From assembly GCA_947628665.1 (NCBI GenBank), contig CANRAU010000009.1, positions 19,743-83,742 on the forward strand: 64,000 bases of DNA, written 5' to 3'. The notes beneath the pieces are model-generated. The model was given only the letters and a program-made list of their open reading frames with translations, was not told the origin of the DNA and did no database searches. Within the stretch, counting starts at the first letter, position 1. Each line of letters begins with the position of its first letter. Made by a program: the position numbers and the translations under genes. This document shows, in pieces, positions 1 to 64,000 of this stretch. The DNA is from an uncultured Clostridia bacterium. Its GTDB lineage: Bacteria; Bacillota; Clostridia; Oscillospirales; Acutalibacteraceae.

Positions 1-331
1 TGTTGCGGCGCTCGTTGATATGCGGGGCGGGCGCGGCATTCTGCGGACGGGGAGACGCCGCCGTTTTCTGCGGATAAGGGGGTTGCACCGCCGCCGTATT
101 TTGCGCGGCGGCCTGCGGAGCGGATGTGTTCGTGCCGCCCGTGCCGCGCAGGTACTGCAGCGCGCAGGCATACGGATTCCCCAACTCCGTGCAGATTTGT
201 TCCTCGGTTTTGCCCTGTTCCTCCCCCACCTGGAAATGCTCCTCAAAATCGGCGACGATGTCGTCGCGCTCCGAGGGCGGCAGCGAGGAGAGATGATCGT
301 ACAGCTGCTGCAAAAATTCAAATTTTGTCAT
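1..331 (-). CDS. DUF1700/HAAS-type protein, partial (truncated by window edge)
   Basis: Minus-strand reading from CAT at 329-331 gives MTKFEFLQQLYDHLSSLPPSERDDIVADFEEHFQVGEEQGKTEEQICTELGNPYA..., typical of DUF1700 N-termini. It lies directly downstream of a PadR gene, the usual pairing. Confidence 0.75.
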   Translation of the reverse strand, partial: MTKFEFLQQLYDHLSSLPPSERDDIVADFEEHFQVGEEQGKTEEQICTELGNPYACALQYLRGTGGTNTSAPQAAAQNTAAVQPPYPQKTAASPRPQNAAPAPHINERRN

Positions 332-497
332 ATCCGTCACCCACGCCGAGCCTGCGCCGTACAAAGTCGGCCGCGCACGCCCGTTCTCCTTTCTTCGTAT
401 TTGTTTTGCGCACCGATCGCCGCGTCATGCGTTGTCTGCAAAAACAATTTGCCGACAACCGTCTTTTGCGCACGCGGCGCAAATTCCTCCCGGAAGC

Positions 498-815
498 TCA
501 CGTCGCATCACCTCCGATAAATGCGGAAACGCTCTGCGTGAACTCGCGCCACTCGCCTTCGAGATGCGCCTGCATTTCAACGCCCTTGCTCGTCAGTCTG
601 TAATACTTACGCGCAGGCCCTGTAGGAGATTCTTTCAAATACACCTCAAAATAGCCCTCTGCGCGCAGCCGTTTCAACAGCGGATAGATCGAGCCTTCGG
701 AAATATCGATCTTTTTGCCGACCGAATCCGCCAGCTCATAGCCGTATTTATCGCCCTGCTTGAGTAAGGACAGCACACAAAGCTCGAGAACGCCTTTTTT
801 AAATTGTGTGTTCAT
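498..815 (-). CDS. PadR family transcriptional regulator
   Basis: [78 protein letters not shown]; classic PadR winged helix. ATG at 815 rather than the longer ORF start. Confidence 0.92.
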
Positions 816-1044
816 CGCCGGCTCCTTTCCGACAAAGCAGGCTTTAGCCCCTTGTCTTTTTACAGTAGCAGTATAACACAAGCTACCTTGCAATGCAATA
901 TACTTTGTAATATTTAATATTTTATTCATAATTTATAATTATGGAGTAAGAAGAAATAAAACGTGGGCTTGCGGTATCTCTCCCCCAGTCGCCTCCAGCG
1001 ACCCGCTTTCTCGCCGGAGAGAGGAAATACGCACCTGAACTTCT

Positions 1045-1375
1045 GTGAAAAATCTACTCTATAAAAATCTACTCTATATAAAACAGCCATGCTCTGCCAA
1101 ATGCGGCGTGCAACGCCGCATCGGGGAACCCCCGGTAGGGGTGCGGGTCGCCAGTGGCGACCTTTGCGGCGCAGCCGCAAAAGCACCGACCGAGCCGGCA
1201 GGCGAGAATTCCCCGCGTCAAAACAGTCCACCGGACTGTTTTGCCTCCCTTCCTGATCTCGCTGCCGCTTTGGGATTTCGCAGCCTGCGGGCTGCGAGGA
1301 GGGCTCTGCCCTCCACCCGCCGCCTTTTTGAAAAAAGGCGGGCGAAAAGCTTGAATTTGGGGTTCGGGAAGTAAG
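1045..1375. repeat. Mosaic palindromic intergenic repeat (copy 1)
   Basis: Contains modules shared with 43.1-43.7, 46.2-46.6, 50.1-50.5 and 63.9-64.0 kb: ctactctataaaa, ccaaatgcggc..gccgcatcggg, gtgcgggtcgccagtggcgac, accgaccgagccggcaggcgagaat, aaaacagtccaccggactgttttg, ccgccttttt-gaaaaaaggcgggcgaaaa. Confidence 0.85.
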
Positions 1376-1398
1376 AGAAAAGGGCAAGCAAAAGAAAA

Positions 1399-1426
1399 AG
1401 CGGAAGCCGTAAAAACGACTTCCGCC
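1399..1426 (-). terminator. Rho-independent terminator of the P-type ATPase gene
   Basis: Minus strand GCGGAAGTCGT-TTTT-ACGGCTTCCGC followed by TTTTTCTTTT. Confidence 0.75.
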
Positions 1427-1439
1427 GAAAGAGCAGATC

Positions 1440-4112
1440 TTATGCGGATTTCGCCGCTTTGCGCTTGTCGTGCAAACGCTCGAAGCACTTGACGACCTCC
1501 ACAAGCGGTATGATCGCAATCGCCAGCCCTAAAGCCACCGCGTACTCTTCCATGCTGATGTGACGGAAGCCGAACGCATCGCGCAGGAACGGTATGTAAA
1601 TAACCGCCGTGGTCGTGATAAGCGACGCCACCGTGGAAAGCAACAGGAATATGTTGTGGCTGCCGTGGAACATCATGGAGATGACCGAGCCCTTTTGCGA
1701 ACGCATGTTCAGCGAATGGAAGATTTCGCACATCGCCATGGTCAAGAACGCCATCGTCATGCCGTCGGGGCTTTCGGTGATCTCCCAGCGACCCACTTCC
1801 ATGAAGTGGCCGATGAAATACGCCGCAAGGGTCAAAAGCGTGACCAGCAAGCCCTGATAGGCGATCTCGCCGCCGACGCCGCCGGCAAAAATACCGTCGG
1901 TGGATTTCCGCGGCGGACGGCGCATGATGTCGCGTTCGGCCTTTTCCATGCTCAGCGCCAATGCGGGGAAGCAGTCGGTCACAAGGTTGATCCACAGCAA
2001 ATGCACAGGCTCCAAAATCGTGAAGCCCAAAATATTGGCGATGAAGATCGAAATGACCTCGCTCAAGTTCGACGCGAGCAGGAACTGAATGGATTTGCGG
2101 ATATTGTCGTAAATGCGGCGGCCTTCTTCCACAGCGGAAACGATGGTCGCAAAGTTGTCGTCCGCCAGCACCATATCGGCGACGTTTTTGGTGACGTCCG
2201 TACCCGTAATGCCCATGCCGACGCCGATGTCCGCGCTCTTGATGGAGGGCGCGTCGTTGACGCCGTCGCCCGTCATGGCCGTGATCATGCCGCGCGCGCG
2301 CCAGGCGTTGACGATGCGAACCTTATGTTCGGGCTGCACACGCGCATAAACCGAATACTGCGTGACCTTTTCCTGAAATTCCTCGTCGGAGATCTCGTTA
2401 AGCTGTGCGCCTGTGATCGCTTCGGACGCGTCGGAAATGATACCGAGTTCCATGGCAATGGCCACGGCGGTATCCTTGTGGTCGCCCGTGATCATAATGG
2501 GACGAATGCCCGACGTGCGGCATTCTTCGATCGCCGCTTTGACCTCGGGGCGCACGGGGTCGATCATGCCGACCAGACCTATGAAGACAAGTTCATTCTC
2601 CAGCGCTTCGGGGCTTTGATCCTCGGGGATGGCGTCGAACGTTTTATACCCGCAGGCCAGCACGCGCAGCGCGCGATCCGCATATGCTTTGTTCTGCGCC
2701 AAAATCTCGGCACGATCCTCGTCGGTGATCGGCTGCGGTACGCCGTTTTTCAGCACATACGCGCATTTCTTGAGGATCTCATCGGGCGCACCCTTGGTGA
2801 ACTGCAAAATGCCGTCGTCGGTCTTGTGGATCGTGGTCATCATTTTGCGCATGGAGTCAAACGGCGCTTCGCCGACGCGCGGCGCTTTTTTCAGCAGGTC
2901 GTTTTTATTCAAATTCAAAGAGAGCCCATAAGCGACCAACGCCGCTTCGGTCGGTTCACCGACCAGATTCCCCTCGTTGTCGATGTTGACATCCGTGCAA
3001 AGCGCCATGCCCTCGGCCAACAGCTTCTCGTTATCGCCGTAATGCTCGACGACCGTCATTTTATTCTGCGTAAGCGTGCCGGTTTTGTCCGAGCAGATGA
3101 TCTGCGCGCAGCCCAGCGTTTCCACCGCAGTCAAGCGGCGGATGATCGCGTTTCTGTGTGACATATTGGTCACGCCGATGGAAAGCACCACGGTGACCAC
3201 GGCCGCAAGTCCCTCGGGGATGGCCGCGACCGCCAAAGAGACCGCCAGCATAAAGGAGTGCAGCAGGAATTCAAAATTCAGGGTGCTGCCCACGATCAGG
3301 CAGCGGACAATATCGAATGCAAACATGAAGATGCAGATCCCGAGCACCAGCGCACTCAAAATCTTGCTCAACTGTGCGAGCTTCTTTTGCAGCGGCGTCT
3401 GCGAATCCTCCGCCGCGGCCAAAGCGCCGGCAATCTTGCCCATTTCGGTCTGCATACCGACTGCCGTCACGACGGCACGGCCGCGCCCGTATACGACGGA
3501 CGAGCCCATATACATCATGTTTTTGCGGTCGCCCAAGGGGACGTCCTTCTGATCGCCCAAACCGATGGCGGCGATCAGCTTGTTGACGGGTACGGATTCG
3601 CCCGTCAGCGCCGCTTCTTCGATTTTCAGGCTCGCGCTTTCGATGATACGCGCGTCTGCGGGGACGGCGTCGCCCGCTTCGAGCAGGATCACGTCGCCGA
3701 CGGTCAGATCTTCGCTCTTCATCTCCACGACCTGCCCGTCGCGCAGCACCTTAGAGGTGGCCGCAGACATTTCCTGCAAGGCTTCGATGGCCTTTTCCGC
3801 CTTGCTCTCCTGATACACGCCCAGCACCGCGTTGATGATCACAACGAACATAATAATCACCACATCGGTCGGCGGCTCGTGATTCATGATCGACGTAATG
3901 GCGGAGATCACCGCCGCCGCGATCAGGATCAGGATCATGGGATCGACGAATTGTTCAAGGAAGCGGCGAAGAAGGGATTTTTTCTTTCCCTCCTCCAGTT
4001 TGTTTTTGCCGTTTTTCTGAAGCCGCGCCTGCGCTTCGGCGGAAGTCAACCCCTGCTCGGAGCTGCCGACTTCTTGAAAGACGTCGTCAACAGAGTGCAA
4101 ATAATGCTGCAT
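1440..4112 (-). CDS. Cation-translocating P-type ATPase (P2A/Ca2+-Mn2+ type)
   Basis: 890 aa with ICSDKTGTLTQNKMTVVE, TGES, MITGDHKDTA and MTGDGVNDAPSIKSADIGVGMG; multiple TM segments. Confidence 0.95.
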   Translation of the reverse strand: MQHYLHSVDDVFQEVGSSEQGLTSAEAQARLQKNGKNKLEEGKKKSLLRRFLEQFVDPMILILIAAAVISAITSIMNHEPPTDVVIIMFVVIINAVLGVYQESKAEKAIEALQEMSAATSKVLRDGQVVEMKSEDLTVGDVILLEAGDAVPADARIIESASLKIEEAALTGESVPVNKLIAAIGLGDQKDVPLGDRKNMMYMGSSVVYGRGRAVVTAVGMQTEMGKIAGALAAAEDSQTPLQKKLAQLSKILSALVLGICIFMFAFDIVRCLIVGSTLNFEFLLHSFMLAVSLAVAAIPEGLAAVVTVVLSIGVTNMSHRNAIIRRLTAVETLGCAQIICSDKTGTLTQNKMTVVEHYGDNEKLLAEGMALCTDVNIDNEGNLVGEPTEAALVAYGLSLNLNKNDLLKKAPRVGEAPFDSMRKMMTTIHKTDDGILQFTKGAPDEILKKCAYVLKNGVPQPITDEDRAEILAQNKAYADRALRVLACGYKTFDAIPEDQSPEALENELVFIGLVGMIDPVRPEVKAAIEECRTSGIRPIMITGDHKDTAVAIAMELGIISDASEAITGAQLNEISDEEFQEKVTQYSVYARVQPEHKVRIVNAWRARGMITAMTGDGVNDAPSIKSADIGVGMGITGTDVTKNVADMVLADDNFATIVSAVEEGRRIYDNIRKSIQFLLASNLSEVISIFIANILGFTILEPVHLLWINLVTDCFPALALSMEKAERDIMRRPPRKSTDGIFAGGVGGEIAYQGLLVTLLTLAAYFIGHFMEVGRWEITESPDGMTMAFLTMAMCEIFHSLNMRSQKGSVISMMFHGSHNIFLLLSTVASLITTTAVIYIPFLRDAFGFRHISMEEYAVALGLAIAIIPLVEVVKCFERLHDKRKAAKSA

Positions 4113-4144
4113 ACGGATACCTCCTGTTTTTTCTGGACTGTGCT

Positions 4145-4190
4145 AAGAAAAAAGACCCGCGACAGAACCGAACGTCTGCCGAAGGTCTTG
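4145..4190 (-). terminator. Riboswitch expression-platform terminator
   Basis: Minus strand AAGACCTTCGGCAGA..TCTGTCGCGGGTCTTTTTTCTT: long hairpin plus U-tract just after the aptamer. Confidence 0.65.
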
Positions 4191-4263
4191 CTACCTGTAA
4201 AAGGCTCGCTGACCAGCCGCAAGCGACATGATGTTGACCAACGAGTAAAAGCTACTCCCCTTC
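4182..4263 (-). ncRNA. yybP-ykoY manganese riboswitch aptamer
   Basis: Minus strand AAGGGGAGTAGCTTTTACTCGTTGGTCAACATCATGTCGCTTGCGGCTGGTCAGCGAGCCTTTTACAGGTAGCAAGACCTT carries the conserved GGGGAGUAG...GCAAGACCUU signature. It lies directly upstream of a P-type ATPase, a classic target. Confidence 0.88.
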
Positions 4264-4345
4264 AAAAAAGGATCTTGCTATCGATTTTCGCAAATGCCGA
4301 CAATCGGCTTTACTTCTATTAGCATACCATTTTCATGCGCTCTTG

Positions 4346-5527
4346 TCAAGCACCTGTTTCGGCGATCCAGATATAATTCTCCACGCCCGCGCTCTCGAGC
4401 TTCTCCAGGTCGGCGCGGTCATAAATGATCGGTACAAAGCTCTTGGTGCTGTAGTTCTCTTCGAGCTTATCCCGAAGCGCCGAGCAGGCTAAGGGCAGAA
4501 GTGTTTCGGCAGACATATCCGCGCTGTACTTCGTCTGTCCGATCAGCGTCCCATCGGGCAGCGCGCTTCGGGCAAAATCCACCGCGCAAAACGCGGCCGC
4601 GCTGTCAAAAATCCCGCCGTCGTACAAAAGAGCGTCGCCGTTTAAGGCCGCGTACAGGGGCATCGCCACCGAAACAGGTACGTCCCCCGCCGCCGAGACC
4701 GCAAGCTCAATAAAATCGTGCAGAACCGCGTTGTGGCTAAAGAGACTTTCCGCTTCGCCCGGAAAAGCCGCGCGCTCGACATAGCGGCCGTTCGGGAACG
4801 AAACGCCGTCCAAGAGCACCGCGTCCGCACCGAATTCCACCGCTTTCTGCACGATGCCCAACAGATAATTCCGCGCCGTTTCGGAGTACGGATTCAGCCA
4901 CGGGTCGCCGTCGTTGCGGGCGCTGTCGTCCAGCCAAACGGTCACGCCGTCGGCCTCGGTCACCGCCGCGCCGGGCAGTCCGGCCGCCGCGAGCGGGTCG
5001 CGAAAGCAGTAGATCCGCACAAAGATACGGTAGCCCGCTTCCTTTAAACGCGCCACGGTCTGCGCCGCGTCGGCAACGGCGTTGCTCTCTGCGCCGATGT
5101 CTGCGGGCGTTCCGCCCACCTGCGTACACAAATACCCGTCGGCGTCCTTAAAATCCAGCAGCACGGCATTTGCACCGACCTCCGAAAGCGTGTTTTGGAA
5201 CAGATCGAATGCGATGCCGCCCGCAAGCTCATCCGCCGACATATACACCGTTTTCAGCTGCCCGCCCAAGTCATCCGCCGTATGCGCCGCGCCGTCGTCA
5301 AGCGGACGCCCGGACAATTTCAGCGCGACCGCCCCGACGACAAAAGCCAACACAAAAACCACCAGCAGCCCAATCGCATACACGATGGTGTTGGCACGTT
5401 CCTTTTTGCGGCGGGTGCGGCTTTCGCCGATCACATAGGTCGTACCCGTGCGCCGCCCGGGATAGTTTTTGGCAAAGGGATAATAGCTTTTTTTGCGTGG
5501 TTTTATATCTTTGTCATTTCTGAACAT
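4346..5527 (-). CDS. Membrane-anchored putative glycoside hydrolase-like (DUF4015-like) protein
   Basis: N-terminal TM (NTIVYAIGLLVVFVLAFVVGAVAL) then a TIM-barrel-like pattern: GANAVLLDFKDADGYL, DAVLLDGVSFPNG. Confidence 0.6.
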   Translation of the reverse strand: MFRNDKDIKPRKKSYYPFAKNYPGRRTGTTYVIGESRTRRKKERANTIVYAIGLLVVFVLAFVVGAVALKLSGRPLDDGAAHTADDLGGQLKTVYMSADELAGGIAFDLFQNTLSEVGANAVLLDFKDADGYLCTQVGGTPADIGAESNAVADAAQTVARLKEAGYRIFVRIYCFRDPLAAAGLPGAAVTEADGVTVWLDDSARNDGDPWLNPYSETARNYLLGIVQKAVEFGADAVLLDGVSFPNGRYVERAAFPGEAESLFSHNAVLHDFIELAVSAAGDVPVSVAMPLYAALNGDALLYDGGIFDSAAAFCAVDFARSALPDGTLIGQTKYSADMSAETLLPLACSALRDKLEENYSTKSFVPIIYDRADLEKLESAGVENYIWIAETGA

Positions 5528-5625
5528 AGCCGTTTCCTTTTGGTGCGGCCGCGCAAGACAGCCTTTTCACACCGGATTTTCCGAAAAAGCGCGCGGTGAC
5601 CCTTTCCGCCGCACACAGTGTCGGT

Positions 5626-6219
5626 TCAAACGCCGAACCCCCTGCCGGTAATGCCCGTAAAGGTGAGCGCCAAGATCGCCGTATACAGGAACACGGCGGG
5701 CGTGCCGCGAAAACAGGCGGGGATGCTTTCGTTCTTTTGGATGGCGCGCAGACCGAAGCTGATGAGCAGCACGGCGAGCAGGAAGGCAAGCCCCGCGCCG
5801 ATGCCCGCGCCCAATGCCTCGAACGGTCCGAAAGCCGCGCGGTAATTGATGAACGGTACGGCCAGCACCAGCGTATTGAACGCCGCAATGCCGAGCCTGC
5901 GCACGGTGCGCGGCTGCGCGTGTACCACGAACAGCACGATGACCAGTGCAAGCAGATACACGATCACCAGCACGCCCGTAAAAATCAGCGCGTGCCAGAA
6001 AATATTTAAGCTGCGCACGGCGGCGATGCGGTCGAGCAGGACGCAGCAAAGCGACGCCACCGTGGAAAACAGCATGATAAACAAGCTCAGCGGCAAAAGC
6101 TGCTTTGGCTTCGCCGCCATACGAATGGCTTCATCCGCGCCGTAGCCGCCCGAAAAAATCAGATTCTGAAACAGGCAGGCGAAAAGCGCCGCCGAAAGCA
6201 TACTGCCTAAAATACTCAT
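5626..6219 (-). CDS. Rnf/Nqr-type membrane subunit, RnfA-like
   Basis: Polytopic ~200 aa protein beginning MSILGSMLSAALFACLFQNLIFSGGYGADEAIRMA; adjacent to RnfE- and RnfD-like genes. Confidence 0.6.
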   Translation of the reverse strand: MSILGSMLSAALFACLFQNLIFSGGYGADEAIRMAAKPKQLLPLSLFIMLFSTVASLCCVLLDRIAAVRSLNIFWHALIFTGVLVIVYLLALVIVLFVVHAQPRTVRRLGIAAFNTLVLAVPFINYRAAFGPFEALGAGIGAGLAFLLAVLLISFGLRAIQKNESIPACFRGTPAVFLYTAILALTFTGITGRGFGV

Positions 6220-7292
6220 ACGCCGCTCTCCTCCTTTGCCTGTCCTTGTTCGGCGTTCTTTGCCGTCTCCGGCTTCTCAACGTCTGCTCGCTCCCCGCCC
6301 GCGTCCTTTGCCGACGAAGGCGTTTCTTCGTCCGACGCCTCGGCGGGCGGCGCAGCTTCGGATTTTTCCTGCGCCAGCTTGTACGCGTCAAGCTCCGTAA
6401 GCATTTCGTCGAAGTCCAGCAAATAGCTCTCCCGCTTTTCGCGGTTCATATTTTTGGTCTGCTGCGTCGGAGACTGCGTTTCCTCTGCAAGGTGCGGCTC
6501 GATCTTGGCAGCCTTTTGCCGCGTGTGCTTTTTTGGACGTTCGGGACGCGCTCCCGGTTTCTTCGATCTTTCCGACGCCTGTGTCCCCTCGTCATACGGG
6601 TCAAATTCCGCATCGAGCAGGGTTTTGAGACGGCCGATGTGCGATTGCGAAACTTCCTCCAAACTGAATGCCGCTTCGGGGTGTGCATTCGGATAGCGCC
6701 TCGCGATCACGGCTTTCAGCGCCGCCGCAAAAAAGCCGAGCAGCAAAAGTCCGCCGAAGGGCAGCAAAAATCCGGGAAGCTGCACCGGCAAATGCAGCGA
6801 AACCGAATATACCGTACCACTGCCGAGGATCTCCCGCACAAGACCGACCGCCAGCACCACGACCGCATAGCCCGCAGCGGCAGAAAGCGCGTCGATGCAC
6901 GTATTTTTCGCGGAATTTTTGACCGCAAAACGCTCACAGTGCAGCGCGATCAGCGAATTCACCGCCAGCAACGGCAAAAAAATGCCCGCGCTGTTGGTCT
7001 CGTTGGGGGTGAAGTGTTCAAAGAACAAAAAGAACGGAATGTTGATGAGCATGCCGAAAAGCGCGTAGATCGGCACGCGGAAATAGCTTTTTAAGCGTTT
7101 CAGCGCGAGGCACGCAAACATCTCGATGAGCAGTAGCTCCGCGCCGGAGACCGCCGCAAGCATAATGGCGGATTTGAGCGACACCGCCATGGCCGCCGCA
7201 GGTGCGATCCCGATGGCTTCAAACAAGGCGGGATTTTGGATCACCGCACTGCTGCGCACGCGTGCGCGCAGTTCACCGTGTTCTCTATGCAT
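6216..7292 (-). CDS. Rnf/Nqr-type membrane subunit, RnfE-like, with a long charged C-terminal extension
   Basis: NPALFEAIGIAPAAAMAVSLKSAIMLA ... VPIYALFGMLINIPF ... LPLLAVNSLIALHCERFA ... GLVREILGSGTV resembles RnfE/NqrD; ~150 aa hydrophilic tail. Confidence 0.75.
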   Translation of the reverse strand: MHREHGELRARVRSSAVIQNPALFEAIGIAPAAAMAVSLKSAIMLAAVSGAELLLIEMFACLALKRLKSYFRVPIYALFGMLINIPFFLFFEHFTPNETNSAGIFLPLLAVNSLIALHCERFAVKNSAKNTCIDALSAAAGYAVVVLAVGLVREILGSGTVYSVSLHLPVQLPGFLLPFGGLLLLGFFAAALKAVIARRYPNAHPEAAFSLEEVSQSHIGRLKTLLDAEFDPYDEGTQASERSKKPGARPERPKKHTRQKAAKIEPHLAEETQSPTQQTKNMNREKRESYLLDFDEMLTELDAYKLAQEKSEAAPPAEASDEETPSSAKDAGGERADVEKPETAKNAEQGQAKEESGV

Positions 7293-8415
7293 TTGTGCCG
7301 CCCCCTTCCCGCGCTTCGACCGTCTCCGCGCTCGCCGCCTGTTTTTCGCGGCGAACCGCCGCCCGTTTACGGCGTTCGCGCGCCGTCAGCGGCAGTTTAT
7401 CAAACACGGCGGACAGAACGTTTACAAGCAGCACGGCAAACACCGCGCCCTCTTCAAATTCGCCCAAATGGCGAAACAGCATACAGAAAAGCCCCGCCGT
7501 CACGCCGTAAAGGAGTCTCCCGTAAAAGTGTTTCGGCAAAAGCGCCTCTTCGGGCAGCAGAAACAGCGCGGTGAAAAACAGCATCCCGCCCGAAAGCTCC
7601 ATAAAGACCGATTGGAAACGCCCCGTTAAAATGCGCGGGAACAAAAAGGCGATGACCGCCGTCGTGGCAAGGCACGCCCCCGCCGCCGTAAACTGCCCGG
7701 GACGGCGAATCGCAAGGTACAGCAGCGCGCCGAGCAGCGCGATCATACAGCCCGTACCCATAGGCCCCGGGAAGCTGCCCAAAAGCACATCGATATAATT
7801 TGCGGCGGAGCTGCCCATAGAGGTGCTTTCCGACAGCATCTTCGCCAGAGAAGTTCCCGACGAGAAAGCGGACGCGCCGTAAGCGGCGACCGCTTCGCCC
7901 GCGTCGGGAAGCGCGGGATAGGCAAACATATACTGCGGCAGGCAGACCGTGACAAAGGCGAGCCCTGCCGCCACAGGGGAAAACAGGAGACTGCGCGTGC
8001 TGCCGAAGGGGACTTTGACAACCAAAATCGCAAAGGAAACGGCGAGAGGCCCTAACCACAGGGGCGAGGACGCGGGCAGACACAGCGCCGTAACAACGCC
8101 CGTGACCGCAGCAGACAAGTCGCGCAGCGTCGGCACAGTGCCGACGAGCTTGTCCCCGACGTACTCGCAGAGCATCGCCGTCAGCACCGTCAGCAAAAGG
8201 ATGCGCAGCACCCCGCCGCCGTAATAATACCATGCCATAACGACGGGAGCGGCGAGCATCACGAGGTTGTCCAACATATATTTTCGAGTGGTTTGCACGT
8301 CGGCTTTCAGCTGTGGTGTATACAAACGCCCGTCTTCGGGCGTATGGGCGTCTTGACGCAAAAAATCCACCTCATTTTCCAAGAATTTTGCATTGCAAAC
8401 GGCAAGTCCGCGCAA
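7285..8415 (-). CDS. RnfD/NqrB-like electron transport complex subunit
   Basis: MLDNLVMLAAPVVMAWYYYGGGVLRILLLTV..DLSAAVTGVVTALCLPASSPLW..VKVPFGSTRSLLFSPVAAGLAF; start codon uncertain. Confidence 0.8.
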   Translation of the reverse strand: MRGLAVCNAKFLENEVDFLRQDAHTPEDGRLYTPQLKADVQTTRKYMLDNLVMLAAPVVMAWYYYGGGVLRILLLTVLTAMLCEYVGDKLVGTVPTLRDLSAAVTGVVTALCLPASSPLWLGPLAVSFAILVVKVPFGSTRSLLFSPVAAGLAFVTVCLPQYMFAYPALPDAGEAVAAYGASAFSSGTSLAKMLSESTSMGSSAANYIDVLLGSFPGPMGTGCMIALLGALLYLAIRRPGQFTAAGACLATTAVIAFLFPRILTGRFQSVFMELSGGMLFFTALFLLPEEALLPKHFYGRLLYGVTAGLFCMLFRHLGEFEEGAVFAVLLVNVLSAVFDKLPLTARERRKRAAVRREKQAASAETVEAREGGGTNA

Positions 8416-8457
8416 TATGATGAATACAGAGCAGCTTTAAAATTGGGGGCAGCATAC

Positions 8458-9003
8458 ATGGAGTTACATAAGAGATCCGAAACCCGTTTGTTTGTTCAGC
8501 TCAGCCGGGCGGATCTGTCCGGCTATCGGCTTTCTTTCGACGAGCTCAGCGCCGAAGGGGAACGCACGGCGGCCGTCATTCAGGATATTTTGGCGCGCGC
8601 CGAGGAAATGCTCGACTGGGCGATCCCCGCGCGCAGCCGCGTGTGCATTGACGTGCTGCCCGAGGAAAACGGCGGCTGTATTTTTCTGTTCACGGTGCTG
8701 CGTCCGCCGAAAAGGCGATTCCGCGTCAAAACGCAGTCCGATATGCTGCTGTGCGTCTGCGCGGACACCGAGAGCTTTTTGCAGCTGCTCGGATACTGCC
8801 GCACAAGCGAGCTTTGCCCGCATGCCTCGTTTTTCCGACTGGATTCGCGCTATGCCGCGCTGTTTTGCTTTGTCGACCCGGTAAGCGCGCAAGCCATGCG
8901 GTTCTCCCTTTCGGAATTTGGGAAAATCTCCTCCGCCGACCGCTTCACGCAGCTGTTTTTGGAGGAACACGCAGAGCCCATCACCCTGCGGCAAGCGCCT
9001 TAA
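8458..9003 (+). CDS. MecA-like adaptor protein
   Basis: MELHKRSETRLFVQLSRADLSGYRLSFDELSAEGERTAAVIQDILARAEE...: MecA-type N-terminal layout; length ~181 aa. Confidence 0.55.
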   Translation: MELHKRSETRLFVQLSRADLSGYRLSFDELSAEGERTAAVIQDILARAEEMLDWAIPARSRVCIDVLPEENGGCIFLFTVLRPPKRRFRVKTQSDMLLCVCADTESFLQLLGYCRTSELCPHASFFRLDSRYAALFCFVDPVSAQAMRFSLSEFGKISSADRFTQLFLEEHAEPITLRQAP

Positions 9004-9640
9004 AGCGTGCAATCGCCGCGCCCAAATCGGCGTTGGCAAACAGCGCGCTGCCCGAAACGAACACATTTGCGCCCGCTTTGGCCGCAATCGGGATCGTTTG
9101 TGCCGTAATGCCGCCGTCGACCTGAATGTCCAGATCCGTTATGCCGCGCCGCGCACATTCGTCGCGCAGCTTTTCGATCTTGGGCATCATATCGGCCATA
9201 AAGCTCTGCCCGCCGAAACCCGGTTCTACGGTCATGACCAGCACCATGGCGAGCTTGTCTAAATACGGATACACCGTTTCAATCGGCGTGGCGGGTTTTA
9301 CGGCAAGCCCCGCCTGCCGACCGCTTGCCAGGATCGCGTCGACCGTTTCGCCCGTGTCGCTTTCGCTTTCGACATGAAAGGTGATCCTGTCCGCGCCCGT
9401 CTCCACAAAATCGGGCAAATGCGAAAGCGGCTCGGAGATCATCAAATGCACGTCAAAGGGGAGCTTCGTCACGCCGCGTATGCAGCGGATCACGGGCGCG
9501 CCCAGTGTGATATTCGGCACGAAATGCCCGTCCATAACGTCAATATGCACCATATCCGCGCCCGCCTCGGTCAGGCGGCGCAGTTCGCGCTCCAAATTGC
9601 CGTAATCGGCGGAGAGGATAGACGGAGAGATCAGCAACAT
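8981..9640 (-). CDS. rpe: Ribulose-phosphate 3-epimerase
   Basis: MLLISPSILSADYGNLERELRRLTEAGADMVHIDVMDGHFVPNITLGAPV...MTVEPGFGGQSFM...DGGI; start trimmed to ATG at 9640. Confidence 0.96.
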   Translation of the reverse strand: MLLISPSILSADYGNLERELRRLTEAGADMVHIDVMDGHFVPNITLGAPVIRCIRGVTKLPFDVHLMISEPLSHLPDFVETGADRITFHVESESDTGETVDAILASGRQAGLAVKPATPIETVYPYLDKLAMVLVMTVEPGFGGQSFMADMMPKIEKLRDECARRGITDLDIQVDGGITAQTIPIAAKAGANVFVSGSALFANADLGAAIARFKALAAG

Positions 9641-9680
9641 TGTACGTTCCCCCTTTGAAACAGGCTTTTTCGTGAAGCGA

Positions 9681-10463
9681 TCATGCCGCGCTTGCAGGCG
9701 CTGTACTTGTAGACGTCGTGCTGTCCGACGGCGCGCCGGTCGTATTGTTCGGCGCTTCGGTCGTACTTTGCGGCGCGGTGGTCGCGGTTTCGGGCGCGGA
9801 CGTGTTTTGCAGTGCGCTGATGTAGTACGCATCGTCCTTTTCGCGCAGGGTCACGCGCATATATTTGTCCGGTTCGGGCGCGATCATATTGCCCTCGCCG
9901 TCCTGCGCCCACTGGTCGCCGCCGAGATACCCGACGGTCAGTACGATTGTATCCCCACTCTTGTCACGGGCGATCACGCGCGGCGTATAGAGCGGCACGA
10001 TGCCCGTCAAGGGGATGGTATAGGTCTTTTTGGCCGCGTCGTACACAAATTCATAACCGTACCCCTCCACCGTGGCGTGGGTCGGCTGGATCTCCGTGCC
10101 GAACAGCTTTTGGAACTCAGCGGTCACGTCCGCTTCGGGAATGACCATGCCGCTGTCGTCGTATTCATAGCGGTCGGGCGGGAGATCGCTTTTGAGGATA
10201 GACCAAATCGAAATGTCAATCAGCTGTGCGGGATTCGCTTTCGTAATGTCGTCGAACGCGTCGGGGTCGTTCATGACCACAGGCGTGAGCAACCGATTGT
10301 AGTCGTCAAAATTGCGGCTCTTTTCCACCGCTTTCTGCACCGCGTGTACACCCGCGACCACGACCGTCACAGCGCCGACCACAGCGAGTACCGCAAGCAG
10401 CAGTCCCAACGGAAAAGCCCAGCGCCGCGCGCCGCGTTTATGTTTTCTGTTCTGATTTGCCAT
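9681..10463 (-). CDS. Hypothetical membrane-anchored extracellular protein with Thr/Ser-rich C-terminus
   Basis: MANQNRKHKRGARRWAFPLGLLLAVLAVVGAVTVVVAG TM anchor; C-term TSAPETATTAPQSTTEAPNNTTGAPSDSTTSTSTAPASAA. Confidence 0.65.
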   Translation of the reverse strand: MANQNRKHKRGARRWAFPLGLLLAVLAVVGAVTVVVAGVHAVQKAVEKSRNFDDYNRLLTPVVMNDPDAFDDITKANPAQLIDISIWSILKSDLPPDRYEYDDSGMVIPEADVTAEFQKLFGTEIQPTHATVEGYGYEFVYDAAKKTYTIPLTGIVPLYTPRVIARDKSGDTIVLTVGYLGGDQWAQDGEGNMIAPEPDKYMRVTLREKDDAYYISALQNTSAPETATTAPQSTTEAPNNTTGAPSDSTTSTSTAPASAA

Positions 10464-10564
10464 ACGATCGCCCTGCGATACGGGATCGCGGCGATACGCT
10501 TTCCCTGCGCCGCCGTGTACGCCGTACCGTTTCCTTTCGTTTTGTTTTTGCGCGGTTCGTTCGC

Positions 10565-10844
10565 CTAAGCTGAGGGGAGTCGAACACAATATGGTTTTTA
10601 CGGGCATATTTTCGCAAATTCTGCTTCAAACGCCTTGGGAATACGAAAGTATGCCCTTCGGCGTTTTCATTGCCTCTGCAAAAATCTGTTCCGTAAAAAC
10701 TGCCTTGCATTCCACGTCGAGGAATTTTTGAGGGATTTTTGCTTTTTTCGACGTAGGCGGGCTGACGCCCGCCAAGGAGAAAAGGGCAAAAAGAGCCAAA
10801 AAGAACCGACGTGGGACATATCGGGTTCGATTCCCCTCAGCTTA
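10565..10844. repeat. 280-bp element bounded by inverted repeats (MITE/REP-like candidate)
   Basis: Left end taagctgaggggagtcgaacacaatatg; reverse complement of right end taagctgaggggaatcgaacccgatatg. Interior has further inverted motifs (tttttacgg/ccgtaaaaa; gtaggcgggctgacgcccgcc). Confidence 0.7.
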
Positions 10845-10847
10845 CGT

Positions 10848-12092
10848 TCAGCGAACCTGCCCGTTTCCGTAAACCTTATATTTTATGCTCGTCAGCTGCG
10901 GCAGCCCAAGCGGCCCGCGTGCGTGCAGCTTTTGCGTGGAAATGCCGATCTCCGCACCGAAGCCGAATTCCCCGCCGTCGGTAAAGCGCGTGCTTGCGTT
11001 ATGGTACACCGCAGCGGAATCCACCGCGTTGAGGAAGCGTTCGGCGGCCTCGGCATTCTCGGTCACGATGCATTCGCTGTGTCCCGAAGAATATGTACGG
11101 ATGTGCGCGATGGCATCCTCCAAGGAATCGACCACCTTGATAGACAGGATATAGTCGAGGTATTCCGTGCCCCAGTCGGCATCCGTCGCGGGGACGATGC
11201 CCGGCAAGATCGCCTGCGCGCGTTCGTCACCGCGCAGCTCGGTATGCTTTTCGTCGAGCCGCGCCTTGATAAGCGGCAGGACGGTTTCGGCAATATCGGC
11301 ATGCACGAGCAGGCTCTCCGCCGCGTTGCACACCGACACGCGCGAGGTTTTCGCGTTAAAGGTGATCTCCGCCGCCATGGCGGGGTCGGCGTCCTTGTCC
11401 ACATAAATATGGCAGTTGCCCACGCCCGTTTCGATCACGGGTACGGTCGCGTTTTCGACCACGGAGCGGATCAGCCCCGCACCGCCGCGCGGAATGAGAA
11501 CGTCCACATATGCATTCAGCCGCATAAGCGCCGTCGCGCTCTCGCGCGAAGTATCCTCGACCAGTTGGATGCAGTCCTGCGGCAGGCCGACCTCCCGAAG
11601 CGCCGCGCGCATCACGTCCGAGATCGCGATGTTGGAGCGGATGGCCTCTTTGCCGCCGCGCAAAATCACGGCGTTGCCGGATTTGAGGCAAAGTGCCGCC
11701 GCATCGCTCGTGACATTCGGGCGCGCTTCAAAAATAATGCCCAAAACGCCGAGCGGCGTGGAAACCTTTTGAATGCGCAGACCGTTCGGCCGCCGCGTTT
11801 CGGAAAGCACGACGCCCACGGGGTCGGGAAGCGCGGCGACCTCCCGCACGCCCTGCGCCATACCGTCTATGCGCGCTTCGGACAGAGCCAGACGGTCAAG
11901 CAGCGACGCGGACAGCCCCGCCTGTGCGCCTGCATCTAAATCCTTTTGATTTTCGGCAAGGATCTGCGCACAGTTTGCCTGCAGCGCGTCGGCAATCGCC
12001 AAAAGCGCGCGGTTTTTGCGTTCCGTGGACGCCGTCATCAAGATACACGAGGCGCTTTTCGCCCGCATACCGTATGTTTCCAATGCTGTCAT
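10848..12092 (-). CDS. proA: Glutamate-5-semialdehyde dehydrogenase (gamma-glutamyl phosphate reductase)
   Basis: VLSETRRPNGLRIQKVSTPLGVLGIIFEARPNVTSDAAALCLKSGNAVILRGGKEA...; followed by proB in typical clustering. Confidence 0.96.
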   Translation of the reverse strand: MTALETYGMRAKSASCILMTASTERKNRALLAIADALQANCAQILAENQKDLDAGAQAGLSASLLDRLALSEARIDGMAQGVREVAALPDPVGVVLSETRRPNGLRIQKVSTPLGVLGIIFEARPNVTSDAAALCLKSGNAVILRGGKEAIRSNIAISDVMRAALREVGLPQDCIQLVEDTSRESATALMRLNAYVDVLIPRGGAGLIRSVVENATVPVIETGVGNCHIYVDKDADPAMAAEITFNAKTSRVSVCNAAESLLVHADIAETVLPLIKARLDEKHTELRGDERAQAILPGIVPATDADWGTEYLDYILSIKVVDSLEDAIAHIRTYSSGHSECIVTENAEAAERFLNAVDSAAVYHNASTRFTDGGEFGFGAEIGISTQKLHARGPLGLPQLTSIKYKVYGNGQVR

Positions 12093-12262
12093 ATGCTCGG
12101 CCGGGATACCGAATCTCCGAAAGGGTCGGTATCGTTCCTTTCTTTGTTTGGATTTATGGGGTATGTGCCGCCCGCGCCGGGGGCGGGCGAAAACTTTTGT
12201 TTGCCTTTAGGTAAGCAGGGCAAAAATTTTATTTTTGTACGGCAAAAGGCGCGAGAACCCCT

Positions 12263-13057
12263 TTACTCCCCTTTTTGCCCGACAAAAAATGTGCCGACCT
12301 GTTTGCCGTCCAGCGCCTTATAAATATCCTCGGGCGCAGCGCCGTTCATAACGATCACATCAATGCCCGCAGACGTAGCCAGCCGCGCTGCATGGAGCTT
12401 TGTGACCATACCGCCCGTGGAAAACCGCGAGCCGTGGCCGCCCGCAAGCTCGAGCAGCTCGTCGGTGATCTCATGCACCTCGGGAATCAGCCGCGCATCC
12501 TCCTCTTCCTGAGGATTCGCGTCGTAAAGGCCATCGGTATCGGTCAAAATAATCAGCGCGTCTGCGCCGATGAGCCGCGCCACAATTGCGGAAAGGCTGT
12601 CGTTGTCGCCGTAGACGATCTCCTCCACCGCGACGCAGTCGTTTTCGTTGATGATCGGGATCGCCCCAAATTCAAAGAGCTTTTGGAACGCATTGATCAG
12701 ATTTGCGCGGCGTTCGGGATTTTCGACGTCGCTTTTGGTCATCAGAAGCTGCCCGACGCTGTGGCCGTATTCGGCGAAGAGCTTATCGTACATAAACATG
12801 AGTTCGCATTGCCCAACGGCGGCCGCGGCCTGCCGACCGGGCGTGTCCTCCGGCCGTTCGCGCAGCCCCAATTTCCCTACGCCCACGCCGATTGCGCCCG
12901 ATGTGACCAGCGCGACCTCCAGCCCCGCGTTCACAATATCGGACAGCACCGAAACGAGCTTGTGCATACGGCGTATATTCGTTTTTCCCGTGTCATAGGT
13001 CAACGTGGAAGTTCCCACCTTGACGACCAGTCGCTTTACTTGCTTTAAAACTGCCAA
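12263..13057 (-). CDS. proB: Glutamate 5-kinase (lacking PUA domain)
   Basis: KRLVVKVGTSTLTYDTGKTNIRRMHKLVSVLSDIVNAGLEVALVTSGAIGVGVGKLGL...IINENDCVAVEEI..GDNDSLSAIVA..ILTDTDGLYDANP; 264 aa. Confidence 0.96.
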   Translation of the reverse strand: MAVLKQVKRLVVKVGTSTLTYDTGKTNIRRMHKLVSVLSDIVNAGLEVALVTSGAIGVGVGKLGLRERPEDTPGRQAAAAVGQCELMFMYDKLFAEYGHSVGQLLMTKSDVENPERRANLINAFQKLFEFGAIPIINENDCVAVEEIVYGDNDSLSAIVARLIGADALIILTDTDGLYDANPQEEEDARLIPEVHEITDELLELAGGHGSRFSTGGMVTKLHAARLATSAGIDVIVMNGAAPEDIYKALDGKQVGTFFVGQKGE

Positions 13058-13198
13058 AATCCTTCACCCGTTCACAAAAGCCGCAGCGCAGAGAGATCCG
13101 AAAGCGCATACGGATATAGCTTATTTTATCATATTTTTATGTAAATCACAATATGCAAATTCACAAAGCGGGCGTTTTGCCGCCGAAGCATAAAATCA

Positions 13199-13222
13199 GA
13201 CCCGATGCAAAAGCATCGGGTC
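13199..13222 (-). terminator. Terminator downstream of the surface-protein operon
   Basis: Perfect hairpin gacccgatgc-aaaa-gcatcgggtc, followed on the minus strand by TGATTTTATG. Confidence 0.6.
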
Positions 13223-13279
13223 TTGATGTTTGATTTCCTTCTCCCCACATCTAAGGTCAGAAATCTATGCATGGGGGAT

Positions 13280-14374
13280 TCAGACGCGCGTGGGTTCTTC
13301 TTCCTCATCTTCATCCTTCCTGCGTGCGATGATGAGCAAAAGCAGGAAGAAGGTCAACAGGAAGATCCCGCCCGCCACCAACGGGTACTCGCGAATCAGC
13401 GCGCCCGTTGTGGAGATCACAGGGTTGTCTGTGATGAAGTGCTTCTCCGTAGTGGGTTCTTCCGGCACAGGCTCTACAGGCGCTTGCCCGGGTACTACGG
13501 TAACGGTCCCGTCCGCATTGACGACAAAGTCGAGATAGAGATGTTCCGTATTTTCGGGAACGGTCACAAGCTGTGTGCCGTCCTCCAGCACGTCTACGGT
13601 TACTTCGGTTGCGTTCGGATCAACATGAACCGAGAAATTCGCAGAGCCGGCCACATTGCCGTCCTCATCGGAAATTTCTACAACATAGAAGCCGTCCTTG
13701 ACGTCGTCCGCATTGTATGCGCCGTCTTTATCCGCATCCGCCGTGATGTCGCCGAAGTTGAAATCCAAATGCGCCTTCGGGAACGGATCTTCGCCGCGAT
13801 GAACATGACCGCTCATGCCCATATGCGTACAGGGATCCCCCTGGTGATCATGGTCGCCGGGATTCGACGGGTCGTTCGGATTGGTCGAGCCGCCCGGATT
13901 TGACGGGTCGTTCGGATTGGTCGAACCGCCCGGATTCGACGGATCGTCCGGGTTGGTCGAGCCGCCCGGATTCGACGGGTCGTTCGGATTGGTCGAACCG
14001 CCGCCGTGTTCCGCGTCATCGCATTTTTCAAACGTAAATACGATGTCCATATCCGTGCTGATCTCGTTCAGTTTCAACTGCCCATAGCGTACTTGGTCGG
14101 TCACATCGACGCCGTTGACGGTTACCTTTTTCAGGTGGCTGTCATGCAGGCAGACAACGTCCAGACCTAAATTCGCAAAGCGGTCAACCGTGATCGTTTC
14201 GGGGTTTTGGAGACGACGACCATTGTTGAGAATGTACCCGCCGTAATTGAATGATACGGTAATTTCATGGGTGCTCGGGACTACGGTTTTCAAATTTGCA
14301 CTGTCGGCGAAAGCGCCAAGCTGCAACGAAAAACACAGCAGTAGGCAAAGTAGAATGCTGCAAGCTTTTTTCAT
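13280..14374 (-). CDS. Secreted, C-terminally TM-anchored surface protein with GGSTNPNDPSNP repeats
   Basis: Signal peptide MKKACSILLCLLLCFSLQLGAFA; 4 x 12-aa repeat; C-term YPLVAGGIFLLTFFLLLLIIARRKDEDEEEEPTRV; no LPXTG. Confidence 0.85.
   Translation of the reverse strand: MKKACSILLCLLLCFSLQLGAFADSANLKTVVPSTHEITVSFNYGGYILNNGRRLQNPETITVDRFANLGLDVVCLHDSHLKKVTVNGVDVTDQVRYGQLKLNEISTDMDIVFTFEKCDDAEHGGGSTNPNDPSNPGGSTNPDDPSNPGGSTNPNDPSNPGGSTNPNDPSNPGDHDHQGDPCTHMGMSGHVHRGEDPFPKAHLDFNFGDITADADKDGAYNADDVKDGFYVVEISDEDGNVAGSANFSVHVDPNATEVTVDVLEDGTQLVTVPENTEHLYLDFVVNADGTVTVVPGQAPVEPVPEEPTTEKHFITDNPVISTTGALIREYPLVAGGIFLLTFFLLLLIIARRKDEDEEEEPTRV
13860..14003. repeat. 4 x 36-bp in-frame tandem repeat
   Basis: ggattcgacgggtcgttcggattggtcgarccgccc repeated four times with few substitutions; encodes GGSTNP(N/D)DPSNP. 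Confidence 0.92.
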
Positions 14375-14410
14375 GAAACCACCTCCTTAATACTACTAAT
14401 CAATCGCAAG

Positions 14411-14908
14411 TTAAGCCGCTTCATAGGTAACCGTAAAGGTGACCGTGCCTGTGTATGCTGCGATCGGTGCATCCGCCCAATTTGCGATCGATACGCTGGG
14501 CTGCGTTTCGGGAGCCTGCTCGTTGCAGTCCGGCCCGAAGGTCGATTCTGCGCCGTTTTGGAGGGCAAAGGTCAACGTCTTTTCGGTCAGATTCGACGTC
14601 ATTTTCCCCCCGTTGTTTTCCTCGGCCTTAACCTTCAGCTGTGCGCCGAGCGCAAGCTGCGTGGTTACTTTATAGCCAAGCTCATACGAATCGGTATCGC
14701 CCCAGGCGATGGTCACTTCTGCAGGGTAGCTCACGGTATAGGTCGAGGGGTCTTTCCCCTCTTTATCGGTCGTTTTGGTCGTCACATTTGTCTGACCGGT
14801 CGGACCCGTATCCTTCGTGATCGTTTGATCTGCCGCGAAAGCGGGTACACAGACCGCAAACAGCATAACGAGCGCAACAATAAGAGAAATTGCTTTTTTC
14901 ATAATCAT
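14411..14908 (-). CDS. Small secreted paralogue 1 (IPA-x-x-x-IxW family)
   Basis: Signal peptide ...LFAVCVPAFA; STYTVSYPAEVTIAWGDTDSYELGYKVTTQLALGAQLKV...YTGTVTFTVTYEAA. Confidence 0.9.
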   Translation of the reverse strand: MIMKKAISLIVALVMLFAVCVPAFAADQTITKDTGPTGQTNVTTKTTDKEGKDPSTYTVSYPAEVTIAWGDTDSYELGYKVTTQLALGAQLKVKAEENNGGKMTSNLTEKTLTFALQNGAESTFGPDCNEQAPETQPSVSIANWADAPIAAYTGTVTFTVTYEAA

Positions 14909-14928
14909 TACTCCTATTCAAAACGCGT

Positions 14929-15423
14929 TTAATCAGTTGCGGGAATGTATGTAACCGTAAAGGTCATTGTGCCGACATATTCGGCGATCGGAACGCCCGC
15001 GAAGCTCGCGATTTGCACGGTGGGCTTCGTCACGGGGGAAGCCTCGTCGTTTACTTCGTGGAAGGTTGCGGCTTCGCCGTTTTGGAGGGCAAAGGTCAGG
15101 GTCTTATCCGTACCGACCGCCTTCATTGCGCCCGCATTGTCCGCCGCAACGGCAACCGTCAGCTGATCGCCCAGCAACAGCTGGGAGGTCACGGTATAGT
15201 TGACTTCCTTCTCAGCGGTGTCGTTCCAGTCGATCTGCACGTCCGCCGGAATTTTGATCGTATACGTATACGAGTCCGTCGCCGCGTCGATATTCGTCTT
15301 TACTTCCACTTTGCCTTCCTGCGGCACAGTATCCTTGGAAATCTCTTGCTCTACCGCAAAAGCGGGTACACAAACCGCAAACAGCATGGCGAAAGCAACG
15401 ACGAGAGAGATAACTTTTTTCAT
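14929..15423 (-). CDS. Small secreted paralogue 2
   Basis: MKKVISLVVAFAMLFAVCVPAFA; YTYTIKIPADVQIDWNDTAEKEVNYTVTSQLLLGDQLTV...YVGTMTFTVTYIPATD. Confidence 0.9.
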   Translation of the reverse strand: MKKVISLVVAFAMLFAVCVPAFAVEQEISKDTVPQEGKVEVKTNIDAATDSYTYTIKIPADVQIDWNDTAEKEVNYTVTSQLLLGDQLTVAVAADNAGAMKAVGTDKTLTFALQNGEAATFHEVNDEASPVTKPTVQIASFAGVPIAEYVGTMTFTVTYIPATD

Positions 15424-15459
15424 AATGATCTCGCTCCTGTTAAAGCCTTATCAGACAGC

Positions 15460-15966
15460 TTATACGGGAACGTAGGTTACCGTGTAGGTCAGGGATACCT
15501 TATACACGGCAATCGGAACGCCGTCAAAGCTGTTGACTTGGATGGTGGGGGACTGCGGCGCGGTTGCGTTATCGTTGACCTCGCCGAATGTCGCTGCGTC
15601 GCCGCCCGTAAGCGTGTAAGACAGGAAGTTCACTTCGTCGCCGTCGGGTTTCATTTTGTTCTCGGCGTCGCCGTCGATCTTCACTTTCAGGGATTCGCCC
15701 TTTTGAAGCTGGGAGGTCACATGATAGGCTACATCCTGTGCCTTGGTGTTGCCCCAGGCGATCTCTACATCCGCGGGAATGGTCACGGTGTAGGAACGCA
15801 CTTCCTCGCCGGCTTCATTGGTTGTTTTGGTAAAAACATCTACTTTTTGGGGATCTTTCGGAGTCGGCTGTCCATCTGCGCCGCTTGTAATATCGGCCGC
15901 AAAAGCAGGAACGCAGACCGCAAACAGCATAATGACTGCCAGCAAAACAGAAATTGCTTTTTTCAT
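15460..15966 (-). CDS. Small secreted paralogue 3
   Basis: MKKAISVLLAVIMLFAVCVPAFA; SYTVTIPADVEIAWGNTKAQDVAYHVTSQLQKGESLKV...YKVSLTYTVTYVPV. Confidence 0.9.
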   Translation of the reverse strand: MKKAISVLLAVIMLFAVCVPAFAADITSGADGQPTPKDPQKVDVFTKTTNEAGEEVRSYTVTIPADVEIAWGNTKAQDVAYHVTSQLQKGESLKVKIDGDAENKMKPDGDEVNFLSYTLTGGDAATFGEVNDNATAPQSPTIQVNSFDGVPIAVYKVSLTYTVTYVPV

Positions 15967-16008
15967 AATGGTCTACTCCTCACAAAAACTGTATAAAACT
16001 TACTTTCC

Positions 16009-16512
16009 TTACGCCGCAGGAGCCGTGTAAGTTACCGTAAAGGTTACAGATCCGGTGTACTTGGCGACTGCCTGATCGAAAGCATTCACCCTGACCTTGG
16101 GCTGTGCCGTGGGGGTCGTACCCTTGTCGTTAAGGCCTGTGAATTCCTGTGTGTCATTGTCGCTCAAGGTGAAATACAGATAGGTCACGCCGTCGTCCGA
16201 TTCCAGTTTCATTTTACCGCTGTCGTCCGCCTCCACGGCAACGGACAGCTTCGCGCCATATAACAAAACCGATTCGATGCTATACGCCAAATCGTGATCT
16301 GTCTTGTCGTCCCAGGAGATGCCGAGATCGGCGGGAATGGTCACGGTGTAGGTGCTGGTCACATCTGTAATGTCGGTATAAACATCGACCTGATACGGTC
16401 CTTCCGGAGTTGGCTGTCCGGTCGCGTCGTTTTTCACTTCAACCGCAAAAGCGGGTACGCAGACGGCAAACAGCATGCATACTGCCAATAAGACAGATAA
16501 GAACTTTTTCAT
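16009..16512 (-). CDS. Small secreted paralogue 4
   Basis: MKKFLSVLLAVCMLFAVCVPAFA; STYTVTIPADLGISWDDKTDHDLAYSIESVLLYGAKLSV...YTGSVTFTVTYTAPAA. Confidence 0.9.
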   Translation of the reverse strand: MKKFLSVLLAVCMLFAVCVPAFAVEVKNDATGQPTPEGPYQVDVYTDITDVTSTYTVTIPADLGISWDDKTDHDLAYSIESVLLYGAKLSVAVEADDSGKMKLESDDGVTYLYFTLSDNDTQEFTGLNDKGTTPTAQPKVRVNAFDQAVAKYTGSVTFTVTYTAPAA

Positions 16513-16581
16513 TGCGCAAACTCCTTTCCGTACAAATTTAAAAGGGTTGCTTTTTCAGCATTCTGCCGAAAGAGGGGATAA

Positions 16582-17061
16582 TTATGCGTCAACAACGGCT
16601 ACGGTGAAGGTCAGGTGCGCTTCATACCCTGCAACAGGCGCGGTCTTCCAGTTTTCCTCGGTAATGCCGATGTTGAGCGTGTTGGTCTGGGTGGTGGTAA
16701 CAGTATCGACCGTCACATCCGTGTCGCCGCCGAGGGTGTAATCCAGCGTGTAATCCAAATATTTCATTTGCTCGTAGTCTTTATGCTTCGTAACCTTGAC
16801 GCTCAGCTGTTTGCCGGCTGCCAAATGGGTGGTGGAGGTGTACTGGATGTCGGTGTTCTTAGTGTTCCAACTGATGTGAGTCTCTGCGGGATATCTCACT
16901 TCGAACGTACCGCCCGCCATAGTTCCGGTGTCGACCTTTACCATCGCGTCGCCGGTATTCGCACCCTTATCTGTGAGCGAATTCTCTACAACAGCAAACG
17001 CGGGGATAGAAATTGCGCAGATCATAAGCACTGCAAGTGCAACAGAAAGAACTTTTTTCAT
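16582..17061 (-). CDS. Small secreted paralogue 5
   Basis: MKKVLSVALAVLMICAISIPAFA; GTFEVRYPAETHISWNTKNTDIQYTSTTHLAAGKQLSV...NWKTAPVAGYEAHLTFTVAVVDA. Confidence 0.88.
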   Translation of the reverse strand: MKKVLSVALAVLMICAISIPAFAVVENSLTDKGANTGDAMVKVDTGTMAGGTFEVRYPAETHISWNTKNTDIQYTSTTHLAAGKQLSVKVTKHKDYEQMKYLDYTLDYTLGGDTDVTVDTVTTTQTNTLNIGITEENWKTAPVAGYEAHLTFTVAVVDA

Positions 17062-17150
17062 GATAAAACTCCTTTTTTTATATTAGATTGGGATTGCTTT
17101 GCGGAATGCTTGTAGGATTTGCTGATGGGGCTTGTAAATGAGGTAGTGGC

Positions 17151-17636
17151 TTACGCGCCCAAAACGTCGACGGTGAAGGTCAGGATGTCTTCATACTGAC
17201 CGACAACCGCTTGGTTCCAGTCGTCCGCCGTGATGTCAACGGAAATGGTCTTGTCGGCCGCAGGATAAATCACAGGGCCTGCGCTCGTGAACGCGGTATC
17301 GCCCGAAAGCGCATAGGGCAGGGCGAAGCTGTCCGAAACGGATGCCTGATAGGTCATTTCGTTGTCGCCCGCGACGTCGATTTGCAGGCTCTTACCGTAG
17401 CCAAGGTGGGATTCTACCGAATAGGTCAGTTCGGTGTTCTTGGCGCCCCAGGTGATCTCGGTATCCGCAGGGATGCTGACGGTGAACTTTTCGGCGGATT
17501 CGCCGTGTTCGTCGGTCATGGTCGTCTTAACGATGGTCGTACCCGAGCCGGGGGCAGTCAAGTCCGCGAATGCGGGGATCATCATAGCGAACGCCATAAC
17601 GAGCGCCAAGACAAGTGCGAGAGTCTTTTTCATCAT
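17151..17636 (-). CDS. Small secreted paralogue 6
   Basis: MMKKTLALVLALVMAFAMMIPAFA; KFTVSIPADTEITWGAKNTELTYSVESHLGYGKSLQI...DWNQAVVGQYEDILTFTVDVLGA. Confidence 0.88.
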   Translation of the reverse strand: MMKKTLALVLALVMAFAMMIPAFADLTAPGSGTTIVKTTMTDEHGESAEKFTVSIPADTEITWGAKNTELTYSVESHLGYGKSLQIDVAGDNEMTYQASVSDSFALPYALSGDTAFTSAGPVIYPAADKTISVDITADDWNQAVVGQYEDILTFTVDVLGA

Positions 17637-17669
17637 GTATACTCCTTTTCAAAAAATTTGTTTGCACCG

Positions 17670-18131
17670 TTATTTCACATATTCAGCGGTAAACGTCAGC
17701 GTATCGGTATGCTCGCCCGCGGCCGCCTTTTTCCACTGGTCTGCACCGATATTCACGGTAAGCGGGTAGCTCTTGCCGGCCTCGCCGGGGGCGAAGGTGA
17801 TACCGTCCGCACCTGCGAGCGTGTACGCGATCGTCTTTTGCGCGTCTGCCGTGTTGACGAGCTTGTAAGCGTTCTGCGACTCTACGCGCACGTCTACCTT
17901 CGCGGCGGGTTCGATCCAGAGGACAGTCGCCGCCACTTCGCCGATGGCGGTCGAAGACGCTTCCCAATCAATGGTGGTGTCGGCGGGGTAGGTTAGCTGA
18001 TAGGAAGGGCCGTTCCCGTCCGGGCCGTTTTCGGTATAAATCCTGGTGTCATCGGCAAAAGCGGGGATCGCACAAACCGCCAACATCAACAGCGCAAGGA
18101 CGAGCGAAAGGGCTTTTTTCATGGTTCTCAA
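17670..18131 (-). CDS. Small secreted paralogue 7 (most divergent)
   Basis: MKKALSLVLALLMLAVCAIPAFA; SYQLTYPADTTIDWEASSTAIGEVAATVLWIEPAAKVDV...QWKKAAAGEHTDTLTFTAEYVK. Confidence 0.85.
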   Translation of the reverse strand: MRTMKKALSLVLALLMLAVCAIPAFADDTRIYTENGPDGNGPSYQLTYPADTTIDWEASSTAIGEVAATVLWIEPAAKVDVRVESQNAYKLVNTADAQKTIAYTLAGADGITFAPGEAGKSYPLTVNIGADQWKKAAAGEHTDTLTFTAEYVK

Positions 18132-18166
18132 CTCCTTTGCAGTAGATTTACTTTATTTGCTAAAGC

Positions 18167-21100
18167 TTATTGTGTACTGCCATCCGAATAGGTGACGGTA
18201 TAGGTAAGCTTCGTTTGGTATTTGTCGGGTACCTTGCCGGACCAATCGGTAACAGTTAGGGTGGGCTTGGGATCGGGCAACGTCTGCTCAGTCATTTGCC
18301 CCTCGAACCTCTTTTGGACGTCAAATTCCGCCGTCGTAAACGCGATCTTGGCGTTGGGGTCGTTGCTGCTGATTAGTTTGCCGGGCTCTGTGCCGGAGTC
18401 TTTGACCGAGACTTCGATATGTCCCTTAGACAAGGTGGTCAAGACCTTATAGGAGACGTCTTGTGCTTTGTCGTCGCCCCACTTAATGGGTATCTCGGCC
18501 GGAATCGACACGGTGTAGTTATCGCCGGGCGCGAAGAGAATCTTGATTTTCTTCGTCAACGGCTGCTGATCGCCGCCAAGAAGCGGCGTGCCATCGCCAT
18601 GGTAGAACTGCACGGTCAATGTATCCGACAGCGCAACCGGCACCTTGGGGTCGGCCGCCAAGCTCACGTTGAAGGTGAAGTTTAAGGGTGCGCCTTGTGT
18701 CGCCTTATTGTTCGCAACCTCGCCGATTTTCGTCTCTGTCTTTAAAGCCGAGGCGTCGTAGCTCGCATCCGCCGGTGTATTGGAGTCAGCCTTATTCGGA
18801 ACGGTCGATTCGCTGGAGGGACGCGTGATTGCTACCGTATAGGCAGCCTCAGGATTCGAGCCGCCCTGCATCGTGACATCCGACATCAGTTTGCCGTTTT
18901 CGGAGGTGACGGTTATGTAGCTGAGCGATTCGGTGTCCGTCTGCGAGGGCAGGAACACGGAATACTGCACGTTGTAGGTCGCCGAGCCTTGGAGTTCATC
19001 CGGCGTCAACGTGACGGTCGCCTCCTCAAGGTCTTTGTCGCTGTTCAGCGCGACCTGCTCGGCAGGGAACAGCGGATAAATACCGTCTGGATAAGTGTCC
19101 TCACCCTTTACCCTTGCATCGCCGTCTAATTTAACCTGGTCGGCTTCTTCGTGCCAAAGGTTATACAAATCCAAAATGCAGTAGTAAGCGGGAATGAGAG
19201 AATGGTACATTTCGTGCTGATCGTACAGCGTCTTCAGCTCAATGGTACTTTCGTTAAACAGCTTTTTGTTTTGGATGGCGTCCAGCGTTTTCGCGTAATA
19301 GTCCTCATACTTCGCTTTGAGATGGAGAACGCCGCCATCCAATTTTACGCCGGTGCTGTTCCAAGTCGTCGTATCATCATCCTCCGGCGTGTTTGCCGCC
19401 CCCGCACCGCACTGGTAAGAATTGACGTTGCAGCGAAGCCTCTGGAGCGTAACGATAATGCCATCGTTGTTTTCCTGACCGAGGTACAGTTCGCCGGGCA
19501 ACATTTTCATATTTCTAAGAATGTACTTGGCGTAATAACCGAGGTCTGTGTACGCTTGCCACGCTTTGGAAAGTGTGCTGCCGCTCGAGTCGTTCAAATC
19601 CGTCGCAAGGGAGAAGAAGAATTTACCGACTGCCGAATCATCAGGAGATGCGTTTCCCGGGTCGTGGTACAGTTCCTCAATCTGTGCGTACGCGGCATTT
19701 GCGGCAGTTAACTCGCCCGCCATATACACCAGACGCTTGGCGTTGGCGTAAGCGTTTTCGAGTTCTGCTTTTGAACCCGCCAACTGCTCTTTCTCGGTTG
19801 GGGACAAGCGTGCATAGCTCTTTTCATACAGGTCGATGATTGCTTGCGCAGCCGCTTCGTCCGTCAAACCGTACTTGGCATAGTCGATTGTCCCATCTTT
19901 TATGTTATACAGGCCGGACATCTCGTTCTCATGACCGTTTCCTGTATACGACTCTTTTGTTTTGGAATCCCAGCCTGCAATCGCAGCTTGAATCGCGCTC
20001 ACGTCCTGCTCGGCAGCGGGTCTACTGTGGTTTGTCGCCCAATCCTGATATGTCAGCAGCGTTTCATGCGCCTTTTTGACGGACTCATGCGTCGTTTGGA
20101 AAGCAGTCAAGCTATTGTAAGCCTGCAACGCCTCGTTGACAGCCGCCAGGAAAGCATCATAATTCTCCCCGTAAGAGTAGGGGTCGATTGCATTGACCTT
20201 TTCTTCGAACTTCAACGCGCTTGAGGACTTGGAATCCGTCAACGCTTCAAAGAACGGGTCTGTATTCGGCCGAGCCGATTTATAGGCATTTTCGTCGTAG
20301 GAGAAGCCGACATTGTCGATGGTGAACGAGCGTCCGTCCATCTGCTTCGCGGCCGCCGCGCCGTCGGTATTCTTCACGTCCAAAGGCGCAACGCCAATCT
20401 GAACGCGGTAGATGCCGTTCAAAGCCTCTTTGTCGGTGCTCATCGAATAGTTATAGTCTCTGCTTCCCACCGCGCCGCGCAAGCCCGACTTGAAATACTC
20501 CAGCGGAATCATGATATACCCGCGGTAATTGTCAAGGGACAGCTCCTCTACGCCGTCGTTGCCGCTCGAGCTGGAGGGCAGCGTATAAATTTTGTTGTCG
20601 ACGTTGCACTGTACCCATTCGCCGGTATTGGGGGACAGCAGCCAAAAGCGTCTGTTGGCTGCGTTGGAGCCGAAGTCGAGCGGGAAATCTTCAAATTCGG
20701 AAGGCGCGTCCGCAGCGTCGTTGACATTGTTCGGGCAATAGGCATGGAGCACAACGGACAAACGGAAATTGGAAAGCTGCGAGAAGTCGGCATAGAACAC
20801 CAGGCAGATGGGCGGGTCGGCGTTGTTATTTGCAATGGTAATGTCGCTGCTTGCGAAGTCGCCCAAGGAATCCAGTCCCGTGGTCTGCTTACGAAGCTCA
20901 GCGGGGTCATCGTTCTCCGCCCCCTTACGGGTAAAGGAAACCGCCGTATAACAGCCGTTGTTTTCAGAATAATACTGGCTGTCGATGGTCGTCGTCAAGC
21001 CGTGCGTACCCATAAAGCCGTTTTCGTCTACGGTCGCCCAAGCGGGGTCCCAATAGATGTCGCCGTTGCTCTTCAGGTTGTTGCCCAACGTATCGACAAC

Positions 21101-23638
21101 GTTGCTATCGCTTGTAGCGTTATCACTTGTATGCCCATTGAAGGTATGCATGGTCGAGCCGGTATAGGTGACCAAACTCTTTTTGAAGCGGTAGTCGGCC
21201 GTGGAGAGATCCGCTACATCGTCACGGTAGTAGTTACCGCCGAGACCCACATTATTCTGTTGCGAACCCGGGTTGCCCGCGTTTGTATCGTTTTCCAGCT
21301 GCCAAGCGCGCGTGCCCACAGTCTCCTGCTCAAAGTCGTTGAACATGATATAGGGCGTACTCGCCAAGGAATCGCCGACGGGAACGGAGTTTTCGCGCAG
21401 CTGGAACGCCATAAGCTGGACATAATCTAACAGCTTTTGCTCGTTCGCACGCCCGAATACGGTCAGCTGATCCAAGGAAAGATGCCGATAAATCTGCCAA
21501 ATCTTCGTAATGGTGTCCTTCGTAGTCTGCGGGATGGTCAGAAGATTTTCATCGGGTCCGGGCAGCTGCTCCAAATCGACAATAAGCGGCTGCACGATGT
21601 CGAGACCGTTGTTGTCCTTGTGGTACGTTGACGGCTCCGCGTTTTTACAGGCTTCCCTCGCATCGGTGAATTTCTTCCAAGCGGCACTCATATTGAGTTC
21701 CGCGGCCTTGGCCGCAAGTTGGTCATCTGTCAGAAACTCATTTCCTATCTCCTTGTTGGCCTCATACCCCTTCTGATAGGCTTGTATCATTTCCTCGATA
21801 TACGCCACTTCGTGGAAATCGCCCCAGTCGGGGTTGCTGTCAAACAATTCGTCGCAAGCGGTGAAAATGGCGCGCGGAATTGCCGTCTTTTGGTCATAGT
21901 AATCCGCCATGGGGTCGCCAATGTTGCCGGTGCCATCGTCGGGGTACGATCCCCCGTCGGTACGGTAAAAGAGGACGTTGTCGATAAAGAAAGACTTATC
22001 GACGGAGTCCGCGCTCGCGCTTTTATAGCTGAAGCCGCATGCCATCATGTCCTCAATGGCCTTGTAGGCGGTTTCACGGTTCGGAATATTGCCGTCCGCA
22101 TCCATCGTCGCGCGTTTGGGGTTATCGTTTGTGACATTCGTAGGGTCGAGATCCACAGCAAGCATTTTGCCGAATTCTTCAGAGTAAGTTTTTCGGGCTA
22201 GATCACTGCTTCCATGACCAAACTTAGCACACAAACCGAAGTGCTGCAGCAAGAGCGCATCCTTGATAGATGTGCCGGCAGGATCGATGGTTACTTCTTT
22301 GCCGAGACTGAAGTGCTTGTCGAACATTTCCTTCATTCTCGCACTCATTGACTCAGTATTCCACCCACTACCCCAATGCTCATTTAATTTAAAATCGTCA
22401 GTATAAGACTGGCTCCAATCATCGTTTTTCGCTGTGACTTTGGAATCCTCGGTCAGGCAGAAGAACTCAATCGGGATACGGATATAGCCGCGGTAATGCC
22501 CTAAATCAATCGTACCTTCCGGCATGCTCTGCTTGAGCCATGTGCCGTCGGCCTGCTGTATGTAGCAATATTCCGGCTTTGTCTCTTTCTCGGACGATTT
22601 TGTATAACCGAGCGTAGAGAAGACATCGCTGTCCGCCGTCAAATAGTCGGTTTCACCTCCACCGGGCGCATCCGCATGCACTTTGCCGCCATCCGAACGG
22701 TACAGGGTCTTTTCGTTGGACGTCATTTGGAAAGAAAGCCCTTGCAGCTCGACCTGCGAAAGGTCTACCCAGAACCAAACCTCTTCGGCGCCGCTATAGT
22801 CCCACATCTGCCGCGAGTAGCGCGTCATAAAGCCGGCGGGGTTTGCTTGCCGAATGGTGAAGCCGTAGCCGACGGTATCCTTGTTGTAATTCTCGCCCGC
22901 GCTCGCGCTCACGTTCTCCTTACCGGTTTGATCGGCCGCGCCGACAACATGCAAATCGCTCTCCGCGCCCTCCGTCAAAACATAGAAAGGCGCGGTAGAC
23001 CCCTCTAAACGATTCTGCTCCATATCCAACATCACGCGCGCGGCGGTTGCACCCGTCGTCAGCGGCGTAATCCCGTCGTAATTCGTGAACTTGGGTACGT
23101 TGGAAACGGCCGTATTCAGCGTTTTGGAGAACCAGCCTTCGCTGTCGTAAGCGGTGATGGAAACGCTGTAGGCGTGGTTGGGATCCAAGCCGTTTTCAAG
23201 CCCCTTAATCCCCTTGATTTCCTCAGCGGTAATGGTTGCCGTGCGGAGTTCTATTTGCTCCGCCGGCTCCGCTTCGGGCTCCTTTACGGTCTTGCGGAGA
23301 ATCACCTTGTCGGTGTGCGGCACTGCGTCTCCCACGTTGCCCATATCCACAAGCTCAAGCATATAGCCTTCAACCACTTTACCCGTCTCGTACTTATCGT
23401 TGTTGGTGGGTAAGGCTTTCGGGAAAGTGACGGAAATGTCACCCTCTCCCGTTTGATAAGCCGAATAGCTGCTCGCCGTCTGCGCCGCAGAATCATCCGT
23501 CGGAAACGTCGGCACGGGATCGTAGGTATGCTGCCATTCCGTCGCCGCAAGAGCCAACGGCAAAGACGTCACGAGCAAAACGACGCACAGCACGGCGGCC
23601 GTTACACCCTTTAGAAGCTTTTTGCTTTTCGTTTGCAT
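18167..23638 (-). CDS. Giant secreted protein (1823 aa) with duplicated internal domain and C-terminal copy of the small-paralogue domain
   Basis: Signal MQTKSKKLLKGVTAAVLCVVLLVTSLPLALA; internal repeats YRGYIRIPIEFF / YRGYIMIPLEYF and SFFIDNVLFY / SFTIDNVGFSY; C-term NYTVSIPAEIPIKWGDDKAQDVSYKVLTTLSKGHIEVSV...YQTKLTYTVTYSDGSTQ. Confidence 0.9.
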   Translation of the reverse strand: MQTKSKKLLKGVTAAVLCVVLLVTSLPLALAATEWQHTYDPVPTFPTDDSAAQTASSYSAYQTGEGDISVTFPKALPTNNDKYETGKVVEGYMLELVDMGNVGDAVPHTDKVILRKTVKEPEAEPAEQIELRTATITAEEIKGIKGLENGLDPNHAYSVSITAYDSEGWFSKTLNTAVSNVPKFTNYDGITPLTTGATAARVMLDMEQNRLEGSTAPFYVLTEGAESDLHVVGAADQTGKENVSASAGENYNKDTVGYGFTIRQANPAGFMTRYSRQMWDYSGAEEVWFWVDLSQVELQGLSFQMTSNEKTLYRSDGGKVHADAPGGGETDYLTADSDVFSTLGYTKSSEKETKPEYCYIQQADGTWLKQSMPEGTIDLGHYRGYIRIPIEFFCLTEDSKVTAKNDDWSQSYTDDFKLNEHWGSGWNTESMSARMKEMFDKHFSLGKEVTIDPAGTSIKDALLLQHFGLCAKFGHGSSDLARKTYSEEFGKMLAVDLDPTNVTNDNPKRATMDADGNIPNRETAYKAIEDMMACGFSYKSASADSVDKSFFIDNVLFYRTDGGSYPDDGTGNIGDPMADYYDQKTAIPRAIFTACDELFDSNPDWGDFHEVAYIEEMIQAYQKGYEANKEIGNEFLTDDQLAAKAAELNMSAAWKKFTDAREACKNAEPSTYHKDNNGLDIVQPLIVDLEQLPGPDENLLTIPQTTKDTITKIWQIYRHLSLDQLTVFGRANEQKLLDYVQLMAFQLRENSVPVGDSLASTPYIMFNDFEQETVGTRAWQLENDTNAGNPGSQQNNVGLGGNYYRDDVADLSTADYRFKKSLVTYTGSTMHTFNGHTSDNATSDSNVVDTLGNNLKSNGDIYWDPAWATVDENGFMGTHGLTTTIDSQYYSENNGCYTAVSFTRKGAENDDPAELRKQTTGLDSLGDFASSDITIANNNADPPICLVFYADFSQLSNFRLSVVLHAYCPNNVNDAADAPSEFEDFPLDFGSNAANRRFWLLSPNTGEWVQCNVDNKIYTLPSSSSGNDGVEELSLDNYRGYIMIPLEYFKSGLRGAVGSRDYNYSMSTDKEALNGIYRVQIGVAPLDVKNTDGAAAAKQMDGRSFTIDNVGFSYDENAYKSARPNTDPFFEALTDSKSSSALKFEEKVNAIDPYSYGENYDAFLAAVNEALQAYNSLTAFQTTHESVKKAHETLLTYQDWATNHSRPAAEQDVSAIQAAIAGWDSKTKESYTGNGHENEMSGLYNIKDGTIDYAKYGLTDEAAAQAIIDLYEKSYARLSPTEKEQLAGSKAELENAYANAKRLVYMAGELTAANAAYAQIEELYHDPGNASPDDSAVGKFFFSLATDLNDSSGSTLSKAWQAYTDLGYYAKYILRNMKMLPGELYLGQENNDGIIVTLQRLRCNVNSYQCGAGAANTPEDDDTTTWNSTGVKLDGGVLHLKAKYEDYYAKTLDAIQNKKLFNESTIELKTLYDQHEMYHSLIPAYYCILDLYNLWHEEADQVKLDGDARVKGEDTYPDGIYPLFPAEQVALNSDKDLEEATVTLTPDELQGSATYNVQYSVFLPSQTDTESLSYITVTSENGKLMSDVTMQGGSNPEAAYTVAITRPSSESTVPNKADSNTPADASYDASALKTETKIGEVANNKATQGAPLNFTFNVSLAADPKVPVALSDTLTVQFYHGDGTPLLGGDQQPLTKKIKILFAPGDNYTVSIPAEIPIKWGDDKAQDVSYKVLTTLSKGHIEVSVKDSGTEPGKLISSNDPNAKIAFTTAEFDVQKRFEGQMTEQTLPDPKPTLTVTDWSGKVPDKYQTKLTYTVTYSDGSTQ

Positions 23639-23670
23639 AGTCGAAACTCCTTTCTTATAAGATAACGGCG

Positions 23671-24492
23671 TTATTTCGCCTTAATAATGGTTTTGAAATC
23701 CATATTGTTCAATGGCCTCTGCTCCTTGTCAAAGCTGTAAGGTCTGAAATGTACGATCACATTGTATTCCCCCGGATCCAGCGCGCGATTTAAGGTGAAT
23801 TTGGAAATCGCGTAGCCGGGCGGGAGCAAATCGGACGTATATAAAATGTCGCCCGTGCCTTTGCCCGTTTTTACATCCAGCATCTCGATCTCGATCTTGA
23901 AATAGCAGGGATTTTCTTTGGGATTGGAGAACACGAAGTTCTGCTCGCGCTGCCCCGCCACCAGATTCATCTCGGCTATGCCGTTGATCTTGATGTTCCT
24001 GCCCTGCGTCTCGGTTTTTGCCGGTACGGAGATGCTGCCTTCGCCGAGCTCCGCGTTGGAATCGATCACGCCCGGCGCCTGGGTCGTCGGTTCGGGCTTG
24101 CTGTTCGCCTTGATCGCGCGATACGACCCGAAGCCGATCGCCGCAAGCAAAAGCAACAAAATCAGCGCCCACAGCAGCCACAACAGCAACATGTCCTTTA
24201 CAACGGCAAGGTATTCATTCTCGCCGACGCATATATACCCACGCACAGACGTATGCGGCATTTTGACCGGCGCATAGACCGTCTCGACCACGCCGTCCTC
24301 CGAAGTCACGCTGCCGATCTCATCGCGACCCGACGAAATCTGCCCCACGACGGAAAATCCGCCCGCAGGATACATGGCCTCCATCTGCTTTTTGGTGTAA
24401 GACGGCGCTTCAAACGCCGTTTTGCGGTTTCGATAGCTTTTTTCGGCCGCTTCCGCCGCAGACGCTAATGAAAAAGAGCGATATTCCGACAA
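23671..24492 (-). CDS. Single-TM accessory protein at the head of the surface operon
   Basis: Likely TTG start at 24492 (GGAGG-GCTAATT-TTG), SEYRSFSLASAAEAAEKSYRNRK...; TM MLLLWLLWALILLLLLAAIGFGSY; C-term domain ILYTSDLLPPGYAISKFTLNRALDPGEYNVIVHF. Confidence 0.7.
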   Translation of the reverse strand: MSEYRSFSLASAAEAAEKSYRNRKTAFEAPSYTKKQMEAMYPAGGFSVVGQISSGRDEIGSVTSEDGVVETVYAPVKMPHTSVRGYICVGENEYLAVVKDMLLLWLLWALILLLLLAAIGFGSYRAIKANSKPEPTTQAPGVIDSNAELGEGSISVPAKTETQGRNIKINGIAEMNLVAGQREQNFVFSNPKENPCYFKIEIEMLDVKTGKGTGDILYTSDLLPPGYAISKFTLNRALDPGEYNVIVHFRPYSFDKEQRPLNNMDFKTIIKAK

Positions 24493-24614
24493 AATTAGCC
24501 CTCCGAACTGTAAACTCCCGCGCATTTGCGCGTCATGCAGAAAAGTGCGGCTTTTGCACCCCCAAAGAATAGGGGGCATATGCCCTTTTACACAATTCCT
24601 CATTTTGCATTTTT

Positions 24615-24644
24615 ATTTTATTATTTTTTTAGGCATTCTGTCAA
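24615..24644 (-). promoter_or_regulatory. Sigma-A-type promoter for the surface operon
   Basis: Minus strand TTGACA-18 nt-TAAAAT. Confidence 0.65.
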
Positions 24645-25012
24645 GGCGCAAGAGGCAAAGTTCCGCCGTTGCAATGTAGAAATGCCGCTTTTGATTTTGT
24701 GCAAATTGACGGGCAAATAGACGTTTTGGGGTCGATTTGTCTATTTTTTCTATAAAAGGCGCGCAGAGCGGCATAGGAAGCGACCCCGTCTCCCCGCTCT
24801 CCCCAAGGGCGCGCAGGGAGATCCCGCTTTCCGGGCGCGGCGCATTTCGGCAAAATCCGCCGATCACAGCTTTGCGTCCCCGTAAACGAATATATTGTAC
24901 ATTTTAGACAAAATTGTTTCCTTGTACAAGACCTGCGGGGCATCCGACTGCGTCCGCGGGGTATCGGACGAAAAGCCTGCGCACACGCACCTGCGGAAAA
25001 GGGCATAAAAAT

Positions 25013-25042
25013 GATCGCCCGCCCTAAAAAGGACGAGCGACC
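25013..25042 (-). terminator. Terminator downstream of the ABC exporter operon
   Basis: Minus strand GGTCGCTCGTCC-TTTTTA-GGGCGGGCGATC (with G-U pairs) followed by ATTTTTATG. Confidence 0.55.
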
Positions 25043-25074
25043 GTTTTGTCTTTTTCTATGGAAATATAAAGTCC

Positions 25075-25180
25075 GAGGCGCGCCGCTTTGAAATTTGGCG
25101 TCCTGCGGGACGCGAGACGGGACTCTGTCCCGTCGCCTTGCCGTCTTTTGAAAAAGGCGGGCGGAAGCTCGGATTTGGCT
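25075..25180. repeat. Partial mosaic repeat (cgtcctgcgggacg...ttttgaaaaaggcgggcgg)
   Basis: Contains gggactctgtcccgtcgcc and cttttgaaaaaggcgggcgg as in the other mosaic copies. Confidence 0.6.
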
Positions 25181-25207
25181 TTTTGTAAGCGAGCGGTGAA
25201 AGGCGCG

Positions 25208-27121
25208 TTACGACAGTTCAAACTGCCCCGTGTATAGCTGATAGTATTTGCCCTTTTGCGCGAGCAGATCGTCATGGTCGCCGCGCTCGATGATCTCGCC
25301 GTGTTCCAGCACAAGGATCGCATCCGCGTTGCGGACGGTGGACAGACGGTGCGCGATCACAAAGGTCGTGCGCCCCTGCATGAGCTGATCCATGCCCTGT
25401 TCGATCAGCCGTTCGGTGCGCGTGTCGATGGAGCTTGTCGCTTCGTCCAAGACCAGCACGGGCGGGTCTGCCACCGCCGCGCGCGCGATTGCCAGCAGCT
25501 GCCGCTGCCCCTGGCTCAAATTCGCGCCGTCGCCCGTGATGACCGTATCGTAGCCGTTCGGCAGGCGCGTGATGAAATCGTCCGCGTTCGCGAGCTTCGC
25601 CGCCGCCACGATCTGCTCGTGTGTCGCGTCCAAATTGCCGTAGCGGATATTCTCCTCCACCGTACCCGTAAACAGGTGCGTATCCTGCAAAACCATGGCC
25701 AGCGAACGGCGCAGGTCGCCCTTGCAGATCTTCTGAATGTTGATGCCGTCATAGCGGATCTTGCCCGACCGGATCTCATAAAACCGATTGAGCAAATTCG
25801 TAATCGTTGTTTTGCCCGCGCCCGTCGAGCCGACAAACGCGACCTTCTGCCCGGGCTTCGCATACAGCGAAACATCGTGCAGCACCGTCTTTTTGCCGTC
25901 GTAGCTGAACGTGACGTCCTCAAACTGCACGTCGCCCTCCAGCTTCTTATAGGTCACCGAGCCGTCCGCGCTGTGGGTATGCTTCCACGCCCAAAGCCCC
26001 GTATGCTCGGGACACTCGGTCAGCTCGCCCTTTGCATCATATTTCGCGTTGACGAGCCGCACATAGCCCTCGTCCGTTTCGGGCTTCGTATCCAAAATGT
26101 CAAAAATGCGTTCCGCGCCCGCCAAAGCCGACAGCACGGTATTGAACTGCTGCGAAAGGTTGGTGATCGGCTGTGCAAAGGTCTGCGTGTACTGCAAATA
26201 CGACAGCACCGTGCCGATGGTCATGCTGCCGCCGATGGCGAACGCGCCGCCGACCGCCGCGATGACCGCGTACACGACGTGCGAGAAGTTGCCCATGATC
26301 GGCATCAGCGCGCTTGCATAGGTGTTGGCGGAGGTCGCCGCGTTCTGCAATTCGTCGTTGAGCGCGCAAAAGTCCGCCATGACCTGCTGTTCGTGGTTAA
26401 AAACCTTAACGACCTTTTGCCCCTCTATGGTCTCTTCAATAAAGCCGTTGGCGCGTCCGAGCGCCGTCTGCTGCAAACGGAAATACTTCGCGCTCTTCGA
26501 CCCCATGCTTTTGATGATGAGCAGCATGATCGCGACGGATACCAGAATCACCGCCGTCAAGCGCAGGCTCAGCACCAGCATCATCACAAAGGTCGCGACC
26601 ACCGAGATCACGGACGAGACCGTCTGCACGAAGCCCGCGCTCAAAAAGTTGCGCACTGTCTCCACGTCGTTGGTAAAGCGGCTCATCAGCTCGCCGTGGG
26701 TATGCGTATCGAAATACGAGATCGGCAGATCCTGCATCACGTCGAACAGATCGCGGCGGATCGTATTGACCGTGGACTGCGACAGCGTGAGCATAATGCG
26801 TGCGTAGCCCCAGGAAGCGAGCGCGCTGAATGCAAACAACCCGCCCATTTTGACAAGCATCAGAATCAGCGGTCCGAAATCCGCGTTTTGCGCGCCTGCG
26901 GCGAGCATCGGGATCAGATAATCATCCGCCAGTATTTTAATAAAGTAAGAGGCAAGCACCGTCCCCGCCGTACTCAAAAGCACCAGCAGAACGACCAGAA
27001 TCAGCAGCCATTTGCGTTTGGCAAGATAGCCCATTAAGCGGAAAAAGGTCTTTTTGCCGTTTTTCGGCTTGCGGAAATTGCCCCTGCGGCCTTCGCCGCG
27101 CACGAATTTGGGTCCCGGCAT
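25208..27121 (-). CDS. ABC transporter, fused permease/ATP-binding protein (multidrug-exporter-like, subunit 2)
   Basis: VAFVGSTGAGKTTITNLLNRFYE (Walker A), LSQGQRQLLAIARA (signature), VLVLDEATSSID (Walker B). Confidence 0.95.
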   Translation of the reverse strand: MPGPKFVRGEGRRGNFRKPKNGKKTFFRLMGYLAKRKWLLILVVLLVLLSTAGTVLASYFIKILADDYLIPMLAAGAQNADFGPLILMLVKMGGLFAFSALASWGYARIMLTLSQSTVNTIRRDLFDVMQDLPISYFDTHTHGELMSRFTNDVETVRNFLSAGFVQTVSSVISVVATFVMMLVLSLRLTAVILVSVAIMLLIIKSMGSKSAKYFRLQQTALGRANGFIEETIEGQKVVKVFNHEQQVMADFCALNDELQNAATSANTYASALMPIMGNFSHVVYAVIAAVGGAFAIGGSMTIGTVLSYLQYTQTFAQPITNLSQQFNTVLSALAGAERIFDILDTKPETDEGYVRLVNAKYDAKGELTECPEHTGLWAWKHTHSADGSVTYKKLEGDVQFEDVTFSYDGKKTVLHDVSLYAKPGQKVAFVGSTGAGKTTITNLLNRFYEIRSGKIRYDGINIQKICKGDLRRSLAMVLQDTHLFTGTVEENIRYGNLDATHEQIVAAAKLANADDFITRLPNGYDTVITGDGANLSQGQRQLLAIARAAVADPPVLVLDEATSSIDTRTERLIEQGMDQLMQGRTTFVIAHRLSTVRNADAILVLEHGEIIERGDHDDLLAQKGKYYQLYTGQFELS

Positions 27122-28860
27122 CAGCTCTCGCCCCCTTCTATCGTTCCCTTTTGCTGGGAATGGTAAACTTCTCTGTAGATCATGCTGCGTTCAAGCAGCT
27201 CCTCATGCGTGCCGATGTCGGAAATTTTCCCGTTATCGAGCACAAGGATACGGTCGGCGTCGGATACCGAATTGATGCGCTGTGCGATGATGATTTTGGT
27301 GGTATTCGGCAAATTGCTGCGCAGGGCTTCGCGAATTTTGCTGTCGGTAAAGGTATCGACCGCGCTCGTGGAATCGTCCAAAATCAGGATCTTCGGTTTT
27401 TTCAGCAGCGCGCGCGCAATGCATAAACGCTGTTTTTGCCCGCCCGAGACGTTCACGCCGCCCTGCCCGAGGTCGGTGTCGTATCCGTCGGGGAAAGCCA
27501 TGATAAAGTCGTGCGCCTGCGCCGCTCTGCACGCCGCTTCGACTTCCTCGAGCGAAGCGTTTTTGTCGCCCCAGCGCAGGTTGTCAAGGATCGACCCCGA
27601 AAACAGCACGTTGCTCTGCAGCACCATACTGACCGCTTCCCGCAAATTTTCGAGCGTATATTCCCGCACATTGTGTCCGTCGACCAGCACTTCGCCCCCG
27701 GTCACGTCGTACAGCCGCGGAATAAGGCTCACCAACGTGGTTTTGGCGCTGCCCGTTCCGCCGATCACGCCGATGGTCTCGCCCGCATGAATATGCAGGG
27801 TAACGTGATCGACCACGTTCTTTTTCCCCTGCGCGTCGTATTTAAAGCACACGTCGCGGTATTCCACGTCGCCGTTTTCCACTTGCAGCGCGGGATCGGC
27901 CTGCGCGTCGTTCACGTCGGGCTTTTCGTCGAGTACCTCCTGAATACGCGACGCCGCCGCACGGCTCATAACGTAGTTGACGAACATCATGGCGATCATG
28001 ACGACCGAAATCAGAATCCGCATAATGTACGTGAGGATCGTAGCAAGGCTGCCGACCTCCATTTGCCCCGCGATAATATACCGCGAGCTGATATAGGCGA
28101 TCGCCAAAATCGTGCCGTACATCGTCAGCATCATCATCGGCTGCGCCGTGACCATCAGACGCTCTGCGGAGACCGCCGCGTGCATCAAATCGTCGTTCGC
28201 CTTTTTGAACTTCTGCTTTTCATGCGTGCCGCGTACAAAAGCCTTGACCACGCGAATGGCGATCAGGTTCTCCTGTACGGAGGCGTTGAGCCCGTCAAAC
28301 ATTTTAAACATACGCTTAAAGCGCTGCATGGCGATCGGCCCAAAAATCACAAGCGCCAAAAGGATCAGCGGAATGACCACCAAGAACACCTTGGAGACGT
28401 TCGTGTTGATGCGGAAGCTCATCACCAGCGCACAAATGAATTGCAGCGGCGCACGGAAAAAGATACGCAGCATCATTTGATACATATTCTGCACGGTCGT
28501 CACGTCCGTGGTCAAGCGCGTGACCAGCGACGCGGTGCTGAAGCGGTCGATATTGGCAAAGGAAAAGGTTTGGATGTTTTGGAACATGGCCTCGCGCACA
28601 CGCGCGCCAAGCCCCATGCTTGCCACGGCCGCCAGACGCGCCGCAAGCGCGCCGCACAGCAGGGAAGCCCCCGCCATGGCGACCATTTTCGCGCCCGTCG
28701 TCATAACGTACCGTATGTCGCCGCCCGTGATGCCGATGTCCACGATCCTGCCCATATACAGCGGGATCAGCACTTCAAACAGCACCTCGCCGGTCATCAG
28801 AAACGGGCAGATGATCGACTGCCAGATATACGGTTTGGCATATTTAATCAGTTTCCCCAT
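27121..28860 (-). CDS. ABC transporter, fused permease/ATP-binding protein (subunit 1)
   Basis: MGKLIKYAKPYIWQSIICPFLMTGEVLFEVLIPLYMGRIVDIGI...; IGVIGGTGSAKTTLVSLIPRLYD, VSGGQKQRLCIARAL, ILDDSTSAVD. Start set to ATG 28860. Confidence 0.95.
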   Translation of the reverse strand: MGKLIKYAKPYIWQSIICPFLMTGEVLFEVLIPLYMGRIVDIGITGGDIRYVMTTGAKMVAMAGASLLCGALAARLAAVASMGLGARVREAMFQNIQTFSFANIDRFSTASLVTRLTTDVTTVQNMYQMMLRIFFRAPLQFICALVMSFRINTNVSKVFLVVIPLILLALVIFGPIAMQRFKRMFKMFDGLNASVQENLIAIRVVKAFVRGTHEKQKFKKANDDLMHAAVSAERLMVTAQPMMMLTMYGTILAIAYISSRYIIAGQMEVGSLATILTYIMRILISVVMIAMMFVNYVMSRAAASRIQEVLDEKPDVNDAQADPALQVENGDVEYRDVCFKYDAQGKKNVVDHVTLHIHAGETIGVIGGTGSAKTTLVSLIPRLYDVTGGEVLVDGHNVREYTLENLREAVSMVLQSNVLFSGSILDNLRWGDKNASLEEVEAACRAAQAHDFIMAFPDGYDTDLGQGGVNVSGGQKQRLCIARALLKKPKILILDDSTSAVDTFTDSKIREALRSNLPNTTKIIIAQRINSVSDADRILVLDNGKISDIGTHEELLERSMIYREVYHSQQKGTIEGGES

Positions 28861-29353
28861 ACCTGTCCTTACCTCCTGTACAGAATGTATCGTTGCGCGT
28901 TTCGTGCAGATCTTTCTCTTTTGGAATGTCCGCCGAAAGATTGGCGCATAAGCGGTCGAGATAACTGCCGAGCGCCGAAAGCTCCTCGGCGGAAAATCCC
29001 GCAAGCATTGTATGATCGATTTCGTCAAGGCATGCGTGAATGCGGCCGATCTGCTCGCGCCCGAGATCTGTAATGCTGACGCGGTTGCAGCGCAAATCGC
29101 TTTCGTCGACGGCCTTTTTCACAAGGCCGCTTTTTTGCATTCGTTTTAAAGACACCGCCACCGAAGCGGGCGAAACGTGCAGTGCGCGCGCAAGCTCATT
29201 TTGCGTGCAAGTGTCGTTTTTCACCAAAAGCTCCAAAATCGGCGGCTGCCCGAAATACACGCCGCTATCCTTGAGCGCGCGGCAATGCACATCATGCCGA
29301 ACCCATTCGAGATGATGGAGCTTTCGACAGATCTCCTCGTGCTGCCCGGACAT
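28844..29353 (-). CDS. MarR family transcriptional regulator
   Basis: PPILELLVKNDTCTQNELARALHVSPASVAVSLKRMQKSGLVKKAVDESDLRCNRVSITDLGRE; overlaps the ABC gene. Confidence 0.9.
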   Translation of the reverse strand: MSGQHEEICRKLHHLEWVRHDVHCRALKDSGVYFGQPPILELLVKNDTCTQNELARALHVSPASVAVSLKRMQKSGLVKKAVDESDLRCNRVSITDLGREQIGRIHACLDEIDHTMLAGFSAEELSALGSYLDRLCANLSADIPKEKDLHETRNDTFCTGGKDRYGETD

Positions 29354-29511
29354 ACGCGCGCCCCCTTTCCAAAAAAATATTTAGCCGTTTAACTGTTTGC
29401 CTATTGTACGCCCGAAAGAGGGAAAAGTCAACAAAAATATTGTGAACAATTTGGTCAAAAAAGAAAATTTTCGCGTTTTTCACAAAAAGTCTCGCTCTTT
29501 TTTCGATTTTG

Positions 29512-29537
29512 ACCCCATTTTGGGGACATTTTTGTCC
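29512..29537. promoter_or_regulatory. Two overlapping short inverted repeats upstream of the phage cassette
   Basis: ccccattttgggg followed by ggacatttttgtcc. Confidence 0.5.
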
Positions 29538-29597
29538 GCTTCGGGGTATAGGTGAAAGGGTCTTTCAAAAACAACATCGGAAAGGATGATCCGCACA

Positions 29598-30080
29598 ATG
29601 AAAAATACGCTTTCGCAAAAACAGCTTACGTTCTGCCGTCAGTATGTGCGCACGCGCAACGGGCGCGAGGCCGCCGCTTTCGCGGGGTTTTTGCTTTTTC
29701 CCGAAAAGGCCGCTGCACGGCTGCTGGCAGACGCGCGTATACAGGGCGAGATCCAAGCGCTGGAAGCGGACTGCCGCGCTTCGCGTGCAGAGCTGATCGC
29801 GGGCTATCGACGGCTCGCCTTCGGTTCGACGGCGGACGCGGTGCGCCTGCTTTTGCAGTGCGACGACGTCCCGCCCGACCCCGATACGCTCGATTTGTTT
29901 GCGGTCTCGGAGATCAAGCGGCCGAAAGGCGGCGGCATGGAGATCAAATTCTTTGACCGACAGCGCGCACTCGACAAGCTTTCGGAGCTGCAAAGCGGCA
30001 ACGCCGACAGCGCGCTGCCCTTTTACCGTGCGCTCGAACGCTCTGCGGCGGCGCTGCACGGAAACGGAGACGAGCTGTAA
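29598..30080 (+). CDS. Phage terminase small subunit
   Basis: MKNTLSQKQLTFCRQYVRTRNGREAAAFAGFLLFPEKAAARLLADARIQGEIQALEAD: TerS-like; ATG at 29598 behind AAAGGA. Confidence 0.85.
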   Translation: MKNTLSQKQLTFCRQYVRTRNGREAAAFAGFLLFPEKAAARLLADARIQGEIQALEADCRASRAELIAGYRRLAFGSTADAVRLLLQCDDVPPDPDTLDLFAVSEIKRPKGGGMEIKFFDRQRALDKLSELQSGNADSALPFYRALERSAAALHGNGDEL

Positions 30081-31342
30081 TGCAGAGTACGGAATTTCAG
30101 AGCTTTTCTCAAAAACAGCTGATCCTGCTTTCCTGGTGGTGTGAACAAAGTCCCTTTCATACGTTTGACGCCGTCATTTGTGACGGCGCGGTGCGCAGCG
30201 GCAAAACCGTCTGTATGTCGCTTTCGTTTGTGTTTTGGGCGTTTTACCGTTTTTCGGATCAGGCCTTCGCCCTGTGCGGGAAAACCGTGACGGGGCTGCG
30301 GCGCAATGTGGTCACGCCTTTGCTGCCTCTGCTGCGGGAGTTGGGGTTTGAATGCCGCGAGCAGGTCTCCAAAAATATTTTGGAGCTGCGCAAGGGCGGC
30401 AGGACAAACCGTTTCTACCTGTTCGGCGGCAAGGACGCCTCTTCCGCCGCGCTCATTCAGGGGATGACCCTTGCGGGCGTAATGCTGGACGAAGCCGCGC
30501 TGATGCCGCGCTCGTTTTGCGAGCAGGCGATCGCACGCTGTTCGGTGGAGGGTTCGCGGCTGTGGTTCAACTGCAACCCCGAACACCCCGCGCACTGGTT
30601 TTACAGAGAATGGATCTTAAAGCGCGAACAGAAAAACTGCCTCTACCTGCACTTTACCATGCAGGACAACCCCTCCTTATCCGAAGCCATGCGCGAACGT
30701 TACAAAACGCTGTACAGCGGGGCGTTCTACGCGCGGTTTGTCGAGGGAAAATGGGTCGCCTGCGAGGGGCTGGTATACCCGTTTTTCGACGCGTCCTATC
30801 TCTATGACGTGCCAAAGTCCTTTGACCGCTTTATCGTCTCGTGTGACTACGGAACAGTCAACCCCACCTCTATGGGGCTTTGGGGACACAGCGGCGGACA
30901 CTGGTACCGCATCGACGAATTCTACCACAGTTCAAAAGCGAAAGGCTTTCAAATGACCGATGAGGAATATTACCGTTCGCTTTGCACGCTCATCGGCGGC
31001 AGAACCGTGGACTGTGTGATCGTAGACCCGTCGGCGGCGTCCTTTATCGAGTGCATCCGACGACATGGGGAATTTGCCGTGCGCCGCGCGGACAACGACG
31101 TCCTCGGCGGCATCCGCCAGACCTCGGACGCGCTCAAAAGCCGAGAGATCCGCATTTGCAAAACCTGTCCCGACATCATCCGCGAATTTTCGCTCTACCG
31201 CTGGGATGAAAGCGCGCGTTACGACGCGGTGAAAAAGGAAAACGACCACGCGATGGACGATATGCGCTATTTTGTCGCAACCGCGCTGAAAACCACGGAC
31301 GACGACTTCTTTGTCGTCGCCTGTCCGAGAGAAAGGAGGTGA
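30080..31342 (+). CDS. Phage terminase large subunit (PBSX-like)
   Basis: FDAVICDGAVRSGKTVCMSLSFVFWAF (Walker A), LAGVMLDEAALMPRSFCEQAIARCSVEGSRLWFNCNPEHPAHWFYREWI, SCDYGTVNPTSMGLW, VDCVIVDPSAASFI (nuclease region). Confidence 0.95.
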   Translation: MQSTEFQSFSQKQLILLSWWCEQSPFHTFDAVICDGAVRSGKTVCMSLSFVFWAFYRFSDQAFALCGKTVTGLRRNVVTPLLPLLRELGFECREQVSKNILELRKGGRTNRFYLFGGKDASSAALIQGMTLAGVMLDEAALMPRSFCEQAIARCSVEGSRLWFNCNPEHPAHWFYREWILKREQKNCLYLHFTMQDNPSLSEAMRERYKTLYSGAFYARFVEGKWVACEGLVYPFFDASYLYDVPKSFDRFIVSCDYGTVNPTSMGLWGHSGGHWYRIDEFYHSSKAKGFQMTDEEYYRSLCTLIGGRTVDCVIVDPSAASFIECIRRHGEFAVRRADNDVLGGIRQTSDALKSREIRICKTCPDIIREFSLYRWDESARYDAVKKENDHAMDDMRYFVATALKTTDDDFFVVACPRERR

Positions 31343-31346
31343 GTCG

Positions 31347-32513
31347 GTGTCGAAATTCCGAAAACAACCCGCTCCCGAAAAAACGCCTCTGCAAACGCCG
31401 GTTTTGGCGAGCACGGGCGCGTACGGTCTGTCCCCCTTTTCCGCTTTGGACAGCTACAGCCCGCCTCCGTATCTCAACAGCGACCTGTTTTCCACGCTTC
31501 GTGAAGCCATTCCCATCATCGATACCGCGATCTACAAGCTGGTGCGGCTGACGGGCGGCTTTCAGGTCGTCTGCGCGGACGAACGCTTTGACCCGCTGCT
31601 CGAGCGATTTATCGCCCGCGTCCCGTCGGACAGCGGCGGTATCTCCTTACAGAGCTTTGTCGACTGCTTTTTTGAGCAGCTTTTGACCTACGGTACGGCG
31701 ATCGCGGAAATGGTTCCCGACCCGGACGGCGGTATCGGGTATCTCTACAACGCCCCGCATACGGATTATCTGCTGCGGCGCAGCAAAACGGATTTTCGCC
31801 GCGTGGAGGTCTTAAAGGCCTCGCTCCCCGAAACGCCCCTGCCCCGACAGGATCTGCTGCTCATCAGCACCCTCCATCCGAAGCCCGGCCAAGTTTACGG
31901 CACGTCGCTGCTTGCGGGACTGCCCTTTGTCAGCCGGATCCTCATGCAGATTTACAACGCCATCGGGCAAAACTGGGATCGCGTGGGCAACGTTCGCTTC
32001 GCCGTAACCTACAAGCCCTCGGACGACGCGGGCGGCAAGGCGTACGCCAAGGAACGCGCCATGCAGATCGCTTCGCAGTGGGGCGAAGCCATGCGCAGCC
32101 GTGAAGTGCGCGACTTTGTCGCCGTCGGCGACGTGGACATCAAGGTCATCGGCGCGGACAATCAGATTTTGGACAGCCAAGTCCCCGTGCGCCAAATGCT
32201 CGAACAAATCGTGGCGAAGCTCTCCATTCCGCCGTTTATGCTGGGGCTTTCCTGGTCGACCACAGAACGCATGGCAGACGAGCAAACCGATATTCTGACC
32301 ACGGAGCTGGAATACTACCGCCGCCTGCTTACACCGGTCATCGAGACCGTGTGCCGCACGCATCTGCGCGCTTACGGCTGTACGGCGGACTGTTCGGTCG
32401 TATGGGACGATATAACCCTTAAGGATACCGTTGAGGAAGCCACCGCACGCCATTTGGACGCCGAGACTCAAAGCATTTTGGCAGGTCTCCCGCCGAAGGA
32501 CACAACAGAATAA
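31347..32513 (+). CDS. Phage portal protein
   Basis: GTG start behind GAAAGGAGGTGA; REAIPIIDTAIYKLVRLTGGFQV...QIVAKLSIPPFMLGLSWSTTERMADEQTDILTTELEYYRRLLTPVIE. Confidence 0.88.
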   Translation: MSKFRKQPAPEKTPLQTPVLASTGAYGLSPFSALDSYSPPPYLNSDLFSTLREAIPIIDTAIYKLVRLTGGFQVVCADERFDPLLERFIARVPSDSGGISLQSFVDCFFEQLLTYGTAIAEMVPDPDGGIGYLYNAPHTDYLLRRSKTDFRRVEVLKASLPETPLPRQDLLLISTLHPKPGQVYGTSLLAGLPFVSRILMQIYNAIGQNWDRVGNVRFAVTYKPSDDAGGKAYAKERAMQIASQWGEAMRSREVRDFVAVGDVDIKVIGADNQILDSQVPVRQMLEQIVAKLSIPPFMLGLSWSTTERMADEQTDILTTELEYYRRLLTPVIETVCRTHLRAYGCTADCSVVWDDITLKDTVEEATARHLDAETQSILAGLPPKDTTE

Positions 32514-32526
32514 GAAAGGAGTGCCT

Positions 32527-33495
32527 ATGCAAAAGCAATTTTCCATTCAGCCGCAGGACGCCGACGTCAGCCCCGAAATGCTCGAAAAAATCAACCGCTA
32601 TTCCCGCAAAACGCTGACAGCAAGCGAGGTTTTCGTGTTTTCCGCCGTACTTTGCGACAACGAGATCGACCGCGATTTTGAATGCTTTACGCCGGACGCG
32701 CTCAAAACCCTTGCGCCGCTGTTTGAAGGCAAAACCGTCATTCAAAACCACAGTATGCAGACCGACGATCAGAGCGCGCGCACGTTTTATACCGAAGTGT
32801 TGACCGATCCGTCGCGCACCACGGCAACGGGCGAGGCGTACACCTATTTGAAGGCTTACTGCTATATGCCGAGAATCCCCAAAAACGAAACTTTGATCGC
32901 CGAGATCAACGCAGGCATTAAAAAGGAGGTTTCGGTCGGCTGCGCCGTCGCAGAACACAAATGCTCGATTTGCGGCAGTGTGGAGGAGGTAAGCCCCTGT
33001 AAGCATCAGCGCGGCAAGCGTTACGGCGGTACGGTCTGTCACTACACGCTTGAAAAGCCGACAGACGCTTACGAGTGGTCGTTTGTCGCCGTTCCCGCAC
33101 AGAGAAACGCGGGCGTGACCAAGGGCTTTGCCGACGCGGACGCGCTTTGCAAGCAGTTCGGCGAAACAAACGCCGAGCAGATCACGGTCAGCCGCGAAGA
33201 GGCCGCGGGTTTTGCAGAGCTCGTTTCGTCGCTCAAAAGCGCCGCTGCGCTCGGAGAGGAATACACCGCTTTGCTGCGGGAAAAGGCCGTTTGCGCGCTG
33301 CTCGGGCGGCTGCCCGAACTGCAAAGCGAGCAGGCAGAATCCCTTTGCGCGCCGCTGAAGCCCGCCGAATTAAAGGCGCTTTGTGCCGCGCTTTCGGGAG
33401 ACGCCGCGCAAAAGAGCGCGCACCTGCCCCAGCTTTACACCGCCAAAGCGCGGGAAACGGACGTCCCCGCCGACAACAACGCGTTCAAATTTTAA
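32527..33495 (+). CDS. Phage prohead protease/scaffold-like protein
   Basis: Sits between portal and capsid; DFECFTPDALKTLAPLFEGKTVIQNHSMQTDDQSARTFYTEVL...EVSVGCAVAEHKCSICG; C-term coiled scaffold-like region. Confidence 0.7.
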   Translation: MQKQFSIQPQDADVSPEMLEKINRYSRKTLTASEVFVFSAVLCDNEIDRDFECFTPDALKTLAPLFEGKTVIQNHSMQTDDQSARTFYTEVLTDPSRTTATGEAYTYLKAYCYMPRIPKNETLIAEINAGIKKEVSVGCAVAEHKCSICGSVEEVSPCKHQRGKRYGGTVCHYTLEKPTDAYEWSFVAVPAQRNAGVTKGFADADALCKQFGETNAEQITVSREEAAGFAELVSSLKSAAALGEEYTALLREKAVCALLGRLPELQSEQAESLCAPLKPAELKALCAALSGDAAQKSAHLPQLYTAKARETDVPADNNAFKF

Positions 33496-33516
33496 ACACA
33501 GAAAGGATGTTATTCC

Positions 33517-34518
33517 ATGGCAAATTTTGAAACCATTAAGCTCGACAAGGGCTTATACACCTCCGGCAAAGGCTTTACCGCAGCCTTAGAAGAGGTCGAT
33601 CCCTCCGAAGACTATAAGGGGACGTCCCTCGAAGGTCTCGATGCGTTCGAGCGACAGCTCAAGCGTTTTGACATCAAGCTGCACGGCGCGGCGAGCGACT
33701 GCGTGGAAAAATTCTTCAAGACCACCGACAGCGCCGCGCTCTTCCCCGAATACATCGCCCGCGCGGTGCGCAAGGGCTTGGAGGAAGCCGATCTTCTGCC
33801 GTATATCGTCGCGACTACCACGAACATCAACGGTTTGGATTACCGCACCATTGCCTCCATTCCGACCGAGGCGGAAAAGGAACTGCAGGAGACCGAAGAG
33901 GGTTCGGCGATCCCCGAAACCGTCGTCCACACGCAGGAAAATCTCGTAAAGCTCAAAAAGCGAGGCCGTATGCTCGTCGCCTCTTACGAAGCCATTCGTT
34001 TCCAGCGTTTGGATCTGTTCACCGTTACCCTGCGCCAGATCGGCGCATACATTGCGCGCACCCAGCTCAAAGACGCCGTGACCGTGCTCAAGGACGGCGA
34101 CGGCAACAGCAACGCCGCGCCCACGACCTCTTTGGGCGGCAAAGCCGTTTCGTATGCCGCTTTGGTGGATTTCTGGAACAGCTTTGACCCCTATATGCTC
34201 AACACCATGATCGCCGCGCCCGATATGACGGCGGCCATTCTCAAACTCGCGGAAATGCGCGACGCGGCGGCGGGGCTTTCCTTCCACGGCGACGGCAAGG
34301 TCGTCACGCCTCTGGGCGCGAACCTCTTTAAGAGCAGCGCTGTCGAGGCAGGCACACTCATCGGTTTGGACAGGACCTGTGCTTTGGAGCAGGTCACGGC
34401 GGGCGGCATTCTCACCGAGTACGACAAGCTCATCGACCGTCAGCTGGAGCGCGCGGCGATCTCGCAGATCTCCGGATTCTCCAAAATCTATACGGACGCT
34501 TCGCGCGTGCTTTCTTAA
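33517..34518 (+). CDS. Phage major capsid protein (HK97-like)
   Basis: Position after protease; 333 aa; AVRKGLEEADLLPYIVATTTNINGLDYRTIASI...MLVASYEAIRFQRLDLFTVTLRQIGAYIARTQ. Confidence 0.82.
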   Translation: MANFETIKLDKGLYTSGKGFTAALEEVDPSEDYKGTSLEGLDAFERQLKRFDIKLHGAASDCVEKFFKTTDSAALFPEYIARAVRKGLEEADLLPYIVATTTNINGLDYRTIASIPTEAEKELQETEEGSAIPETVVHTQENLVKLKKRGRMLVASYEAIRFQRLDLFTVTLRQIGAYIARTQLKDAVTVLKDGDGNSNAAPTTSLGGKAVSYAALVDFWNSFDPYMLNTMIAAPDMTAAILKLAEMRDAAAGLSFHGDGKVVTPLGANLFKSSAVEAGTLIGLDRTCALEQVTAGGILTEYDKLIDRQLERAAISQISGFSKIYTDASRVLS

Positions 34519-34539
34519 AGCACAAAAGGAGGCTCGTTT

Positions 34540-34908
34540 ATGATTGATGTGATCGGGGTAACGCGGCTGCTGACCCGTTTTTCCGCGTTGACGGAGGATT
34601 TGCTCGCCGACGCGATGCCTGTTGTCGCCGTCGCCTGCGCAGAATGCACCGACAAGCTCAAAAAGCCCGCATATGCCGAAGAACCCGCTGTGCTGGAGGC
34701 GGTCGCCGCGCTTTGCAATTACCGTCTGCTTCTGCGCAGCGAACAGGTGCGCGAGGGTACGACCGTTTTTAAAGCGGGTGACGTTTCGGCGACCGTGAAT
34801 TTGACGGTCATGCTCGAAACTGCGCGTGCGCTGCGCGACGATGCATTTTTGGCCGCGGCGCAGTTTTTTGAGGATTCGGATTTTTTGTTTACGCAGGTAG
34901 TCGCATGA
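34540..34908 (+). CDS. Phage head-tail connector-like protein
   Basis: Small acidic/helical ORF after capsid: MIDVIGVTRLLTRFSALTEDLLADAMPVVAVACAECTDKL. Confidence 0.6.
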   Translation: MIDVIGVTRLLTRFSALTEDLLADAMPVVAVACAECTDKLKKPAYAEEPAVLEAVAALCNYRLLLRSEQVREGTTVFKAGDVSATVNLTVMLETARALRDDAFLAAAQFFEDSDFLFTQVVA

Positions 34909-35246
34909 GGCAGGGGTTCAACCGTTACGGAAAAAGCGTATACCTTTCGGACGGAGCGGGCTGGTATTCTCCGTACTTTAAGGCATTTTTGCAGCCGCTG
35001 CGTTACAAAAACAAAATGTATCTGGAAGGCCTCTATACGCCCATCGGCCGCGATATAAACGGCCTGTATTTGTACATCGGTCCGTCCGACCACGATTTGA
35101 CCAGGCTGTCGTCCGCGCACGCGCGTGTACACGACAGCGAAGCCCGAGAATATGTGATCCAGCGTGCGGAAAAGGTGTTCCGCGGGGATAAGATCTACTA
35201 TGTCTGGGCAATTTTAAAGGAAGTAAGTGAGGGAACAGCCAAATGA
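34905..35246 (+). CDS. Phage head-closure-like protein
   Basis: 4-bp overlap with preceding and following genes; 113 aa; positional inference. Confidence 0.5.
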   Translation: MRQGFNRYGKSVYLSDGAGWYSPYFKAFLQPLRYKNKMYLEGLYTPIGRDINGLYLYIGPSDHDLTRLSSAHARVHDSEAREYVIQRAEKVFRGDKIYYVWAILKEVSEGTAK

Positions 35247-35674
35247 ATTTTTCCACCACCATCCTCCCGCTGCTGATTTTGGCGATCAAGGAAGACCCGA
35301 ATTTTGAGAATGCAACGGTGACCGCCGCCTACGAAAATGACATCAAGCCCTACCCCGTGACCAAGCCGATCGTGGCCGTGTCCATAGACAAAGAGGTCAT
35401 CGGCAGCCGAATCGTAACGGTCGCCGAAAACGGCGAGCGGACGCTTTCCAAGCAGCGGCAGATCGACCTGACGTTCAAGGTCAGCATTTTTGCGCCCTAT
35501 GAAAGCGGCGCGAACACCTGTTTTTCCATGTTTGAGAACATGTCTGCCATGCTGATGTTCAACGACGCTTTTCACATTGTCAACGGCCGCTGTTTCGACT
35601 GCAAGTACGTGCGCGACTGCAACGCCTTGCAGCTGGACGCGGAATTTATCTGGCGAACGTACAGCGACAGCTGA
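35243..35674 (+). CDS. Phage tail-terminator-like protein
   Basis: MNFSTTILPLLILAIKEDPNFENATVTAAYENDIKPYPVTKPIVAVSIDKEVIGS; last gene of the cassette; positional plus weak pattern. Confidence 0.5.
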   Translation: MNFSTTILPLLILAIKEDPNFENATVTAAYENDIKPYPVTKPIVAVSIDKEVIGSRIVTVAENGERTLSKQRQIDLTFKVSIFAPYESGANTCFSMFENMSAMLMFNDAFHIVNGRCFDCKYVRDCNALQLDAEFIWRTYSDS

Positions 35675-35716
35675 TCTGCATCGGTGTGTAGGCTTCGGTA
35701 GCCGAATCTGCAAACG

Positions 35717-35742
35717 ACCCCGCGCCCAAAAGGGTGCGGGGT
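35717..35742 (+). terminator. Terminator closing the phage head cassette
   Basis: accccgcgccc-aaa-agggtgcggggt followed by tttctt. Confidence 0.8.
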
Positions 35743-35848
35743 TTTCTTGTAGATAATTCTTAACTAAAACGTGCCGGGGCGGGCAGGCGCGAACAGGGGC
35801 AAACAAGTGCATATAGGTGTCAGCAGGAACAGGTCAAAACAGGAATGC

Positions 35849-36904
35849 TTACGACTGCCGCGTCCCTTCGGCGGGTTGTGGCGCGCGGACGAGACGAAAA
35901 GCGGCGGCGCGAATCAGGCGGTTATAGACGGCAAGGCCGACCCCCGTTTTGTCGGGACAGCGCGCATAAACGGTTTTTGCGCCCTGTTCGTCCAGCTCGC
36001 GCAGCGCGTCAAACAGGCGCGCGGCCTGCGCTTCGCCGTCATGCGCTTTGCCGTAGGCGACCGCGTGCGCAAAGAGGTTCTCCTCGCCCGAAAAGCAAAG
36101 CACGAAAGCGTCCTTGTCCTGCACATATGCGCAGAACGCCGCAAGCGTTCCCTCTACGATCGTAATTTCGGCACGCGGGGCATAATGCTTGTACTTCATA
36201 CCGGGGGATGCGGCGCGCACGCCCGCTTTCAGCTGATGCAACACCGCGTCGTCCACCTCGACCTCGCCCAAAACTTCGCGCAACTGCTCGACCGTCACCC
36301 CGCCCGGCCGCAGCACGCGCGGCACGACGTCCGCCAGCGTGATAACGGTGGATTCCACGCCAACCTGCGCGCTGCCGCCGTCCAAAATCAGCGGAACGCG
36401 CCCGTGCAGATCGTCCCAGACATATTTGGCATTGGTGGGGCTGGGACTGCCCGAAAGATTCGCGCTCGGCGCGGCCAGCGGCAAACCCGCTGCTTCGATC
36501 ACCGCCCGCGCAACGGGGTGCTTCGGCATACGCACGGCGACCGTGGAAAGCCCCGCCGAAACCGCATGGGAGATTTTCCCGCTTTTCGGCAAAATCATGG
36601 TCAGCGGTCCCGGCCAAAAGGCATCCGCCAGCCGCTTTGCCCCCTGCGGAACTTCGGTCACAAGTTCCCCTAAAGTCTCAAAAGCCGCAATATGCACGAT
36701 CAGCGGATTGTCCTGCGGTCGTCCCTTTGCGGCAAAAATTTTGGCCACGGCGGTCTCGTCGAATGCATTCGCCGCAAGTCCGTAAACCGTTTCGGTCGGA
36801 ATGGCGACCGTTTCGCCCGCGCGAAGCAGCTCGGCGGCGCGTTCTATGGCGGCGGTCTTCAGTTCGTGTTCACCCGTCCAAGCGGACAGCATTTCGGTAT
36901 GCAT
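35849..36904 (-). CDS. L-threonylcarbamoyladenylate synthase (Sua5/YwlC family)
   Basis: LRAGETVAIPTETVYGLAANAFDETAVAKIFAAKGRPQDNPLIVHI...PLAAPSANLSGSPSPT; Sua5 C-terminal domain present. Confidence 0.95.
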   Translation of the reverse strand: MHTEMLSAWTGEHELKTAAIERAAELLRAGETVAIPTETVYGLAANAFDETAVAKIFAAKGRPQDNPLIVHIAAFETLGELVTEVPQGAKRLADAFWPGPLTMILPKSGKISHAVSAGLSTVAVRMPKHPVARAVIEAAGLPLAAPSANLSGSPSPTNAKYVWDDLHGRVPLILDGGSAQVGVESTVITLADVVPRVLRPGGVTVEQLREVLGEVEVDDAVLHQLKAGVRAASPGMKYKHYAPRAEITIVEGTLAAFCAYVQDKDAFVLCFSGEENLFAHAVAYGKAHDGEAQAARLFDALRELDEQGAKTVYARCPDKTGVGLAVYNRLIRAAAFRLVRAPQPAEGTRQS

Positions 36905-36987
36905 CAGATTGCAAGCGCCCTCCCGCCCGCGCGGGAGCGTCCTTTCCGTGTATTTTCACTTCTCCTGCTTTCGTGGCAGAGCGTTCG

Positions 36988-37821
36988 TCAGGCGAGCAGC
37001 GCACGGATCGCAAAATACGCGACCACCACCGCGCCCAGCACAATGCGGTACCAGCCGAACACCTTGAAGTCGTGCTTTTTGATGTACCCCATCAAAAAGC
37101 GGATGATGCCCACCGAAACCGCGAACGCGACGACCATGCCGGTGAGCAAAATGCCGATCTCCAGACCCGAATAGTGAAAGCCGTATTTCACGAGCTTGAG
37201 CGCGCTTGCGCCGAACATTACAGGCACGGCCAAGAAAAAGGTGTACTCTGCGGCGACGGTTCTCGATACGCCCAAAAGCAGCGCGCCGAGAATGGTCGCG
37301 CCCGAACGCGAAGTCCCCGGGAACACGGCGGCGATCAGCTGAAACAGGCCGATATAAAACGCCACGGGATAGGTGATCTCGGAAATGGAGCGGATCTTCG
37401 GCGCTTTCTTTTGGTTGATGTTTTCGATGATCAGGAACGCTATGCCGACCACAATGAGCATAACGGAAACGGTCTGCCAGTTGTAAAACAGCGCCTCAAG
37501 CTGTTCGTCAAACAAAAGGCCGACCACCGCCGCGGGCAGGCACGATACCACGACCTTGAACCACATGGTGAATATGGGCTTTTTAATGAGCAGTTTGTTG
37601 TCGCGGATGCCGAACGGCCACAGCTTTTTCCAAAACAGAAGCACGACCGCCAAAATCGCGCCGAGCTGGATCACGACCAAAAACATACTGCGGAATTCTT
37701 CGGACACGTTCAAATGTAAAAATTCATCGACTAAGATCATGTGTCCCGTGCTGCTGATGGGCAGCCATTCGGTGACGCCCTCCACGATCCCCAATAAAAT
37801 GGCTTTCAAAATTTCCAACAT
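36988..37821 (-). CDS. uppP: Undecaprenyl-diphosphatase
   Basis: LLGIVEGVTEWLPISSTGHMILVDEFL...FPGTSRSGATILGALLLGVSRTVAAEYTFFLAVPVMFGASALKL. Confidence 0.97.
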   Translation of the reverse strand: MLEILKAILLGIVEGVTEWLPISSTGHMILVDEFLHLNVSEEFRSMFLVVIQLGAILAVVLLFWKKLWPFGIRDNKLLIKKPIFTMWFKVVVSCLPAAVVGLLFDEQLEALFYNWQTVSVMLIVVGIAFLIIENINQKKAPKIRSISEITYPVAFYIGLFQLIAAVFPGTSRSGATILGALLLGVSRTVAAEYTFFLAVPVMFGASALKLVKYGFHYSGLEIGILLTGMVVAFAVSVGIIRFLMGYIKKHDFKVFGWYRIVLGAVVVAYFAIRALLA

Positions 37822-37863
37822 GGCATACTGCCTCCTAAAACACGCAAACGCGCTTGGCCGCGT

Positions 37864-38940
37864 TTACCCTTCTGCCGCCGCGCCGAGCTTTTGCGCCGTA
37901 TCGGCGGTGATGAGCGCATCGATGATCTCGTCGAGATCGCCGTTTAAAATCTGCTCGATTTTATAAAGCGTCAGCCCGATGCGGTGATCGGATACGCGCC
38001 CCTGCGGGTAATTGTAGGTACGGATGCGCTCGCTGCGGTCGCCCGTACCGACCTGACTGCGGCGTTCGCCCGCGATCTCGGCGTCCTGCTTGGCGCGTTC
38101 GATCTCCAACAGGCGGGAACGCAGCACCTTGAGCGCTTTGTCCTTATTTTTGTACTGACTGCGTTCGTCCTGACATTCCACGACCATGCCCGTGGGCAGA
38201 TGCGTCACGCGAATGGCGGAAGAGGTTTTGTTGACCTTTTGCCCGCCCGCGCCGCTGGAACGGAACACGTCGATCTGCAAATCGGCGGGGTCAAGCTCCA
38301 ATTCGACCTCCTGCGCCTCGGGCAGCACCGCCACCGTCGCCGTGGACGTATGCACGCGCCCCTGGCTTTCAGTTTCGGGCACACGCTGTACGCGGTGTAC
38401 GCCGCTTTCAAATTTCAATCGGGAATACGCGCCCTCGCCCTCCACAGTCAGGGTCACTTCCTTAAAGCCGCCCAATTCCGTTTCGTTGGCGTTGATGATC
38501 TCCGTGCGAAAACCCTTGGCTTCGGCATACATGGTATACATCCGATACAGCGTCGCGGCAAACAGCGCGGCTTCCTCGCCGCCCGCGCCCGCACGGATCT
38601 CCAAAATCACGTTTTTGTCGTCGTTCGGGTCACGCGGCAGCAGTAGGATCTTCAGCTCCTTTTTTAAGTCCTCCAGCCCTGTAGCGGTCTCGTCGAATTC
38701 CTCCTGCGCCATTTCCCGAAGCTCTTTGTCGGTATCGCGCGCATCCAAAAGCGCCCGCGCTTCCTCGTTCTGTGCGCGCAGCGTTTGATATGTGCGGAAT
38801 TTCTCCACAATGGGCGTAAGGCGCTTGGCCTCGCGCATCAACGCGGTATAGCGCGTTTGGTCGGCGAGTACGGTCGGGTCGCAAAGCTGCTCGTTCACCG
38901 CCGTGAACCGTTCTTCGATGGCCTCTAATTTTTCAAGCAT
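37864..38940 (-). CDS. prfA: Peptide chain release factor 1
   Basis: [22 protein letters not shown]...[32 protein letters not shown]...[26 protein letters not shown]. Confidence 0.97.
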
Positions 38941-39130
38941 GGTTTTCTTCGTCTTTCCGCAGTATTTTTTTGATATTTTTTTCGATCTTCACGCGCGGCG
39001 CCATGATTTCATGCCCGCATTTCGTACAGCGCAGGCGAAAATCCATCCCCACGCGCAGCACGGCAAATTCCCGATTGCCGCAGGGGTGGGGCTTTTTCAT
39101 TTCCAGCAGATCGCCGACACGTACATCCAT
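38933..39130 (-). CDS. DUF951 family protein
   Basis: [57 protein letters not shown]. Confidence 0.9.
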
Positions 39131-39142
39131 ATAGAAGTCTCC

Positions 39143-40900
39143 TTACGACGGTTCGTTTTCGTCCGTTTGCACATTCGTACAGCCGCGCAGCACGCAGTTC
39201 TCGACGCCGTTCGCCGTTTCCCCGAGCAAGCGGTTGCCGCGTATCGTCAGTCCCTCGACGCTTTCGATGCAAAACGCCGCGCCGTTCGCCAAATGCACGG
39301 TGTTGTCCTCTATCGTGATGTTTTTGTGAACGGGGACGTCGGGCAACCGCCCGAGCGCCGTCACGGGATGCACATATACGGCGGGCGCGCTGTCGCGCGG
39401 TGCGGGGCAGAGGAAAAATTCGTTGCTGCGGATGGTCACGTCGCGCACAGGACCCGATTCATACCATTCGCCCGAATCGTTCGACAGGAAAATGCACGCC
39501 ATAACGGTGGTGGCAAAGCGGTTGTTTTCGATCAGCACCCGCCGACGCGTGGTACACAAGATCCCGCGCGTGGGGATGTGCGTAAACGTACAGCCGCGCA
39601 CCGTGACCTCGGGCGTATAGGTGCTGTTTTCCGCGACGTATTTCGGCTGCGCGCCGAGTTTTTCGCAAAGACAGGCGGGCAGCGGCCGGTCAAAGGCGAC
39701 GGTCATGGATTTTAAATCGTTTCCGTCCTCGCCGGGTGCGCCCGCTTTCGTTACGGTGTATACCGTCTCCTGCCCCTCTGCGGGCAAAAGGGTGTCGCGC
39801 GCATAGAAAATAACCTCGTCCCCGACATGGAACTGCGGGAAGCCGCCCTGCTGCCGATGCACATAGCGCAGGCGCAGCGTGCGGTCGTCGAGCATTTCCT
39901 CCACACGCGTAAACGTGCCGTGGATGTTGATCGGGTCGTCGTGCGGATGCGAAAACGTGCAGTTTTCAATTTCGATTTTGCCCGCCGCGCCCGAAACATG
40001 CAGGGAATCGGCGTAACCGGAGCAAAATCTTCCGTCCCCCGGCACGAAGCGGCAGTTTCGGAACGCAACGTTTTTGCACATTTGCACAAGCCACCCAAAG
40101 CCGTGCAGGAAATGGGGCGCGACCGAATCGACCGTGATCTGCTCGCTCTCCCAAAAGAATGCGCCTGCGGTGGGACGGTGTTTGGAGGCGCAAAGCTGGG
40201 CGACCGTCCCCACACTGCGCCAGGGCTTCGGCACAAATCCGAAGTAGGAGACAACGATCCTGCCCCGGTCGTCAACCCGAATTTTTCGAGCGCGGGAAAA
40301 CGGCATTTCCGTAAGTCCCGTGCGCCGCTGTATCCCCGACTGCGGATCGTAACAGACGGCGCACCAGCTTTCGTGGTTATTCCATTGTACGGCGTAGGGC
40401 TCGTTTGTATACGGACTTTTGGAAAAAATCCATTGGATGCGTCCGTTTTTCCATGCGAAATCACAGCCCTTTGCGGGGGTGAAAACCGCATATGTGCGCC
40501 CCACGTCGGTCACGGTCATTTGTGACACGGTGGGGCTTTCAAAATCCCATGCAAAATTTCGGAGGACGATGTTTTTCGAGCGCACGACGGCCAGAGCCAT
40601 CATATCGCCGTGGAACAGGATGCGGCAGCCGTTGCCCTCGATCGTCAGGCCGTTTTGCTCCTCCAGCAAAATGCCGATCGTTTTTTGCGGATAGTCTACG
40701 CTGTCGGTGTTGGAGGTATGGAATTCGCGTACCGAGCAGTGATCCTTATAGATATGCAGCTCCCCGTTTTCGGGCAGTTCAAGCGTACACGGCTCGCCTA
40801 AAGCGCGGATATGCGCCAACGCGTTTTGCAGTGCGCGCGTACAGTCGCCCGCTTTTGCTTCGGGCGTCGTTTGCAGGAAGTCTTGGAAATCCACACGCAT
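39143..40900 (-). CDS. Right-handed beta-helix protein, GH110 alpha-1,3-galactosidase-like
   Basis: 585 aa without signal peptide; GLTIEGNGCRILFHG, SKNIVLRNFAWDFESPTVSQ, CTFSHPHDDPINIHGTF, repeated beta-helix rungs at the C-terminus. Confidence 0.72.
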   Translation of the reverse strand: MRVDFQDFLQTTPEAKAGDCTRALQNALAHIRALGEPCTLELPENGELHIYKDHCSVREFHTSNTDSVDYPQKTIGILLEEQNGLTIEGNGCRILFHGDMMALAVVRSKNIVLRNFAWDFESPTVSQMTVTDVGRTYAVFTPAKGCDFAWKNGRIQWIFSKSPYTNEPYAVQWNNHESWCAVCYDPQSGIQRRTGLTEMPFSRARKIRVDDRGRIVVSYFGFVPKPWRSVGTVAQLCASKHRPTAGAFFWESEQITVDSVAPHFLHGFGWLVQMCKNVAFRNCRFVPGDGRFCSGYADSLHVSGAAGKIEIENCTFSHPHDDPINIHGTFTRVEEMLDDRTLRLRYVHRQQGGFPQFHVGDEVIFYARDTLLPAEGQETVYTVTKAGAPGEDGNDLKSMTVAFDRPLPACLCEKLGAQPKYVAENSTYTPEVTVRGCTFTHIPTRGILCTTRRRVLIENNRFATTVMACIFLSNDSGEWYESGPVRDVTIRSNEFFLCPAPRDSAPAVYVHPVTALGRLPDVPVHKNITIEDNTVHLANGAAFCIESVEGLTIRGNRLLGETANGVENCVLRGCTNVQTDENEPS

Positions 40901-40962
40901 GGCCTGCTCCTTTCCGTCGGGGCGACCCGCATAGGGTAAGCCGCCGAACCGCCTGCGATGTG

Positions 40963-41460
40963 TTACGCCATCGTGAAGATCCCGTAGGTCACAAGCGACA
41001 TGATGACCCCCGCGATAAACACGCCCAGCGCAATGATCGGCAGGGAACGCTTCATGTCAATGCCCAAAAGCGCCGCCATCAGCGCGCCCGTCCAGCCGCC
41101 CGTACCGGGCAGCGGTATGGCCACAAACAAAAGCAGCCCCCATGATTTATAGCGCAGCACCTTGTCACGGTTGCGCTCGGTTTTTGTCTCTAATTTGGTG
41201 ATGATCTTTTCAAAAAAGGAAAACCGCCGCAAAAAGGCAAAGATTTTTTTGATGAACAAAATGATAAACGGGATCGGCAGCATATTGCCGATATAGCAAA
41301 TGGGGAAGGCTCTCAAAAAGGGGATCTCCAAAAGCCGCGCCGCGATCATGCCGCCGCGCAGCTCCAAAATCGGCAGCAGAGAGACGACAAACGCCGTCAG
41401 CTCCGGCGGAATTTTATCTTGAAACAGTTCTACGAAAAACTGCGCCAGTTCTTGTGCCAT
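40963..41460 (-). CDS. Small multidrug-export-like membrane protein (COG2426)
   Basis: LTAFVVSLLPILELRGGMIAARLLEIPFLRAFPICYIGNMLPIPFIILFIKKIF...VAIPLPGTGGWTGALMAALLGI. Confidence 0.85.
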   Translation of the reverse strand: MAQELAQFFVELFQDKIPPELTAFVVSLLPILELRGGMIAARLLEIPFLRAFPICYIGNMLPIPFIILFIKKIFAFLRRFSFFEKIITKLETKTERNRDKVLRYKSWGLLLFVAIPLPGTGGWTGALMAALLGIDMKRSLPIIALGVFIAGVIMSLVTYGIFTMA

Positions 41461-41479
41461 AAGCTCTGCTCCCCCTCAT

Positions 41480-42214
41480 TTACATCAGGTCGTGTTCTTC
41501 CATAAACGCCTTTGCGCGCTGCAAAATGCTTTTGTCGTTCTCGTAATTGAGCGTTTTCAGACAGGCGTCGAATTCCAGCCAAATATAATCCTCGATCTCG
41601 CTTGGCTGAATGACCGTCTGCGTATCCGACGTGGTCGCGAGGAAGATCATGACCGTTTTGTCGATCCGCCCCTGAATGGTATAGACGGACTTCGCCTTGA
41701 AGCCCGGCAAAATCGTAATGTGCAGTCCCGTTTCCTCCAGCACCTCGCGCAGGGCAGTCTCCTCGTCGGTCTCGGTGTTTTCGACGTGGCCTTTTGGGAA
41801 ACCCCAATGGGCGCTGCGCTTGTTTTTGATGAGCAGGAAACGCTTTTGCCCGCCGATGTCGCGGAACACCACCGCGCCGCACGAACGCTCATAAAAACAA
41901 TCTATGGAAACGCCCCGCCCTTTATGCATAAATGCAACGGCGGGCGCAATGTCGTTGATGATAAACTGCTTGGATTTCGGGGCGACCACGAGGTAGACGG
42001 CGTGCCGACGACTGTCCTTGATCACCGCCGTGACGCGGCCGTCGAAATGGCGCACGGGGTGATCGACCCCCATAATGTATGCGCCCGCCACGGGCGAATG
42101 CGGTTCCAGTCCGTTTTCCACAACGCCGTAGTTCAGCAAATATTTTACATTGGTTTCCCGGTCAAAGCGGCCAAGGGGTTTGGTGACCCGAACTCTGACA
42201 AAATTGCCCAACAT
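41480..42214 (-). CDS. NUDIX hydrolase with N-terminal inorganic-pyrophosphatase-like domain
   Basis: N-term MLGNFVRVRVTKPLGRFDRETNVKYLLNYGVVENGLEPHSPVAGAYIMGVDHPVRHFDGRVTAVI; NUDIX box GFPKGHVENTETDEETALREVLEETGL. Confidence 0.88.
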   Translation of the reverse strand: MLGNFVRVRVTKPLGRFDRETNVKYLLNYGVVENGLEPHSPVAGAYIMGVDHPVRHFDGRVTAVIKDSRRHAVYLVVAPKSKQFIINDIAPAVAFMHKGRGVSIDCFYERSCGAVVFRDIGGQKRFLLIKNKRSAHWGFPKGHVENTETDEETALREVLEETGLHITILPGFKAKSVYTIQGRIDKTVMIFLATTSDTQTVIQPSEIEDYIWLEFDACLKTLNYENDKSILQRAKAFMEEHDLM

Positions 42215-42667
42215 CTGTTGTATGACTCCTTAACATCGGGCGACGGCGCGCCTGCAAAAATTTCCGCGCCCGCTTTCGTCTGCGCACACGAACCCGCGAC
42301 GCAAAGCGCGGGCGACCGCAAACAAAACAAATGCCCGATCCGTAAAACTGCCCCTATTATACAGGGAAAATTTGTCGGTTGCAAGTCCTTTTTCCAAGAG
42401 CGGGACAGGTCTTTGCGGAAAAGCCGCGCGGCGGTCGGTCGGCGCGCTGTCGGACTTAGCAAAATGCACAAGAAAAAAACTTAAAAACTGACTGCGCGAT
42501 TCCGAATTGTATATTTTGTAAAGTGTTCAAAACAGGCTGTAAGCTGTTAAAAGTTTCACAAAAGTTATAAACATTGGTTCAAAAGTCGGGTTTTCGCATA
42601 AATTTGGCGTGTTTTGGGGAACTTTTTAACATTTTGAACATGGTTTTGAACATTTCTGCGCAAAAGG

Positions 42668-42690
42668 AAACTATACTGTTTGTATAGTTT
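42668..42690. promoter_or_regulatory. Perfect 9-bp inverted repeat (operator-like)
   Basis: aaactatac-tgttt-gtatagttt in an AT-rich intergenic region upstream of a plus-strand gene. Confidence 0.5.
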
Positions 42691-42816
42691 TGTAAGTTTT
42701 TAAATTTTGTTAAAAATCCCATATTGACAAAATCCGCACGGTTTTGCAAAAGGGAGATTCGTATATTTTCCCGTTAAAACCCAATACTATGAAAAACGAA
42801 AAGCGGAGGATACGGC

Positions 42817-43080
42817 ATGGTCAAAGGGATCAATCGACAGGTGCTGGAAATACAGGAAACGGGGTCGCCATATTTTGATCGCGCGTTCTTTTTTGTAAAG
42901 CCGGAATTCGCCTTTACGGACGAAAAGCGACTGCGCAGGGCGGCGGAGGATGCGTTAAAGCACCCCGACCGTTTGCCGAAGACCCGTCGAAAGCGGATCA
43001 GGAGCGCCTGGCTTTGGGCGATCGGCTCGGGCGCGGCGGCGGGCGCGGGCGCGATCATCACGGCGCTTTGCGTGCATTAA
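42817..43080 (+). CDS. Small conserved-looking membrane protein of unknown function
   Basis: MVKGINRQVLEIQETGSPYFDRAFFFVKPEFAFTDEKRLRRAAEDAL...C-terminal TM AWLWAIGSGAAAGAGAIITALCVH. Confidence 0.75.
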   Translation: MVKGINRQVLEIQETGSPYFDRAFFFVKPEFAFTDEKRLRRAAEDALKHPDRLPKTRRKRIRSAWLWAIGSGAAAGAGAIITALCVH

Positions 43081-43139
43081 ATCTTATACGGCGTACAACG
43101 GATTTCAACATCCGCCGTGCGCCGATTTTTTCTGTCACT

Positions 43140-43420
43140 TTCTGAAAGCCAAAACATAAGTTTTCGCCCGCCTTTTTCAAAAGGCGGTGAGGTGTCGGAG
43201 CGAAGCTCTGACTCGCCCCTCGCAAGGGGCGAAACACCCAAAGCGTCAGCAAAGCGCAGGAAGGGAAGAAAAACGTCCCAGTGGGACGTTTTTCGCGGGA
43301 ATTCTCGCCTGCCGGCTCGGTCGGTGCTTTTGCGGCGATGCCGCAAAGGTCGCCACTGGCGACCCGCACCCCTGCAAGGGGTTTCCCGATACGCCGCGTA
43401 GCGGCGTATTGTGAAAAACA
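43140..43420 (-). repeat. Mosaic palindromic repeat (copy 2, inverted orientation)
   Basis: Reverse complement carries ggtgcgggtcgccagtggcgacctttgcggc, accgaccgagccggcaggcgagaattc and ccgccttttgaaaaaggcgggcgaaaac as in copy 1. Confidence 0.85.
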
Positions 43421-43439
43421 CTACAGAAAAAAACCTCCC

Positions 43440-43700
43440 GTATGGGAGATTCCAGCGTGTAGAAAAAGTATGTGCCACTCGGCAATATGCACAAAAGGAA
43501 TAAGATTATGGGGAACCCCCGGCGAGGGTTCCCCACCGAAAAACAGTCCACTGGACTGTTTTTCGCCCCTCCTGCGCTTTTTGGGGACAAAATTTCGCAG
43601 CCTGCGGGCTACGATGGGGGCGCCGCCCCTCAACCCCGCCGCCTTTTGAAAAAGGCGGGCGAAAACTTTTGGTTTGACTTTTGGCTAGTGAGAGGGAAAA
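43440..43700 (+). repeat. Mosaic palindromic repeat (copy 3)
   Basis: gtagaaaaagtatgtgccactcggcaatatgcacaaaaggaataagattatggggaacccccggcgagggttccccaccgaaaaacagtccactggactgtttttcgcccctcctgcgctttttgggga...aaaggcgggcgaaaactttt. Confidence 0.88.
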
Positions 43701-43787
43701 GTCAGAGAAAAACTTTTCTTTCCTTTGTGCGTACTGGCGCGAGGAGCTTCGTGCATATAGCGCGCGGCGGATTGTAAAAAACACTAC

Positions 43788-43816
43788 AAAAAAACCTCCC
43801 GTATGGGAGGTTTTTT
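43788..43816. terminator. Bidirectional terminator-like hairpin
   Basis: aaaaaaacctccc-gtat-gggaggtttttt. Confidence 0.75.
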
Positions 43817-43836
43817 CGTATAGAACCAAAGGCAAA

Positions 43837-43864
43837 CGCCCGCAGAACGTGCGTTCTGCGGGCG
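43837..43864 (-). terminator. Hairpin terminator downstream of the 43964-45940 gene
   Basis: Near-perfect palindrome cgcccgcagaacgtgcgttctgcgggcg, then TTTGCCTTT on the minus strand. Confidence 0.6.
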
Positions 43865-43963
43865 CGTATAATTGGAGAGAATTCAGTCACTTAGCTTAAG
43901 AGTCATTTTCTACTCTTGGCTTAAGAGTGTTTTCCTCACAGTTTAAGAGTGTTACCTCTCGAC

Positions 43964-45940
43964 TTATTCGTCGCGATCCTTCTTGGAACGGACAGCCATG
44001 GTGACAAACGCCGCAGCTGCCAGCAGGGAGATCGCGGAGAAACCGGTCACCGCAGCACCGGTTACGGGGATCTGCGGGAGAGTCTTATCCGGCTGCGACG
44101 GATTGGAAGGAGCCGCAGCATCTTTGGTCTCCGTTGCGCCGCAAACCGAGCAGGTTCTTACCTGTTTGCCGTTTTCTTCTTTCCACTCGCCATACTGATG
44201 GCCGGCAGCCTTCACGGTCGGGTCAAAAGCGTTGTTCGCAGCCGCGTCAGCTTCCGATTTGAAAGCAAGACCGCAGTCGTCGCAACGATAATACTCCACG
44301 TTGCCGTTTTCGGTGCAGGTTGCAGCCTTCGCTTCAACCTTGGTAAGCGACTGGTGACCCGTCGCGGGAGCAACAACAGACGTCAAAGCTGTTTCCTTAG
44401 CGGCATATATATCATCCGTAGCGAAATCCAGTCCGCAATAGGGGCAATGATAATAGGCAACCGTGCCGTCCGCCGTGCAGGTGGGCGCTTTCGCGGCAAC
44501 AGCCTCAAGATGACGGTGATGATGGACTTCGTCCATTTCCGCAACCAAACTGAGCAGGTGATCGGCAAGCGGCTCTCTGTCGGTTTCCAGAGCCGTCAAG
44601 ATCTCATTCTTGACATCCTCCGGCAACTGCATTTTGAGCGCATTCTCCAAAATGCCGGTCTGAATCGCCATTTTGATCAAGGTGTTGGTCTCTCTGTAGC
44701 AAATGAGGTTATCATAGAGATAATCATAGACGATCTTGACAACATCCGCCGTGGATTCCGCCTCAGCAACGCGGTCAAGCTGCATATGTCTGAATTTAAG
44801 ACTTACAATCGCCGTCATGGGCATAATCTGAGATTCTGTGGAGATGCCCAAAAGGCCCTTCGGGGCTTTGCCGTCGCCTTCCTCGCGATCCACAAACGTA
44901 ATGTCCAAGGGGGAATTATCGCCTAACAAAGTACCAATCAGGAAATTGACCAAGCCTTCGATGTCCAGTCTCTGCGGGTCGGTTTCATTTTCGGCTTCAC
45001 CGATAGTGGGAAGACCATTGATTACATCGGAGACACTCTGTAAGGTCTCTCCTATGTCGGGAAGATATGTCGGAAGGTCTTTTGCCATCTTCTGCACGGC
45101 AGACCCAATAAGCGCAATGCCCTGGTACACTTTCGCGCCGCTGTCTTTTTTCACTACGTTCTGAATCATACCCACAACGTTGTTGGAAAGATCCGGGAAC
45201 AGAGCGTTCACAACATTCTTGGTCATGTCAACAGCGAGCTGTTTCTGTTCAGCAGTTCCAAGCACGTCGCACTCTTTCGCTTTATGCCCTTGCTGGTCAA
45301 CGCCGAGACCTTCGCACAGCGCATCAAAGCCGTTCTGAATGTCAGCAAGCGGATGCTTCAGGACGAGCATATCCAACATCATAAAGATTCTCAAGTCAGA
45401 TTCAAAAACTGTGTCTACGAAGTTAAGCATTTCATTCCGGAACTCTTCCATAGAATTCACTTCAATGGGATGTTCCTTGAAGAATTTGGTGAAAGTGCCT
45501 TCTTCGGTAACATTGCCTTCGTCGTCTTTCACATCCGCGTCGATCTTAGTGCCGTCTTTCGTATACTTCGCCAAATCGGCAAAGCGCTCTTTGTTCAACT
45601 CGGTTGTTTCCGCGTATTTATCTGGGGCAGTCATGCTTGCCGTGCCTTTGGTGTAAAACTCAACCGTGTCGGCTCCGCCTACACCATACGGCGACCCAAA
45701 GACCGGCAAGGTCAAGCCCGGCAGCAGCTTGTAAAGGCTCTCAATCACGGAACCATTCAAGAGCTTCGCGCTTAAAACCGTGTTCACGTCGTCAAGCAAA
45801 AGCTCGACGTCTTCTTCGGTTACTTCATCGCTGTATGTGGGTTTGTAGGGGGCGGCCGCCGACGCCATGGTCGCGGCGAACATGGAAATGACCATGACAA
45901 ACGCCAACAGTACACTCAGAAGCTTTGTACTTTTTTTCAT
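43964..45940 (-). CDS. Cell-surface protein with Cys-pair modules and IPVTG-type sorting signal
   Basis: Signal MKKSTKLLSVLLAFVMVISMFAATMASA; CTADGTVAYYHCPYCGLDF and CTENGNVEYYRCDDCGLAF modules; C-term LPQIPVTGAAVTGFSAISLLAAAAFVTMAVRSKKDRDE. Confidence 0.82.
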   Translation of the reverse strand: MKKSTKLLSVLLAFVMVISMFAATMASAAAPYKPTYSDEVTEEDVELLLDDVNTVLSAKLLNGSVIESLYKLLPGLTLPVFGSPYGVGGADTVEFYTKGTASMTAPDKYAETTELNKERFADLAKYTKDGTKIDADVKDDEGNVTEEGTFTKFFKEHPIEVNSMEEFRNEMLNFVDTVFESDLRIFMMLDMLVLKHPLADIQNGFDALCEGLGVDQQGHKAKECDVLGTAEQKQLAVDMTKNVVNALFPDLSNNVVGMIQNVVKKDSGAKVYQGIALIGSAVQKMAKDLPTYLPDIGETLQSVSDVINGLPTIGEAENETDPQRLDIEGLVNFLIGTLLGDNSPLDITFVDREEGDGKAPKGLLGISTESQIMPMTAIVSLKFRHMQLDRVAEAESTADVVKIVYDYLYDNLICYRETNTLIKMAIQTGILENALKMQLPEDVKNEILTALETDREPLADHLLSLVAEMDEVHHHRHLEAVAAKAPTCTADGTVAYYHCPYCGLDFATDDIYAAKETALTSVVAPATGHQSLTKVEAKAATCTENGNVEYYRCDDCGLAFKSEADAAANNAFDPTVKAAGHQYGEWKEENGKQVRTCSVCGATETKDAAAPSNPSQPDKTLPQIPVTGAAVTGFSAISLLAAAAFVTMAVRSKKDRDE

Positions 45941-46062
45941 GTGTGACTCTCCTTTTACACAAATTTGATTTATAAATTCACCGCGCTGCGGCGCGGCAGA
46001 TTTACCGAACGTTACCCGCACAGACCGTTTATGTTAAAAATCTGTCAATTCGACACGTTTAT

Positions 46063-46091
46063 ATTGTAGCATCGGCACAGAGGATTGTCAA
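46063..46091 (-). promoter_or_regulatory. Consensus-like promoter for the 43964-45940 gene
   Basis: Minus strand TTGACA-17 nt-TACAAT; leader of ~115 nt. Confidence 0.75.
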
Positions 46092-46164
46092 CAAAAAATA
46101 TGAAAAAAATATGAACTTTTTCAGGAAATGTTTACACGATCTCCCGTTCCGATTCCCATCGTAG

Positions 46165-46491
46165 GGAGCAACTTGTTTTACCCGACTTTCTGCGAAAAAA
46201 TCTACTCAATAAAAGTAGGAATTTTTTGCCAAATGCGGCGTGCTTCGCCGCATCGGGAAACCCCTTGTCAGAGGGAGCAACTTGTTTTACCCGACTTTCT
46301 GCGAAAAAATCTACTCAATAAAAGCAGGAATTTTTTGCCAAATGCGCCGCTGCGCGGCACATCGGGAAACCCCTTGTCAGAAGGAGCAACTTGTTTTACC
46401 CGACTTTCTGCGAAAAAATCTACTCAATAAAAGCAGGAATTTTTTGCCAAATGCGCCGCTGTGCGGCACATCGGGAAACCCCTTGATAGGG
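46165..46491 (+). repeat. 3 x ~109-bp tandem repeat
   Basis: ggagcaacttgttttacccgactttctgcgaaaaaatctactcaataaaag(t/c)aggaattttttgccaaatgcg..catcgggaaacccc starts at 46165, 46274 and 46383. Confidence 0.93.
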
Positions 46492-46640
46492 TTTCCCACG
46501 CCAAAACAGTCCACCGGACTGTTTTGCCTCCCTTCCTGATCTCGCTGACGCTCTAAGTATTTCGCCCCTTGCGAGGGGCGAGGAGGGCTCTGCCCTCCAC
46601 CCGCCGCCTTTTGAAAAAGGCGGGCGAAAACTTTACTGTC
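46490..46640 (+). repeat. Mosaic palindromic repeat (copy 4, continuing from the tandem array)
   Basis: aaaacagtccaccggactgttttgcctcccttcctgatctcgctgacgctc...cacccgccgccttttgaaaaaggcgggcgaaaactt. Confidence 0.85.
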
Positions 46641-46714
46641 GCTTTTGCCGGTGTGTGGGAAAAGGCGGCCAAAAACTTGCTATCGACAGACTGACGACCC
46701 GTATCCGCGTTCTG

Positions 46715-47623
46715 TCAGCTTTCTATTGTATAAGCGTTCAGCCACGTTTCCATCACTTTTTGAAACGCTTCCCCTTTCAACGCTTTCAGACAATCTATGC
46801 GGTAAGACGCAAATAAATTGCGTTCCTCGTCCGCGATATTCTCCCGCTGTACCGCAAAAATGGATTCCCCCGCTTCCACCACACCGGCTTTCCCGATCTC
46901 AATCGCCGAAACCTTCTCGAAAAAGCCCGACGGGTAATTGGTGTTCGTCCGCGACAGCACGACCGTCTCCGTATCGACGCTCGTATTCTCCATTTTCCCC
47001 GCCTGCGATTCCACAGACGCGCCGTTGTTCAGCTCCACCGCCGCCTTTTCAAAAGCCGAACGCAACGTCGCTTTTTCCACGTCCGAAAGCGGGACGGTGT
47101 TGCCGTTGTTGTCCGCCGTGGTCAAATAGCCCGTGACGGCCATAAACGCCACATAATTTTCATTGAAATACGCTTTGAGCGTTTCTTCCGCTACGGGCTC
47201 GTCCCCATCCGGCGCATAATAATCCGCCATCAGGGCGTCCCTGTACGCCTTTTGCGCTTCAACCTTATATATATCCTGCTTGCTGACGCCGACGGATGTA
47301 TAGTATGTGCCGAAAAGTCGCCAAAGCGCATTCACATTTTGCGAGATCGCCGATTTTTCGGCGGTGGTCAGCGTAAGCCCACGATCCGCAAAAATCGAAT
47401 TGACCGCAACGTATTCCCGAACGCTTTCCCTGACCGCCTGTTCCGTTTCCTCTTCCGCCGCATCGGGCGAAGCCCTGCGCGCCTCTTCCCTGAAATACAA
47501 AACCACGCCCGCATCGACCCGCGTGCCGTTCACCCGAAGCTCCGATCGCCCCGAACAGGCGGACAAAAAGAGCAGGCAAAGACACAAGAGAGCCGCGATC
47601 CCCGCGCTAAAGCCTCGTTTCAT
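46715..47623 (-). CDS. Lipoprotein, SurA/PrsA-like foldase candidate
   Basis: Lipobox LLFLSACSGRSELRVNG; SurA-N-like helical region, ends FQKVMETWLNAYTIES. Confidence 0.6.
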   Translation of the reverse strand: MKRGFSAGIAALLCLCLLFLSACSGRSELRVNGTRVDAGVVLYFREEARRASPDAAEEETEQAVRESVREYVAVNSIFADRGLTLTTAEKSAISQNVNALWRLFGTYYTSVGVSKQDIYKVEAQKAYRDALMADYYAPDGDEPVAEETLKAYFNENYVAFMAVTGYLTTADNNGNTVPLSDVEKATLRSAFEKAAVELNNGASVESQAGKMENTSVDTETVVLSRTNTNYPSGFFEKVSAIEIGKAGVVEAGESIFAVQRENIADEERNLFASYRIDCLKALKGEAFQKVMETWLNAYTIES

Positions 47624-47639
47624 TTGCCTGTTCCCCCAT

Positions 47640-48491
47640 TCATTTTAACATGAATTCCAACGTAAAGGTCTTTTCGCCGCAGTGCGCGGTAATGGTACAG
47701 CCCACCGTCGAAACAAAATATTCTTTAAACCGAACCGTTTTGTGAATTTCCTTTTGCAGCGCTTTGAGCTGCGCGTCGCTCACACCCGCAGTATGGGACA
47801 AAAACGCCCGATCCGTATCGATCCGCCCCCGGTACTGTTCAAGCAGATCGCGCACATACTGCATTTGACAGTTTTCGATCTTGCCCCGATATTTCTTGCC
47901 GACGACCAGCGCGCCGTCGCGCATGACAATAGACGGTTTGATGCCCAACACATTCGCCCCGAGCGCGGTTAGCCCCGAACAGCGGCCGCCCTTGTGCAAA
48001 AATTCCAGCTTATCCAGCACAAACGTGGTGACGACCTTTTCGCGCTTGTATTCCAGCTCGTGCGCAATGGTCTGCGCGTCCGCCCCCGTGGCCGCGAGTT
48101 CCGCGGCCTTGATGCACAGCAGGGTGATGCCCGTGGTCAGGCTTTTGGAATCCACCACATAGACATTGTCGAACCCCTGCGCCGCGATCACCGCGTCCTG
48201 ATGCGTCGCCGAAAGCTTGGACGTAAAGCTGATATGCACGACCGAACTGCCGTCTGCGGTAAGCGTTCGGAAAAAATCCTCGTATTCCGCCACGGAGACC
48301 GCCGAGGTCTTTGCAAGCATCCCCGTTTCGCGGTAAAATCGAAACAAATCGTCGGGCGTGACATTGACGCCGTCCTCAAAGCAGTCGTCCCCCATGAGGA
48401 TATGCAATGGGATGACCCGAATGTCGTATTTCTCGCGTATTTCGGGAGGAACGTCCGCAGGGCTGTCAGTCGAAATGATGATCTTGTTCAC
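47640..48491 (-). CDS. DegV family (fatty-acid-binding) protein
   Basis: GTG start, (M)NKIIISTDSPADVPPEIREKYDIRVIPLHILMGDDCFEDGVNVTPDDLFRFY...VHISFTSKLSATHQDAVIAA. Confidence 0.93.
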   Translation of the reverse strand: MNKIIISTDSPADVPPEIREKYDIRVIPLHILMGDDCFEDGVNVTPDDLFRFYRETGMLAKTSAVSVAEYEDFFRTLTADGSSVVHISFTSKLSATHQDAVIAAQGFDNVYVVDSKSLTTGITLLCIKAAELAATGADAQTIAHELEYKREKVVTTFVLDKLEFLHKGGRCSGLTALGANVLGIKPSIVMRDGALVVGKKYRGKIENCQMQYVRDLLEQYRGRIDTDRAFLSHTAGVSDAQLKALQKEIHKTVRFKEYFVSTVGCTITAHCGEKTFTLEFMLK

Positions 48492-49194
48492 GCAAATATG
48501 CCTCCCAAACCTGTTCTTTTTTGGCCGCTTCCCGCTTTTCGCGTTCGATCTGCTCGCGCACGGCACGTCTGTTTTTCCCGATGCGTCCGTTCCTGTAAAA
48601 TGCGACCAGGAACATCCCCGCAAGCGCGCCCGCCGCCGTTACGATGAAATCGACCATGGTATCGACAAGCCCCGCGTCCGTTGCGGGCTTGGAGCATTGC
48701 AATTCCATGCCGTACAGGCGATCCATGGTGAATTCATAAATCTCCCACCCGACGGAGATGCCGAGCGCGAAGCACAGCGAAAACAGCGACGCCAGTGCGG
48801 GCGAGAGCCGCGCGTAACGCCCCTGTATGATCTGCGCGAAGGAATACCCGCCCCACGCGGCGATAAATCCCGCGCAAAAGTGCGTGACCAAATCGAAATC
48901 GTGAAAGTCCGTGCGGTTATTCAGCGTACTGCCGACGACGACGCCGATAAAAATAAACACATTGAGCATCGTCCCCAAAAGATAATCGACGCGCGTGATA
49001 AAGGAATTGCCGCCGAACACCTGAAAGAAATCCCACAAATGCGTAAACAGGATCGCAAAGACCGCTTCCAAAAATTCGACCGTCGAGCCGTGAAACAGCC
49101 CGTAAAGCCCCCAAAGCATGATCCCGACACGCAGGAAAAGCCACAGAATACGGTGACTTTTCGGCAGATATTCGGGGAAAGTATGATCTGTCAT
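48466..49194 (-). CDS. Polytopic membrane protein of unknown function
   Basis: Multiple TM segments; GISVGWEIYEFTMDRLYG...DTMVDFIVTAAGALAGMFLVAFYR. Confidence 0.65.
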   Translation of the reverse strand: MTDHTFPEYLPKSHRILWLFLRVGIMLWGLYGLFHGSTVEFLEAVFAILFTHLWDFFQVFGGNSFITRVDYLLGTMLNVFIFIGVVVGSTLNNRTDFHDFDLVTHFCAGFIAAWGGYSFAQIIQGRYARLSPALASLFSLCFALGISVGWEIYEFTMDRLYGMELQCSKPATDAGLVDTMVDFIVTAAGALAGMFLVAFYRNGRIGKNRRAVREQIEREKREAAKKEQVWEAYLREQDHHFD

Positions 49195-49307
49195 AGCTTA
49201 AAATCCTTTTTCCAAGTCGGGTGCGCGCAATCGTGCGCGTTTTTCTCTAAAAATATATTCTATCATCATTCGGGCGGCTTTGCAATGCGGCTTTGCGTTT
49301 TCGGATG

Positions 49308-49817
49308 CTATTTTAAATATTTTTTCAAACCCGTCTTTTCGACGGCAAGCATCAGCGGAACGCCGCCCGCAAAGCAGACGACCGCTTCTCCGAACGCGAC
49401 CCACAGCGCGTTGATCGGGTAGACGGAGAGAAAGCTCTCCGGCAAAAAGGCGGCGACCTCCGCCCCGACGATCAGCCCGTTGAACAGCACGGGAAAGCAC
49501 GCGGACAACAGCGGCAGGCCCTTTACGCGGATATTGCGCGTAAGGTACGAACAAGCCGCCGCACACAAAGTCGCCAGCGTCCCGCAAAGAATATCGACCA
49601 TGCCGTAAGGACTGCCGAGATTGCCGAGAAAGCAACCGACGGTAAGACCCGGAATGGCGGCGGGGGTGAACGCCGCGAGGACGGTCAACGCTTCGGAAAA
49701 GCGGAACTGCACCGCGCCATAGGCGAGGTTGACTGCGCTTGCGGCATAGGTCAGCGCGGCATACAACGCCGCAATGGCCGCGCCCTGTACGAGACGGATG
49801 GTTTTGCTCTGATTCAT
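49308..49817 (-). CDS. queT: QueT-family transporter (queuosine precursor)
   Basis: MNQSKTIRLVQGAAIAALYAALTYAASAVNLAYGAVQFRFSEALTVLAAFTPAAIPGLTVGCFLGNL. Confidence 0.92.
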   Translation of the reverse strand: MNQSKTIRLVQGAAIAALYAALTYAASAVNLAYGAVQFRFSEALTVLAAFTPAAIPGLTVGCFLGNLGSPYGMVDILCGTLATLCAAACSYLTRNIRVKGLPLLSACFPVLFNGLIVGAEVAAFLPESFLSVYPINALWVAFGEAVVCFAGGVPLMLAVEKTGLKKYLK

Positions 49818-49963
49818 TTTTCTTGCTCCTTAGTTTTGTTTGGCGTAGGGCAATATGAGCGAAGTACTATAGTTTTGGGGGCGCAAAGCACTCGTATCGT
49901 ACTGCCTGTTCCGCCGGTCGGGATGGTTTCGAACCGACCGCCCCGAAGCATATTTTCGGGACT
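49818..49963 (-). promoter_or_regulatory. Structured 5' leader of queT; candidate preQ1-sensing riboswitch (class unassigned)
   Basis: ~145-nt leader between a promoter and queT, with hairpin CGGTCGG..CCCGACCG, AGTAC/GTACT pairing potential and 3' AAACAAAACTAAGGAG. Confidence 0.45.
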
Positions 49964-49968
49964 GTGAC

Positions 49969-49997
49969 ATAGTATAATAAAGTTTGGGATTTGTCAA
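49969..49997 (-). promoter_or_regulatory. Promoter of queT
   Basis: Minus strand TTGACA-17 nt-TACTAT (or TATACT with 15-nt spacer). Confidence 0.65.
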
Positions 49998-50084
49998 GGG
50001 TCACGGCGATTTGCACAGCCGCGCGCAGGCTTTTTAAAAACCGACGGTTTCCCCGCGCTTTGGCGCGGACGAAAAAGCGCGCGA

Positions 50085-50520
50085 ACCGCCCCTTTTGCGG
50101 GCTTGGGTTCTCCCTCCCCCGAAGCCATTGAAAAACAGCCGCATTTCTGCGGCTGTTTTGCTTGTAGAAAAAGTATGTGCCATTTGGCAATATGCACAAA
50201 AGGAATAAGATTATGGGGAACCCCCCGGCGAGGGGTGCGGGTCGCCGGGGGCGACCTTTGCGTCAACGACGCAAAAGCACCGACCGAGCCGGCAGGCGAG
50301 AATGCGGGTGTCCGGTGGACACCTCTGCCGAAGGCAGAAGCACCGACCGAGCCGACAGGCGAGAATCCCCACCGAAAAACAGTCCACTGGACTGTTTTTC
50401 GCCCCTCCTGCGCTCTTTTGGGACAAAAATTTCGCAGCCTGCGGGCTGCGATGAGGGCGCTGCCCCTCAACCCCGCCGCCTTTTGAAAAAGGCGGGCGAA
50501 AACTTTTCGTTATTTTGCTA
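50085..50520 (+). repeat. Mosaic palindromic repeat (copy 5)
   Basis: gtagaaaaagtatgtgccatttggcaatatgcacaaaaggaataagattatggggaacccccc, gcaccgaccgagccggcaggcgagaat (module present twice), ccgaaaaacagtccactggactgttttt, ccgccttttgaaaaaggcgggcgaaaactttt. Confidence 0.88.
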
Positions 50521-50644
50521 TCGCAACACAGTTTATCGACAGACTGAGCAGCCGCATTTCTGCGGCTGCTTTACTTTCTTGTTTTCTGTTTTTCCTTTTT
50601 CGCTTTGCCGAAAGACCTGTCGGCGACGAGCGTTTTTGGACGCG

Positions 50645-51271
50645 CTATTGGGCGGTCTGCGTCTTTTCGGTCTCTGCGTTCAATACGCACCGAACGGTCA
50701 CTCTTGCGCGGCCGTTCCATGTGCAGGTGAAAAGGGTCAAATCCCAATCGCCGCTTTTCATTTCCTCGACCGCCGTGCCGGAAAGCGTTTCCATTTGCCG
50801 GATCGTATAGGAAAACACGTTGCCGTCCATGTCGGTGAATTGCACCGCGTCTCCGGCGGAAAGATTCTTTAACCGCCCGAAATGCGATGTGTAATTGTGT
50901 CCGCAAATCACCAAATCGTTCAGGTATGCCGAGCCGCAATACCGACAGGGCGCGGTTTTCATGCGCTTATAGTCCCAGCTGTCCATCACGGGAAGCTCCA
51001 AATCCAAAGACGGAATGTACAGCCTGCCGATATAGCGATACCCGTTGATCTCCGCCGTCGGCATTTCCCGATACGGGTCAAGCAGATAGGCGGGAACGCC
51101 GTCCGCGTTCAAAGCGCCGGAGGGGATCTCCTCCACCAGCCCCGCGACCTCGGCGTTCACCCGATAGTCATCCCAAATATTATAGCCGATCAGGGACACC
51201 GCCGCCAAAAGCAGGATGCTGCCCACGGCAATCAGCAAAAGCGCGATCCTTCGGTTACGCATCCGCATCAT
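50645..51271 (-). CDS. Sortase (non-class C; class not assigned)
   Basis: DLVICGHNYTSHFGRLKNLSAGDAVQF and LTLFTCTWNGRARVTVRC (catalytic H, C, R); N-terminal TM. Confidence 0.85.
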   Translation of the reverse strand: MMRMRNRRIALLLIAVGSILLLAAVSLIGYNIWDDYRVNAEVAGLVEEIPSGALNADGVPAYLLDPYREMPTAEINGYRYIGRLYIPSLDLELPVMDSWDYKRMKTAPCRYCGSAYLNDLVICGHNYTSHFGRLKNLSAGDAVQFTDMDGNVFSYTIRQMETLSGTAVEEMKSGDWDLTLFTCTWNGRARVTVRCVLNAETEKTQTAQ

Positions 51272-52226
51272 GCCTCGGCTTCAAAAGCAGGAATATCCCG
51301 CTGAACAGCGCGATCGTGCCGAGCACGGCCAGCACGGGTACAGGCCACCACAAAAGCCCCGTTTGCGGCAGTTTTGTGTCGGACGAACCCGTCAGCGTTT
51401 GCGAATCCGTCGGCGTTTGCGAACCGGGAGGCGTTTGCGAAGGCGTATCGCTGCGCACGGTATTGGTCACGATGAAGGTGTCGCCCTGCTGCTGCATCTG
51501 CACGGTATAGTTCTGCGGAACGTCCTTTTCCGTCAGCTGCCAATCGTGATCGGCGTCCAGCTTTTCCCAGGTGTACGACCAGCCGTTGGCACTGTTTAAG
51601 GTCTGCTCCGCATAGACCTTGCCGTCGCAGAGCAGCTGCACCGTAATTTCGGACGGGCGCGCGGATTCGCTGCCCTTGTCGTTCCAGACTTTCAAAGCGC
51701 GGCGCACGATGGGTTCTTCCGGAATCAAAACGGCGTCATATTTCGGTTCGGTCGTCACTTGAAATTCGGACGTGCCGTCCGCTTTGGTAAACGGAACGGA
51801 GACGAGCGTAGACTGCGGCGAAATGCGCACTTTGTCTTTCTCCACGGGCGCGCCGACCACCATGTAAAGCCCTACCGTTAAATCCGAAAAGGTCACGCTG
51901 CCCGTTTCGTCCGTCTGCCCTGCGGCGATCGGCGCAAGCCCGTCGCGGGCGGCATAGGCCGCAAGCGTCGAAGCCAGCGTTTTCCACTCCGCGCTGTTTG
52001 GGTCTTCGGGCATGGTAACCGCATAATCGGAAAAAGGATAGGTTACGGTATACGCGCTTCCATCCCACACGGCCACCCTATAGATTTGAAACTGCGCCTG
52101 CGCGACCGGCTGATCCTCGTGGCGCAACAATACGGTGACAGAACCGTTTTCTGCGGCGAACGCCGGCAAAACGGCCGTCAGGCAAAGCAACGCCCCTATG
52201 AAGATGGACGCTAAGCGTTTTCTCAT
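51255..52226 (-). CDS. Minor pilin/anchor subunit with LPQTG sorting signal
   Basis: Signal MRKRLASIFIGALLCLTAVLPAFAA; SpaA-like beta domains; C-term KLPQTGLLWWPVPVLAVLGTIALFSGIFLLLKPRHDADA. Confidence 0.88.
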   Translation of the reverse strand: MRKRLASIFIGALLCLTAVLPAFAAENGSVTVLLRHEDQPVAQAQFQIYRVAVWDGSAYTVTYPFSDYAVTMPEDPNSAEWKTLASTLAAYAARDGLAPIAAGQTDETGSVTFSDLTVGLYMVVGAPVEKDKVRISPQSTLVSVPFTKADGTSEFQVTTEPKYDAVLIPEEPIVRRALKVWNDKGSESARPSEITVQLLCDGKVYAEQTLNSANGWSYTWEKLDADHDWQLTEKDVPQNYTVQMQQQGDTFIVTNTVRSDTPSQTPPGSQTPTDSQTLTGSSDTKLPQTGLLWWPVPVLAVLGTIALFSGIFLLLKPRHDADA

Positions 52227-52238
52227 GTCATATCCCCC

Positions 52239-53138
52239 TTATGTGTGAGACAGATCCTCGGTTTTTTGTTTTGCTTTTTTCCTGCGGTGAACCATCACGG
52301 CAAGGACAACGATGCCTGCGCCAATCGCGGCAGGCAGGAAAAGGAACCAACGGTTCCATGTGGACATTAAGATTTTTTCAGCCGCAGAAGTGCTTTGCGC
52401 GTCGTTGGCGGGCGTTTCGATCCTGCGGGCGGTGACGACCAATCGGTGGGTGTTTACGCCGTAGGGTGTGCAGGTGATCAGCGTACACAGCTCCTGCCCT
52501 TCCTCGATTTGCATATCAGCAAGCTCTTCCGGGCTTGTGCGGTATATATTTTCCACTCGATACGTCAGCGTTTGATCGAGGACGTGCAGCGTGAACGTGT
52601 CCCCGACTCCCAATTTGTCCAAATCGGTGAAGAGCCGCGCGGACGGCAGACCGCTGTGTCCCGTAAGCACCGTGTGTACGCTTTTCCCCGGCACAGGCAG
52701 GCTGGACGCCTCCAAATGCCCCACTGCGATCTGCAAAACGCTTTCGGCCGTCCCGTGGTAGACGCCGAGAAAGATGTCGGATTTTTCGATTTCAATATAA
52801 CCGATCAAGCCTGTTCCCGTAACGTCCAAAAGGCTCTCGTATTCTTCCCGCTGCGCTGCGGTAAGCTCGCCGATATACGGCATGTGCCGCGCGAGATTTT
52901 CATTGTAGGCCTGTACTTCGGCCAGCATCCGTTGGCATTCGCTTTCGCCAAGCGACTCCACCTGTTGCTGATAATCGTGGATCGCCCGTTCGTTGCGCAC
53001 ATTGTTGTACATGTTAACAAGCGTCGGGTAGAGGATCAGCCCCAAGCCTATCAGCATCAGCGCGCTTACAAGGATCTTGGGAAGCAGGCGAGACGATTTT
53101 TTTGCTTTTTCTTTTGCTTTTGTTTTTTCCTGTTTCAT
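52239..53138 (-). CDS. Class C (pilus) sortase
   Basis: GLIGYIEIEKSDIFLGVYHGTAESVLQIAVGHLEASSLPVPGKSVHTVLTGHSGLPSARLFTDLDKL...CTLITCTPYGVNTHRLVVTARR. Confidence 0.95.
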   Translation of the reverse strand: MKQEKTKAKEKAKKSSRLLPKILVSALMLIGLGLILYPTLVNMYNNVRNERAIHDYQQQVESLGESECQRMLAEVQAYNENLARHMPYIGELTAAQREEYESLLDVTGTGLIGYIEIEKSDIFLGVYHGTAESVLQIAVGHLEASSLPVPGKSVHTVLTGHSGLPSARLFTDLDKLGVGDTFTLHVLDQTLTYRVENIYRTSPEELADMQIEEGQELCTLITCTPYGVNTHRLVVTARRIETPANDAQSTSAAEKILMSTWNRWFLFLPAAIGAGIVVLAVMVHRRKKAKQKTEDLSHT

Positions 53139-53144
53139 AGCCGT

Positions 53145-54014
53145 TTATTTGCGCCGCCCGGTGCGTTTGACAGCCAAAAGGATCGAGAGGATCGCCGCAA
53201 GCGCAAGAACGATCACCGCCGCCCACAAGGTCATGGGGAGCTTCAGGGAAACGGTGTCTGCCGCTTTTCTGCTGTTTGCAAGCCCCGTCTGCGGCGTTTC
53301 GGTGCGCACGCCGCGCACCAAAAGCCTGTGCGTGTTGATCCCGTACGGGGTGCAGGTCATCAGCGTGCAGAGATCCGCTTCGGGATCGACCTCCTGCTTT
53401 TCGGCTTCCTCCGGCAAAACGACCATTACCGATTCCACCCGATAGGTCAGCTCCTCGCCGAGGACGTGCAGCGTGAAAGTATCGCCCGTCTCCAGTTGGT
53501 CAATGTTGCTGAACAGCTTGGAGGAAGGCAGGCCGCTGTGTCCCGAAAGGAACGTGTGCGTGCCTTTGCCGCCCACGGGCAGGGAAGAACCCGCCAGATG
53601 CCCGATCCCGCTCTGCAATACGGCTTCGTCCGTGCCGTGATAGACAGGCAGATAGATGTTGAGCTTTTCGATCTCCACATAGCCCATCATCCCCGTGCCG
53701 GACGGGTCGAGCAGGGATGTGTAACGCTTCGCCTGCTCTGCATTCAGCGTTCCAAAGCGCCGACTGTTTTGCACGAGCTCGCCGTTCCACGCGCGCGCGT
53801 CTTTCAGCATGTTCTGCACGGTCGTATCGTCTAACTTCTGAACGTTTTGTTGATAAGCGTCTATATCCTTTTTGTAATCCAGCGAATGGACGTAATTCGA
53901 GACAGTCGGATACAGCAGCAGGGAAAGTCCTATCAGGATCACGAGCGTGACGATCACGGCGGAAACGACCGTGTGGCTTTTCCGCTTCGTTCTGGTTTTC
54001 GTCTCTTGCTCCAT
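53145..54014 (-). CDS. Class C (pilus) sortase, second copy
   Basis: GYVEIEKLNIYLPVYHGTDEAVLQSGIGHLAGSSLPVGGKGTHTFLSGHSGLPSSKLFSNIDQL...CTLMTCTPYGINTHRLLVRGVR. Confidence 0.95.
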   Translation of the reverse strand: MEQETKTRTKRKSHTVVSAVIVTLVILIGLSLLLYPTVSNYVHSLDYKKDIDAYQQNVQKLDDTTVQNMLKDARAWNGELVQNSRRFGTLNAEQAKRYTSLLDPSGTGMMGYVEIEKLNIYLPVYHGTDEAVLQSGIGHLAGSSLPVGGKGTHTFLSGHSGLPSSKLFSNIDQLETGDTFTLHVLGEELTYRVESVMVVLPEEAEKQEVDPEADLCTLMTCTPYGINTHRLLVRGVRTETPQTGLANSRKAADTVSLKLPMTLWAAVIVLALAAILSILLAVKRTGRRK

Positions 54015-54094
54015 AAGGCTCTCCCTGCCGCCGTATCCGAGGCAGCATGAAAAACTGCCCCGGATACAAACGGTCTTAACGGTTCATTTCAAAT

Positions 54095-56017
54095 TTACGC
54101 GTTTTCCTGCCGACCGCGTTTCTTCGCGATGATCACCAGGTAAAGAACCGCGCCCGCGATCATAGCGCCGCCGACGACATAGAAGATCAAAGTCCCGATG
54201 CCGCCCGTAAAGGGTAAGGACGCCGCTTTCGTGTTGACAAGCTCCTGCCCGATCAGCCCGCTGTTGTACGTACCCGTATTGGTGGTTCCGTTGTAGGTCG
54301 TAACCGCATCGCCGTTCGCCTGATAGGTAAACTCGGAAAGCGCGGATTCGAGGATCGTCGCATTCACTTTCAGTTCAAAATCTTTCATGGTGTTATATCC
54401 CGCGGGTGTGATGATCTCGGAGAGGGTGTATGTATCCGCGTCAAGACCGACCACGTCGGGTATTTCGCCGAGGGTACCGGGTTCCGAAGAAGAGGTAAGG
54501 AGATAGTCTTTCAAAGCGTCAACTGCATCCTGCAAGTTCTTGCCCGCCTTGCCTTCGGTCATGTCTTTCTGATCCTCATAGGAGGCTTTGTCCCATTTTT
54601 CCTTGGCTTCGGTATACTTGGCTGTCAGAGCCTCGACCGTTGCCTTTTCTACCCAGCCGTCAAAAACACGCTTGTTGTCTACATCTTTGAATTTGGCGTA
54701 AGAACTGCCATCGGCGTTTTTCAGCACGAAGCCCGCGCCTCCCAGGCCGTTGGAGGATTCATCGACCTTTTTCAGGTCAAAGCCGAACGTGTAGACCTTA
54801 ACGGCGTCGGATGCGGATTTTGCGGTGCTCGCGGGATGGTTGAGGTCGTTTGCATATTCAAGAACCACCGCGTTTTGGTTGCCGGTGCTGCCGAGCGTGG
54901 CTTTCTCGTTCAACGCCGCTTTGTAGGTAACGGTGATTTTGGTATCGGCGGTGATGTCGCTAAAGCCGAGCGTTTTCAGATCGTTGATCACGACTTCAAA
55001 ACGGCAGCCGTCATCGAGGTTGGTCGCCGCATCGGCCTGCTTTTTGACGGTATACTGACCGTCTGTGAGGGTATGGTCGCCGACTTTTACCTCAAGCGCC
55101 GCCTTGGATTCGTCAAACGTCATCCCGTCGCCCATCGTATCATGGAACGTATAGGCGTAGCTGTGGAAATCTCCATAGTTTTTGGGAAGCGTCCCCTCGA
55201 GAACAAAGGTGACCAATTCGCCGATGTCGGCGGTGGCGGCTTTGTTGGCATTTACCGCATTGATCCATTTGGTAACCGAAGGCGCGGAGGCTTTCAGGTC
55301 AATTTCCTGATCGCCCAATACCGCCAAAATGTACTCGGAGATCGCATCTTTGGAAGTGTGCATATGCTCTGAGTCGCTGGTTTCCGCAATCAGATAATAG
55401 CCGGCTTCCGTTACCGTGATGTTGGAGACGTCGTCTTTCGGAGCGGCCGCGTTCACTGCGGTCGAGGCCGTACCCTTGGTCGTATCCAAATAGCCGTCGC
55501 TCGAGCCGGTGCCGGCCTTGCCGTCCACAATAAACTCGGAGAATCTCTCCAAGAAGTCGTTGCTGCGGCCAACCAGCAGCCGCGCGAGTTCTTCGGCTGC
55601 GTTCGCCTCGGAAGCGTCGGGCAGATCCGCAAACACATTTGCTTCCGCCTCAAAGAATTCGGGGAACTTTTCGCCGTCGGTGGCATAGTTCAAGTTCTTG
55701 AGCGCTGTCACCAAATCGTCGCTCTTGATGCCGGAGCCCCATTGGATGTCGGCCAAAACGTAGTTGTTCCAGTTTTCGGCGTTCCACTGTTTGTCTTTCG
55801 GCGGCTCAGTATCTTTGTGCGGCGTACCTTTAAACAGCTGGTAAGCCTTAAATTGGCCGTTATACATTTTCGGCAATCCTTGGTTGTTTTTGATCGTGAT
55901 GGTCAGGTTTCCGGCCGCCAGCGTCGGTACCATTGCTGAAAGCACCAGTAACAATGCCAACGCGAGGCTCAGCAGCCGTGAAAAGTTTTGCTTGGATGTT
56001 TTCATGGTTGTAATCAC
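54095..56017 (-). CDS. Major pilin backbone with LPFTG sorting signal
   Basis: Signal peptide; ITVTYKAALNEKATLGSTGNQNAVVLEYANDLNH (fimbrial isopeptide-domain type); TYTLSEIITPAGYN; C-term SLPFTGGIGTLIFYVVGGAMIAGAVLYLVIIAKKRGRQENA. Confidence 0.92.
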   Translation of the reverse strand: MITTMKTSKQNFSRLLSLALALLLVLSAMVPTLAAGNLTITIKNNQGLPKMYNGQFKAYQLFKGTPHKDTEPPKDKQWNAENWNNYVLADIQWGSGIKSDDLVTALKNLNYATDGEKFPEFFEAEANVFADLPDASEANAAEELARLLVGRSNDFLERFSEFIVDGKAGTGSSDGYLDTTKGTASTAVNAAAPKDDVSNITVTEAGYYLIAETSDSEHMHTSKDAISEYILAVLGDQEIDLKASAPSVTKWINAVNANKAATADIGELVTFVLEGTLPKNYGDFHSYAYTFHDTMGDGMTFDESKAALEVKVGDHTLTDGQYTVKKQADAATNLDDGCRFEVVINDLKTLGFSDITADTKITVTYKAALNEKATLGSTGNQNAVVLEYANDLNHPASTAKSASDAVKVYTFGFDLKKVDESSNGLGGAGFVLKNADGSSYAKFKDVDNKRVFDGWVEKATVEALTAKYTEAKEKWDKASYEDQKDMTEGKAGKNLQDAVDALKDYLLTSSSEPGTLGEIPDVVGLDADTYTLSEIITPAGYNTMKDFELKVNATILESALSEFTYQANGDAVTTYNGTTNTGTYNSGLIGQELVNTKAASLPFTGGIGTLIFYVVGGAMIAGAVLYLVIIAKKRGRQENA

Positions 56018-56076
56018 CTCTTAAAAAATTTTTGCTTTTTGCCTTTTTTTATATTTCCAAAAGGAGGATGCAAGGT

Positions 56077-59000
56077 TCACATAGATCGTTGCCTCCTTCT
56101 ACGGATACAGTAGTATGTGCAGGGCGGAACGGTCAGCAGCGCTATGCCGAGTACGGTCCACAGCAGCCAACCGAGACCTCCTGTAAACGGAACGTAAAAC
56201 GCGCGGCCGTTCACAAAGTGGAGGTAAATTTCGCTGTGATCGTGGTCAAGCGTTCCGCTTACCGCGCGGTGTCTTGCGTCGAAGCCGTCGCCGCTTGTGC
56301 TTGCCGCGATCTGCGCGCCCGTTTTGTCGAGTACCTCCTGCAGATGATAGCCGTCCGTCTTTTCCTCCGTCACGGTATAGTCCGTCCCGTAGGGAACATT
56401 CTCAAGGACGAGCTTTTGCTCGTGACAAAGGGCGAAGCTGCCGACGAGCGTACCGCCGTCTTCCGTGCGCCATTCGATCTCCACGGGGCTGCCGCCGCCG
56501 TCCGTCGCTTTCAGGGCTTCCGACGACAAAACCATGCCTTCGGAATTCGTCAGCCTGATTTGGAAGTTGAAGCTGTCGGTCAGGCACGGCGTGTCATTTT
56601 GAATGGTCTTTTCCACCGTGATCGAACCGATCCGGGTGTCGTTGTTGACAAAGGGAACGATCACTTCCGTGCCGTCGAGTTCGATGTCGTCCCCGCGCAC
56701 GCCGTCGGTCAAATATGCATAGGTAGCGCCGAAGCTGACCTTGCCCTCCAAATGGCTCTCGGTATTGTAGCTGTTGGTCGTGACGGTCAGCAGGATGTCC
56801 GGCTGGATACAGGCAAGATCCTCCGCGTCAAAGGACGAGGTGTCCTCGCGAATGGTGAATTGATACTGCATTTTCTTCGCGCCGACATTGCCGACGTGCA
56901 GTTCGCCGAGCGGAAGCGTGCGTTTTGTCCAGCCTTCCGCCGTTGTTTCCGAAGAAGCGGTATTGTCGATCGTAAACGTATATTTTCCGTCGCCGTCCGC
57001 ATGCCAGTCGGCCGGAAGCGTAAGCGTGCCGTCGGCAATGGCCGCTTTGGCAGCGGCGTCCGGCTCTATGGTAAAGGTAAAGCGTTCGGTCGTCCACAGG
57101 CGTCCCGTCAGTTCCTTGGTCAGCGACAGCGGGAAAGCGCCGCTTTCGTTATAGCTGTTGATAAAGTTCAACGTCACGTTGCCGCTGTTGTTTTCAAAGA
57201 ACGACCCTGCGCCGCCGGAATCGTATTTGTCGGGATCGGCCGAAACCGCCAGCGACAGCTTGCCCTCGTTGCTTGTGGCGACGACCGTGATCTCCGTATG
57301 GCCGAGCTTCGGATCCATGCCGCCCGAGCCGAGACCCTTTCCGCCCATTTCCGTGACGGTGAATTTGTAAGTCCCCGGGCTCTCAAACGTGACGGTCGGC
57401 AGGAAAGCGGTATATCGCTCGCCCATTTTGCCCTCGGTGGGACTGATCGCCACCGAGCCGTCGCCGTCGATTTTCGGCTTGTGCGCGTCGCCCGAACCGG
57501 GCCAGGAGGTCGGCGTGACGGTAAAGGTAAACGCCTCGTCTGCCAGCCAATCGCGCCCTTGCAGTGTTTTGGTCACGGTCGGCGTCCACTCGGTGGCTTC
57601 GGAATAGACGTTTTCAAATTTCATGGCGTGCGTGCCGGCGTGCGACTCATGCTTCACAATGAAGGTCACACCCTGGTTGGTTTGGAAGTCGTTAAAGGTC
57701 GATTCGTTGATCTCTGTTTCCCTGCCGTCTATGTAAACGAAATAGCTTCCGTCCCTGACGGTCACCTCGCGGATCTCGCCTTTATTGTTGACATAGTACT
57801 GGGAATAGGACGTGGTCGCGCCGGAGGAAGGATCGGGCTTTATGTCTGCGAAGATCGCCTCGGGATTCGTCCAGTCGGCGAAGCTCGTCACGACCCGCTG
57901 ATCGGTTTCGCAGGTGGCCTGCGGCGAAAGATGCTCGTCGATCGCCTCGGGCGCCGCCTTGTAGAGCCGAAGATCCATCTCGTCGATGATGCCGTCGGTC
58001 ACATCCTTGTTCGGGTCGTTGGGATCGGCTTCTACGCCGTCCGTAAGCGAGTTCTTGAGGATGATGACCATGGTGTATTTGGTTTTGTCGTATGTGATAC
58101 CGCCCACGCCGCTGTCGATTTCGTCAATGACCAGCTTGTAGACAATATCCTGCGTGCGGGATATCACGGGGTAAAACCGGGTGCTTGTCGTAAGCTCCGC
58201 GTCTTCCACGAAGTAGTTGCCCGCGCCGCCGGAAAGCTTATAATATTCGGCCATCGCCTCCGTGACGGACAGGACGACATTCTTTTCGCCTTCCTCTGGC
58301 GGCACAGGGTCGCCCTTTTTGTACCCGGTCGGCGCATCGTCGGTGGAGAAGATCCACTCGACGGGGAACGCGAGGTCTTTAAAGTCCATCTCCTCGAAAT
58401 GGAACGTATGCCCCTCGTCGACCTCTTTGGAGGGGTACGAAGGATCCACACTGTACCCGTTCGTCACATTGGTCTGGTTGAATACGATATGTTTGATCTC
58501 GGCGTAATTGTCGGTATTACCGTGCAGACCGCCGATGTAGATGTTGCCCTTTTCCAGCGCCTGCTGTGTCACCTCGTCATAGCCCGAGATCTCGACCGTG
58601 AAGCGATCCGTGTCGAGCCAGCCTTCTTTATACCCCTCGCCCTTGTTTATGATGTCGCCGTTTTCGTCCAAACGGCCGGTAAAGCTCTTTTCGATCGAGT
58701 AGCTCGTTTTCTGCGCGACGGGCTGTACAAAGTAGGTGTTGGTAAAGGTCGGCGCCACGCCCGCCCAGCTTCTGCGGCCGCTGTAGTCCGTCGGGTAAAC
58801 GGGGTTTTGCGCCTCGGCGTCTTTTGGATCCTGATAGTACATGCCGCGAACGTCCGCGTGCAGATAGGAGTTTTTCGTCGTCAGCGTCGCGCTGCTGTCC
58901 GTGTCGGGATTCGGCCTTCTGGTCACGTCCACGACCAGCGTAAACACGCGGTTGGTGCTGCGCATCGTGCTGTCGGTGGCGTCCGGATTCTCGCGCACGG

Positions 59001-62000
59001 TAAACGTGTACGTTCCCGCGGCGGGGAAGAAATGTGTATCGGGCGCGGGCGTCGCGTCGCCCGTGGTGGAGGTGTTCAGCATCGCGTCGTCGGGTTCTGT
59101 CTTGTTGTACCCGCCATCCTCCAATTCAATCGGGTCGTCGTTGACGATCAGCGAAACCGACTGCCGGGTATCCGGGAGCGACTCCTCCATATCGGGTTGG
59201 CCGTTGACCGAAATGATATTTTTCGCCTCGGGGCTGTTGTAGTTTACGGTGACGTCATCGACGCCTCCCGCACGGTTGATCGCCTCGATAAAAGCCTGCA
59301 TTTTCGCATAGAAAGCTACGCCGCTGTCTGTTCCTTTTTGAATCTCAAACTCTTTTTCGTCGATCTCGATGGCGCCGGGGTAATTGTAGGTATCGGCGGC
59401 AAAGGAAAGCAGCGTGTTCTCTTTCCAAAAAGCAAGGTCAAAGGTGAATTTGTCATGGCCGTTCCACGCGCGGCCGTTGATCCGCTTGCGGATGGCCATA
59501 TCGCCGTTTGCGGGGATGTTCGCGATATTCGCCAGCACATAACCGTCCGAACCGAAAACAAGGTTTTGGGTTTGATAAAGCTCCCAAACGGCGTCGTCGG
59601 TCATGTCAGCCGGACGATCCTTGTGGTATTCGGCGCATCCGTCCGGATGGATGATATACAGCGCCTCCATCACGCGGTAGCCTGCGGGGGCGAACACCTC
59701 GCGCAGGATGTAGTGCTTGTCGGGATCCAGTCCCGCGAAAGCCACACGGCCGTTGCCTCTGGTCGTCGCGCTGCCCACCTGGTGCGCGTCGAGCCATGCC
59801 ATGGCGTCACTGTCCCCCTTGTCGATGCGCGTCTGCACATCACTCAAGGTGAGAGACCCTTTCTCTTTGCCGACGCCGCTGCCGTCGCCGTCCAAATCGC
59901 TGTAAAGGCGGAACGTCGCGCCGGAAAGATAGTTGCCATCCTCGACCGCGCCGGTGTATTTCTGAATTTCGATCACGCCCGGGTCTTCGGCGTTGGTGAT
60001 ATTGATGGTGATTTCGGCGCTGCCCGTGTTGCGATCCAGCACGGCGTTGAACGGCGCCGCCGTTTCGCCCGCTGCGGGCTTAGAGCCTGCGGGCAAAGCA
60101 GACTTCCACCCGGTTATGTAGGACAGATCCTTCCAGTCCGACACGCCGTCGCGGTTCAGATCCTCAAAATCGAGTTGGTTGCGAACGCCGTCCCCGTTGG
60201 TGTCGGGCAAATCCACATAGAAATTGTCGCCGACAAAGTTTTGGTAATTGCCGGTCGTAGCGTCGTATTGGAACGTATGCTTAAACAGCTTCGTGCCGAA
60301 AATATAATATTCGGCCGCGACATACCAGTCCTTGACGGCCTGCCCCCCGACTTCCTCGAAAAGCAGTTCATACGAATGGGTCAGCTTGTCGATCTTCGCC
60401 AGCGGCCGCTCGTCGTAGACGTGGGACGTGTTGTCGGTGGTGGTGTAGCACAGCTCAAACACCGGGGTCGCTTCGATCGCGTCCGTCGAAGAAGCGCTGA
60501 GATCCCAGGTCTTTTGCAGCGTCAGCTTGGTGTACGGCCGGTAATAGTACCCCACGTCCACCGCCGTGACGGTGCCGTTGTCCTCGCCCACAATATTGCT
60601 GTTCGGGTTTATGGTGGAGGTGTCGTTGATCGTCAGCTTCTGCACCTCGACGCCGAGGCCGGCGGTGTCATAGGCGTACAGGCAGTAACCGCCGTATTGA
60701 TAGGTGTTCGACGTGGGCGGCACCGGCTTCGTTTGACCCGAAGTGAGGCAATAACTGCTGTTGGGTCGGACGACCTCATAGACAAACGTATCGCCGTTCT
60801 TATACGGAACATTGGTAAAGAAATATCGTCCTGCGGTCACGCCCTGCTTATAAAGCTCGTAGATCTCCCCCGTGAGATCGCCGACGGTATATGCCGTCAG
60901 CACCGTGCGCGACGCGCCGATTTTGTCCTGCGAATTGACCTTACTCGAATCTGTGGTCAGCTTGTAATAGGTCTTTGCGGGGTCGCGCGAGGTATCCGTC
61001 GTCCTTTTATAAAGGTTCAGGGTGACGTCGGAGAGAAGCGAGTCGCCGCCCGCCATCGAGTCGTAGAGGCCGTTTTTGTCATTGTCGTAGAAGACCTGCC
61101 CCGTCAAATTGAACGCCTGACCGTCCGCGATGGTGATGATCTGCGAGGTCGCTTCCATTTTCGCGGGTTCGGCGGGAATAAACGTCCAGAAATCGGAAAT
61201 GCCGTAGTCGTAGGTGTTGTTGCCGCCCGTAGAAATATCCACGGGGTGCTTTGCGCTGTCGAGGTAATCGATCATCGCCTGCTGGTCGGCAAAGCTTGAT
61301 TTGAAACCGCCGCCCGTATTGTAATATTCGATTTTATTGGTAACGTGGCTGTGGTCGCCGATGCGGACAAATTCTTTGGACGCGTCTTTTTTGGTCGTAA
61401 CGCCGTTGACATATGCTTCCGACGCGGCACGAACGTTGTACTCGCCGCCGGTATTTTGAATCATGTTGTTATAGCGGTAATATTCTCCGCCGTCGCCGTC
61501 ATTCACGACCAATGTCGGATTTGCCTGCCGCAGGGGCGTGTCGCCGTTGGCGGCCCGCACGTCGGCCTCGGTCAGCTTCGCGCTGCGGCCGACGCGTTCG
61601 CCGTAATAAATGGCGCTGTCGTCGTAATAGATGATGCTTTTGGTCGCATCCAGAATATTGCCGGCCTCATCCACCTTGTTGCCGTCGCGGTCGTAGATGG
61701 GACTTACTCTCGTGAACGTGAAGCCGCCCGTGGCGCTTTCCACATCGTGAACGGGGAAGTGGATCTCGCCCGCCTTGGTGGTCAGCGTCAGGATGTCCGA
61801 AATATTGTAATCGCCCGCCGGAATGACCTCACCGTTGCCGTCCTTGCCGTCCCAGTAAAAATAGTTGATGGAATAGGGCGTTACGGGTCCCGATATGGTG
61901 ACGGGCGCGTAAGTGTGCCCCGAGCCGTCTCCTTTTTTGACCGGATTCCCGTCGGCATCCGTCAGCTGTTCAAAGTCCAGCACCAGCGTCGCGGTGGTCG

Positions 62001-63378
62001 CCTCTTTGGTCTCAAAAGAAAAGTAGCCGCCGCGACCCTTGTAAGCGCCGGGAATCTCTTTGCCGTCTTTTTCAATGTGGTCTACAAACTGTATGTTTTC
62101 CGCAGGGTCGGGCTGTAGGGCGCGTGTATACAAATGCCCTTCCAGATCCGCGTTTGGCATTTCAAAGAAGATGTAGTAGCTTTTGGAAAGATCCGTATTG
62201 ACGCTGCCGGGGTACTTAAAGGAAGCGCCGAATTTTTTGTAGTCAAAATTTGCGTTTTTCAGCTCCTTGACCGATTTGTACAGGGTGCTGTTGGTGGCGG
62301 CGTCCGTCAGACCGTGGTTATCCGCAAAGAAGTTGTAGGTGTTGGGGCGCAGACCCTTCCACTCCCAGCGGTAAATGTAGCTGTCCGTCGTCAGGACGTA
62401 ATAGGTTTCGCGAACGTCGTAGCCGCCGTTTTGCTGCATGGAAAGGTAATCCGCGTACACACGGCCGGTCTCCTTGTGTCCCTGTTCGTTGAAAACGCTG
62501 ACGTCCCACGCGGCCACCAGCGCGCCATGCTGCGCGTCCGTGGGTTCATGGTATACGGTTGTACCGCTCTCTGTGTATTTTACCGGCGCGTAAAAGTTAT
62601 CCGCTACGTTCTTTTTGTCGGTGGAATCGACGGTATCGTTCTTGGTCGTCTGGCCGTCGTTATTGCTATAGTCGAAGGAATGAAATTCTAAGGTGTATAC
62701 GCCCGTCTCCCTGACCTCATACTGCAGCGGGACATAGGAATAGGCCTTGCCGGCGGAGGTCGTTTCCTCGTGTCCGTCGGGGCTTTCCATGGTTTTCGCG
62801 AGAACCTCCTGCTGGACGTTCGCGATATGCCCCGTCCCGTTCGGCCGTACATCGTAGAGGATGCGGTTGCCGCTCAAGTCCGTAAGCACAATATCGACCG
62901 TCGCGTCTGTAGCACCGAGCTTCGTGTGGTACTCTTCCTTCTGCGCCGCAGTCGCTTGCGCGGTTCCGTCCGCGTTCAGGATGGAGTTGCAAACGTCGGA
63001 GCCGAAGCAGATGGTATCGCCCTCAAACGCAAACACATGGATATAATTTCGGTACTGAACGCCGCCGAAAGACCCGCCCTGCCAATAAAGGTAGTTGCGG
63101 GCGGTCATGGCGTAGTCGATATTGCCGTTCGCCGAAGTCGCCCCGCTCCACTTGAGGGTTGTCATATCAAACTTTTTGGCGTACTCCGCCTGTCTTTCCG
63201 CCAGCTCCGCCTTGTAATCGTCGCCGGCGGCCGCCCCGGCATAAAGCCCGTCAAAGCCGGAAAGCAGGGGAAGCATCATGCAAAAACACAAAAAAAAGGC
63301 ACAAAATCTACGCGGCAAGCGTTTTGCTTGCCCCAAGACGTGCCGTCTGTTTTCTGTTTTTCTCACAATGCCTGTCAT
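56077..63378 (-). CDS. Giant pilus-associated adhesin (2433 aa) with Spy0128/FctA-like modules and VPFTG sorting signal
   Basis: Signal region RRFCAFFLCFCMMLPLLSGFDGLYAGA; SdrD-like GQVFYDNDKNGLYDSMAGGDSLLSDVTLNLYK; KxLxGRxWxxxexFtF modules; C-term FYVPFTGGLGWLLWTVLGIALLTVPPCTYYCIRRRRQRSM. Confidence 0.9.
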   Translation of the reverse strand: MTGIVRKTENRRHVLGQAKRLPRRFCAFFLCFCMMLPLLSGFDGLYAGAAAGDDYKAELAERQAEYAKKFDMTTLKWSGATSANGNIDYAMTARNYLYWQGGSFGGVQYRNYIHVFAFEGDTICFGSDVCNSILNADGTAQATAAQKEEYHTKLGATDATVDIVLTDLSGNRILYDVRPNGTGHIANVQQEVLAKTMESPDGHEETTSAGKAYSYVPLQYEVRETGVYTLEFHSFDYSNNDGQTTKNDTVDSTDKKNVADNFYAPVKYTESGTTVYHEPTDAQHGALVAAWDVSVFNEQGHKETGRVYADYLSMQQNGGYDVRETYYVLTTDSYIYRWEWKGLRPNTYNFFADNHGLTDAATNSTLYKSVKELKNANFDYKKFGASFKYPGSVNTDLSKSYYIFFEMPNADLEGHLYTRALQPDPAENIQFVDHIEKDGKEIPGAYKGRGGYFSFETKEATTATLVLDFEQLTDADGNPVKKGDGSGHTYAPVTISGPVTPYSINYFYWDGKDGNGEVIPAGDYNISDILTLTTKAGEIHFPVHDVESATGGFTFTRVSPIYDRDGNKVDEAGNILDATKSIIYYDDSAIYYGERVGRSAKLTEADVRAANGDTPLRQANPTLVVNDGDGGEYYRYNNMIQNTGGEYNVRAASEAYVNGVTTKKDASKEFVRIGDHSHVTNKIEYYNTGGGFKSSFADQQAMIDYLDSAKHPVDISTGGNNTYDYGISDFWTFIPAEPAKMEATSQIITIADGQAFNLTGQVFYDNDKNGLYDSMAGGDSLLSDVTLNLYKRTTDTSRDPAKTYYKLTTDSSKVNSQDKIGASRTVLTAYTVGDLTGEIYELYKQGVTAGRYFFTNVPYKNGDTFVYEVVRPNSSYCLTSGQTKPVPPTSNTYQYGGYCLYAYDTAGLGVEVQKLTINDTSTINPNSNIVGEDNGTVTAVDVGYYYRPYTKLTLQKTWDLSASSTDAIEATPVFELCYTTTDNTSHVYDERPLAKIDKLTHSYELLFEEVGGQAVKDWYVAAEYYIFGTKLFKHTFQYDATTGNYQNFVGDNFYVDLPDTNGDGVRNQLDFEDLNRDGVSDWKDLSYITGWKSALPAGSKPAAGETAAPFNAVLDRNTGSAEITINITNAEDPGVIEIQKYTGAVEDGNYLSGATFRLYSDLDGDGSGVGKEKGSLTLSDVQTRIDKGDSDAMAWLDAHQVGSATTRGNGRVAFAGLDPDKHYILREVFAPAGYRVMEALYIIHPDGCAEYHKDRPADMTDDAVWELYQTQNLVFGSDGYVLANIANIPANGDMAIRKRINGRAWNGHDKFTFDLAFWKENTLLSFAADTYNYPGAIEIDEKEFEIQKGTDSGVAFYAKMQAFIEAINRAGGVDDVTVNYNSPEAKNIISVNGQPDMEESLPDTRQSVSLIVNDDPIELEDGGYNKTEPDDAMLNTSTTGDATPAPDTHFFPAAGTYTFTVRENPDATDSTMRSTNRVFTLVVDVTRRPNPDTDSSATLTTKNSYLHADVRGMYYQDPKDAEAQNPVYPTDYSGRRSWAGVAPTFTNTYFVQPVAQKTSYSIEKSFTGRLDENGDIINKGEGYKEGWLDTDRFTVEISGYDEVTQQALEKGNIYIGGLHGNTDNYAEIKHIVFNQTNVTNGYSVDPSYPSKEVDEGHTFHFEEMDFKDLAFPVEWIFSTDDAPTGYKKGDPVPPEEGEKNVVLSVTEAMAEYYKLSGGAGNYFVEDAELTTSTRFYPVISRTQDIVYKLVIDEIDSGVGGITYDKTKYTMVIILKNSLTDGVEADPNDPNKDVTDGIIDEMDLRLYKAAPEAIDEHLSPQATCETDQRVVTSFADWTNPEAIFADIKPDPSSGATTSYSQYYVNNKGEIREVTVRDGSYFVYIDGRETEINESTFNDFQTNQGVTFIVKHESHAGTHAMKFENVYSEATEWTPTVTKTLQGRDWLADEAFTFTVTPTSWPGSGDAHKPKIDGDGSVAISPTEGKMGERYTAFLPTVTFESPGTYKFTVTEMGGKGLGSGGMDPKLGHTEITVVATSNEGKLSLAVSADPDKYDSGGAGSFFENNSGNVTLNFINSYNESGAFPLSLTKELTGRLWTTERFTFTIEPDAAAKAAIADGTLTLPADWHADGDGKYTFTIDNTASSETTAEGWTKRTLPLGELHVGNVGAKKMQYQFTIREDTSSFDAEDLACIQPDILLTVTTNSYNTESHLEGKVSFGATYAYLTDGVRGDDIELDGTEVIVPFVNNDTRIGSITVEKTIQNDTPCLTDSFNFQIRLTNSEGMVLSSEALKATDGGGSPVEIEWRTEDGGTLVGSFALCHEQKLVLENVPYGTDYTVTEEKTDGYHLQEVLDKTGAQIAASTSGDGFDARHRAVSGTLDHDHSEIYLHFVNGRAFYVPFTGGLGWLLWTVLGIALLTVPPCTYYCIRRRRQRSM

Positions 63379-63859
63379 AAGTCTTGAATACTCCCCTGTA
63401 AATTCGCAACATAAGCCAAACGTTGTTTTTTTCTTGTAAAGCGCGCCTCGATAAGCGCGTTGTTGTTGTCCGATCGGCCGCTTTCGGTTAATTTTCGTTT
63501 ATCTTTCCGTCAGCGGTTGCTTTCTTTTTGGGAACAGCGGCGGGAAACCGTTTTGACCTTCAAAGCGCAAAGCCCTGCGCGCTGTTCGCAAAAATATCCA
63601 AAATAATTATAAGAAAATTAACATATACCACCCAAAATGTCAAGAAAAAATTTTGAAGGTGGTTTAAAGGATTTTTGTTTAAAATATACTACCGGATCGG
63701 CCGATTTGGCAATGCATGGCAGATAAACGGAACGCATCGAACATATATATGGGCAAAATGCAAATTTTCGCCCCTCCGCTTTTTAAGAAATTCGGCAAAA
63801 TGCGCATGGCGTTTTCGGGCGTTGGAAAGAAAGAATATGCACGATTTCCGTATGAAACC

Positions 63860-64000
63860 ATAAAACCTCCCTTTTTGGGGGGGAAGTTTCAGCGTGTAGA
63901 AAAAGTATGTGCCGCTTGGCAACATGCACAAAAGGCGTAAGACTATGGGGAACCCCCGGCGAGGGTTCCCCACCGAAAAACAGTCCACTGGACTGTTTTT
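63860..64000 (+). repeat. Mosaic palindromic repeat (copy 6, cut by window edge)
   Basis: gtagaaaaagtatgtgccgcttggcaacatgcacaaaaggcgtaagactatggggaacccccggcgagggttccccaccgaaaaacagtccactggactgttttt matches copies 3 and 5. Confidence 0.88.

Follow-up and report, generated by a model that had tools for sequence, protein, structure and literature searches.

Chaperone-usher (CU) pilins lack strand G. Archaic CU pilins have been described from two-membrane phyla, and an invariant disulfide pair is typical of them (PMC4654587); in Csu, the segment corresponding to the N-terminal extension is the donor strand (PMC4654587, PMC9452303). Donor-strand filaments exist in Gram-positive bacteria as well, as exemplified by TasA/TapA (PMC9674648, PMC10151520), and the WxL (Csc, Elr) gene clusters have a four-part layout, with docking near the wall proposed for their products (PMC9772566, PMC10599100). 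Here, we analyzed a 64,000-nucleotide stretch of DNA (hereinafter, the window) from a single-membrane (monoderm) gut bacterium with a 2.0-Mb genome, which belongs to the genus of Candidatus Fimenecus. The window contains a ten-gene operon that probably encodes a new kind of adhesive surface fiber or complex; no description of this operon system was found in the open-access literature.

The operon resembles archaic CU pili (Csu, CupE; SCPU, PF05229) in the fold and, more tentatively, the sequence profile of its module, in a polypeptide chain that appears to end at strand F with GxYxDTLxxT, in an N-terminal extension with alternating residues, in an adhesin with a C-terminal pilin domain, and in the presence of several pilin genes per operon. 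Unlike these systems, it lacks an usher, a PapD chaperone, an outer membrane, and a conserved disulfide, and a Pfam search of the genome detected neither usher (PF00577) nor PapD_N (PF00345). Instead, the operon includes an Ig protein anchored by a transmembrane (TM) segment and a base protein of TM/LPXTG-like type, together with an 1823-aa giant, the putative tip, and, across the genus, 5 to 9 different modules.

The WxL clusters share with this system a large adhesin with a C-terminal module, small proteins that consist of the module only, a TM protein with an Ig-like ectodomain, and a small LPXTG protein of the EF2685/EF0750 type, although this last component is LPXTG-like in the relatives from Bacilli and has a degenerate motif in the window. 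However, the module here is not WxL, the TM-Ig protein has a single Ig domain and an N-terminal TM segment rather than the DUF916-DUF3324 organization, and the small modules are far more numerous in this genus. In the Pfam search, neither WxL (PF13731) nor WxLIP (PF06030, the DUF916-DUF3324 TM protein; hhalign 0.3%) was found in the genome. The four recurring roles, those of the adhesin with a module, the small modules, the TM-Ig protein, and the small wall anchor, thus follow the WxL cluster logic with different domains. The first-pass annotation of this DNA could name no described system with such a layout, which holds for the domains but not for the layout itself, already present in WxL/Csc clusters (PMC9772566, PMC10599100).

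TasA/TapA of Bacillus subtilis is, like the assembly proposed below, a monoderm donor-strand filament with a chaperone-like Ig partner, but it is built from another subunit family and is homopolymeric, without an adhesin tip or an anchor protein. Sortase-assembled pili of the SpaA type are Gram-positive surface fibers, too; in contrast to their subunits, the small proteins lack an LPXTG sorting signal, and the operon contains no sortase gene, sortases being encoded elsewhere. A separate sortase-pilus island on the minus strand of the window (50645-63378) encodes three sortases, proteins with Cna_B and GramPos_pilinBB domains, and a 2433-aa protein with FctA, DUF7601, and SpaA domains.

Organization and conservation of the operon

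All ten genes are located on the minus strand (Table 1), with gaps of 20-89 bp between the small-protein genes, and a good promoter match and a strong terminator-like stem bracket the set as one putative unit. Open reading frames, alignment, and a profile search bear out the architecture initially read from the DNA, namely, seven tandem secreted paralogs and an 1823-aa protein that shares their domain at its C terminus, with a membrane protein on either side. The signal peptide of each small protein (153-168 aa) ends in PAFA; the domain common to these seven proteins also makes up the final ~140 aa of the giant. Pfam and NCBIfam searches with all ten proteins, including TMhead and the giant, yielded no match above the cut-off, and PDB sequence searches with the modules, TMhead, and the giant gave no meaningful match.

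Table 1. Features of the operon and its flanks, in window coordinates
Feature	Position	Strand	Remarks
TMhead (TM-Ig protein)	23671..24492	-	cytoplasmic domain at the N terminus, then TM helix and extracytoplasmic Ig-like domain
Giant secreted protein, 1823 aa	18167..23638	-	18 orthologs aligned; proposed tip adhesin
C-terminal pilin-like module of the giant, without free N-terminal extension	18167..18610	-	
Small protein 7, 153 aa	17670..18131	-	position-1 module; proposed adaptor to giant; orthologous clade in 15/15 operons, SH-aLRT 99
Small protein 6, 161 aa	17151..17636	-	position-2 type module
Small protein 5, 159 aa	16582..17061	-	middle module
Small protein 4, 167 aa	16009..16512	-	terminal-type module
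Small protein 3, 168 aa	15460..15966	-	terminal-type module; mature form used for AlphaFold2 model
Small protein 2, 164 aa	14929..15423	-	terminal-type module
Small protein 1, 165 aa	14411..14908	-	last-position module, adjoins TMtail
TMtail, 364 aa	13280..14374	-	proposed base anchor
Promoter-like TTGACA-18-TAAAAT upstream of operon	24615..24644	-	consensus match only
Terminator-like 11-pair stem downstream of TMtail	13198..13223	-	

Fifteen operons of the genus keep the order TMhead, giant, small proteins (5 to 9), and TMtail. A tree built with 86 small proteins of these operons groups those adjoining the giant in one orthologous clade (15/15 operons, SH-aLRT 99), and the position labels require 12 changes, compared with 39.5 when shuffled. 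Thus, gene order carries information, as expected if the subunits hold fixed places, and the small proteins, originally taken for interchangeable subunits, are not freely so, given that the first-position paralogs of the 15 operons all fall into a single clade. Variation and expansion affect the middle of the array, and small proteins 1-4 of the window represent copies of the terminal type.

TMhead likely starts at a TTG codon and has its TM helix in the middle of the sequence. In fold comparisons, it resembles pilins, chaperones of the PapD type, and generic Ig domains, but none convincingly, with TapA (8aif) low among the matches, and we propose that TMhead is a membrane-tethered chaperone or platform, or else a docking anchor. 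Homology of TM-Ig to PapD was considered as well and is not supported by profile comparison with the chaperones (prob 2.6). The otherwise disordered linker between the TM and Ig parts of TM-Ig proteins carries a short [VI]DxNA motif, possibly for binding, which reads IDPNA in most of the relatives from outside the genus. A free 113-aa version of the cytoplasmic N-terminal domain of TMhead is found at loci L134, L135, and L136; in two distant genomes, its neighbors are secreted proteins of repetitive sequence.

At the other end of the operon, TMtail comprises, in this order, a signal peptide, a beta domain, an NPxDPS repeat, a second, possibly prealbumin-like domain, a degenerate ISTTGAL motif, a TM segment, and the acidic tail RRKDEDEEEE; its matches to SdrD_B (0.15) and to the EF2685/EF0750 family (0.98) are both sub-threshold. 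The earlier statement that none of the proteins carries LPXTG is accurate for the window but has to be qualified for TMtail, with its degenerate ISTTGAL-TM-RRK end and its Bacilli counterparts that are LPXTG-like anchors. In the giant, two segments have a common YRGYIxIPxEYF...FxIDNVxF pattern and may, judging by impression only, be tandem carbohydrate-binding-like domains.

Pilin-like fold of the shared module

The first-pass annotation had suggested a profile of the small proteins and the giant C terminus as well as AlphaFold monomer prediction, and both were carried out here. The module profile retrieved exactly eight full-length copies from the 2.0-Mb genome (E 1e-48 or better), weaker matches being signal peptides, and the same operon context recurs in relatives. 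Alignment of the seven small proteins with the giant C terminus shows the residues P, A, I, W, L, T, and T in every sequence. Of the 87 aligned module rows, 82 end at most 11 residues after the conserved Thr of strand F; the small proteins stop 2-10 residues past this strand, without a sorting signal. The chain end at strand F suggests that strand G is missing, as in CU pilins. Strand A is preceded by an N-terminal extension ~26 residues long; its alternating V/T-x-V/I-x-T-x-T motif was found in 73 of 86 modules, against a shuffled mean of 37. The extension is Thr-rich rather than strongly hydrophobic, and because its second half is confidently placed on the monomer in the AlphaFold2 model, it may be an intrinsic, self-packed strand. 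Module alignments A1 and A4 contain no conserved Cys column, that is, no counterpart of the archaic-pilin disulfide pair.

The AlphaFold2 model of mature small protein 3, computed from the 87 aligned modules, is confident (pLDDT 93.8) and CU-pilin-like. In a Foldseek search against the PDB, the best match was the archaic pilin CsuA/B (E 5.5e-4, prob 1.0, but TM-score of only about 0.45), followed by CupE, SafA, PapA, FimG, and the FimH pilin domain, and nearly all of the top 32 matches were CU pilins. With TM-scores of 0.3-0.5, this likeness is at the level of the fold and does not amount to close homology. TasA is not in the list of fold matches, nor did the module match the camelysin family in Pfam.

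Profile comparisons point in the same direction. Against a reference set of 24 archaic (SCPU) pilins taken from named plasmid records, with a CsuA/B bait identical, residue for residue, to PDB 7zl4, hhalign gave the module P 4e-5 and a score of 34.4, whereas 150 column shuffles did not exceed 19.9. For a broad set of mature modules from other lineages, with the signal peptides removed, the score was 38 and the probability 88 (shuffles at most 16). Overall, SCPU pilins scored 33-41 (prob 67-88), compared with at most 20 for shuffled columns, below 1% for FimA-type pilins and PapD chaperones, and 1-8% for a small WxL set. Over its second half, the domain aligns colinearly with SCPU as far as the final residue, with the common end AGxYxDTLxxT. 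The Pfam SCPU profile rings weakly in 2 of the 87 module members, individual matches falling far below the cut-off. These scores are moderate and point to a possible relationship between the module and SCPU. The broad set seemed to match WxL at 93%, but this was due to signal peptides, and the value dropped to 7-8% once these were removed.

Recurrence of the gene set outside the genus

The TM-Ig ectodomain family was identified in 27 of 199 genomes, representing 20 of 111 genera of the order, and, across the phylum, TM-Ig was found in 8 of 300 genomes, 2 of which match the cytoplasmic domain only. At 32 of 43 TM-Ig loci outside the genus, a module gene lies no more than 4 kb from TM-Ig, in the same orientation and usually right next to it; ~26 of these 32 matches span at least 100 module residues, and a few are only of signal-peptide length. 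Order-wide module counts are left out, being inflated by signal-peptide matches. A common type of cluster, present in many genomes, consists of one TM-Ig gene and a single small module. More elaborate variants include locus L089, where a large protein and TM-Ig occur together with two small proteins and a homolog of TMtail, and locus L068, where a module is fused to BspA leucine-rich repeats; in Gordonibacter (L095), TM-Ig lies beside a weak module match.

In plasmid and other records, clusters were found in Ruminococcus albus, Enterococcus mundtii, E. raffinosus, E. faecalis, Melissococcus, and Listeria monocytogenes, the large proteins with the C-terminal module carrying BspA LRR, beta-helix, or ten MucBP domains. 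The small anchor of the Bacilli clusters is LPXTG-like and matches the sortase-dependent EF2685/EF0750 family below the cut-off. On an E. faecalis plasmid, a single cluster (L207, 5313-10673) brings together TM-Ig, a small module, an anchor with LPVTG, and a large protein in which ten MucBP domains accompany the C-terminal module. Elsewhere, in L096 and possibly L091 and L153, modules and TM-Ig adjoin ABC transporter genes; one large protein there joins FMN_bind, the module, and a heme-binding NEAT domain, suggesting use in heme capture, and Pfam detected no NEAT in L091 or L153.

Models of assembly

We favor, with a little more confidence than doubt, a monoderm adhesin assembly of archaic-pilin-like modules, in which donor-strand complementation would join the parts and the giant would be the tip; the same assembly is best read as a sortase-anchored, membrane-tethered adhesin complex or fiber. 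The pilin-like module suggests that the parts join by strand complementation, with TasA/TapA as the monoderm precedent (PMC10151520, PMC9674648). The original proposal of a multi-subunit beta-sandwich surface assembly tipped by the giant gains support from the CU-pilin-like fold, the position-conserved order, and the recurrence of large adhesins (LRR, MucBP, beta-helix). Its suggestion that a shared C-terminal strand mediates polymerization gives way to a likelier one, in which the N-terminal strand would enter the groove left by the missing seventh strand and the C-terminal strand would be the acceptor edge. Each small protein would be an Ig-like pilin module without strand G, preceded by an extension with an alternating VxVxTxT strand. 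Secreted modules would appear at the membrane, where TMhead would hold or cap them, and the extension of each module would fill the groove of the preceding one. The series would begin with the giant (the tip, with its module at the C terminus and without a free extension) and continue through the position-1 adaptor and the variable middle modules to the last module and to TMtail, the base anchor. The fold, the order and context of the genes, their distribution, and the lack of usher and PapD follow from the computations; we infer the strand exchange and the role of TMhead, as well as polymerization, the product of which might be a polymer or a short stoichiometric complex.

Several findings speak against donor-strand assembly: the TM-scores reach only about 0.45, the archaic disulfide pair is not conserved, usher and PapD_N are absent from the genome, the extension is Thr-rich and possibly intrinsic, and TM-Ig resembles chaperones and pilins only generically. 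Moreover, in the many genomes with a single small module beside TM-Ig, a polymer is not needed. These common one-to-one clusters fit the main rival, a WxL-like docking complex without a fiber, which we consider rather unlikely, in which modules would dock one-to-one on TM-Ig or peptidoglycan, the giant would be displayed near the wall, and the small proteins would be alternative partners. The four-part layout, the same as in WxL clusters (PMC9772566, PMC10599100), and the sub-threshold match of the Bacilli anchor to the EF2685/EF0750 family also argue for docking, but alone it leaves the arrays of 5 to 9 modules with a conserved first position unexplained, and the WxL and WxLIP profiles do not match.

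That the small proteins are secreted without an anchor of their own is consistent with independent binding proteins, for instance, for glycans or other ligands, which would share a beta-sandwich and be co-transcribed without assembling; the same module, however, terminates large adhesins, the position-specific clades are conserved, and the pairing with TM-Ig is constant, making this explanation improbable. Less probable still is a matrix filament of the TasA/TapA type, with the small proteins as a biofilm scaffold nucleated by a TapA-like TM-Ig. Although Gram-positive donor-strand filaments are known (PMC9674648, PMC10151520) and TapA (8aif) does appear low in the TM-Ig fold list, the list for the module is headed by CU pilins and lacks TasA, and TasA systems have no giant tip protein.

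The donor-strand reading can be extended, tentatively and with our judgment leaning against the full claim, to a heteropolymeric monoderm pilus homologous to archaic CU pilins, which would be built at the cytoplasmic membrane on a tethered Ig partner without usher or PapD and would occur across Clostridia and Bacilli (likely also in Gordonibacter), on mobile elements. If true, an usherless monoderm pilin of the CU fold with a tip adhesin and ordered subunits would raise the question of how donor-strand fibers are built without an outer membrane and, further, whether the pilin fold is older than the usher. A function would be given to widespread hypothetical proteins of gut Bacillota, and the related gene sets of Listeria and Enterococcus make these ideas testable in tractable strains.

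At locus L068 (7500-14000), TM-Ig, a small module, and the module-BspA fusion are flanked by genes resembling those of an integrative conjugative element, and with the cluster in such surroundings, the system may move horizontally.

Follow-up and report, generated by a model that had tools for sequence, protein, structure and literature searches.

A phage head and packaging cassette of eight genes is carried in the chromosome of an uncultured bacterium of the genus Candidatus Fimenecus. The cassette is vertically inherited and under purifying selection in conserved chromosomal sites, and this inheritance extends across hundreds of related species. We consider it probable that it is the reduced, head-only form of an order-wide, vertically inherited and domesticated phage particle that would be GTA-like in function. 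The DNA analysed here, referred to as the window, comprises 64,000 nucleotides of one contig (C9) of a 2.0-Mb genome (G000) that is 99% complete.

Gene content of the cassette

Eight open genes on the + strand extend from position 29586 to 35674 of the window, with overlaps between them, and are closed by an intrinsic terminator (Table 1). The terS stop and the terL start coincide at 30080, ATGA overlaps are present at 34905 and 35243, and the genes have good Shine-Dalgarno sites. These junctions, the profile matches and the 12-bp terminator stem bear out the first-pass annotation of this DNA, which had described an open, tightly packed, terminator-ended head and packaging cassette. Its description of chromosomal flanks and of a missing integrase also holds in the window: the cassette is flanked by MarR/ABC/ABC genes on the left and by Sua5-uppP-prfA on the right, and neither an integrase nor a tRNA gene was found in the window. 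The G+C content of the cassette is that of its surroundings. The cassette contains no tail, fibre, holin or endolysin gene, and the integrase and regulatory module of the capsid-forming PICI type is absent from the cassette and its flanks. In the loci that were read the flanks were ordinary chromosomal DNA, with no att sites or replication genes belonging to the cassette.

Table 1. Features of the cassette and its upstream region, in window coordinates.
Feature	Position	Strand	Evidence
Upstream region with conserved CTATNGGTGAAA-like box directly 5' of terS	29354..29585	+	Box at about 29537-29557
TerS, terminase small subunit, 164 aa	29586..30080	+	phrog_51 E 5e-12, PF03592 E 1e-9
TerL, terminase ATPase/nuclease, 420 aa	30080..31342	+	phrog_2 E 9e-44, PF03237
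Portal protein	31348..32513	+	phrog_30703 E 5e-118
Putative prohead protease with zinc-finger insert, probable scaffold C-terminus	32527..33495	+	phrog_16951 E 2e-89 (labelled unknown)
Major capsid protein, HK97-type, 333 aa	33517..34518	+	phrog_3922 E 3e-96, PF25209 E 9e-18
Probable head-tail adaptor (g6), 122 aa	34540..34908	+	Place between capsid and stopper, kept in relatives
Probable head stopper (g7), 113 aa	34905..35246	+	AlphaFold2 pLDDT 82.5; Foldseek
Predicted tail terminator (g8), gpU-like, 143 aa	35243..35674	+	AlphaFold2 pLDDT 86.8; Foldseek
Intrinsic terminator of the operon	35716..35743	+	12-pair stem, 9 G-C pairs, T run

The N-terminal HTH-like half of TerS is present in the window and is missing from 5 of 41 related TerS proteins. 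The Walker A (G36-T43), Walker B (D137-E138) and nuclease (D256, D316, D393) residues of TerL are kept in at least 93% of 57 homologues. Translation of the portal gene starts at a GTG preceded by AGGAGG; the mechanical ORF opens at 31311. The fourth gene had been annotated as a protease/scaffold, an assignment that can be refined. With H75, S136 and its Cys/His ligands conserved across 59 homologues, the protein resembles an S78-type prohead protease carrying a zinc-finger insert, and it probably is such a protease. The capsid profile gave no match among solved structures.

The last three genes, previously described as connector-like, had no useful sequence match in profile searches, and for the adaptor-like gene no family was matched. 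The best sensible Foldseek matches of the g7 model were phage stopper and neck proteins, and these were weak (E 0.04-0.2). The g8 model matched both the collars of R-pyocin, diffocin and monocin and a set of tail terminators, among them those of lambda, T5 and Milano, at E-values of 1e-4 to 3e-3; its top match was 2gjv (E 6e-6). The predicted structure of g8 is thus a tail-terminator fold, which makes the earlier description more specific for this last gene.

The CTATNGGTGAAA-like box is common to the window and about 11 related loci, and within the clade of the window it lies upstream of terS in L044, L085, L088, L086, L045, L087, L046 and L091. Most members of this clade, although not the window, also have an inverted repeat (CAACA-N13-TGTTG) upstream of terS. 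The box or the repeat is possibly an operator or an alternative promoter.

Distribution of the cassette

The capsid gene was found in 36 of the 39 genomes of Candidatus Fimenecus, almost always as one intact copy; one genome of the genus is DVGI01000035 (Ca. F. excrementavium). Of the three negative genomes, two have a completeness of 68% and 81%. The eight genes keep their order in all loci of the genus that extend far enough to reveal it, and since this order recurs in dozens of genomes it is not due to chance. When genomes of the same family that were at least 90% complete were searched, 193 of 294 contained the capsid gene, representing 70 of 107 genera. Two of them had two copies and all others had one, and no internal stop was present among the matches listed. 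At the order level the capsid gene occurs in several further families and widely in two of these (f14 and f26). In f26, which we take to be Ruminococcaceae, 119 of 247 genomes matched; in five of these the match was weak and lay in a PBSX-like prophage, and a further two were very divergent. Weak capsid matches in genera g278 and g308 (E 1e-5 to 1e-4) were rejected as PBSX-like prophages that differ from the cassette element.

Named phages were considered as relatives and rejected. The best 'phage' match, MT835508.1 (L098), is filed as 'Bacteriophage sp.' and is a piece of bacterial chromosome that carries rnf and ribosomal-protein operons, MarR-ABC genes and the cassette. Such cassette-bearing contigs are also listed as viral in IMG/VR. 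MT835952, MT835769, MT836604 and MT838993 are unannotated faecal scaffolds rather than named phages; MT835952 and MT836604 hold an extended form of the element. The assemblies of G034, G035, G013 and G025, and also of G659 from f26, break within the capsid gene, perhaps as a result of its conservation between co-occurring species.

Vertical descent and selection

The left flank of MarR-ABC-ABC is common to about 20 loci of the genus, and another same-genus group has its own, different set of common left neighbours. On the right, the element is immediately followed by an hflX-like GTPase gene in about 13 other genera. We compared a TerL plus capsid tree of 31 genomes with the tree of the core gene prfA. 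The two trees had 11 of 16 well-supported splits in common, and label shuffles gave an average of 0.3 common splits with a maximum of 3. The single strong conflict was among near-identical taxa.

Median dN/dS values were 0.07 for TerL, 0.08 for portal, 0.12 for protease, 0.12 for capsid, 0.10 for g6, 0.09 for g7 and 0.16 for g8, compared to a median of 0.07 for the surrounding chromosomal ORFs. These values, of which the first-pass annotation had called for those of TerL and capsid, indicate purifying selection across the cassette. For the same genome pairs the dS of the cassette was similar to or somewhat lower than that of neighbouring genes.

Capsid distances tracked those of prfA weakly (Mantel r of 0.21, compared to 0.63 for TerL). 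Capsid divergence was poorly matched to genome divergence in G009/G010/G038 and in G026/G033, and in one trio prfA was near-identical with a capsid identity of about 73-75%. The mismatch between capsid and prfA points to an exchange of alleles or to diversifying pressure that acts locally on the capsid; judged from these distances, some allele exchange is likely.

As a piece of a tailed-phage gene order that lacks genes for lysis, replication and integration, the cassette could be taken for an ordinary decaying prophage remnant that was recently truncated. However, the same intact fragment is present in all but three of the 39 genus genomes, dN/dS is far below 1 in all eight genes, and the listed capsid matches are free of internal stops. 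Broken genes, patchy occurrence and relaxed selection, the marks of decay, were not found for the cassette. This reading was rejected on the basis of occurrence in the genus and family, intact frames and dN/dS, and the probability that we leave to it is negligible. Recent truncation, which had been put forward earlier, is rejected because the head-only state is common to the whole genus. Occurrence in a single strain, a neighbouring att-flanked prophage remnant and frameshifts in close relatives had been named as signs against a maintained module. Instead, the cassette is present in many species, no such remnant was seen beside it and no frameshifts were found in close relatives.

Tail genes in relatives and in the genus

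A sheath, a LysM protein, a hub, baseplate J and a gp48-like gene follow the head genes in all seven f14 loci and in 9 of 28 f26 loci. In other genera of the same family the LysM/baseplate J/gp48 set is present without a sheath in 23 of 34 loci, with a detectable hub in 22 of these, and most of the family carries the head together with a fibre and a PBSX-type baseplate that lacks a sheath. In head-only loci of several other genera, g8 is fused to the C-terminal domain of a tail fibre (L048, L052, L058, L061, L104 and L106). These fusions look as if the intervening baseplate genes had been deleted, and the product is possibly a neck-mounted receptor-binding protein. From this gene content the relatives appear to form a reductive series that leads from a sheathed tail through a sheathless baseplate and a fibre fused to the neck to the head only. 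The sheath-bearing loci (L164-L170 of f14 and L152-L158 of f26) lack a recognisable tape-measure gene of normal length in the interval from sheath to baseplate, and this absence suggests that the contractile tail is unusually short. In the extended locus L104 the cassette is immediately followed by a tRNA-like stretch and a tyrosine integrase/regulator region, which looks like the insertion of a mobile element next to it.

In the genus of the window, hub, LysM, baseplate J and gp48-like genes were found downstream of the head in 0 of 29 loci, some of which are on contigs that end nearby. Same-genus matches to 'fibre' queries corresponded to the terminator half of fused queries rather than to fibre. 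A hub model, searched without a positive control, gave no match in genomes of the genus. A hub-like match in G000:C22 was rejected as chance, as it sits within an mnmA-like gene. Because the g8 model has the fold of a tail terminator and the best matches of g7 are stopper and neck proteins, the neck can be regarded as complete. The genus therefore retains every part of the neck, down to the terminator that would normally cap a tail, with no adjoining tail gene.

One explanation for selection on terminator and neck genes that no tail gene adjoins is a split GTA, in which the head operon works with an unlinked tail/lysis operon elsewhere that is too divergent to be recognised. There is a precedent in FpGTA of Faecalibacterium prausnitzii (Borodovich et al., Nat Commun 2026; PMC12946183), whose operons I and II are about 125 kb apart (PMC12946183). 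However, a baseplate-J model that recovers the cognate gene from about 76 of 200 genomes of the family found none in the genus of the window: there was no match in G000, and the matches in two other genomes of the genus were divergent and prophage-like. In addition, a direct scan of about a quarter of G000 (504 kb) with 260 tail queries gave no credible match. We regard a split GTA as possible but rather unlikely.

A capsid-forming satellite that borrows the tails of helper phages, in the manner of cf-PICIs, would likewise have head and packaging genes and lack tail genes. A possible source of tails exists in the same species, as G000:C7 contains at about 61000-89000 (L222 and L223) an apparently complete siphophage prophage with head genes, a tape measure and a GH25-like lysin. 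This prophage has its own terminase, portal and capsid, is unrelated to the cassette and contains the one tape-measure gene of the genome. A tape measure is recognisable in just 5 of the 39 genus genomes, and there is therefore no constant helper. Moreover, the cassette has no integrase, regulator or att sites, occupies a fixed chromosomal site and descends vertically. A satellite dependent on helper tails, which the first-pass annotation had considered, is consequently very unlikely.

Comparison with known systems

Our literature search found one relevant published account (PMC12946183), and the system that it describes, FpGTA, is the closest described system to the cassette. FpGTA particles are 40 nm in size, have no visible tails and contain 8.4-9 kb of random host DNA, and the second operon encodes baseplate, fibre, receptor-binding protein, holin and endolysin (PMC12946183). 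As published, the FpGTA head operon has the order TerS-TerL-portal-scaffold-capsid (MCP), as does the cassette. Both occur in related gut Clostridia, are near-universal in the genus, lack adjoining tail/lysis genes and have a head operon without integration, replication or regulatory genes. They differ in that a second operon and DNA-filled particles are described for FpGTA, whereas the cassette is known here from its genes. Also, the N-terminus of the cassette TerS is still DNA-binding-like, in contrast to what is described for TerS in FpGTA. FpGTA is found in Faecalibacterium and not in Gemmiger or Subdoligranulum (PMC12946183), whereas the element described here is distributed over several families and hundreds of species. 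The likeness to FpGTA, whose operon I proteins include RCH50849.1 (capsid) and RCH50851.1 (portal), is drawn from its published description; by this analogy, membership of the cassette in the FpGTA type is a strong lead.

The cassette also resembles RcGTA and its relatives in Alphaproteobacteria in consisting of vertically inherited, domesticated structural genes of a tailed phage under purifying selection, with no self-replication genes. The main cluster of RcGTA includes a full siphovirus-like tail, and its control is by CtrA/GafA. The cassette is head-only and resides in another host phylum. The baseplate of the relatives (LysM/XkdP-like protein, hub, Mu gp45-like protein, sheath initiator, baseplate J and Mu gp48-like protein) resembles the type found in PBSX of Bacillus subtilis and in Mu. 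PBSX is SOS-induced, has sheath, tube, tape-measure and lysis genes, and kills; the tail is absent from the window copy. Capsid-forming PICIs share with the cassette that head and packaging are encoded and the tail is not. They are mobile elements that encode an integrase and regulators and rely on helpers for mobilisation, whereas the cassette shows no integrase, regulators or signs of helper mobilisation.

Proposed function

Vertical chromosomal inheritance, purifying selection and the lack of integrase, replication genes and att sites, all of which characterise GTAs, were found for the cassette. As it is inherited from mother to daughter across hundreds of species, the cassette is likely to be a device that transfers genes or carries DNA, not a dying virus. 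Its packaging enzymes are intact and its neck is complete; it descends vertically, is under selection and has no self-propagation genes. Together these features lead us to a domesticated DNA-packaging particle. Of the interpretations offered in the first-pass annotation, the maintained module or domesticated GTA-like device is the one that is supported: the cassette is single-copy throughout the family, its frames are intact, it descends vertically under purifying selection, and its neighbours are fixed. The truncated prophage is rejected and the satellite is unlikely.

The domesticated capsid might instead serve another purpose, such as blocking phages that infect the cell, storing DNA or forming a PBSX-like killing particle. 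The genus has lost tail and fibre and yet strictly keeps head and packaging genes, and relatives have PBSX-type baseplates, both of which agree with such a role. However, TerS, the TerL nuclease and the whole neck have been retained; this points to DNA packaging, for which a decoy capsid would have no use, and a killing particle would require a tail. We consider another purpose improbable.

For a GTA-like particle, formation, DNA packaging and delivery are what we infer for the cassette. Induction, perhaps at stationary phase, would start particle building, and protease/scaffold and capsid would assemble a small procapsid on the portal. TerS and TerL would pump in any host DNA at hand, and adaptor, stopper and terminator would close the neck. 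Lysis would then free particles carrying a few kb of host DNA. Without the baseplate and fibre that were lost in the genus, the particles probably have no tail or are served by an unlinked, too-divergent tail operon comparable to FpGTA operon II. Delivery would occur by uptake of the protected DNA or via the second (tail) operon. A tentative possibility is a GTA without a tail, in which stable, terminator-plugged heads hold host DNA and transfer it or feed competent sister cells. Such a tailless GTA would stand at the end of a reduction in steps, which is still visible across the order.

To our knowledge, few GTAs are known outside Alphaproteobacteria, and FpGTA has so far been described from Faecalibacterium only. 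The reductive series among the relatives would allow the direct question of which tail parts a GTA needs. GTA-like packaging is also reported for other gut Clostridia, e.g. Ruminococcus callidus, with DNA of 4.6 kb and no gene cluster identified (PMC12946183), and the element described here is a candidate gene cluster for such taxa, in which particles contain random DNA (PMC12946183). If our explanation is true, capsid-borne gene flow would be a basic trait of these gut bacteria, because about two thirds of the species in the family have kept the packaging element intact and it is present in two sister families.
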